Source: a virus. From it: DNA of 27,204 nucleotides. The notes beneath the pieces are model-generated. The model did not search any database. It was given only the letters and a program-made list of their open reading frames with translations, and was not told the origin of the DNA. The stretch lies in the IMG/VR virus record IMGVR_UViG_3300010885_031956, positions 1 through 27,204 of that record. One strand, 5' to 3'. The translations under genes were made by a program, and so were the position numbers. Shown here piece by piece: positions 1 to 27,204 of this stretch (its first letter is position 1; the number at the start of each line of letters is the position of its first letter).

Positions 1-1415
1 ACAGGGAGAATCGCACCAGCAACGCCACCAACATTGACTTCCCAATTTGAAAAAGTACCACCTCCGGAGTGAGTGTTGGAATCGAAAGTTAAAACACCTG
101 TACCAGCATTATAAGCGGTCACCGTACCGTGCATGTGATTTGCGTTGTTGTAAAGTACAGTGATGTCCTGCTGTGCGGTATAGGACAGACCTGTTCCTAC
201 GGTCATCGTCTTGCCGTTTGCCGAGTCGCAGGTAAGCGCAGAAGTTGATGAGGTTAGATACCTATCTCCGACAGCCGGGAATGTTTCTAACGCACCCGTG
301 CCATCAATGTACTGAGCAGCTGTTCCGCCTGTTGGTGGAAAGGCTGTGGTCTGAACCGTGGCATCTTCAAAGGTTATAGATGAACCAACACCCGACATGG
401 TAATTCCTAAGTGTGAAACATCTGTGCCTGTGTTGGTTGGTTGTTCCCATGCCCTTAAAGATGTTCCGGCTAGGCTATCCAAATAAAGTGGGCGTGGCGT
501 GGTTGAATTCTGCTCAGTAGTAATCAGCCAACCTGCCTGCCAATTAAATTCATAACCAACAGAACAAACCAAAGATAGTCCATAACCACCACCCCGGCTT
601 GTGTCAAAAGTGCCTTTGCCTAAGTATTGTCCTGCATCACCAAAGACAATGTTTCCTGTCATTGTTCCACCTGCTAAGGGTAGGAAGTCACCACCACCAC
701 CACCTGTGTAGGCTGTGGTCTGAACGCTACTATCCGCAAAAGTTATGCCATCAGCTTTTAGGTGAGTTGAACCAACAGAGTCTGAAACAAAGATGTCACC
801 ATAAGTGACTTCAGCAAACTTAGTGTGGTCATCTGTTTTTTCTACACCTAAGCCCCATGCACCAACTTCAGAATCAGATGTTCCATCAGTAGAGAACACA
901 GCAATTCCTGACATTGTGCCACCCGCTAAAGGTAAGTAATCAGCTAAAGCTGCTGTGGTTGCATAATCGGTTAAATCAATGCTAACGGTTTGTGTTGGCG
1001 CATCATAAGCCAAAGGCGCAGTTGCGTTAACCACACCTGATTCACCGGGTTCACCTTGGATTCCCTGAATTCCCTGAATTCCCTGAATTCCTTGAATGCC
1101 TTGACCGCCTTGAATTCCTTGAATTCCTTGGATTCCTTGGATGCCCTGTGGAATAGTAAAATCAAAGATAGCAGCTGCTGATGTTCCCACATTTTCCACA
1201 ACCGCAGGCGTTCCTGCATCACCTGTTTCAACTGTGCCAACAGCAATGGTAGCCGCCTGACCATCTGCACCGGGTTCACCGGGATTTCCCTGTGGCCCAA
1301 TCTGTGAATCACCAACAGAAAAGTCACCCGCAACCTGTGGGCTTACATCAAAAACATGACCGTTAACTGTGGCTGTGAATGTGCCACCACTTTGAATGAA
1401 TACTTCAAAGCTCAT
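1..1415 (-). CDS. Collagen-like tail fibre protein, C-terminus beyond window
   Basis: The frame is open from the ATG at 1413-1415 to base 1 (471 codons), so the stop lies outside the window. Residues about 40-53 and 91-127 are collagen-like G-X-Y runs, mostly repeated GIQ, typical of phage fibre shafts. Beyond them are two LPLAGGTM motifs (about residues 161 and 246) and two copies of a segment with the core VQTTA, both common in phage tail fibres. The start overlaps the upstream stop by one base (TGATG), suggesting coupled translation. The likely role is host binding by a trimeric fibre at the tail tip. The part coded by bases 1 to about 330 has different codon use, with several GTAC sites, and may be an exchanged receptor-binding tip. 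The fibre assignment is fairly sure; the receptor is unknown. Confidence 0.85.
1035..1145 (-). repeat. Nine-base tandem repeat coding GIQ collagen-like run
   Basis: About a dozen nearly identical 9-base units (GAATTCCCT and variants on the plus strand) encode consecutive Gly-Ile-Gln triplets of the fibre shaft. Variant third bases (CAA/CAG, ATT/ATC) show that the array is partly diverged. The array is in frame throughout, so gain or loss of units would change shaft length without breaking the gene. Confidence 0.85.
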
Positions 1416-1732
1416 CAGTCTAAAGTTATTTGTTCAACAACGGTAAATTCTAATGTTAGGGTGTGCTTGGTTAGGTCTGTTAATTGATAGCGCACATCCC
1501 ATCCGGCTACACCAATAGCCCAATCTTCAGTTTGTTCACCTGTGGCAGTCACAGTAATGATTAAACCTGTTCCGTCTAGGACAGCAGTTAATTCATGGCG
1601 GTCACCGTTTGAATCTTTGATTTCAGAAGAAACTGTGAAGCCTAACAGATTAGCCAACCCACCCACAGGGGGTGTATAGGTCACAGGCCAATAGACTGAA
1701 TCCCCACGCTTATGATTAAATTTAGAAGCCAT
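1415..1732 (-). CDS. Small beta-sandwich tail protein (BppU-N-like)
   Basis: This 105-residue protein begins [11 protein letters not shown], a beginning I associate with small tail proteins resembling the N-terminal domain of baseplate protein BppU. The alternating hydrophobic pattern suggests an all-beta fold, with no membrane segment or signal. An ATG ten codons further upstream would overlap the preceding gene; the start at 1732, five bases after that gene's TAA, is preferred. The stop overlaps the fibre start by one base. It lies between a large adhesin-like protein and the fibre, so it may attach the fibre or act as a tail-tip adaptor. The fold assignment is a resemblance only, and the function is inferred from position. 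Confidence 0.75.
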
Positions 1733-1737
1733 AAAGA

Positions 1738-3855
1738 TTATGCAAGCCGGGCAGGAATCCAATAGGCTGTGCCTGTGTCATCAATCACCTTCACTTCAGA
1801 AGGGTATTCGGTTTGGTCAATGCCGGGTGCAGTTGTTGCCTGTGCTTCCCGAACAACTCTAGTTTCCATAATTGTGGAATCTATAAAGGTAATGCCTGTG
1901 TCAGCATCAGCTGTAAGGCTTCCAAATAGACCTGATAGGCTAAGTGTTGAAGGTGTCAGAACATTCACACTTTGCATTGAAACAAAGTCATGCCCGAATG
2001 CTGAATCAAACCCTGAACCCTGAACCCTGTATGTGTTTGCATTCAGAATAATTCCTGTGGTGTTAATCGTTAGCCCTTCAAACTGTGGGGTGTCAGTTGT
2101 GTTCAACGATTGGTCAAAACTTAAACCACCTATGTCCGATAAGGTGGCAAATGAATTTATAGATGTTGGGCTGTTGGCTGTGCTTAAAGCAGCTGCAATT
2201 AAATTGCCTGCACCTTCTGCGTTGTTAACCCCTAGGTTTTGCCAAATGAAATCCTGTTCACCTGTGGTTGGTGATTGGTTCAAGTCTCTGCGAACAAACC
2301 GGGCATTGGCAACTGTTTCATCTAGCGCATTGGCTAAGGTCTGTGGAGCAAATGCACCATCAGCAATAACCTGACCTTGGATTAAGCAGCTAGTTTGGCA
2401 GATGGTTTGGATTTCTTCCCCTGCTTCTAATTGAATTTCAATGGTAGCATTAGCAGCTGTGGCTGTTCCCAAATAAGCAATAGCTTCAGCTGTGCCTAAG
2501 CTAAGGGATGACTTCTGACCGGGAAGGGCAGGTAAGTCGCTAATGTCAATGCCCACGATTTCCGGGCCTGTGACTGTCGGATTACTGCGGAAAGTGTTTA
2601 ATGCAATTGTTGCAACTTCAGCCAATTCACCTGAACCGTTTTGTGTGACTGTGACTAATGGGTTGCAGGTTGGATAAAGGGATAAGCTGCGAACGGACAA
2701 AGCAGTTTTATTACCGGGAAGATTCCAAGTGATAATGAATTGCTGATTGAATGGAAGTGCTGGGGTTGCTGTGTAGCTTTGATAGGGTGAAAGCTTCAGT
2801 TTACCTTCATCCTTCCCAACCGTTAAACCGCCACCTGCGGTCACAGATGCTAAAAGATTTAATGCTGTTTGAACAGCTGTTGCAGTTGCGTTCCATGGAA
2901 GGTCAGTTGTTTCATCGCCATCATAAGAAATGCGGAAGTTTCCTTTATAGGAATTTTCAATGTCCCCGGCAGGGTCTGTGTAATCAGGCGCAACAAAGTC
3001 TGCCCGCCATTTGTAAGGGTTCGTATTGGTAATGGCTAAACCCCAATTATTAAGTGTGCGTTGGCCTAGGGCAGCTTGACCTTCAAAGATGTCCCTGCCC
3101 CAACCATTAAAGGTTAACGCATCAAAGATTTTTTGACTGATAACAGTTGGGCTATCAGAAACTGCAATAGGGTCTGTCCAAATTGTGTATGATTCTGTAT
3201 CACCCCAAGTTAACTGCAAACGGTATGTGCCTGCCTTAAAGTTTCCGGACAGCTCAAATGTGTTAGCTGTGTAAGCTCCGGCAGGTGCATCAATAGATGT
3301 GAAGGTGTCTGTGTAGGCAATGGGTCTGACAGCTAAGTTAACTAGGACAACTTCAGCTGCTGAACCTGAACCTTCCTGAAGAACCTGCTGTTGGATAACT
3401 GAAGCAGGAAACAGGGATTCATCCCGGCTGACAAATTCTAGGCGGTCACCAACAACATTGAATGTAATGTTAAACTGCGTTCCAACCTTGGAGACAGTCA
3501 CACCACCAATAGCTGTAATAGAAGCTAAAGCATTTAATTCTGTCTGAACCTGTGTTGCTGTGGCTTCAGCATCTAGGGCATCTGTTTCATCACCGTCATA
3601 GGATAAGAACCATGAACCATCACTAGGGTTTTTATTGATAGAACCAATTGCAGCTTTAACGGTTGAACCCGCAGGGAAAGGAATGGTGAAGTAGGGAACA
3701 GCACCGGATTGGCTAGGCTGAACAAGGTAAATTTCAATTGGCACATTATCACCCAACACAAACCTAGGATTGATTGCTCCGGCTACACCATCAGTTGATG
3801 GCAGTAGCTGCCCTGTTTCTAAATTTACTATTAGTCTTGTTGCCCTAGTTGCCAT
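1738..3855 (-). CDS. Large tail-tip/adhesin-like protein with duplicated beta domain
   Basis: This 705-residue protein has no recognised enzyme motif. Two segments, about residues 80-176 and 305-422, are clearly related: each begins with SYDGDET, continues with an ATAT.VQT.LN.LAS pattern and a GG.TV.K strand, and ends in a GSG..AEV stretch. I recall similar VQTALN-type repeats in large secreted proteins of Planctomycetes and Verrucomicrobia, from memory only. The N-terminal ~50 residues resemble a BppU-like start, and the C-terminal third is rich in Ser, Thr and Asn. The gene follows a glycosyltransferase and precedes the fibre genes, so it is probably a structural tail-tip or receptor-contact protein. 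Its start carries one copy of the five-copy start element, and TAGGGCAAC recurs just inside the gene. Confidence 0.8.
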   Translation of the reverse strand: MATRATRLIVNLETGQLLPSTDGVAGAINPRFVLGDNVPIEIYLVQPSQSGAVPYFTIPFPAGSTVKAAIGSINKNPSDGSWFLSYDGDETDALDAEATATQVQTELNALASITAIGGVTVSKVGTQFNITFNVVGDRLEFVSRDESLFPASVIQQQVLQEGSGSAAEVVLVNLAVRPIAYTDTFTSIDAPAGAYTANTFELSGNFKAGTYRLQLTWGDTESYTIWTDPIAVSDSPTVISQKIFDALTFNGWGRDIFEGQAALGQRTLNNWGLAITNTNPYKWRADFVAPDYTDPAGDIENSYKGNFRISYDGDETTDLPWNATATAVQTALNLLASVTAGGGLTVGKDEGKLKLSPYQSYTATPALPFNQQFIITWNLPGNKTALSVRSLSLYPTCNPLVTVTQNGSGELAEVATIALNTFRSNPTVTGPEIVGIDISDLPALPGQKSSLSLGTAEAIAYLGTATAANATIEIQLEAGEEIQTICQTSCLIQGQVIADGAFAPQTLANALDETVANARFVRRDLNQSPTTGEQDFIWQNLGVNNAEGAGNLIAAALSTANSPTSINSFATLSDIGGLSFDQSLNTTDTPQFEGLTINTTGIILNANTYRVQGSGFDSAFGHDFVSMQSVNVLTPSTLSLSGLFGSLTADADTGITFIDSTIMETRVVREAQATTAPGIDQTEYPSEVKVIDDTGTAYWIPARLA

Positions 3856-3875
3856 TTGGTTGCCCTAGGTTGTCA
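3853..3875 (-). promoter_or_regulatory. Start-associated element, copy A
   Basis: Read on the minus strand this is TGACA, three bases, then TAGGGCAACCAAATG, the ATG starting the 705-residue protein. The TGA is in frame with the upstream glycosyltransferase gene, 12 bases after its TAG stop, as a second stop. AGGG lies seven bases before the ATG and could act as a weak ribosome binding site. The block recurs at four other late-gene starts. Confidence 0.75.
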
Positions 3876-3884
3876 CCCATTTGC

Positions 3885-4535
3885 CTACCTGCGCCAAATG
3901 CCCAATTCATCCCCTAGTCTTTTCATTTCAAATTCAACCATTCTTCCTTCCCGGTCAGCAAACTTTACACACCCACAATGAATGGCAACTTTACCCAATG
4001 GGCATTCCAACCCATTATGTTGCGTTTCCCAAAAAGCCCCGGTGGGCAACCTGCCATCTTCAATGCCACCTTGGTTAGCTGCTGATGTAATAGATACATC
4101 TTCTGCCATGGGCTTACACCCCATCAGGACACCCCTTAAGAGGGTCTGCAATGCCCCACAAGCTGCTTTGAGTGATAAAGCATAAGCCAACCCATAGCTT
4201 GCACCAATAACAGTTTTATGGGTCATTCCTGCCAAGTCTCCTTTGGTTAGGAAATCAGGCATAACTAGCAGGCAGTCTGAATCAATCTTAGCTACCCTTC
4301 CAAATTCTTCAGCCTGTTCAACTAGGACATCAGCAATGCCTAGCACAGCATCTGTTCCAAATAGATTTCTGCCCCGGTTAAATGGTCTAACCAAAACATC
4401 TACATTAGCAGGCGCATCAATCTTGGCATCAGCTTCATCAACCACCCATGCCACAGGCCAATCTGCCGGGACAGTTAATGTTGCTAACTTGGCTTTCTCT
4501 TTATCCCGGTGACAAGTAAAGATAAGCACCCTCAT
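3885..4535 (-). CDS. Putative GT-A fold glycosyltransferase in tail module
   Basis: This 216-residue protein starts MRVLIFTCHRD and has the alternating strand-helix pattern of a nucleotide-sugar-binding half. An acidic DSD triad at residues 85-87 follows a hydrophobic strand (VAKIDSDCLLV), which matches the DxD metal and sugar-nucleotide motif of GT-A transferases. An ED pair near residue 145 and a C-terminal HCG stretch would fit acceptor and metal-binding parts. Length is near the minimum for a GT-A domain, and there is no membrane segment or signal. It lies between two tail-structure genes and is tightly spaced, starting next to the preceding stop. I infer that it may glycosylate a virion protein such as the adjacent adhesin or fibre. 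Donor, acceptor and exact family are unknown. Confidence 0.7.
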   Translation of the reverse strand: MRVLIFTCHRDKEKAKLATLTVPADWPVAWVVDEADAKIDAPANVDVLVRPFNRGRNLFGTDAVLGIADVLVEQAEEFGRVAKIDSDCLLVMPDFLTKGDLAGMTHKTVIGASYGLAYALSLKAACGALQTLLRGVLMGCKPMAEDVSITSAANQGGIEDGRLPTGAFWETQHNGLECPLGKVAIHCGCVKFADREGRMVEFEMKRLGDELGIWRR

Positions 4536-4537
4536 TG

Positions 4538-5173
4538 TTATTCAGGTGGCAAGCTTGTGTCAGCAAATGTGAAATCTTTAATTTTAAGGCTTTTACTCCA
4601 AATGGCGTGGCGTGGAACAGGCCAAAAGTCTATGTCCCCATGTTGCACTTGTGTAATCTTCAACTCACCACCATCAACTTTGTGATAAGCAATAGGGATA
4701 ATGTGTGTTCCTATTTCTTCAACAATGGTCATGTAAAGCCTAGGTTCTATTTCTAGTTTGATGTCTGCTGTCCCACCATCACCCATCATGACTGTTCCAA
4801 CGGTGAAACTTCTTAACTCTTGGCTTTCTTCATCCGGGTCAATCATGTGTTCAAAGAATGGCGCAACAACACCATCACCCACATCTTGTCTAACTGCTTC
4901 CTGCGTTGAATCAACAATGCGTGGCGGGTCATAATCTGCTGAACCGTATTTGTAAACGGTCAGCTGACTAAGCATGATTGATTCTAATGTGAACACCCAT
5001 GTTCCACCTGTCTTGTTTACTGCCCGGACAAACAACAGATGTGGAGCTGTGCCACTTGAAATAACATAGGTGGCTTCATTTGCATCTAACAGACTTTTCA
5101 AATCAGGTGCATTAGGGCCATGGTCATAGACACCAACCCCTGCACTTAAAGGAATTTTAGAGTAATCAGCCAT
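4538..5173 (-). CDS. Tail-tip protein, unknown
   Basis: This 211-residue acidic protein has no motif that I recognise. It is rich in short beta-strand-like segments and contains no signal peptide, membrane helix or coiled coil. It starts at an ATG that shares one base with the upstream stop (TAATG) and ends just before the glycosyltransferase gene. Its place after the tape measure and two further tail genes suggests a distal tail or baseplate component. The coding call is firm from overlap structure and length; the function is inferred from position only. Confidence 0.75.
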   Translation of the reverse strand: MADYSKIPLSAGVGVYDHGPNAPDLKSLLDANEATYVISSGTAPHLLFVRAVNKTGGTWVFTLESIMLSQLTVYKYGSADYDPPRIVDSTQEAVRQDVGDGVVAPFFEHMIDPDEESQELRSFTVGTVMMGDGGTADIKLEIEPRLYMTIVEEIGTHIIPIAYHKVDGGELKITQVQHGDIDFWPVPRHAIWSKSLKIKDFTFADTSLPPE

Positions 5174-6042
5174 TATAAATTAGGATTAGCATGAGGGTTT
5201 AAGTCACCTGCATTCCCTGAAGGGCTGTTTGTGTGGTAAGTTGAACCTGTGTTTCCTGTGATGCTTCCTGCGTTTCCTGAAACCCTATTTTGGAATGTGT
5301 AGCTATTTAAGTTTCCTGAATTGCCTGAATTTATTTGGGTGTGGTAAATGCCACTTGTGTTCCCGTTTATGTTTCCTGCATTTCCTGAAAGATGGTTTTG
5401 AAGATTATAACTGTTTAAGTTACCTGCATTTCCTGAAGGTCGGACTGTGTGATAAACACCACCACTATTAACACCTTTGTTGTTAGATGTAGATGTTCCC
5501 GGATTGCTAGGATTTCTAGGATTCCATGGGTTGTTGTAGTTGGTTGAACCGCCACCACTATTATTGTTGGAAGGGTCAGATGGATTTTCACCACCTGTGT
5601 TTTCATCAGGTCTTTCTTTTGGTGGTGGAAAGTCAGGGCTGTCAGAAGCAATGTTTTCAACTGAGTTAACACCTAAACTTGGCACTTCATAAGGCACTTC
5701 TGCCAATGGGTCTGCATAAGAAGCAATGGAGCTGTCAATCCTTCCATGAACCCTGCCTTCCTGAATGGTGACTAAAGCAGACAAACCACCTTCACCCAAT
5801 CCAACAAAGGTGACTTTGAATGGAAAGCTATAAAGTGTGTCTTTGTTTAATTCTTCAAACTGAACACCACCGGGTGTGACCGTTGTTCCAACTGTGTGTT
5901 GGCTGTTGATTCTTACGCTATCAATGTTGCGCCCAATGCTATTCAAATAGCTTTGTGGAATGTGGCTAGCACCGGCAGGGATTTGTTGAATGCCTGACCT
6001 ATTAGGATAAGTGCCAACCTGTGTCTTAAACTTGGTAGCCAT
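5173..6042 (-). CDS. Repeat-bearing tail protein with Asn/Gly-rich C-terminus
   Basis: This 289-residue protein has three parts. Residues 1 to about 130 look globular and beta-rich. Residues about 136-193 are a low-complexity linker of Pro, Asn, Ser and Gly. From residue 195 a 36-residue unit repeats: 195-230, 231-266, and a partial third copy 267-289. Each unit opens with YHT, contains SGNAGNLNSY or a close variant, and most end in NGNT or TGNT. Such Asn/Gly-rich repeats are often fibrous or beta-solenoid, but I do not recognise the family. Both its start and stop overlap neighbours as TAATG. A spike or short side fibre on the tail tip is a reasonable inference. Confidence 0.78.
   Translation of the reverse strand: MATKFKTQVGTYPNRSGIQQIPAGASHIPQSYLNSIGRNIDSVRINSQHTVGTTVTPGGVQFEELNKDTLYSFPFKVTFVGLGEGGLSALVTIQEGRVHGRIDSSIASYADPLAEVPYEVPSLGVNSVENIASDSPDFPPPKERPDENTGGENPSDPSNNNSGGGSTNYNNPWNPRNPSNPGTSTSNNKGVNSGGVYHTVRPSGNAGNLNSYNLQNHLSGNAGNINGNTSGIYHTQINSGNSGNLNSYTFQNRVSGNAGSITGNTGSTYHTNSPSGNAGDLNPHANPNL
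5176..5460 (-). repeat. 108-base in-frame tandem repeat (2.6 units)
   Basis: Units lie at 5353-5460, 5245-5352 and 5176-5244 (partial). On the plus strand each contains short sub-repeats such as TTTCCTGCATTTCCTGAA. They encode the 36-residue SGNAGN repeat at the C-terminus of the tail protein. Divergence between units is moderate at the DNA level. Confidence 0.8.
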
Positions 6043-6854
6043 TAGCCTGCGGTTGAATAGATTAGGTCATTCCATCCATAAGGCTTTGCACCCTGCATCA
6101 ACTCAAATGAAACCTTGGACATTTTTGGCTTACCCCATTGAACACAAATGTTTTCAATGTTTATTGCTGTGACTAAAAAACCATAACCGTTTGCAGCTTG
6201 TAGGTATTCACCCGGCAAAACATGGAAGTCACCTAACATTGCATTAGTTGTTTTCTGTCCAACATACTTATAAAGGCTTCCAACATCTTGAAGATTAGCT
6301 GCATGGAAATAACCACGCACAATGTTGCGTGGGCTTAAATAGGTTCTGACACCCGCTAACGGTGCTTTAGATGTGACCGTGGAAGAATCACCAATAGAAA
6401 ATCCGGTAAACTTTTTCTTCTCATCAAAGGTTGCGCCATTCTTAGGGGCAGCTTTTGTTCCACCAATCTTAGATTCAAAGTCAGGGTGGGTTTCAATAGG
6501 TTCACCACTAGTTGTGCCTGCACCTTCACAACATGGGTAGGACTGATAACGACATTCAGGTTCTAGCCCAACAGCTTCATAATCAGCTGTTATAGTTAAA
6601 TCACGGTTATAGCGTTTAGTTATTTTTGAAACATAAAGCCCTGACCCTGCAATGATTTCATCACCAATGCTTTTTAAGCCATTTGAAACAAAGTTTGGTG
6701 CAGACTCAGCATCAACAATCTTGAATGAACAATTTAAGATGCGGAAGCCATAGCCATCAGATGACATTGTTGCACCATCCAACAACATTGCTTCTGTTAG
6801 CGCATCCCCATGCTTTTTAATAGGGTCTTTAGTTTTAGAAGGGAAAATTGGCAT
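6042..6854 (-). CDS. Tail protein downstream of tape measure, unknown
   Basis: This 270-residue protein follows the tape measure gene directly, the position held in lambda-like phages by distal tail and tail-tip assembly proteins. No family motif is recognised. It contains a small Cys cluster near residues 101-109 (ECR...CCEG) that might bind metal or form disulfides, followed by a flexible stretch to about residue 150. No lambda J-type receptor protein of about 1000 residues is present in the module, so this gene and its neighbours must form a simpler or divergent tip. The ATG at 6854 has no Shine-Dalgarno sequence in front of it. Confidence 0.75.
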   Translation of the reverse strand: MPIFPSKTKDPIKKHGDALTEAMLLDGATMSSDGYGFRILNCSFKIVDAESAPNFVSNGLKSIGDEIIAGSGLYVSKITKRYNRDLTITADYEAVGLEPECRYQSYPCCEGAGTTSGEPIETHPDFESKIGGTKAAPKNGATFDEKKKFTGFSIGDSSTVTSKAPLAGVRTYLSPRNIVRGYFHAANLQDVGSLYKYVGQKTTNAMLGDFHVLPGEYLQAANGYGFLVTAINIENICVQWGKPKMSKVSFELMQGAKPYGWNDLIYSTAG

Positions 6855-6863
6855 GAATGAAAA

Positions 6864-8165
6864 TTAGTTAGATGAGACAATCCCGGATGCAGGTGGTGAA
6901 CCGCCACCATTTGCAATGCGTTCAACAGCAGCTGCGGTTCTTTCAGCTGCGCTTAGTTGCTGTTCCGCAAGCCCAACCATTGAATCTGAACCTGTATAGA
7001 ACCCACCACCACCACCCATAGCCTGCATAGATGAAACAGCTGCCGGAAGATTAGAAAGGGCTTCTGTGTTTTTAACAGCATCCAATGCAGGCATGTCAGG
7101 AAATAACTTTTCAAATTTTCGTTTTAATTCTGCATCAACCATTTCAGATGTTTGTGTGACACCGTTAACTTCTCTGCCTGTGTAAGCTGCCCTGAATTCA
7201 ACTGCCATTTCAGAAAATGCCTTTAGCCTATCTTCTTTTTTAGTTAAAGATGTGTCCATTCCTCCTGTTGTTGTAAAACCTCTAGCAACATCTTCATTAA
7301 ATCTTGTTGCTTCACTTTTTCCAATCCTAGCAGCTTTTTCTGAAAGTGTTAATGGGGTAGCTGCATCAGCAAACTTAGAAGCTGCTTCCTGTGCATTGGC
7401 TTTTGACCGGGTAATTATTTCTGAAAGGTTATTAAAAAAACCACCTTTAGAATCTAGTTGTTTATCTAGTGCTTGTCTTGCATTTTGTGCATCAGCATCA
7501 ACTGCTGATGTTGAAACTGTATTTAATGCCATTTGTTGTTCAACTGTTCCCATTCCTAGAATACCTTTAAGTTTTGAACCTTTGTCACCTAATAAATCAG
7601 TAGCTACTGCTAATCTTTGTGCATCAGTTGTAGCTTGTTTATACCGTTGGCTAATTCTAAATAAAACTTCTGTTGAAGAAATCTGACCATTTTTTACTTC
7701 ATCTTGTGTGAATCCTAGTTTTTTCAAACTTTCAATGGCTTCTAAATTTCCATTTTTAGCAGCTGAAACTGATTCTGTTATTGAATCAAATGCTTTAGCC
7801 AATTCATCAACAGATGTTCCTGTTGCTTCAGAAACATTTTTTAACCTTTGGTAATCTTCAACCCCTAAACCTGCTTTTTTAGCTTCTGATGAAAGCTTTG
7901 CCATTTCATCTAATTTTTGAATAGCCTCATTTATACCTGATGTGAAATAGCCAATAATAATGCCAATACCTAAAAACCGTTTTATTAAACCTGCACCCCA
8001 TTTTTCTGCTTTGTCTTTCATTTGGTCTAATCCTGTGGCAACAGGTTTTGTTAAACCTTGAGCGGCTGTTTGGCCTGCCTGCTGTGCTGATTTACCTAAT
8101 CCAGCTAAACCCGCTTGCGCAGCTTTGCCATCAAACCCAACTTTAATTGTAATGTCATCAGCCAT
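6864..8165 (-). CDS. Tail tape measure protein (short)
   Basis: This 433-residue protein is mostly helical and rich in Ala, Lys and Gln, with a hydrophobic stretch at about residues 62-76 (RFLGIGIIIGYFTSG) like the membrane-active segment of tape measures. The N-terminus (KVGFDGKAAQAGLAGLGKSA) is a typical tape measure beginning. The C-terminal tail is Gly- and Ser-rich. It lies between the chaperone-like gene and the distal tail genes, as expected. With about 0.15 nm of tail per residue, known for this family, the tail would be near 65 nm. Its start has a variant of the five-copy start element with a short insertion before the ATG. The call is confident from composition and order. Confidence 0.88.
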   Translation of the reverse strand: MADDITIKVGFDGKAAQAGLAGLGKSAQQAGQTAAQGLTKPVATGLDQMKDKAEKWGAGLIKRFLGIGIIIGYFTSGINEAIQKLDEMAKLSSEAKKAGLGVEDYQRLKNVSEATGTSVDELAKAFDSITESVSAAKNGNLEAIESLKKLGFTQDEVKNGQISSTEVLFRISQRYKQATTDAQRLAVATDLLGDKGSKLKGILGMGTVEQQMALNTVSTSAVDADAQNARQALDKQLDSKGGFFNNLSEIITRSKANAQEAASKFADAATPLTLSEKAARIGKSEATRFNEDVARGFTTTGGMDTSLTKKEDRLKAFSEMAVEFRAAYTGREVNGVTQTSEMVDAELKRKFEKLFPDMPALDAVKNTEALSNLPAAVSSMQAMGGGGGFYTGSDSMVGLAEQQLSAAERTAAAVERIANGGGSPPASGIVSSN

Positions 8166-8190
8166 TGCCTTTGGTTGCCCTAGACAGTCA
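8163..8190 (-). promoter_or_regulatory. Start-associated element, copy B (variant)
   Basis: On the minus strand: TGACT, GTC, TAGGGCAACCAAAGGCA, then ATGG. It differs from the other copies by a short insertion that moves the ATG downstream and creates AAAGG closer to it. The TGA at 8188-8190 is the actual stop codon of the upstream gene. Confidence 0.7.
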
Positions 8191-8811
8191 CCCCTTTTTC
8201 TTAGGATTTTTCAGCTGTTCCTTCAGGGCTTTATTGGCTTTTGCCATTGCTTCAGCAACCATTGACTTAGCCATTGGCAACTTATCTTCCTGTTCTGTTG
8301 TTAGAATGTCTAGGTCTGCGCCTGACTTAATAGCATCTGCAAAAAAGTAGAACATGGCCCTTCCTTCCGGCATTGTCCAAACCTGTTCTTCTGAAAAACC
8401 TATTTTAATAAGTGATGTTACCACAGACAATTTCCAATCTAAACCACGGTTCTTTTGGTCTTTTGACTTCTTACCACTAACAATAGGGTGGCTAGCTGTA
8501 TCTTTAATGTAATTCTTCCATGATTCTAATTCAGCATTTAGAAGCTTTTGGTTATTTGCATACATAACCACCCTAAAAGAATCCATAAATTTTGAATCTG
8601 TGACTGCCTTGAAAGGGTCTGCAATGGAGCAAATCCGGGCAGCTAAGATTATGTCTGATGGTTTAACGGTTGGCTGAAATGTGCCGGGCAACAATGGGCT
8701 ATTGATGGCTTCCAATGTTATCCTGTGTCTTAGGCAGAATGGTTTTAATGTATAGCCTGCAACCTTGTGGTTAGTAAGGTTTAAGAATGCGCCTAAGAAT
8801 CTGTTGTCCAT
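8188..8811 (-). CDS. Putative tail assembly chaperone
   Basis: This 207-residue protein sits between the tail tube gene and the tape measure, the invariant place of tail assembly chaperones in long-tailed phages. It is helical, with a Lys-rich C-terminus. No strong internal slippery site with a long second frame is visible. The only A/G run is at the extreme 3' end, where a -1 shift would add four codons before a stop. It may therefore lack the usual frameshifted form. The start ATG lies only a few bases after the T-tract of the preceding terminator, so expression depends on read-through. The function is inferred from gene order. Confidence 0.7.
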   Translation of the reverse strand: MDNRFLGAFLNLTNHKVAGYTLKPFCLRHRITLEAINSPLLPGTFQPTVKPSDIILAARICSIADPFKAVTDSKFMDSFRVVMYANNQKLLNAELESWKNYIKDTASHPIVSGKKSKDQKNRGLDWKLSVVTSLIKIGFSEEQVWTMPEGRAMFYFFADAIKSGADLDILTTEQEDKLPMAKSMVAEAMAKANKALKEQLKNPKKKG

Positions 8812-8816
8812 AAATG

Positions 8817-8844
8817 AAAAGGGCTAGGTGTTTAGCCTAGCCCC
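8817..8844 (-). terminator. Intrinsic terminator after tail tube gene
   Basis: On the minus strand a perfect 8-bp stem GGGCTAGG / CCTAGCCC with a 7-base loop is followed directly by TTTT. It lies just downstream of the tail tube gene and just before the next start, so it would lower expression of distal tail genes relative to tube protein. Its stem resembles the terminator after the capsid gene. Confidence 0.8.
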
Positions 8845-8871
8845 CAACATAAACACAACAACAACTAAAGA

Positions 8872-9243
8872 TTAGGCAGGCCCACCTGCAATTTCAGGGT
8901 AAGATTCCCCACTTACTGAGTAGCGGGAATAACCTGCATTTTCTGTGCGGAGGTCGGCCTTCATAACAATGATGTTAGTTAACTCACCTGTTAAGAAACT
9001 AGAATAAGTAAGAACATCACCGGGCTTAGGTGGGGTAGTTGATTCAAAAACCAACGCATCCATGCTAACATCAATCTTAGCATCACCTTGATGAATTGCT
9101 AAGGTTGTGCCTGAACCATCTTTGGCATAATCTGTGTTGTTATAACTTTGGCTGAAAGAAGCGCTTTGCACATACATTCCTGCATAATCTTCTGCCCCAC
9201 GATAAAGGGCAACGCCATGGTCAATGTTATCAGGATAAGCCAT
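8872..9243 (-). CDS. Major tail tube protein
   Basis: This 123-residue protein lies between the tail terminator-like gene and the chaperone-like gene, the standard place of the tube protein. Its predicted beta content, lack of charged helices, and Gly/Ser-rich composition fit a tube subunit. It is small compared with lambda gpV (246 residues) but within the range of minimal tube folds. A strong intrinsic terminator follows, consistent with high expression, and a copy of the recurrent start element precedes its ATG. No sequence motif identifies the family, so the call rests on order, size and terminator placement. Confidence 0.75.
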   Translation of the reverse strand: MAYPDNIDHGVALYRGAEDYAGMYVQSASFSQSYNNTDYAKDGSGTTLAIHQGDAKIDVSMDALVFESTTPPKPGDVLTYSSFLTGELTNIIVMKADLRTENAGYSRYSVSGESYPEIAGGPA

Positions 9244-9263
9244 TTGGTTGCCCTACTTTGTCA
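9241..9263 (-). promoter_or_regulatory. Start-associated element, copy C
   Basis: On the minus strand: TTGACA, AAG, then TAGGGCAACCAAATGGC, where ATG starts the tail tube protein. The upstream gene ends at a TAA five bases before the TGACA core. This is one of the copies closest to consensus. Confidence 0.75.
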
Positions 9264-9267
9264 ACTT

Positions 9268-9756
9268 TTAGGGTGCAGGGGGTGGTGTTGGCAGGTCTAG
9301 GACTAAACACACCTTCAGGTTAATCATTGTTCCAAAGGTTCTAAGCTCACCTTCCAATTCAGGGGATGAAGCAGTTGGTTCAATTTCATAGAGCTTATGC
9401 CCATCAGCTTGAACAATGGTAGCAGCTGCTTCTGTGTCCCTTAGTCTGTCCATCAAGACTTCAACAATAGCCCTGTGCGCAGCTAACCCGGTGGTTGGGT
9501 CATCAACCTGAACATCAGCTTTGCTAAAGATTTCAACCACAGCATCTACTTCAAAGTTTCTCATCCAATGCTTTAACTCACCGGGTGTGTTTGCGTTTTG
9601 TGCATAGCAAATGACTTGTGGGTTTGTGCGCTTTTCATCTGTCATACCGTTCCTAACGGGAATCAGACCTTCATAAATAGTTTCATCAAAGGCAGTAGAT
9701 AGCAAAGAAACCAACATGGCTTCTGTGTAATTGATAGGGGATGTTGGGGTTGCCAT
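9268..9756 (-). CDS. Putative tail terminator / minor tail protein (gpU-like position)
   Basis: This 162-residue protein sits between the tail completion gene and the tail tube gene, the place of lambda gpU, the tail terminator. A pattern with a helical N-terminus (YTEAMLVSLLSTAFDE), several strands, and a hydrophobic strand near the end (MINLKVCLVLDL) is typical of that fold. It ends in a Pro-rich tail. The ATG lies just after the upstream stop with no Shine-Dalgarno sequence. The assignment rests on position and general fold pattern, not on a diagnostic motif. Confidence 0.65.
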   Translation of the reverse strand: MATPTSPINYTEAMLVSLLSTAFDETIYEGLIPVRNGMTDEKRTNPQVICYAQNANTPGELKHWMRNFEVDAVVEIFSKADVQVDDPTTGLAAHRAIVEVLMDRLRDTEAAATIVQADGHKLYEIEPTASSPELEGELRTFGTMINLKVCLVLDLPTPPPAP

Positions 9757-9759
9757 AAA

Positions 9760-10746
9760 TTATTCAATAGAATCATCTTTTTTACCTGCCACCAAATGTG
9801 CTGGCACAGGTTGATTTTGGCTAATGTATTTTTTACGCAGGGAATACTTAATAGCTTCCCTAAGGTTATTAACCATTTTCCTTGTTCTAGCTCTAATAGC
9901 ACTTCCTGTGTAATCAAGCCTTTCATTGATTCCCTTTGAGTTGCCTTTAGAATTAGTTAAAGAAATGCTTACAATGCCATTGCTAGCACTTGTTGTGGAA
10001 TTGGCTATTGCCTTTTTATTTAGCAACCAAGCAGGGATGCGTGGGCCTGCCTTAACAGGGATTTGCAAACCAGCTTGAATCCATCCTGCCTTAACCGTTC
10101 CAATGTGCGGTTCAATTTGTTTCAATAATTCTATTCTTTCGTCATTAACTTTTTTAGTGTTAATGTAAATTTTCTCATAAGTCATTCTTTGAGACTTTTT
10201 GCGAAGATTTTTATAATAATCCTGCATTGCACTACCACTACCTGTAAGTTTTTGATAAACTTTAGGTGCTTCTGCTAAATAGTTTTTAAGCACCTGCTTT
10301 AGATTCTTTAAGGCTTTAGTTGGGTCTGTCTTAGCTGCTCTATAAATGCGCCATAATGGGCTTTCAGCAGCTTTGCTAAACATCACAGCACCTGTTGCAA
10401 GTTTGGTGCGGGCTGAGTAATTTTGATTTGGTGAACCTTTGCTGTGAATTGAATTAGTAAAAACAGAAGGGTCATTTGAAGCTGCAACTTGTCTAAGTGG
10501 CATCCCCTTAACACTTTTCACAATTGCGCTTATTCCTTTATAAATGCTTTTTGATTTTATCTTAGGGATGTTAGCAGCTAAACCATTTGAATCTTTAGGT
10601 CTAGGTGGTGCAGATGCAGCTAATTGAATGCAAAGAAACTTAGCCTGACGCATGGTTTCCTGTTCTGTGTCTTTCTTCAAACCTGTTGCAAGTTGACGCA
10701 TGGCAACATTGAACCGGGTTGTGTCTATTTGCACTTGATAGCTCAT
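9760..10746 (-). CDS. Putative tail completion protein (gpZ / HK97 gp10-like), extended
   Basis: This 328-residue, strongly basic protein begins MSYQVQIDTTRFNVAMRQLA, a beginning like tail completion proteins of the lambda Z or HK97 gp10 type, which bind the tail to the head. It is longer than most relatives, which are about 130-200 residues; the middle (about residues 140-240) is Lys-rich and helical and may be an insertion. The C-terminus has many Lys and Arg. The ATG at 10746 overlaps the upstream stop as TAATG and is preferred over a start four codons earlier. The family call is tentative. Confidence 0.65.
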   Translation of the reverse strand: MSYQVQIDTTRFNVAMRQLATGLKKDTEQETMRQAKFLCIQLAASAPPRPKDSNGLAANIPKIKSKSIYKGISAIVKSVKGMPLRQVAASNDPSVFTNSIHSKGSPNQNYSARTKLATGAVMFSKAAESPLWRIYRAAKTDPTKALKNLKQVLKNYLAEAPKVYQKLTGSGSAMQDYYKNLRKKSQRMTYEKIYINTKKVNDERIELLKQIEPHIGTVKAGWIQAGLQIPVKAGPRIPAWLLNKKAIANSTTSASNGIVSISLTNSKGNSKGINERLDYTGSAIRARTRKMVNNLREAIKYSLRKKYISQNQPVPAHLVAGKKDDSIE

Positions 10747-11078
10747 TAGGCATCCCACCGTTTACAATCCACCTTAACCCATGCGGATAAGGGCCGGGAT
10801 TCAACTGAGTTAATAACCCACTTAATGTCTGCGCTATTATTTACCACCGGGAATCCGATTAGCTCACCTTCAGCCGGAAGTGATGCTTCATAGGTTGTTC
10901 TTAGAAACTTAAAGGTCTGTGAAGAACCGTTTTGTGAAAAGCCACCAACCATCAACATTTCAGAAGATGATGGGTCAGAAACCATGGCTTGCACCTTAAC
11001 ACCCCTAAACATGACATCCCTGCCTATTTCAGATAAGATAAAGGCAGAGTCATTAGCGAAGGTGTCAAACAAGCTCAT
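10746..11078 (-). CDS. Putative head-tail joining (head closure) protein
   Basis: This 110-residue protein follows the major capsid gene and precedes the tail completion gene, where lambda-like phages place the head-closure protein (gpFII-like). The sequence is beta-rich with an early acidic stretch. It resembles small head-closure proteins whose middle reads VKVQAMVSD and whose C-terminus has W.V.SVE.RP, a pattern I associate with this group. Its start follows the capsid terminator and a 129-base gap, so it may have its own promoter or depend on read-through. It ends with TAATG coupling to the next gene. Confidence 0.65.
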   Translation of the reverse strand: MSLFDTFANDSAFILSEIGRDVMFRGVKVQAMVSDPSSSEMLMVGGFSQNGSSQTFKFLRTTYEASLPAEGELIGFPVVNNSADIKWVINSVESRPLSAWVKVDCKRWDA

Positions 11079-11116
11079 AGGTCAATTTGGATGGGTTTAA
11101 TGGTGGGTTGGTAGAG

Positions 11117-11145
11117 AAGATAAAGGGGGCTTACAGTAATAGCAA
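11117..11145 (-). promoter_or_regulatory. Weak candidate promoter after capsid terminator
   Basis: On the minus strand TTGCTA and TATCTT are separated by 17 bases, each matching four of six positions of the sigma-70 consensus. It lies between the capsid terminator and the head-closure gene. The match is weak, and the host sigma preference is unknown. Confidence 0.2.
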
Positions 11146-11155
11146 AAACTTCAAC

Positions 11156-11187
11156 AAAAAGGGCTAGCCACCGTAGCAGCTAGCCCC
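11156..11187 (-). terminator. Intrinsic terminator after major capsid gene, UACG tetraloop
   Basis: On the minus strand an 11-bp stem (GGGCTAGCTGC paired with GTGGCTAGCCC, including two G-U pairs) closes a TACG loop flanked by C and G. In RNA this is a C(UACG)G tetraloop of the very stable UNCG class. TTTTTG follows directly. It lies 22 bases after the capsid stop. Confidence 0.85.
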
Positions 11188-11207
11188 TTGTTCAGACTAA
11201 CCCGGAA

Positions 11208-12062
11208 TTATGGGTTATAGACTGAAGCCAATGTGCCTGTGGTCACAGCCTTAGCTGAACCAAACATAAGCTCAAAGGAAGCAACATGACTGCGGGTGAC
11301 ATTGTCAGCCCACAGGTTGAAGTAAACAGACAAGCCAAGGTCACCAATAGGAATGATGCTTTGGGCAATCATGTTTTCTTGGAAGCCCTGCATTGCTGGC
11401 TGTGCGCTTGCGATTGCAAGGGCTTCTTTGGAAACTGCAAATCCTGCAAGGTCAGATTCCGAAGGGAATGCACTTGCGTAGAACACACCATTTTCAAAGC
11501 CATAAGCACCTGCTGAAAGGGGCAGACCTGTGGTTGAAGTAGGGATAAGGTTAGAATAGATGCCTGCGTTAACAATCAGACCTTTGCGCTGGGCCTTGCT
11601 TACGCCTGCCCAAAGCTTTGCGAGGTTGCCGGATGAAGGAGTGACAGCAGAATCAGCTGCGGTCACAGTAGCTGCACCATAATTAGCAACGGTGATAGGG
11701 TCTGTGGCAATTGCCCAAATTGCATCAGCAAGGGCATCAAGGTTAACCTTAGTGAGATTCTCTAAACGAATGTCGTTTTGAAGGTCGCTGTATTCTAAGC
11801 CAAAAGGCTGATAGATGTGGTTAAGCTCCACAGTTGTTTTGCCAACCGTTGTCCCACCAATGTCATTGAAGGTGGTTGGGTTGGTTTGTGTGGCAGAACC
11901 TGCGGAAACCACAGGTACTTGGATGGTGTCTTTAGGGCGTTTGACATCATTGCTGAAGTCTGTGCTGAAAAGAGCTAGGGCAGCTAGGCGGTTAGCCAAG
12001 ACTGTTTGCGCCTGAGATGCGACAGAGTCGACAATCAGAGCTGCGTTAATGGTGTTAGACAT
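11208..12062 (-). CDS. Major capsid protein
   Basis: This 284-residue protein follows the scaffold and is followed by a strong terminator. It is rich in Ala, Thr and Ser with few Cys, and its order after terminase, portal, protease and scaffold is that of a major capsid gene. Segments such as VKRPKDTIQVPVVSAG near the N-terminus and the long Ala-rich centre fit an HK97-fold capsid, though no diagnostic motif is certain. No cleavage site is recognised, although an S49 protease is encoded two genes upstream. The start is preceded by an A/T-rich leader (CCTTAAACTATT) without a Shine-Dalgarno sequence, notable for what should be the most expressed gene. Confidence 0.85.
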   Translation of the reverse strand: MSNTINAALIVDSVASQAQTVLANRLAALALFSTDFSNDVKRPKDTIQVPVVSAGSATQTNPTTFNDIGGTTVGKTTVELNHIYQPFGLEYSDLQNDIRLENLTKVNLDALADAIWAIATDPITVANYGAATVTAADSAVTPSSGNLAKLWAGVSKAQRKGLIVNAGIYSNLIPTSTTGLPLSAGAYGFENGVFYASAFPSESDLAGFAVSKEALAIASAQPAMQGFQENMIAQSIIPIGDLGLSVYFNLWADNVTRSHVASFELMFGSAKAVTTGTLASVYNP

Positions 12063-12086
12063 AATAGTTTAAGGAAATTGTTTTAA

Positions 12087-12527
12087 TTACTTTTTGAAGG
12101 AAGCTGCCCAAATAGCCTTTTTGTTAGCAGATAAGAATGCAAGGCGTTCAGCTCCGGTAAGGCTGTTATACTGTTCCAAGATGGACTGAGCTGCCTTGGC
12201 AGGCGTTTCTGCATTAGGCGAAATAGCGACAGGGTCAGCAGAACAAGCTGCAACGATTGAAGCAGCTTTGGCTTCAACGGTTTTGTTAGAAGCTTCAAAA
12301 GTCTTTAGGCGCTCATCAGCAATGGCGAGAGCTGCAACCAAAGTTTCTTTTTCTTTGTTGGCTTCTGTTTTGAAAGATTCAAATGAAGTTAACTCAGCCT
12401 TAGCTGCGGAAAGTAAAGAATCCGAATCAAATAGCTTTTGGGTAAGGTTGCTGATGTCGTTAGACATGGAATCAACCTTGGAAGCTAAAGCTTCATTAAG
12501 CTGTTCAACGGTCTGATTAGGATTCAT
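12087..12527 (-). CDS. Nested internal-start scaffold protein
   Basis: Translation from the ATG at 12525-12527, in the same frame as the HAD fusion, would give a 146-residue helical protein beginning MNPNQTVEQLNEAL. It ends KKAIWAASFKK and contains a segment (AASIVAACSADPVAIS) resembling scaffold or protease C-termini in other phages. The ATG is preceded by AAGGGCAATCAA, a copy of the start element found at four other late genes, with AAGG well placed for ribosome binding. In lambda the scaffold Nu3 is likewise made from an internal start, but within the protease gene. That this shorter product is made is inferred. Confidence 0.6.
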   Translation of the reverse strand: MNPNQTVEQLNEALASKVDSMSNDISNLTQKLFDSDSLLSAAKAELTSFESFKTEANKEKETLVAALAIADERLKTFEASNKTVEAKAASIVAACSADPVAISPNAETPAKAAQSILEQYNSLTGAERLAFLSANKKAIWAASFKK

Positions 12528-12968
12528 TTGATTGCCCTTGTTAGTCAACTTTGCTGAAGGTTTAGGTTTCATAATAATAGCCATTGGTTCTTCAGAATCT
12601 GATTCTTTTTCTTGGCCTGCAATGATTGTTGCAGGGTCTGTGACCTCCACACCCAATTCAGCAACTGCTTCCCGGTTAGCAGAATCATTATCAATGAATT
12701 CATCAACTTCTTCACCTTTGTCTAGGTATTCTTTAACTTTAGATTTCTTAAATGCAGGTGCAGGTTCACCTGTATCATTCATTATCAACCGTTCATAGGA
12801 AAGCCCTGTTTTCTTTAAGTCAGCAACGGTTTGTTCTCGGTCAGATTCAGGACGGTTAGTTAAAATAACAACTTCTTCTGCTTCTGCTTTGATGTAATCA
12901 ATAACAGCTTTAACAGGGTTTCCCTTTTCTAAAATTGTTCCATCAATGTCTGTGATGATGCGTGGCAT
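12087..12968 (-). CDS. HAD-family phosphatase fused in frame to scaffold-like protein
   Basis: This 293-residue frame joins two unlike halves. Residues 1-116 have the four HAD motifs in order: DIDGT (7-11), the Thr of LTNRP (37), Lys in FKKSK (about 74-75) and FIDND (91-95), as in small phage phosphatases related to the 3'-phosphatase of polynucleotide kinase. Residues about 117-147 are an acidic, then Pro/Lys linker. Residues 148-293 are a helical, Glu/Ala-rich, scaffold-like part with coiled-coil character. Between protease and capsid, a scaffold is expected; a HAD enzyme is not. An internal ATG at residue 148 carries the recurrent start element, so both the full-length and the short form may be made. 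Whether the HAD half acts in capsid assembly or on nucleic acid is unknown. Confidence 0.8.
   Translation of the reverse strand: MPRIITDIDGTILEKGNPVKAVIDYIKAEAEEVVILTNRPESDREQTVADLKKTGLSYERLIMNDTGEPAPAFKKSKVKEYLDKGEEVDEFIDNDSANREAVAELGVEVTDPATIIAGQEKESDSEEPMAIIMKPKPSAKLTNKGNQMNPNQTVEQLNEALASKVDSMSNDISNLTQKLFDSDSLLSAAKAELTSFESFKTEANKEKETLVAALAIADERLKTFEASNKTVEAKAASIVAACSADPVAISPNAETPAKAAQSILEQYNSLTGAERLAFLSANKKAIWAASFKK
12525..12547 (-). promoter_or_regulatory. Start-associated element, copy D, stop replaced by AAG
   Basis: On the minus strand: TTGACT, AAC, then AAGGGCAATCAAATG. At the position where the other four copies have TAG this one has AAG, so the upstream frame reads through into the scaffold part. 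It is the only copy inside an open reading frame. Confidence 0.65.
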
Positions 12969-12970
12969 GA

Positions 12971-13768
12971 TTATGCGTTTAGGCGGTTAATAATTGATTC
13001 AATGTTAGGAGCAATCCCGGTTATGATACCTAGCGAAGCAGCTTTTCTTCCTGAATACCATTGACCATTCATGGCTTCTTCAGGGATGGATTTACGAACA
13101 CTTTTAAGGTCATTCTTAAACACCTGAGCATTTTCCATAATGTCTGCTTTCATGAAGTCTAACTGTTCCTGTGTGACTTCTGCACCTTCATAGCCTGCGC
13201 CTTTAGCCCACCCGGAAGAAATAACATGAACCTTAATGCCTGCATCAGCAAAGGCTTTTGAATAATCAGCAATGGAAGCCACAGCACCAATAGAACCATA
13301 AGTGCCGGAAGCCATACCCCAAACCCGGCTAGCCATGCCACCAATCCAAAGACCTGCTGAATTGATGTTAGCACCAAAAGTTTCCACAGGCTTGGTTGAA
13401 TTCTTAACCATGGCAGCTGATTCTTCCACACCTACTGTGTATCCACCGGGTGTGTCTGCATCTATCAGAATAGATTTAATGGCAGGGTCTGCTAGCGCAG
13501 CTTGGAATTGTGCGTTGAAATCTTTAAGGTCAACCATTCCTAAAGCCTTGTCCATAGGGCTTAAGTCATAACCTATGACACCTTTTAACGGTATCAGGGC
13601 CACGCTTCCAACCGTCTGCGCCTTTGGTGCTTCACCCATCAGCATGGCTAACAAGTTGCTATTCTGCGGTTCTGCTAGGCTAGCAGCTCTACGGAAGAAA
13701 GCATTAGCCTTAGCGGGTTCAATCATCATGCCACGGTTGGCATTCAATGTGATGTTAAGTGAAAGCAT
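12971..13768 (-). CDS. S49-family head maturation protease (SppA/gpC-like)
   Basis: This 265-residue protein has a DTPGG segment at 104-108 and a candidate nucleophile Ser137 in NSAGLW, followed by a GSIGA turn at about 158-162. Lys189 in GWAKG matches the general-base position of single-domain S49 enzymes. The order and spacing match the S49 clan, including lambda gpC. It lies right after the portal gene, overlapping its stop (TAATG), and before the scaffold. It would cleave scaffold and perhaps capsid during maturation. No signal peptide is present, as expected for a capsid-internal protease. The family call is firm; the catalytic residues are by motif only. Confidence 0.9.
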   Translation of the reverse strand: MLSLNITLNANRGMMIEPAKANAFFRRAASLAEPQNSNLLAMLMGEAPKAQTVGSVALIPLKGVIGYDLSPMDKALGMVDLKDFNAQFQAALADPAIKSILIDADTPGGYTVGVEESAAMVKNSTKPVETFGANINSAGLWIGGMASRVWGMASGTYGSIGAVASIADYSKAFADAGIKVHVISSGWAKGAGYEGAEVTQEQLDFMKADIMENAQVFKNDLKSVRKSIPEEAMNGQWYSGRKAASLGIITGIAPNIESIINRLNA

Positions 13769-15351
13769 TAGGATTGGTTTATAGGTGGGGAAGTTTCATC
13801 AGCATCTGCTACTTCTATTGCATTGCCTTCATCATCTGTTGATTCACTTGAATCTTCAGCCATGTCTGCTTCTGCGGTTGCAGGTTCAACATAGGGTGTA
13901 GGTTGTCCGGCTGTATCAGCAGGTTTAGAAAGAATGCTAGTTAGGCTAACATCATCATAGGTCATACCCCTAGCTTGTGCTTGTGCGGTTGCCCATGCCT
14001 TAAAGTCTAATCGGGAAATCACATGGGCTTCTGCATCTTCACCTAATTCTTCAATAATGTCCTGAAGGTTCTTTGTTCCTGCTTCCAATTCCCGGATGGT
14101 TGCTAAGGTATCACGGCCCACATCAACTGACAATCTGCGTGGGGTGTTAAAGGTCATTTTCTCCCAACCTGCCTGAGCAGGAAGAATCCCGGCTGTGATG
14201 CGGTCTGCTAAGACAAATTGTTTTACAGGTTTTTCTAACGAATCGATTAGGATTCTTTGCATCACAGCAAATTGGCGTTCAGATTTTGCTAATTCCATGC
14301 GCACAACTGCGCCACCAATCTTGGTTGGATTCAACAGGAAGTCAGAACCAAGCCCTGTTGCCACAGCTGTTTCCCGGTCAAGCACATCAGCAAACCCCAA
14401 CACATTCATTGAAGGTCTGTTGTGTTCAAATGCTTCTAGGCTTTCGTTAGGCTTCAAAGCCATAGCCAAACCGCCAAAGGCAGTAGCAACATCATCAGCT
14501 GTTGTCTGTGTTCCGTTTGCACCCCTAGGAACAGCATTGCCTAGGATACCTGCATCCTGTGAATCAAATTCACCTGAATCACTTTTCAAAGTGAATGTGC
14601 GCCTTGAGAATTCTTTAACCGCTAATTTTTCTGCTGATAGGATTTCTGCTTTGTCCCTCATGGTGGTGACTGAGACATTAAGCTTTGAAATCCCCCTAAC
14701 ACCTGTGAAGCGGTCAGGGTCATAAACATGGATAATTGCAGCTGCGCCTTTAATGTCATCTTTCCCATCATCACCTTTGATGCAGTAGGCAATAGGTCTG
14801 CCAACCTTATCAAACTTAATTCCATTGCTCCAACCATCTTGGTTAACAATTCCATCAGGGTTTGCAACCTTGTGACTTTCTATGGCTTGGATGGCAGGTC
14901 TGCCATCTGTGTGACGGGTTTTTAGAAAGAAAATGTCCCCATCCACAATCAATGCTTTTGTGGTCATGCGTAGCACCTGAAGCCAATTATAGCGTCCATC
15001 AATCGTTGGCTTGATGTTAAACAATTCAATTTCTTCTTTAGCAGCTTTGTTCCATTCAGGACTAGATGTTAAAGGTTGATAACGGAAACCATCACCTACT
15101 GAATAAGTCAGATGGGCATTAGTGAACGCATTAACAAAGGCATTGTTCTTATCTAGTGACCGCATTAGCCGGACGATTTCCCGGTGGTCACCTGAAGTCA
15201 TTTCATTCTTTAAGTCACTAGGCGCAGAGTGCATGACCCTTCCCCGGCTTGTGGTGAACCGGGTTGAATCATAATTCATTCCCTGTTTGCGGAACAAACC
15301 ACCTATTGAAGTGGTTATGCGTTGAATTATGCCTTTGGGTTTTTTCGCCAT
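13768..15351 (-). CDS. Portal protein (lambda gpB family)
   Basis: This 527-residue protein has features of lambda-type portals: an N-terminal basic segment, an R.R...RNNAFVNA-like stretch (KNNAFVNAFTNAH at about residue 69), a GDGF turn, an SHKV..PDG segment, and a central HVYDPDRFTGVRGIS region typical of the family. The C-terminal ~60 residues are strongly acidic and probably disordered. Its neighbours are the gpW-like joiner upstream and the S49 protease downstream, the same order as lambda W-B-C. It would form the twelve-subunit ring for DNA passage. The start ATG has no Shine-Dalgarno sequence. Confidence 0.92.
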   Translation of the reverse strand: MAKKPKGIIQRITTSIGGLFRKQGMNYDSTRFTTSRGRVMHSAPSDLKNEMTSGDHREIVRLMRSLDKNNAFVNAFTNAHLTYSVGDGFRYQPLTSSPEWNKAAKEEIELFNIKPTIDGRYNWLQVLRMTTKALIVDGDIFFLKTRHTDGRPAIQAIESHKVANPDGIVNQDGWSNGIKFDKVGRPIAYCIKGDDGKDDIKGAAAIIHVYDPDRFTGVRGISKLNVSVTTMRDKAEILSAEKLAVKEFSRRTFTLKSDSGEFDSQDAGILGNAVPRGANGTQTTADDVATAFGGLAMALKPNESLEAFEHNRPSMNVLGFADVLDRETAVATGLGSDFLLNPTKIGGAVVRMELAKSERQFAVMQRILIDSLEKPVKQFVLADRITAGILPAQAGWEKMTFNTPRRLSVDVGRDTLATIRELEAGTKNLQDIIEELGEDAEAHVISRLDFKAWATAQAQARGMTYDDVSLTSILSKPADTAGQPTPYVEPATAEADMAEDSSESTDDEGNAIEVADADETSPPINQS

Positions 15352-15354
15352 AAA

Positions 15355-15612
15355 TCAGTTAAAGTCTAACCCGGAAAGGTCAGAAGAAAGATGGCGGTTC
15401 TTTGAACCATACTTGGAGGGCCATTTCTTTTGAAGGGCATAAGTCACTTCATCCAAAAGGCTTTCTGTGCTAATTGCTATCTGCTTCCCAACAGATGTTC
15501 CTGAGTCTGACCAACTAGTGACCGTAGCACCCGCAACTAAATCTGCTAAACACCTTGTTCTGAGTGTTAGCAATTCTTGTTCAGTCAAGGTGACTAGGAT
15601 TCCTTTAGCCAT
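15355..15612 (-). CDS. gpW-like head-tail joining protein
   Basis: This 85-residue protein lies between large terminase and portal, the position of gpW in lambda. It is of similar length (gpW is 68 residues) and has two helical segments around a short beta-like centre. The LTLRTRCLADLVAGATVTSW stretch followed by a Gly/Ser turn and an E..L..V..AL helix fits the gpW family pattern. It would sit below the portal and help attach the tail. It starts with a near-consensus copy of the recurrent start element. Confidence 0.8.
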   Translation of the reverse strand: MAKGILVTLTEQELLTLRTRCLADLVAGATVTSWSDSGTSVGKQIAISTESLLDEVTYALQKKWPSKYGSKNRHLSSDLSGLDFN

Positions 15613-15632
15613 TTGGTTGCCCTAAGATGTCA
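15610..15632 (-). promoter_or_regulatory. Start-associated element, copy E
   Basis: On the minus strand: TTGACA, TCT, then TAGGGCAACCAAATGGC. The TGA at 15630-15632 is the stop codon of the terminase, so the element bridges the stop of one gene and the start of the next. Confidence 0.75.
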
Positions 15633-17468
15633 ATTATCATCAGCTTGTGCTTCAGTTTCTTCTGAAACTTCAGGTGCTTTAACATTTCCAACACTTGATT
15701 TGCTTTCACCTGCTAGCCCAAAGACCAAAGCAGGTAGCATAATAATCACTTCACAATCCCACAAGTGATTAGCCCTTTTAGCAGGGGCTTTCCAAATTGG
15801 CATTCCTGCCGGAGTCTTAACCCTGCGTTCAGATGCCATTTGTTTAATGTATTCTTCCCCGGCATCAGTTGGGTATTGGTGGACAGCAGACCTGCGCAAC
15901 CGCCATAGCAAGTCTTTGAATGCTAAGTTTCCAAAGTAATAAACCCTAGTCACCAAACCCTTAAATGGTTCAACTTCCCTAGGCTTAGAATAAGGTTTGT
16001 TTTTAACTTTCATTGTTCCATCAGCCTGCTTAACAGGCCAAGGGAAATCATTTTTCTTTGTGCCTCTAGTGCAATTCCAACCTAGCCGGGCAGCTGTTCT
16101 GTGGATGAAATCTTGTTGGTCACCACAATCAACAAAGGTGAATGGTGCTAGCACACCACATCTTTTCCTAAAGGCTTCAACTTCATCAATGGTGTGATAA
16201 AATGCCCAATCAACTAGTCTGCTTTTGCCATCAGTTGCGTAAGCCCGGCAGAGACAATAGAAACCATCCCTTTGCACATCCACACCAATGAATCTTAGCC
16301 GGGCATGGCTTGTTTTTGTTTCATCCCTTTTGGCTATGACCTGCCGGGTGTCTAAGTCATAAGCACCTTCATCAGCCCAATCTTCCTTTAACTTGAATGC
16401 ACCGGGTGTGACTTCATCAGTTGAATCCATGATTTCTGACGAAAAGGGAAGGGCTAATTGCTTCTGCCTGAACAGCTGCATGGGCATTTCATCACCATTG
16501 CTTTGGGCTAGTTTAGCCTTTGCCCATTCAATTGCAGTCTCACCCCAATTTCTCGCAGGCAAAGCATTCCAATGGAAGCCACGGTTAGCATCCCGGGCGT
16601 TGAAGTTAACCCGGACATAGCACCCTGTTTTGTTCAAGGTATCCCTTACCCCATCATCATCATCATAAAGTTTTCCACATCCCTTGCAGGCCATCTTTGT
16701 TCCTTTGGCAATTAAATCTTCATTGATGCCATCTGCTGTCAGACTTCCTTCAGGAATCTTGATGGCTTCCCATTCCCACGGTTGAACCGTTGAACAAGCT
16801 TCACACTTCCAACTGTATTCTTCCTGTGTGCTACTCTGCCATTGTTTGTCATTGTCATCATCAATCAAACCCGCCTGCCCAACCATCACGGTCTTAGCTA
16901 GCCAACCATAAGAAAGGTTGCGGGCTTGCGCTTGTTTAAGGTGTCCGGGTTTCAAGCTCCATGTTTCATCAATGAACACCCACTTGACATGGTAGCGTTG
17001 CAAGTTGCTTTCTGCATCTGCACCCAATGTCCAAACGGTTGAACGGTCAAGGCGCAGGCAATCCCACCTAACCTGTTTGTCATTAGGCAACAAAGCTGCA
17101 ACAGGTGGGCAACCGTCCCAAACTTTTCTTAATGCGTTCCTATGAAAATCCCTAGCTGCATCATTCTTAGGCTGATAAATTAAAATGTCTGAAGGGGCTT
17201 TGGCTAAGATGTAAGCTGTGCAAACACAGATGTAGATAGATTTGCCAGAACCCACAGCTGCCATGTTAATAATGGTTCTAACTTCCGGGTCAAAGGTGGC
17301 TTCAATCGGTGTCTTTAACCAAGGGGTGTGTGTAGGGTCAAAGCTTCCAACAATACCCGGAAGAACCCTGCAATGTTGCGCCATCCAATCAAGTGGGGCT
17401 AAGTCATCTGTTGGCTTAAAGACTCCTAGCAAATCTGATTCAAACTGTTCCTGTGTGTCTGAAGCCAT
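15630..17468 (-). CDS. terL: Terminase large subunit (lambda gpA family)
   Basis: This 612-residue protein has an N-terminal ATPase with Walker A AAVGSGKS at 70-77 and Walker B WVFIDE at 163-168. A zinc-binding pair, CEAC (222-225) and CKGC (261-264), lies between ATPase and nuclease. The nuclease half has GVDVQ (395-399), FVDCGD near 447, and a late acidic HLWDCE motif. Length and motifs match the gpA family, which makes cohesive ends in lambda. It follows the small subunit with a TAATG overlap. It would cut and pump DNA into the prohead through the portal. The C-terminal ~30 residues are acidic. Confidence 0.95.
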   Translation of the reverse strand: MASDTQEQFESDLLGVFKPTDDLAPLDWMAQHCRVLPGIVGSFDPTHTPWLKTPIEATFDPEVRTIINMAAVGSGKSIYICVCTAYILAKAPSDILIYQPKNDAARDFHRNALRKVWDGCPPVAALLPNDKQVRWDCLRLDRSTVWTLGADAESNLQRYHVKWVFIDETWSLKPGHLKQAQARNLSYGWLAKTVMVGQAGLIDDDNDKQWQSSTQEEYSWKCEACSTVQPWEWEAIKIPEGSLTADGINEDLIAKGTKMACKGCGKLYDDDDGVRDTLNKTGCYVRVNFNARDANRGFHWNALPARNWGETAIEWAKAKLAQSNGDEMPMQLFRQKQLALPFSSEIMDSTDEVTPGAFKLKEDWADEGAYDLDTRQVIAKRDETKTSHARLRFIGVDVQRDGFYCLCRAYATDGKSRLVDWAFYHTIDEVEAFRKRCGVLAPFTFVDCGDQQDFIHRTAARLGWNCTRGTKKNDFPWPVKQADGTMKVKNKPYSKPREVEPFKGLVTRVYYFGNLAFKDLLWRLRRSAVHQYPTDAGEEYIKQMASERRVKTPAGMPIWKAPAKRANHLWDCEVIIMLPALVFGLAGESKSSVGNVKAPEVSEETEAQADDN

Positions 17469-18208
17469 TAGACAGGGTTTGATTCTTCAGGCGTATCAGG
17501 GCTAGCATCATCATCTTCAAAGGCTTCTAGAGGGTCAGCAGATGGGTTTAAGCCATCATCCAATGGCGGCAGGTCAATGGGCAGACCTGTTAAGGCATAA
17601 GCTGCACCTTCTGCTTTCTCATAAACTTCCCGCATAATCTTTAGCCGGGCTTCCCGGATAACCTTTAATGCCCTAGCCTTATCTGATGGGTTAGCATCTT
17701 TGGCGGTCTTGATTTCGTTAGCCTCCATGCGTTGCACCACAATAGCCAAAACCTTTCTAAAACTTTCCAACGCAGTAGGGGCTGAAATTAACTGCCGGGT
17801 GGCAAGCCTATGCGCTAACTGTTTGTCCCTAGTCTTAAATAATTGGTCTATGGCTTTGTTTAATGTGATGTAATGCTTGTTTGCATCTTTGCTACCTTCC
17901 TTCAGGGCTTTCAAATAATTACCCCTAGCCAACTTCACAATCTGTCGTTGTGTTTCTAACTCTGTGCTGAAGTCATCCATGTCATTTAGCGCATCACCTG
18001 TCTTTGTGACCAAGGGTGAAGATGAACCTGTGGAAGAAGTAGCATCTTCAACCAACTTGTTAGTTAGATGTTTCAACCCGCCCTTCTGTTGCATTCTCCA
18101 TGCTTCCGCAGCTGACCAATCACCCATGGGCATCCCGGCTTTTTCAAGCTGTTGAACCCGGACATTAGTAATGCCCCAACGGTCAGCAAATTCCTGATGG
18201 GTTGGCAT
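17468..18208 (-). CDS. terS: Terminase small subunit
   Basis: This 246-residue protein begins with a helix-turn-helix (EFADRWGITNVRVQQLEKAG), of the Nu1-type DNA-recognition fold, at residues 6-25. A long helical centre with heptad-like spacing (about residues 75-205) could mediate oligomer and large-subunit contacts. The C-terminal ~40 residues are acidic and Pro-rich. It directly precedes the large subunit with a TAATG overlap and follows the ParB-like gene with TGATG. It would recognise the packaging site. The assignment comes from the helix-turn-helix, position and length; it is longer than Nu1 (181 residues). Confidence 0.85.
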   Translation of the reverse strand: MPTHQEFADRWGITNVRVQQLEKAGMPMGDWSAAEAWRMQQKGGLKHLTNKLVEDATSSTGSSSPLVTKTGDALNDMDDFSTELETQRQIVKLARGNYLKALKEGSKDANKHYITLNKAIDQLFKTRDKQLAHRLATRQLISAPTALESFRKVLAIVVQRMEANEIKTAKDANPSDKARALKVIREARLKIMREVYEKAEGAAYALTGLPIDLPPLDDGLNPSADPLEAFEDDDASPDTPEESNPV

Positions 18209-18750
18209 CAGTCATTGTCCCCAATCGTTTTTCCACAATGGGGACAGGTGAATGGGGGACGCTCAGGTTCAAATTCTATTTCACCCGCATCAATAGCATC
18301 TGTGTTGGACTGAAGGAAGTCTGTCATTTCTTCCGCAGTAAATCCGGCATCAGCCAACATTTCAGGGTCAGTCTCTCCAAGGGCTAGCAACTCTGCTTCT
18401 AGCGCAGCTGCATCCCATGTGCCTAGGTCTGACATTCTGTTATCAGCTAAACAGTAAGCCTTTGCCTGTTCTTCATTCAGGTCATCAATCACAATGCAAG
18501 GCACAGACTCCAAGTTTAACTTGGTAGCTGCTAGCAACCGTCCATGCCCGGCTATCACCGTTCCATCTGTCTGCGCTAGAATAGGATTATTGAAACCAAA
18601 TCTAGAAATGGAATTAGCCAACCGATTTATTTGTTCAGGCGGGTGCAACTTTGCATTTCCTTCATAACTTTTAAGCCATGTCACCGGGACAAGGTTAACG
18701 GTTAGATTTCTGATGGGGTTGGTTGGTGGGGAATTGTCCGGGTTTTTCAT
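18208..18750 (-). CDS. ParB-like domain protein with C-terminal zinc ribbon
   Basis: This 180-residue protein has a ParB/sulfiredoxin-type domain: an N-terminal LKSYEGNAKLHP segment, the IAGHGRLLAA motif (about residues 66-75), and a LADNRMSDLGTWD stretch near residue 100. In phages this pattern is usually the front part of ParB-methyltransferase fusions; the methylase is absent here. The C-terminus has CPHCGK, half of a zinc ribbon, with no second Cys pair visible. It is the first gene of the late operon, after a 219-base gap, and overlaps the small terminase (TGATG). Its role may be DNA binding, nicking or help to packaging; none is proved. ParB-fold enzymes of this kind often act on nucleotides or DNA. 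Confidence 0.85.
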   Translation of the reverse strand: MKNPDNSPPTNPIRNLTVNLVPVTWLKSYEGNAKLHPPEQINRLANSISRFGFNNPILAQTDGTVIAGHGRLLAATKLNLESVPCIVIDDLNEEQAKAYCLADNRMSDLGTWDAAALEAELLALGETDPEMLADAGFTAEEMTDFLQSNTDAIDAGEIEFEPERPPFTCPHCGKTIGDND

Positions 18751-18969
18751 AAGTTTTTTTGCAAGTTGTGGTTTTCAAACCTTTTATCTTACAAATTCCA
18801 ACTAGGTCGCAAAAAGCGCCTCGCATGGGGATGGGGGGGTAAAAGATTCCTTATGCCCCCTTTTGGGCGTTTAATTGACCCTATGTGTGTTTCTATACAC
18901 AATAGATGCCAAAAACATGCTTCTAAATCTGCATAATGACTTTTCATCTTTATCAAGGGGTTGTGATAG
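18751..18969 (-). other. Longest intergenic gap, probable late control region
   Basis: This 219-base gap between the sigma-like early protein and the ParB-like gene holds no gene I can support. It contains a G7 run, a GCCC/GGGC hairpin at about 18855-18868 without a T-tract, the 16-base inverted repeat at 18886-18901, and T-rich stretches. Possible -35/-10 pairs on the minus strand (for example TTGATA at 18949 region, or TTGCGA and TAAGAT nearer the gene) have poor spacing or poor -10 boxes. A late promoter, operator or cos site could lie here, but the bases do not prove one. Confidence 0.45.
18886..18901. repeat. Inverted repeat TGTGT-N6-ACACA
   Basis: A perfect 5-bp dyad with a six-base AT-rich centre, on the plus strand TGTGTTTCTATACACA. 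It lies in the late control gap, and its size and symmetry suit a dimeric regulator. A match of this length also arises by chance, so the call is tentative. Confidence 0.4.
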
Positions 18970-19704
18970 TTAACTAAGCTTTGCTTTGCCTATGGAATAA
19001 ACAGGCTTTCTTTTGAATTTAGATTTCTTTTTAGATTTAATGGAGGGTGGGCCACGCTTGGTAGGCTTAGGGTAGCTGCACCCTGCCTTGCCCATGGTAG
19101 TCAGATGGGTGGGTTGGGTGGAGTGAACCACCATGCGATAAGTAGGGGGAAGGTCTAGTGCTGTGATTACTCGCCTAAGTCTTTTGCTTACTGCCTGCCG
19201 GGTGCATCCATAAGCCTTGGCTAGACTGCCTACGGTCATGCCGGGGAAGCCTAGCGCAACAGCTACCACTTCACCATGTAGGCGGGTTGATGGGTCTGAT
19301 GCTACTTCATAGACCTTTAGCACCTTCCTTAGCACTTCCATCAGGACTATCAGATGGATGTGGTTGGGCTTAGAATTATTTTGGGCATTAGGTTCAATGG
19401 GTTCAGGGTCATAATGGCAAAGGGCTTTACCAAACAGATTGGTCTGTGGCTGTCCGGCTGAACCATCTGTGAAATAATCCCAATCATCCGGGTTAGTTGC
19501 ATTCTTAGTCTGTGGCCTGATTTCATCTGTTAGGTTTCTAGGGTCAGGCTTACCACCCAACATCTTCAGCTGCTCAGGTGTCAGGCTGTTATAGAATCCC
19601 TTATAGGCTTTAGCTAATGGGGGTGGGGTAATAGGAATGTAGGAAGCAAATTTGCCATCCCCTATTTTTTGTCCACCCCTACGGTTCAAGTCTTGTTCAG
19701 CCAT
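18970..19704 (-). CDS. DNA-binding protein with sigma-like helix-turn-helix
   Basis: This 244-residue protein has a helix-turn-helix at about residues 154-178 (MTVGSLAKAYGCTRQAVSKR) close to region 4 of sigma factors and related regulators. The C-terminal ~35 residues are Lys-rich and could bind DNA or polymerase non-specifically. The N-terminal half is Pro-rich without a known fold. It is the last gene before the late control gap, so a late-gene regulator is a reasonable guess. It could instead be a phage replication or packaging accessory. Its start overlaps the preceding gene by 19 bases. Confidence 0.7.
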   Translation of the reverse strand: MAEQDLNRRGGQKIGDGKFASYIPITPPPLAKAYKGFYNSLTPEQLKMLGGKPDPRNLTDEIRPQTKNATNPDDWDYFTDGSAGQPQTNLFGKALCHYDPEPIEPNAQNNSKPNHIHLIVLMEVLRKVLKVYEVASDPSTRLHGEVVAVALGFPGMTVGSLAKAYGCTRQAVSKRLRRVITALDLPPTYRMVVHSTQPTHLTTMGKAGCSYPKPTKRGPPSIKSKKKSKFKRKPVYSIGKAKLS

Positions 19705-19910
19705 GTTGGTAAGGGGTTAGGTTTAGAACAGATAAGGGTGATGCTGTTGAAGTTAATGCTAATGGTTTGTTGGATAGAATCTGTTTCAGTCCATTCATTG
19801 CTTTCTTTGTCTGCTTTCATTTGGCGCATTATTGGTAGCACTAATGATAAATGGTCTATGTCTATTCCTAGTGAGTAAGCACAGGCTTTCAATGTGTCGC
19901 TGTGGGTCAT
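19686..19910 (-). CDS. Small early protein, unknown
   Basis: A 74-residue protein beginning MTHSDTLKACAYSLGIDIDH. The ATG at 19910 forms an ATGA overlap with the upstream stop and is preferred over a start eight codons earlier. The sequence is hydrophilic with no motif that I recognise. Its 3' end overlaps the next gene by 19 bases. The coding case rests on coupling and density rather than homology. Confidence 0.55.
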   Translation of the reverse strand: MTHSDTLKACAYSLGIDIDHLSLVLPIMRQMKADKESNEWTETDSIQQTISINFNSITLICSKPNPLPTWLNKT

Positions 19911-20125
19911 TGGCTGTTGCGGGCATCCCACCATGAAAGTGTTTGCGGTTGGTGTGACCGGGCAGCTGCTTCTGCTAACAAATCACCTGCTGTTCTTAGC
20001 CGGGTGACTTCAGCAGCTAAGGCATCAGCTGTGGCTAGGGCTTGCAGATAACCAATCTCATAATCCATCTGCGGTTCAAAGGGTAGTTTCTTAATCCGTT
20101 TAGCCCTGATAGGTTGTTTGCTCAT
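19907..20125 (-). CDS. Small coiled-coil early protein, unknown
   Basis: A 72-residue protein with a basic N-terminus (SKQPIRAKRIKK) and a central helix (YLQALATADALAAEVTRLRT) of coiled-coil type. The RLRTAGD stretch echoes RLTDAGD in the upstream 121-residue protein, suggesting a shared small-protein family. Its ATG overlaps one half-site of the TGCGTA repeat, so it may be controlled by a repressor at its own start. There is no Shine-Dalgarno sequence. Confidence 0.6.
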   Translation of the reverse strand: MSKQPIRAKRIKKLPFEPQMDYEIGYLQALATADALAAEVTRLRTAGDLLAEAAARSHQPQTLSWWDARNSQ

Positions 20126-20170
20126 TTGCGTAGATTAGAAAGGTTTAACATACGCAGATTTGCGTAGATT
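20124..20170. repeat. Operator-like TGCGTA repeats
   Basis: The plus strand has two identical 13-base copies of ATTTGCGTAGATT (20124-20136 and 20158-20170), 34 bases apart. Adjoining the second copy is the perfect dyad TACGCA-GATT-TGCGTA (20151-20166). The array fills the 58-base gap before the 72-residue early protein and covers its start codon. It looks like a repressor site or a small iteron set. Confidence 0.6.
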
Positions 20171-20183
20171 GTTTTGTGGTCGC

Positions 20184-20549
20184 TCACGACTGCACCCCCT
20201 TGGTTTCTTCCTCCCACTTCTTCATGTCCATGCAATGTGATTCATGTGGGCATTCCTCATAAACAAGTGAATAGAGCGCATCCCCGGCATCAGTTAACCT
20301 TTCAAGCTTTTGGGCATAGGCATTCAGCAACAGGGCATCAGCAGCTGATGAAACCACTACATCCCCATCACCAATCTTCACTTTGAATTGGCCTGACTCA
20401 AACCGTTGCAGCTTGATTGCTAGGTTCAATGCTAGGTCAAAGCTGTTTTGCCGGATGTTTTCTAAATACTTAATGCTTTGTTTAGCGTGGGCTAATTCAA
20501 CCGTCAGATAAGCAATTTGGTCAGCAGCTAATTGTTTTAAGTCATCCAT
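20184..20549 (-). CDS. Helical early protein, unknown
   Basis: This 121-residue protein starts at the ATG at 20549, just after the upstream stop; a start twelve codons earlier is less likely as it would lie in the preceding gene. The N-terminal ~55 residues are a helix with heptad-like spacing, followed by strands (FKVKIGDGDVVVSS) and another helix. The C-terminus has CPHESHCMD, a possible metal-binding cluster of two Cys and two His. The family is not recognised. Confidence 0.65.
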   Translation of the reverse strand: MDDLKQLAADQIAYLTVELAHAKQSIKYLENIRQNSFDLALNLAIKLQRFESGQFKVKIGDGDVVVSSAADALLLNAYAQKLERLTDAGDALYSLVYEECPHESHCMDMKKWEEETKGVQS

Positions 20550-20550
20550 G

Positions 20551-20868
20551 TTATTTGGATTTTGGCAGACCATAAGCTTTGGCAATCTTAGGATTAAGTT
20601 TGTAATGTGGAACAGGTCTAATGGTCATGCCTGCTTTGATTGTGAAAAAGGCAACATCACACATCCCCTTATCCTGCCATCCCCTAAAGATGTTTCGGGC
20701 ATTCCTAGCAGTCATGTTCATGTGCTTTCCCATCCATTCAGATGTTATCCAACCATCCGGGGCAGCTTCAATCAAGCCAAGGTCTGCTTTTAGTTTGTTC
20801 ACATTTTTCATGATTTGCCTGCGCTTATTGGCAAGGTGTTCATCTAGGTGGTTTGTTTTCATAATCAT
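20551..20868 (-). CDS. Small winged-helix-like DNA-binding protein
   Basis: This 105-residue basic protein has a segment (ITSEWMGKHMNMTARNARNI) followed by FRGWQDKGM, which reads like a helix-turn-helix and wing, with strands (MCDVAFFTIKAGMTIRPVPHY) after it. The start at 20868 has an ATGA overlap with the upstream metallophosphoesterase gene. It may be a small regulator of early genes. The DNA-binding call is by pattern only. Confidence 0.6.
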   Translation of the reverse strand: MIMKTNHLDEHLANKRRQIMKNVNKLKADLGLIEAAPDGWITSEWMGKHMNMTARNARNIFRGWQDKGMCDVAFFTIKAGMTIRPVPHYKLNPKIAKAYGLPKSK

Positions 20869-21626
20869 TTCAAAGGTTCATAATTAGTAACAGTGTTATA
20901 AACTCCATCTTCAGGGATTGCTTCAAAGACCCGCCATTGATTTATTTTCTTATTCCAATAGCCATAGACCCAACCGTTGCCCCATGTAAGAACAGCACTA
21001 TGGTTCTTTGCGTATTCCATCAAGTCAATGTCCCCAATGCACCCGGCTGAAATGCCAACACACCCATCTTCTTTGGTGACATTTTCCCGGTGATTCCTGT
21101 GAAGGTGTCCCATTATAAGGCATTCACAGTTGTATTCCTTTGCAGAATCCCGGACAGCAGCTTGACCTGACTTAGCACCATGAATGAATGTGATAGGGCC
21201 AAGCTTCCACTTCCCATGTTTCTTATTGTAAGGAAGCAAATGCTTGCACCCAACCTTCTTTAGCATGGCAACTAAGCTCTTTTTGAAGTCAGCTGCATAA
21301 TCACTTTCAGCCCCTAGGCGTTCTTCCTCTGTGATTAGGATTCTATCATCATGGTTGCCTAGCAAAAGGACTGTGGGCTTTGTGCGCCAAAGAAATTCTA
21401 AACCCGCAGCTTTATCCTGAGCTAGTGATGATTCCCGGTCACCTTTGCTAGCACCCTTGCGCCAATTCTTTGCATCAAAACAATCACCTAAGTGAATCCT
21501 GTGCTTGAATGGTCTGCCCATGAATCCTTTTTTGATGTGTTTAACTAAGGCATCTGCTGTGGGTTGGTGGACAATGTCCCCATGATTATCCCCAAAGGCT
21601 ATAAAGGTTTCTATGTGGTCTTTCAT
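20865..21626 (-). CDS. Metallophosphoesterase (calcineurin-like)
   Basis: This 253-residue protein has the motifs of the calcineurin-like phosphoesterase superfamily in order: FGDNHGD (11-17), HLGDCFDAKNW (about 45-55), LLGNHDDR (about 88-95), FIHGA (about 147) and MGHLHR (about 173-178). These bind two metal ions. The frame stays open 91 codons upstream, but that stretch overlaps the preceding gene in another frame; the ATG at 21626, one base after that stop, is chosen. It lies in a cluster with a 3'-5' exonuclease and a Rad52-like protein, so it may act on DNA ends, as Mre11/SbcD-type enzymes do. A nucleotide or peptide phosphatase is possible too. Confidence 0.88.
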   Translation of the reverse strand: MKDHIETFIAFGDNHGDIVHQPTADALVKHIKKGFMGRPFKHRIHLGDCFDAKNWRKGASKGDRESSLAQDKAAGLEFLWRTKPTVLLLGNHDDRILITEEERLGAESDYAADFKKSLVAMLKKVGCKHLLPYNKKHGKWKLGPITFIHGAKSGQAAVRDSAKEYNCECLIMGHLHRNHRENVTKEDGCVGISAGCIGDIDLMEYAKNHSAVLTWGNGWVYGYWNKKINQWRVFEAIPEDGVYNTVTNYEPLK

Positions 21627-21627
21627 G

Positions 21628-22020
21628 TTATAAAGACTTTTTAAGTGTAGCCTTAGCCTTTTGCCTGCTAGGACGGTTGGTGGCCTTGTGGGGCTTTGTA
21701 GGGGGTGGCATTGGCTTCCTGTTGGAAGGTTCTTTAACCTTATGTTTAGCCATCCATTCAGCCTGCATCTTTTCAATGGAGCTAATAAACATGGAATCAT
21801 TCTTACACAGGTTGCATTCTGAATAAGCCACCCACTTTTGATTGGTGGTAATCCATGCACCGGGTGGAGGTGCTTTATCAGGTGGGCATAGTTGAACACT
21901 TGGCTTTGTTTCTAGGCTGTAAGCCATAACCAAAAACTGCTTCCCATTGTGGTTAACAGTCTGCCGGATAAATGGCATCCCTGCCCTAAGCGCAGCTTCT
22001 CTAAGAATAGGATTAAGCAT
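21628..22020 (-). CDS. Basic early protein with Cys motif, unknown
   Basis: This 130-residue protein starts MLNPILREAALR at an ATG overlapping the upstream stop by eight bases; a GTG eight codons earlier is less likely. The middle has CPP and CNLCKN Cys pairs that may bind zinc, and the C-terminal 35 residues are Lys/Arg/Pro-rich, suggesting nucleic-acid contact. The family is not recognised. The genes on both sides belong to a recombination cluster. Confidence 0.65.
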   Translation of the reverse strand: MLNPILREAALRAGMPFIRQTVNHNGKQFLVMAYSLETKPSVQLCPPDKAPPPGAWITTNQKWVAYSECNLCKNDSMFISSIEKMQAEWMAKHKVKEPSNRKPMPPPTKPHKATNRPSRQKAKATLKKSL

Positions 22021-22225
22021 GGGGTTGGCGCTCAAAGGTAGCACCTAAGAAACTGTAAGCTTCAGCCCATTGGTCACCTAGCGATTGAACAGCCTTAGCA
22101 GGAACAGAACCATCAGTTGTCTTAATGCTCACTTCACCGGGTTTAATTGTCATAGACCATAGGTTGCTTCCATCTTCCCATTTAATGATTTGGGTGTGAA
22201 GGGGTTTAGGGTCAGGCTGATTCAT
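22013..22225 (-). CDS. Small early protein, unknown
   Basis: A 70-residue protein starting MNQPDPKPLHTQ, rich in short strands (NLWSMTIKPGEVSIKT). The ATG overlaps the exonuclease stop by one base (TAATG), implying coupled translation. No motif is recognised. It could be a partner of the upstream exonuclease, by position only. Confidence 0.6.
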   Translation of the reverse strand: MNQPDPKPLHTQIIKWEDGSNLWSMTIKPGEVSIKTTDGSVPAKAVQSLGDQWAEAYSFLGATFERQPHA

Positions 22226-22989
22226 TAGTTTAATTCCTCAATGATGCCTAGTTTTACAGCTATGCCTGCTGTCAGGTCTAAATCACATTTAAGGTAAGCA
22301 GCTGCCACTTCAGGCGTTTCCTTCAGCACATTGCCAAAGTCAGCACCATTGCCATTCTTACCGTTGAAGCCCAATGCCCGGCTTACATGGTCTAGGTTGC
22401 TAATCACATCAGTTGGCTTCCGTCCCAATAACCAAACTGTGCGGGTGTCAGCAAACTTTTCTGAGAAGAACACCCGGTTGCCTTTGTAGTTATAAACCGT
22501 GGCAGGAATTATGATGTTAAGAATGCGGGAACGGTTAACTAACCAAGGTAGGTCAAAGTCAAAGATGTTATGTCCAACCCAAATGGTTCTGTGTGCGCTG
22601 TAAGCCTTGCGCCAATGTGACCAAAACAATTCAAGGGCTACCACTTCCCATTCAGGCGTTCCATCATCCATGAATGACATTTCAACCGCCTTACCGTTTT
22701 GGATTACTAACAAACCAATAGCAGCTAACTTCCCGGTGACCGGGGACAGGGCAGCTTTGTTCAAATAGTCTGCTTCATGCTTTGCTTTGGCTTGGTCAAC
22801 CTTAGCTGCAATCAACGCAGGGTCTTTGATGTTTCCAACCTTAACATCAGTTGCATCAAAGGCAGGCATTGAAGATTTCAACAGCTCCACGGCTTGTGGT
22901 TGGGTTTCAATGTCAAAGACAACATAGCGGTCTTGGATTCCTTCAACCGTTAAGGCTTCATCAATGTCTAAGTGAAATGGCTTTTTCAT
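22225..22989 (-). CDS. DEDDy-type 3'-5' exonuclease
   Basis: This 254-residue protein has the three Exo motifs of DnaQ-like enzymes: VVFDIET (D26, E28), the mid VGHNIFDFDLPWL motif, and late YLKCD (Y-x3-D) typical of the DEDDy subgroup. The spacing, with a strand-rich insert between the first two, resembles the proofreading domain of family B DNA polymerases standing alone. It would degrade single-stranded DNA from the 3' end. It lies directly downstream of the Rad52-like annealing protein. The leader before the ATG is AC-rich (AACACACACATG) with no Shine-Dalgarno sequence. The call is confident; substrate strandedness is inferred. Confidence 0.88.
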   Translation of the reverse strand: MKKPFHLDIDEALTVEGIQDRYVVFDIETQPQAVELLKSSMPAFDATDVKVGNIKDPALIAAKVDQAKAKHEADYLNKAALSPVTGKLAAIGLLVIQNGKAVEMSFMDDGTPEWEVVALELFWSHWRKAYSAHRTIWVGHNIFDFDLPWLVNRSRILNIIIPATVYNYKGNRVFFSEKFADTRTVWLLGRKPTDVISNLDHVSRALGFNGKNGNGADFGNVLKETPEVAAAYLKCDLDLTAGIAVKLGIIEELN

Positions 22990-23013
22990 GTGTGTGTTAT
23001 GTTTTGGTGTGAA

Positions 23014-23889
23014 TTAGAATGGCACATTGTCACCATCATCATCTTGTGATGCGGTCACAGGTGCTGGCAACGGTTCATCTGAACCTTTGATTTTGTCCAA
23101 AGCAGCTCGCAAGGTCAGGTTGTCTTGGCTCATCTTTCCCTTGTAAGGTTCAGGTGTCCATTCATCACGGTACCATGACAAAGACTTTTCAGAAAGGTCA
23201 CGCAAGGCTGTGCCTTTGTTTTTTCCAAAGTGAACCACAACTGACCATGGGTCACCCGTTGCGCTCATTGAAGCAGGTGGTGGGGTTTCTTTCCACTTAA
23301 CCTTTGATGTGTCTAAGACCTGTTCAATAGACTTCACCGGGCTGACTTCATCTTTAGGTTCTTCTGATTGTGGTGCATAGGTTGTGACCGTTTGCCCGGT
23401 GGGTAATGCCCATGATGGCAAGGTTGGTGGATTCCACTTAAACCATGTTCCATCTTTGGTTTTGCCTGTGTATTGACCCTGTGCGGAAATTTCAGCCCAT
23501 GTTTCAGGCAAATTATAAAGATACCTGCCAATCCCTAGGTTTACCACGGCCCTTTTCATTGCCCCGGAAGCAGCTGATTTGAATTGGTCAATGTCACCGT
23601 TGGCTTCAACAGCGCATGACCCTGTGACGGTTCGTGGGTTCTCACCTGCAATGGTGATTTCAACTGTGCAAACAGCTGCGTTTCCAATGCTAGTGAATGA
23701 TTCATGCTGATTCCATGATTCACCAAAGACTTCATCAAGGCGTTCCATAGCTGCCCGGTTGTCAATGTAGGCAAGGCATTTGCCCCAAATTGTCCCGTCA
23801 GACTTTTTGCCACATGATTGCAACCGCCATTCAATGCGGTCAGAACCAAATGGGTTGCGAAGGGCTAGCAATGTTTCAGTTGTTTTCAT
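23014..23889 (-). CDS. Rad52-like single-strand annealing protein with SSB-like tip
   Basis: This 291-residue protein has an N-terminal Rad52/Rad22-type domain: the AYIDNRAAMERLDEVFG segment (about residues 40-56) and, near residues 104-125, FKSAASGAMKRAVVNLG followed by IGRYLY, the pattern of phage Rad52-like annealases. About residues 213-262 resemble the short DUF3820-type module found in exonucleases (HFGKNKGTALRDLSEKSLSW). The last residues are DDDGDNVPF, close to the acidic tip of SSB proteins that binds partner enzymes. It would anneal complementary strands, working with the downstream exonuclease. The start is at 23889 in a TTATCATG context, overlapping the previous gene by 14 bases. 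Confidence 0.85.
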   Translation of the reverse strand: MKTTETLLALRNPFGSDRIEWRLQSCGKKSDGTIWGKCLAYIDNRAAMERLDEVFGESWNQHESFTSIGNAAVCTVEITIAGENPRTVTGSCAVEANGDIDQFKSAASGAMKRAVVNLGIGRYLYNLPETWAEISAQGQYTGKTKDGTWFKWNPPTLPSWALPTGQTVTTYAPQSEEPKDEVSPVKSIEQVLDTSKVKWKETPPPASMSATGDPWSVVVHFGKNKGTALRDLSEKSLSWYRDEWTPEPYKGKMSQDNLTLRAALDKIKGSDEPLPAPVTASQDDDGDNVPF

Positions 23890-24160
23890 GATAAGTGTTT
23901 AGGAATTGTTTTGTTGGTTCACAGACTTCAAAGAATTCTAACAGGGCTAAGGCTTTCACAATGCGTTCAGCAAAGGCCCGGTTAGCTGAATAAGCTTCAT
24001 CTTTAGATTTAGTTTTAAGCTCAATGCCACAGGAATAAATTGTCACGCTAGTCCAAGTGTTTATTTCTTTAGATTCAATAGATACCCAACTGCATCTTTC
24101 ACCATTTTTAGTAATGGCTTGGTCACAGATTTCTAACTGATGGCTTAATGGATTAGGCAT
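23876..24160 (-). CDS. Small early protein, unknown
   Basis: A 94-residue protein beginning MPNPLSHQLEICDQAI. It has several Cys residues (ICD, GERCSW, YSCG, FEVCE) without a clear metal pattern, and an amphipathic helix (AYSANRAFAERIVKALALLE) in its middle. It overlaps the genes on both sides. No family is recognised. The start has an A-rich leader (GCCAAACAAAATG). Confidence 0.6.
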   Translation of the reverse strand: MPNPLSHQLEICDQAITKNGERCSWVSIESKEINTWTSVTIYSCGIELKTKSKDEAYSANRAFAERIVKALALLEFFEVCEPTKQFLNTYHENN

Positions 24161-24356
24161 TTTGTTTGGCTTTTATTTTATCTTCTTTGGCTTTTTTCTT
24201 AGCATCAATCTTGTCCTGCGTTGCTTGGCTAACACGGTTCTGAATTCGGCCACGAATCAGGTTTGTGTGATAGTTATTCAGAACATCACATTCTGCTTCA
24301 GTTATTTCATCTTCAGGTTTTAGCTTTAACAATTCAGCTGCGGTTCTAGGTTTCAT
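24153..24356 (-). CDS. Small charged helical protein, unknown
   Basis: A 67-residue protein with a Lys-rich C-terminal helix (DKIDAKKKAKEDKIKAKQNA). The start ATG at 24356 has an AC-rich leader (CACACAACATG) without a Shine-Dalgarno sequence. It overlaps the next gene by eight bases. No family is recognised. The amphipathic charge pattern fits nucleic-acid or protein binding, but that is conjecture. Confidence 0.6.
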   Translation of the reverse strand: MKPRTAAELLKLKPEDEITEAECDVLNNYHTNLIRGRIQNRVSQATQDKIDAKKKAKEDKIKAKQNA

Positions 24357-24374
24357 GTTGTGTGTTGGTTCAAG

Positions 24375-24581
24375 TCAAATGCTTCCTGTTTGTTCGGAAA
24401 TGGCAACGGTTATTTTATAGGAATTTGCCAAACCTTCTTCTGCGGAAATTGTGCCTGCTAGGTTTGCTTCAGCCTGAATCTTTACTGTGTGCGCTAGCAT
24501 CCACAAGTTGTGGCGCAACCACCTGTTTTCGATTTCAAGGGCTTCTGTCCGGCTAACGGTTTGTTCACTTTGGTTAATCAT
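24375..24581 (-). CDS. Small helical protein, unknown
   Basis: A 68-residue protein (MINQSEQTVSRTEALEIENR...) with helices and no motif. It begins with an ATGA overlap to the upstream chimeric lysozyme-like gene, supporting it as real. Its position right after that gene might suggest a lysis partner, but no membrane segment is present, so a holin role is not supported. Confidence 0.6.
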   Translation of the reverse strand: MINQSEQTVSRTEALEIENRWLRHNLWMLAHTVKIQAEANLAGTISAEEGLANSYKITVAISEQTGSI

Positions 24582-25324
24582 AAAGTTGCAGGAAGGTTGC
24601 CTAGCTTACTCAAAAGCCTTTGCAGACCTTTGCGTTTTGATTCGGGTGCTTTGGCAGCTGTAAACCCAATGCGTTTAGCCCCGGCAAAGCCCATAGACCA
24701 TGCAAGCCATAGCCTTTCAGGTGTAGGCTGAAGCCCTAAAGCCTTTATTCTGCGCTCCAAAGTCTCCAAATAGGTCAGGGCATAGCCCCGGCTAATCACA
24801 GGACATAGACTTCCACCTATCCAGCTTGCCCTAGGAAGCCCTTTAGCCTGCCTTACAGAGTCTGCATCCAACCAAGCCCCTAAATGCTGTTGGTAAGCAC
24901 CCCTTGCCTGCGGTTGCCCAAAGCTGTAATCACCTAGGGCTTGGTTATCATTTCTTGATTCAGCCCATGCTAGGGAATCTAGGAACGCATCTGTTGGGGT
25001 TGCGTTCAATCGTCCCCATGAACCAAAGACGAACAGCAAAGCCAATGTGCCTTGCGCCAATTCTTTAATCAGGGTGTCTAGGAAATGTTGCCTAACCAAT
25101 CTGATGTGTTTGCACCGGGTCTTGTCCACACCACCTAACACCGGGTTAGACCTTAGCATTGGTTCATGTCTGCAAGTGAAGTCATTGCAACTGCATCTTC
25201 CGTTGACCCCATAAGCATTCAATTCAACCATGTGTGATTCACCCGGATTGGATGATGAAGGCACAAGCCACCGTAGTGGGCCATCATGAGAAGTTGGAAC
25301 AGGTCTAGGCTTAGGGAACATCAT
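24578..25324 (-). CDS. SWIM zinc finger fused to lysozyme-like domain
   Basis: This 248-residue protein has a SWIM-like finger in its N-terminal third: CSC, then a CRH segment, and RCKHI, matching CxC...CxH spacing with an insertion. A hydrophobic stretch follows (GTLALLFVFGSWG), then a domain reading LAWAESRNDNQALGDY...ARGAYQ, which resembles lysozyme-like and transglycosylase domains with Glu in AWAES as the likely catalytic acid. SWIM fingers are usually DNA- or protein-binding, so the pairing is odd. The ATGATG at 25324 overlaps the previous stop (ATGA). A possible second start at an internal TTG before the hydrophobic stretch could give a secreted lysozyme alone. The role is probably lysis, with the finger unexplained. 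Confidence 0.7.
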   Translation of the reverse strand: MMFPKPRPVPTSHDGPLRWLVPSSSNPGESHMVELNAYGVNGRCSCNDFTCRHEPMLRSNPVLGGVDKTRCKHIRLVRQHFLDTLIKELAQGTLALLFVFGSWGRLNATPTDAFLDSLAWAESRNDNQALGDYSFGQPQARGAYQQHLGAWLDADSVRQAKGLPRASWIGGSLCPVISRGYALTYLETLERRIKALGLQPTPERLWLAWSMGFAGAKRIGFTAAKAPESKRKGLQRLLSKLGNLPATL

Positions 25325-25932
25325 AACAGCTTCCCCCATTGTTCAGCCATTGCTTCAGCAACACCATGAAATGTGTTAGATGATTGCTTTGCATTTTTAC
25401 TAATTCCAACTGAATAGGACTGCCCACGCTTTTTGCCACCTGTGTTTGATGGCAGAAATGGTGTGTAGTTATCTATGACATTTGTTGGAACAAGAATTGG
25501 AAGGTTCTTTAACCACAAAAGTGTTCTTTTGGAATAGGGATGACCAAATTGAAATGGCTGAATCACTTGTGTGTGTGGTGGAAGGTTGAAGATTTTTAAT
25601 GGGGTAGGATTTTCAACAGCTATCCTTTCACACTTAGCATCCATCATGGCCTGCCAAAACTCTTTTCCGGCTAAACCTTGTTTCATTCTTTCTTCATTAA
25701 GTTTGCCACCTTTGTAAAGCCACCTTGCGCCTGCCTTTGAAAGATAGGTGCATGGAGGGTGGGCAATTATCAAATCCCAACCATCATTTATAATGTCCAT
25801 CACATCACCAATGTAGTGATTGCCCGGTGTGTCAGAATCCTGAAGGTCACAGCTCATGGCATAATGTCCATGTCTTGTGAACGCATCCCTGACTGCTCCT
25901 GAACATTCGCAAGCAATTAAGATTCTAGCCAT
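25321..25932 (-). CDS. Solo cytosine-C5 methylase-like protein
   Basis: This 203-residue protein has motifs of C5 cytosine methylases: an AdoMet-type strand with CECSG (near residue 10), motif IV HPPCTYLS with the catalytic Cys, an AVENP equivalent of motif VI, a QFGHPYSKRTLLWL segment like motif VIII, and a C-terminal SNTFHGVAEAMAEQWG like motif X. At about 200 residues it lacks a target-recognition domain between VIII and X. Short phage proteins of this kind are known but their activity is uncertain. The ATG at 25932 overlaps the HNH stop as TAATG and is preferred over a GTG four codons before. Confidence 0.8.
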   Translation of the reverse strand: MARILIACECSGAVRDAFTRHGHYAMSCDLQDSDTPGNHYIGDVMDIINDGWDLIIAHPPCTYLSKAGARWLYKGGKLNEERMKQGLAGKEFWQAMMDAKCERIAVENPTPLKIFNLPPHTQVIQPFQFGHPYSKRTLLWLKNLPILVPTNVIDNYTPFLPSNTGGKKRGQSYSVGISKNAKQSSNTFHGVAEAMAEQWGKLL

Positions 25933-26195
25933 TAGATTAACCACCCGTTATCCCGGGCAAAGTTTGGATGTTGATGAATGTAGTTGTGGCAGTCCCGGCA
26001 CACAGAAGCCCAATGGATTACTTCATTAAGCATTTCCTGAACCCTGCCTGCCTTGTGGTGAATGTCTGTTGCCTTAGCCTTGTGGCACATTTCACAGACA
26101 GGGTTGGCAGTCATGTATTCTTTGCGCAGCTTTGAATAAGCTGATAACTGCCTGCCTCTTTTCTTACTTACCTTTTTTAATGGTGTTCTTTTCAT
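25932..26195 (-). CDS. HNH endonuclease
   Basis: This 87-residue protein has two Cys pairs (CEMC near residue 34 and CRDC near 66), a DIHHKAGR segment (about 44-51) with the metal-binding and catalytic His, and CHNYIHQHP toward the end, the HNH pattern. The N-terminus is strongly basic (KRTPLKKVSKKRGRQ), typical of small phage HNH proteins. It lies in the early region, not beside the terminase, so a role in packaging is less likely than in replication or recombination. The leader before the ATG is AC-rich (AACACCAACATG) and lacks a Shine-Dalgarno sequence. Confidence 0.9.
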   Translation of the reverse strand: MKRTPLKKVSKKRGRQLSAYSKLRKEYMTANPVCEMCHKAKATDIHHKAGRVQEMLNEVIHWASVCRDCHNYIHQHPNFARDNGWLI

Positions 26196-26206
26196 GTTGG
26201 TGTTGT

Positions 26207-26875
26207 TCAGAAGATTGCTACCCGCCTAAAGAATTCCCTAATCCTTGCAACCAAAGCAGCTGCCAAGTTAGGTTCAATAGCTGCAAATTTAGATTCAAGT
26301 AAGTCACCTGTTAGATTGGTTGTTATAATTGTTGGTCTGCGGTCTGCGGTTCTTTCATCAATGATGGCGAATAGGTCAACTGCTAGGCGCTCAGTTAATC
26401 TTTCCTTTCCAAAGTCATCAATGATTAAAAACGGAACAGAAACCAATTTGTCCAATGCATCTGAATGGCGTTTGTCCCTGAATGATTGTTCAATGGTGGC
26501 TTCAAACTTTCGCATGGTCAGGAATGTGCAAGGCAAACCCATGTGTTCAGAATACTTCTTTGCCAACATGAATGCTGTTCTAGTTTTACCTACCCTTGTT
26601 GCACCAAACAGAACCCATGATTCCCGGATTGATGGGTTATAATCTTCAATGACCTTCCTTAGCTTCTCATCCAACTGTGCTAGGTCTGTTTCCCTGATTA
26701 CCTCAGGGAATGCACCAATGGTTGATTCAATGGCCTTGGCTTTGTCTGCAATGCGTTTGTCAGCTGCTTCCTTAGCCCTTTCTTTTTTATCCCTTTCTGA
26801 AGCTTTGCATGGCAGGCATTGTTCAAGCCCTTCAGCTAAGAACCCACCACATCCGGGGCATCGTTCAGAAGCCAT
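26207..26875 (-). CDS. DnaC-type replicative helicase loader
   Basis: This 222-residue AAA+ protein has Walker A GATRVGKT (91-98), Walker B FLIIDDF (149-155), and a TIITTNL sensor at about 182-188, with Arg-rich C-terminal residues (RIREFFRR) as a candidate arginine finger. The N-terminus has a CPGC and CLPC zinc pair (6-9 and 20-23), followed by a charged helix (about 24-50). This layout fits phage DnaC/IstB-type loaders. It follows a winged-helix protein with an 11-base overlap, the usual initiator-loader pair. It should load the host helicase at the phage origin; no phage helicase is seen in the window. A GGGGG stretch upstream of its ATG is the nearest thing to a Shine-Dalgarno site among early genes. 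Confidence 0.9.
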   Translation of the reverse strand: MASERCPGCGGFLAEGLEQCLPCKASERDKKERAKEAADKRIADKAKAIESTIGAFPEVIRETDLAQLDEKLRKVIEDYNPSIRESWVLFGATRVGKTRTAFMLAKKYSEHMGLPCTFLTMRKFEATIEQSFRDKRHSDALDKLVSVPFLIIDDFGKERLTERLAVDLFAIIDERTADRRPTIITTNLTGDLLESKFAAIEPNLAAALVARIREFFRRVAIF

Positions 26876-27204
26876 TGGAATAATCCCCCTTTTCTAATTT
26901 AACTTTATTCCTTCTTACCCTTCCAAGGGGATTAAGGGGTTTATGATTATCAAGTTTACTATTGGTGGCAATCTGTTGCCTACCCCCATGGCAATCCATT
27001 GCCACACCTACCTGTGCTTTTGCTAGGGCATTTGAAGTCACCGTTTGAATAATCCTTTCAGACATTTTCCATGATACCTTAGATGCCTTTTTAGTCCGGG
27101 TGACATAACCAAATTCTTCTAGTTTGCTGATTAGGTTTCTGACCTGCCGGGGCTTCACACCTATGGCTTGCGCAAGGTAGCGGTTGGATGCGTAGCATCC
27201 TGCC
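26865..27204 (-). CDS. Winged-helix replication protein, 5' end beyond window
   Basis: The frame is open to the right edge (113 codons seen), so the real start lies outside; an apparent GTG start inside would cut the domain. The visible beginning reads SNRYLAQAIGVKPRQVRNLI and continues LEEFGYV, which matches HTH_36-type winged-helix domains of phage replication initiators. The C-terminal ~40 residues are polar, basic and probably disordered. Its pairing with the DnaC-type loader downstream suggests an origin-binding or helicase-loading partner, like lambda O with P. A transcription regulator is the alternative. Confidence 0.75.
   Translation of the reverse strand, partial: AGCYASNRYLAQAIGVKPRQVRNLISKLEEFGYVTRTKKASKVSWKMSERIIQTVTSNALAKAQVGVAMDCHGGRQQIATNSKLDNHKPLNPLGRVRRNKVKLEKGDYSNGF

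Follow-up and report, generated by a model that had tools for sequence, protein, structure and literature searches.

The stretch of DNA analysed here (the window) is the whole IMG/VR record IMGVR_UViG_3300010885_031956 with a length of 27,204 bases. The features that matter for our analysis are listed below, where the names scaffold, tube and gpW are based on gene order and size, without profile matches.

1738..3855, minus strand: tail adhesin-like gene, 705 aa (ORF and PHROG tail matches)
6864..8165, minus strand: tape measure gene, 433 aa (PHROG tail tape measure matches)
8819..8845, minus strand: terminator-like hairpin past the tube gene, GGGGGCTAGGCTAAACACCTAGCCCTT followed by a T-rich tail (consensus scans)
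8872..9243, minus strand: tail tube-like gene, 123 aa (ORF and gene order; no profile match)
12087..12968, minus strand: fused ORF with an N-terminal HAD hydrolase and a C-terminal scaffold (Pfam HAD match, ORF)
15355..15612, minus strand: gpW-like joiner gene, 85 aa (ORF, position between terminase and portal; no profile match)
18970..19704, minus strand: HTH protein with a sigma-region-4-like domain, ahead of the late block (weak Pfam Sigma70_r4 match, family alignment, model)

The scaffold part of the fused ORF begins at an in-frame internal ATG at 12527. According to the initial annotation, a block recurs five times in the window, always on the minus strand and always ending at a start codon, and the genes downstream of it differ. 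All five copies were found where they had been placed, and the gpW-like joiner, scaffold, tail tube, tape measure and adhesin are indeed different and all plausible genes.

3853..3876, minus strand: element copy before the tail adhesin gene, GTGACAACCTAGGGCAACCAAATG; exact match to the 15-mer
8163..8191, minus strand: element copy before the tape measure gene, GTGACTGTCTAGGGCAACCAAAGGCAATG; 1 mismatch to the 15-mer
9241..9264, minus strand: element copy before the tail tube gene, TTGACAAAGTAGGGCAACCAAATG; exact match to the 15-mer
12525..12548, minus strand: element copy at the internal scaffold start of the fused HAD/scaffold ORF, TTGACTAACAAGGGCAATCAAATG; 2 mismatches
15610..15633, minus strand: element copy before the gpW-like joiner gene, TTGACATCTTAGGGCAACCAAATG; exact match to the 15-mer

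The block has the layout TTGAC-N4-TAGGGCAACCAAATG. Its 15-mer is exact at 3853, 9241 and 15610 and reads AAGGGCAATCAAATG in the scaffold copy (12525; 2 mismatches); in the tape measure copy it occupies 8168-8182, with the ATG shifted by 5 nt. The hexamer TTGACA, after which the block had been named, is exact at 9241 and 15610, but is TTGACT at 12525 and GTGACA/GTGACT at 3853 and 8163. The TGA inside the gpW-joiner copy (15610) is the stop codon of the large terminase gene. The in-frame TAG of the other copies is AAG in the scaffold copy at 12525, so that the HAD domain and the scaffold can be translated as one protein without loss of the internal ATG.

TAGGGCAACCAAATG is the sole 15-mer family with three occurrences in the window, and in 300 second-order Markov simulations a 15-mer never reached three copies and a 13-mer never four. 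With three mismatches permitted the block is less special (5 matches vs. 1.6 expected). The five-copy, start-associated block is confirmed as real and non-random, beyond what chance would yield. The genome-wide mismatch search proposed with the initial annotation found no sixth copy within two mismatches in the whole window, and the portal, capsid, protease and both terminase genes of the window are without a copy. That most other genes of the window lack a Shine-Dalgarno (SD) site, as had been stated, holds by duplex energy.

The long exact-block pattern gave 0 matches in IMG/VR, and blastn against phages gave none. The 15-mer had 42 single matches in IMG/VR and no multi-copy genome; these matches lie mostly away from gene starts and were judged to be chance. 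Judging from these searches, the exact sequence TAGGGCAACC is private to the window phage. A single-protein terminase query returned no relatives, and terminase alignments recovered them. The collinear relatives found in this way, one of them in a Verrucomicrobiota MAG, have terminases 62-65% identical to that of the window and a repeated element of their own at the five genes tagged in the window:

gpW gene: TTGACACGGGCGGTAAATACAA-ATG, first T to ATG 22
tube gene: TTGACACGGGCGGTAAAGATAGAAACCA-ATG, first T to ATG 28
scaffold: TTGACACGCTCGGTAAAGATAGAAACCGAC-ATG, first T to ATG 30 (the start in L051/L131 is likewise internal)
tape gene: TTGCCCCCCGTGGTAATGACAAAGGGC-ATG, first T to ATG 27
adhesin gene: TTGCCGCCGCTGGTAATGACAAAGC-ATG, first T to ATG 25

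Aligned from the first T, the five copies of the relatives share positions 1-3, 5, 7, 12-16, 19 and 21, so that a 21-nt register is fixed while the distance to the ATG ranges from 22 to 30 nt. Common to the window and the relatives are TG-C at positions 2, 3 and 5, GG at 12-13, and A at 16 and 21. Conservation in relatives beyond the start codon, by which the initial annotation was to be judged, holds for the TTGAC core and its position, but not for TAGGGCAACC itself. From these comparisons, the position of the element is ancient.

The core was also found in more distant prophages of Verrucomicrobiota, at about 31% terminase identity, which belong to Puniceicoccaceae Marseille-Q1082 (L141, L144), to LW23 (L143, L148) and to an Opitutales MAG (L146). 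In these and in L053, TTGACA stands 19-25 nt ahead of many ATGs with an unconserved spacer. Among all terminase relatives, the histogram of TTGACA-ATG distances has a single peak at 19-24 nt, where 81 unique cases compare with about 14 predicted from the flanking distances. A scan with capsid alignments yielded about 40 further relatives, which were used as an independent set. Most of the longer ones have several tagged starts each, and the density at 19-24 nt was 19 times the background for TTGACA, 4.6 times for TTGACT and 0-2.1 times for nine other words. Comparison of 14 orthologous pairs of starts (L141/L144, L143/L148) showed the hexamer to be identical at 84 of 84 positions, versus 60% identity in the preceding 10 nt and 73% in the spacer. 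One pair (L143 15949 and L148 16282) encodes proteins 97% identical and has unrelated spacers, with TTGACA retained. Across lineages, the tag recurs at the genes for the gpW-like joiner, the scaffold and the tail tube. Certain virion genes have, at a fixed place just 5' of them, a TTGAC[A/T] core together with a body that differs from lineage to lineage. In one clade of the capsid-scan set (L200) the body, TTGACAC-N8-GAGGGC, adjoins the ATG with no spacer, and in L174, L175 and L178 a repeated CTAAARRT stands ahead of the ATG instead, similar to the latter half of the element in L131. The nearest named phages, P8625 and Moulinsart, showed no tags, and those seen in S-LBS1 are probably chance. 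A true start codon further 3' of the tagged ATG is improbable: between L141 and L144, most changes in gpW are synonymous from codon 2 onward.

We posit that the block is this phage's form of a putative phage-specific late promoter whose leader is very short or absent, a reading to which we assign, from sequence, a probability of roughly 0.6. That such a late-promoter element occurs in a group of phages of Verrucomicrobiota seems to be the best explanation of the comparisons above. The transcription machinery would contact the DNA at the TTGAC core, and RNA would start at the start codon or a few nt before it, about 15-22 nt past the first T. Transcription of the late genes would then proceed in short units (gpW-portal-protease, scaffold-capsid, tube plus terminator, tape, and adhesin), and the resulting near-leaderless mRNAs would not need an SD site. 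More speculatively, a phage-encoded protein with a sigma-region-4-like HTH may turn these promoters on. The fully specified scheme is tentative and less likely than not to hold: a -35-type hexamer about 20 nt before the ATG would be read by the phage sigma-region-4-like protein, and RNA polymerase would begin at the start codon, giving many separate leaderless virion mRNAs in a large group of Verrucomicrobiota phages.

A late promoter is favoured over a ribosome-binding element because close relatives combine a fixed register with a variable ATG distance (22-30 nt), because several lineages have strong terminators immediately ahead of the element or overlapping the ATG, and because of the pyrimidine preceding tagged ATGs, a divergent gene pair and the encoded sigma-region-4-like protein. 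In L132 (tape and adhesin), L108/L110/L111, L113, L143 and L148, the element is preceded by a strong intrinsic terminator whose end lies between a few and about 20 nt away. In L174, L175, L177 and L178 a tract of nine T stops two bases short of TAAAGATAG-ATG. The terminator-like GGGACAT-TTGACAG-ATGTCCC-TTTTTTT of L144 adjoins a GTG start, and in L141 and L144 an ATG lies inside the terminator stem. The window has its terminator-like hairpin past the tube gene, and the relative L132 has one at the same place (2008-2029). Terminators were enriched at tagged starts under loose criteria (14/88 vs. 15/323, p=0.0008) and marginally under strict criteria in a wider set (5/144 vs. 6/517, p=0.07), with some of the cases being related sequences and not independent events. 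As the strict enrichment is non-significant, we rely on the individual cases instead.

The base before the ATG is a pyrimidine in 62 of 85 tagged starts and in 189 of 388 untagged ones, the latter called by a crude ORF rule (p=6e-5); smaller sets showed the bias as well. This is expected if RNA initiates at the A; as a counter-case, the window and its close relatives often have a purine there. In the divergent gene pair, found in L095, the ATGs are 48 nt apart and one TTGACA lies 19 nt from each. Sigma-70-like promoter matches are rarer in the late region of the window than in shuffled sequences (13 vs. 31.6). No -10 box is conserved after TTGACA, so that the element does not qualify as a standard sigma-70 promoter; a box 16-18 nt past TTGACA would fall inside the ORF and is unconserved. 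Against a promoter speak the geometry, since a -35-type hexamer 20 nt from the RNA start matches no standard sigma-70 arrangement, and the narrow, ribosome-site-like ATG distance (19-24) in most lineages.

The HTH protein of the window is a candidate late regulator. Its Pfam Sigma70_r4 match is weak (E=0.12), the model has a pLDDT of about 87-94 at residues 141-180, and residues 106-185 match sigma region 4 with Z 5-6, a middling score; the best 50 structural rows are nearly all sigma factors. Related HTH proteins are encoded just before the late block in L151/L141, L143, L146, L148 and L053, and are also present in several viral contigs, with the gene just ahead of the terminase genes in the window, in L151 (12668-13189) and in others. 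Among loci with enough flanking sequence, at least two tags were present in 10 of 12 HTH-positive and 2 of 10 HTH-negative ones, counts that are uncorrected for kinship. The tagged phages L111, L182 and L184 gave no HTH match. Cellular sigma region 4 members read TTGACA, and by analogy with what this region does in cells, the HTH protein would bind the hexamer.

The initial annotation offered two functions for the block, the setting of translation level and a boundary at which gene modules are exchanged. In its simple form a translation signal does not agree with an ATG distance that varies over 22-30 nt at a fixed register, with an AGGGC that adjoins the ATG in the L200 clade, or with terminators that precede the element, though a translation role keeps some probability. 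In a more elaborate version, which we consider rather unlikely but deserving of weight, late mRNAs would be polycistronic and a UUGACA near -20 would stand in for the SD site, drawing in the ribosome with the help of a phage factor or because the ribosome itself is modified. It would account for the narrow ATG distance in most lineages, for the prophage G001, where early genes mostly have a strong SD and tagged genes mostly have none, and for the TAGGG at SD distance from the ATG in the window. It accounts poorly for the variable distance in close relatives, for terminators sitting between the upstream gene and the ATG, for start codons within stable hairpins and for host genes that do without a UUGACA element. 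Very improbable is an ordinary weak SD site (TAGGG, 7 nt ahead of the ATG) repeated by happenstance: four window copies do reach duplex energies of about -3.3 to -5.2, but the TTGAC core is left unexplained, the same genes of relatives have no such site, and the L200 motif stands directly against the ATG. On the wider set, SD frequency is equal at tagged and untagged starts overall and SD strength does not tell them apart, and an absence of SD sites at tagged starts as a general rule fails there.

The module-boundary idea has one clear case and no second clear breakpoint. From TTGACA onward, L131 and L138 share 97% identity, which falls to 37% in the preceding 60 nt, with an extra domain of about 360 nt gained or lost upstream of TTGACA; together with the HAD domain of the window, this gives three different contexts 5' of one scaffold start. 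A pure exchange boundary or short mobile sequence, kept by recombination and without a role in expression, would fit this breakpoint within a few nt of TTGACA, the third, unrelated domain upstream of the window scaffold, and the finding that copies inside one genome are more alike than those of other lineages. We regard it as improbable, because it rests on a single clear breakpoint, because the distance to the start codon is fixed across very distant phages with an unconserved spacer, and because recombination needs no strict association with strand and start. Selection keeping a late promoter intact would likewise place the L131/L138 breakpoint at TTGACA.

In two host genomes inspected place by place, TTGACA-N12-18-ATG was not enriched over TTGACA-N24-30-ATG (70 vs. 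79 and 188 vs. 174), which rules out a host-wide signal, and only 1 of 162 crudely called host genes was tagged. The motif clusters in both prophages of each of the two genomes. As expected of a late promoter, copies lie ahead of late genes and are not spread over the host chromosome.

A short repeated, oriented element just 5' of start codons, with unproven function, is known as SAS/ESAS from cluster K mycobacteriophages; SAS has a 13-bp consensus, GGGATAGGAGCCC, includes an SD and is located for the most part away from the structural module (PMC3203893, PMC12699233). The window element is similarly oriented, just 5' of the start codons of different genes and absent from the host, but its core is TTGAC and the genes it precedes encode virion proteins, and GGGATAGGAGCCC is not matched by the window block within 2 mismatches. 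The late promoters of phiKZ (TATG) and AR9 (AACA-N6-TA/G) are very short motifs read by phage multisubunit RNA polymerases, with leaders of 26-491 nt in AR9 (PMC5312081). As in these phages, a short motif would stand a few to some ten nt before a putative RNA start, in many copies with a gene of its own each, although the motif differs. No phage multisubunit RNA polymerase was found among the proteins scanned, those of the window and one G001 prophage, whose records are possibly incomplete. By analogy, the element may work like SAS and the phiKZ/AR9 late promoters.

Gene control in Verrucomicrobiota phages is almost unknown, and our literature search on their promoters or leaderless mRNA found nothing relevant. 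A hexamer predicting which virion genes own a start signal would provide a testable late regulon in mostly uncultured phages, with one candidate regulator named per phage, and sharpens start-codon annotation, including hidden scaffold starts within fused genes. Puniceicoccaceae Marseille-Q1082 and strain LW23 are among the genomes with such prophages.

RinA, Ltr and ArpU are HTH late regulators of Gram-positive phages that are encoded at the end of the early operon and activate mainly one late promoter before terS. The window HTH protein is similarly encoded just ahead of the terminase genes, but it would serve many starts and has no sequence-family match to them. In T4 gene e, a start-region hairpin silences read-through RNA, but transcripts begun at the local late promoter are missing its 5' arm. 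Hairpins over the start region would silence read-through RNA at some tagged starts in the same manner, with the difference that the promoter motif is another and that only part of the starts have them. A hairpin is not a universal part of the element, as about one third of tagged starts fold well (mean z -0.7).

The start-associated block at position 3853 of the window, which precedes the adhesin gene (1738-3855, minus strand), is closely followed by a second, partial copy, CTAGGGCAAC, at 3839-3848, within codons 3-6 of that gene. A distant phage (L093 15045, L125 10938) carries the arrangement TTGACA-N8-TAGGGCAAT-ATG and, at this tagged start, shares with the window the word TAGGGCAA, a match that may be due to chance.

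At three starts tagged with TTGACA (L081 5117, L095 6628 and L105 9820), the ATG is placed in the loop of a hairpin that is conserved in related phages. One example is GTTGGCC-TGCAT-GGCCAAC, and the others are alike.

In a prophage of Puniceicoccaceae Marseille-Q1082 (L144, 0-629), the HTH protein, our candidate late regulator, is divided between two frames, and this split gene perhaps represents a frameshift or a decayed gene. In some phages the HTH gene contains a TTGACA tag within its own first codons (L197 3251, L200 3050 and L207 2938), which may reflect either coding coincidence or self-control.

Other features of the window are as follows:

1045-1152, tandem 9-nt repeat encoding collagen-like GIQ repeats, in the leftmost, tail fibre-like gene
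23014-23889, Rad52/Erf-like annealing protein, early region
25321-25944, DNA methyltransferase-like protein, early region
26207-26875, DnaC-like helicase loader, early region

Among the compared loci, L147 holds a terminase of this group of Verrucomicrobiota phages on a contig labelled as a Prevotellaceae MAG, and this contig was probably mis-binned.

Follow-up and report, generated by a model that had tools for sequence, protein, structure and literature searches.

A HAD phosphatase domain fused in frame to a putative phage scaffold across a candidate internal start element

In an uncultivated phage, a single open frame between the head maturation protease and the major head protein joins a HAD phosphatase domain to a putative capsid scaffold. 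We put at roughly three in four the probability that this one frame makes two proteins from two starts, a long HAD-scaffold and a short scaffold beginning at Met148. At the sequence level, what is demonstrated is the fusion, the in-frame start element within it, the counterpart of that element in the leaders of stand-alone scaffold genes, the clean gain and loss of N-terminal modules, and a constraint on the linker that acts on nucleotides. If two proteins are made, the same bases can both encode a linker and start a gene, and a domain can be added to an essential assembly protein without loss of the unmodified form. A search of the open-licence literature found no paper describing a HAD-scaffold fusion.

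A HAD-scaffold fusion in a lambda-type head cassette

The window, by which we mean the whole stretch of DNA analyzed, comprises 27,204 nucleotides (IMG/VR record IMGVR_UViG_3300010885_031956). Its head cassette runs on the minus strand in the order terminase, 85-aa connector-like gene, portal, S49 protease, HAD-scaffold open reading frame (ORF), and major head protein, and the protease and portal are of the lambda type (Table 1). Two-part homologues of the fused gene with the same layout are found at L001 to L006, L012, L015, L016, and L131 (L numbers are our locus labels). Six viral relatives, 46 to 48% identical to the fused protein, are all fused and have a Met at the place homologous to Met148, while the HAD part alone is 60 to 72% identical to that of independent contigs. 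Since independent contigs have the fusion in common, a local sequencing or assembly error was rejected as its origin. A tblastn search of the phage collection returned no cultured relatives of the fused protein, and GTDB genomes gave no useful prophage relatives, only one weak match of 50 residues (L141).

Table 1. Positions of the features discussed (window coordinates unless a locus is named)
Feature	Position	Strand	Basis
Fused HAD-scaffold gene (long form)	12087..12968	-	Uninterrupted open frame, 293 aa; two-part homologues
HAD phosphatase domain, aa 1-114, T4-Pnkp-phosphatase-like	12627..12968	-	Pfam, phrog_415, AlphaFold, VIA-align, conserved motifs
Disordered linker, aa 115-147, contains start element	12528..12626	-	AlphaFold, pLDDT <50 for 118-149
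In-frame element copy, TTGACTAACAAGGGCAATCAAATG	12525..12548	-	Pattern search, 2 mismatches; ends in Met148 codon
Proposed short form: 146-aa scaffold ORF nested behind the internal ATG (Met148)	12087..12527	-	Element directly upstream; Met homology
Scaffold coiled coil, aa 150-242	12243..12521	-	AlphaFold/DSSP helix 150-242
C-terminal helical segment, aa 258-290	12099..12197	-	AlphaFold helices 258-268, 273-281, 283-290
S49 head maturation protease, directly upstream of fused ORF	12971..13768	-	Peptidase_S49 E=2e-13; phrog_53 E=2e-40
Lambda-family portal	13768..15351	-	PF05136 E=2.6e-33
Major head protein homologue, directly downstream of fused ORF	11208..12062	-	phrog_283 E=1.2e-5
Element copy before 85-aa connector-like gene	15610..15633	-	Exact match; relatives' homologous gene also carries element
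Element copy before 123-aa tail-tube-like gene	9241..9264	-	Exact match; homologue L001 6737 also has element
Element copy before tape-measure-like gene, ATG at 8165	8168..8191	-	2 mismatches
Element copy before 705-aa gene	3853..3876	-	1 mismatch
Cys-rich domain copies	L028 5137-5499; L050 5168-5536; L054 4460-4828; L087 5030-5395

The initial annotation, made from the letters of the window, had described a complete HAD domain with all four motifs. The DxD of motif I, the Thr of motif II (in LTNR), the Lys of motif III, and the leading Asp of motif IV (IDN) are indeed present, and T37, K74, and D93 are invariant in alignment A5; at the other acidic position of motif IV the protein has an Asn. 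Pfam matches were Hydrolase_6 (E=3e-7) and Acid_phosphat_B (E=1.4e-6). An AlphaFold model of the fused protein, built on an alignment of 7 rows and with a mean pLDDT of 74.6, has pLDDT values mostly of about 90 or more over residues 1 to 110. The best fold match to this part, by VIA-align, is the phosphatase domain of T4 Pnkp, residues 159 to 298 (Z 16, root mean square deviation 1.9 Å, 113 residues). The domain thus resembles the 3'-phosphatase domain of T4 polynucleotide kinase in predicted fold and in the residues of motifs I, II, III, and first position of IV, whereas it differs in its sequence (19% identity), in having no kinase domain, in the Asn that follows the first Asp of motif IV, and in being fused to a scaffold. 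The likeness lends support, at the level of the modeled fold, to the suggestion that this is a phosphatase of the nucleic-acid type, and the enzyme may act on nucleic-acid 3'-phosphates.

In the same model, Met148 falls at the boundary between the HAD domain and the coiled coil, where the scaffold begins, and the C-terminal helices are a putative coat-binding end. The scaffold role itself is putative, and is assigned from the position between protease and capsid genes, the coiled-coil form, and a weak profile similarity to the head scaffolding proteins of phrog_2303 (E=0.09). A profile search of the fused family against PDB by sequence returned nothing beyond ribosomal protein L9 (E about 0.01), a match that we took to be coiled-coil noise.

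A start-associated element recurs within the fused gene

A 24-nt element, TTGACNNNNTAGGGCAACCAAATG, is present in five copies in the window at three or fewer mismatches, all on the minus strand, and 100 dinucleotide shuffles gave an expectation of 0, by which a chance origin was ruled out. Four copies precede gene starts; the fifth lies in frame within the HAD-scaffold ORF, differing by a T-to-A mismatch that makes AAG of TAG and by a C-to-T mismatch. As first noted from the letters alone, the frame is open at this AAG from the HAD domain into the coiled-coil region. The initial annotation had also placed a TAG seven bases before CAAATG-type starts in the four other copies; the spacing is six bases. 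In three of these copies the TAG shares its frame with the ATG that follows, the exception being the copy at 8168 to 8191, where the ATG lies further on. For the copies at 8168 and 15610, the stop codon of the upstream gene is not this TAG but a TGA within the TTGAC/GTGAC half. No strong Shine-Dalgarno sequence was found in the leaders.

Being repeated, confined to one strand, placed directly before start codons, and more frequent than chance allows, the element invites comparison with the Start-Associated Sequences (SAS) of Cluster K mycobacteriophages, for which the consensus is given as GGGATAGGAGCCC (PMC3203893). Both are short asymmetric repeats, mostly on one strand, that immediately precede the start codons of a particular group of genes, and in both the upstream stop codon is sometimes inside the element (PMC3203893, in its portions dealing with the SAS). 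Those portions describe no SAS copy as the linker of a fused protein, and mention one exceptional copy that is not before a gene start (PMC3203893). The window consensus, TTGACNNNNTAGGGCAACC, differs from that of the SAS, so that by sequence the element is SAS-like, not SAS. When other viral contigs were searched for it, one match was obtained (L142).

The relatives of the window have a different element, TT(T/G)ACC-N5/6-CCAAGG(G/T)TA(A/G)G, which immediately precedes the start codons of a gene set that overlaps the window's. Across 19 loci, which are related and whose counts are therefore not independent, it has 72 matches on the coding strand and 0 on the other, against about 0.8 expected by mononucleotide shuffling, and for 71 of the 72 copies an ATG is no more than 10 nt away. 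An in-frame variant of this element precedes the scaffold Met of the relatives, and scaffolds of the MSKLTPE type have a gene-specific variant, CCAAG(T/A)TTAAG, before the scaffold start. Window and relatives thus differ in the element that they use, but in both a copy lies in frame at the corresponding point within the fused gene. The nearest relatives do form one uninterrupted family over both halves, which is half of what the initial annotation had named as refuting its reading, but each keeps an in-frame element variant. In L097 to L103, which are fused and have the internal Met, no recognizable element was found elsewhere in the genome. As a broader observation, a family of SAS-resembling elements marks an overlapping set of head and tail genes across phages that have diverged (the window, L016, L057, L109, and L138).

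Such an element might be a promoter that gives the scaffold and other genes separate short transcripts, instead of a translation signal. In L004, L012, L015, L016, and L104 the element of the neck gene abuts the T run of a terminator-like hairpin, a placement that fits a promoter or restart role, and the variation of 0 to 9 nt in the spacing from element to ATG points the same way. Inspection by eye, however, found no sigma-70-like -10 sequence at the right distance, and phage-type RNA polymerase (PF00940) was not found in ten records, which are fragments and for which control genomes were silent too. We consider a promoter unlikely, and since it would still give the short form, it would change only the mechanism of the two-product reading. 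The neck gene of the window likewise has a terminator-like hairpin upstream (11079 to 11207), without the full element.

Scaffold genes of related phages gain and lose N-terminal modules

A set of loci gathered by searching with protease and portal showed that the lambda-type cassette of portal, S49 protease, scaffold, and capsid is common to many uncultivated phages. The scaffold in these relatives either stands alone or carries at its N terminus a T4-Pnkp-like HAD domain, a "WALWGG" domain, or both in tandem. Among the 120 loci in which protease and scaffold were found, both proteins are plain in 66; in the remainder the scaffold has HAD, WALWGG, or both, or the protease has a module, or HAD is a separate ORF. 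Stand-alone scaffolds behind an intact stop are seen in L057, L091, and L104 to L111, and fused ones in, for example, L001, L085, and L131, while HAD and scaffold are separate ORFs in L052 but joined in its near relatives L085 and L086. The Met homologous to Met148 is the scaffold start in the stand-alone relatives. The proposal that the window joins two separable genes is thus supported at the DNA level.

Pairs of near-identical genomes differ only by a clean module of about 340 to 390 nt. The fused L058 and the stand-alone L091 are identical at 301 of 303 positions before the protease stop and at 299 of 300 after the scaffold ATG, and a single 343-nt module is present in one only, with the leader intact. 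Further pairs of this kind are L001/L057, L138/L136, L018/L023, and L043/L056. On a protease tree, many of whose branches are weak, parsimony requires at least 23 changes of architecture, a count that does not tell gain from loss. The window has a branch length of 2.2 and is unplaceable on this tree, which was therefore used only for turnover among the relatives.

The ~110-aa WALWGG domain, FPGAGAVAWALWGG, ends in AWALWGG, corresponds to phrog_2859, and has no Pfam match. It is fused to scaffold N termini (L040 5103-5500 and L058 816-1190) and is also present in the prohead protease of Pontimonas phage phiPsal1 (L144). In L027 (5416-6213) the S49 protease has a HAD domain within its acidic C-terminal tail, and a comparable tail in L032 and L055 lacks HAD (L080 also serves for comparison). 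Some relatives have a Cys-rich domain (CxNCVxYxGxxxC...GDIDPNxxCKLW) at the C terminus of the S49 protease.

The leader is conserved as DNA when it becomes a linker

The leader of the scaffold start is kept almost letter for letter where it is non-coding, in the stand-alone genome, and where it is read through, in the fused one. L057 and L001 share the leader TCTCCAAGTTTAAGAACATC|ATGAGCAAA, and L056 and L043 share AATTCCAATCAAAGCAAACATAAG|ATGACCAT. In the L104 group a TAA stands in frame in the leader, two codons ahead of the ATG, and in the fused L012 and L131 one extra base shifts that TAA out of frame. The T-to-A difference of the window would serve in the same way, if the direction TAG to AAG is right. 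No close relative of the window was found, the nearest viral relatives being at 46 to 48% identity, and for the lineage of the window that direction is inferred.

The linker is also constrained beneath the amino acid level. In the ten codons before the internal Met, synonymous changes number 5 of 292 (1.7%), compared with 26 to 29% elsewhere in the gene. Corrected for amino acid and pair, the linker of an all-fused clade has 2 observed synonymous changes against 20 expected (0.10), the lowest of the 287 intervals so scored, and a second lineage of 39 genes has 59 against 510, one of its two deepest troughs; the pair counts behind these figures are not independent, and the figures are to be read as ranks, not probabilities. 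In a third lineage, in which the WALWGG domain (X-domain) is joined to the scaffold, the eight codons before the Met are only mildly constrained (44 vs 65), and synonymous change is lowest at the Met codon itself and just downstream of it. Of the HAD-fused genes retrieved, the 54 that are distinct and complete all keep the internal Met. The kept leader, the invariant Met, and the synonymous constraint together give DNA-level backing to the long and short pair from one frame that had been raised at the outset.

Conserved linker DNA would also be expected if only the long protein were made and the linker were a recombination seam for modules rather than a start site. Modules swap often, the leader is the exact edge of homology in the gain and loss pairs, and use as a seam could account for part of the conservation. 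In stand-alone genomes, however, the same leader must start the scaffold gene, and the constraint persists in the clade in which every member is fused. Nor would a shared seam predict that the window's version of the element matches its other gene starts, or that the internal Met is invariant. A seam with no second start therefore strikes us as quite improbable.

How the two forms might act in the prohead

In the mechanism that we propose, the scaffold gene between the protease and capsid genes is preceded by a start leader of its own, and a HAD gene upstream in the same frame reads through the leader, which would double as linker. The long HAD-scaffold would be made from the first ATG and the short scaffold from Met148. 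Both forms keep the coiled coil and the C-terminal helices and should thus co-assemble, so that some scaffold molecules would carry HAD into the prohead.

HAD or other modules attach to the scaffold and to the protease, both of them prohead-interior proteins, and these points of attachment suggest that HAD may enter the prohead as cargo, an idea for and against which we find the balance about level. The top BFVD matches to the HAD domain, 33 to 35% identical over the domain, are prohead proteases of uncultured phages, fusions read from record names and lengths; HAD of the same kind thus appears to ride on another prohead-interior protein elsewhere. A wider and more tentative proposal, to which we give somewhat less weight than to its opposite, is natural cargo loading, in which swappable domains (HAD, WALWGG, and Cys-rich) are tethered to scaffold and protease and the start element in the linker determines how much of the scaffold is loaded and how much is not.

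HAD might, on the other hand, work in the cytoplasm, the fusion being a by-product of gene packing and the long protein either cut in the linker by the protease or a minor product with no role in the prohead. The separate ORFs of L052 beside its fused near relatives would suit such an arrangement, as would the predicted disorder of the linker. It is harder to reconcile with the attachment of HAD and other modules to the protease as well, or with fusion being the common state among the best HAD relatives: the best 80 loci from a search with HAD only are nearly all scaffold fusions, and the exceptions seen end at contig ends. We regard a cytoplasmic HAD as rather doubtful.

The two-start reading has precedents among known head genes. 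The scaffold Nu3 is annotated within the protease gene in phage 434, and Mu and Mu-like phages have a nested in-frame protease and scaffold (PMC4378225). As in lambda C/Nu3 and Mu, translation of the scaffold would begin in frame within a longer head gene, so that the two products have the C-terminal region in common; the scaffold ORF of the window shares frame and C terminus with the longer gene of the head cassette and carries a start signal of its own inside it. Unlike lambda C/Nu3, the protease of the window is its own upstream gene, the scaffold is nested in the gene of a HAD enzyme domain, and near-identical relatives differ through exchange, gain, and loss of the N-terminal domain.

In virus-like particles of P22, cargo has been fused by design to the N terminus of the scaffold, the C-terminal part of which is kept, and in some designs unfused scaffold is co-assembled (PMC9962691). 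The window has the same placement, with an enzyme at the scaffold N terminus and the C-terminal part of the scaffold kept, whereas its arrangement is natural and its unfused form would come from the same gene. This suggests that phages use the layout that protein engineers picked for P22 cargo loading, and the HAD-scaffold gene may be a natural way of loading enzymes into viral heads. What use a procapsid would have for an enzyme of the 3'-phosphatase type becomes a question open to experiment, and the HAD family beside prohead proteins offers a marker for finding such systems. Outside the head cassette, the window has a tail-fiber-like ORF with collagen-like GIQGIQG repeats at positions 3 to 1415 on the minus strand.
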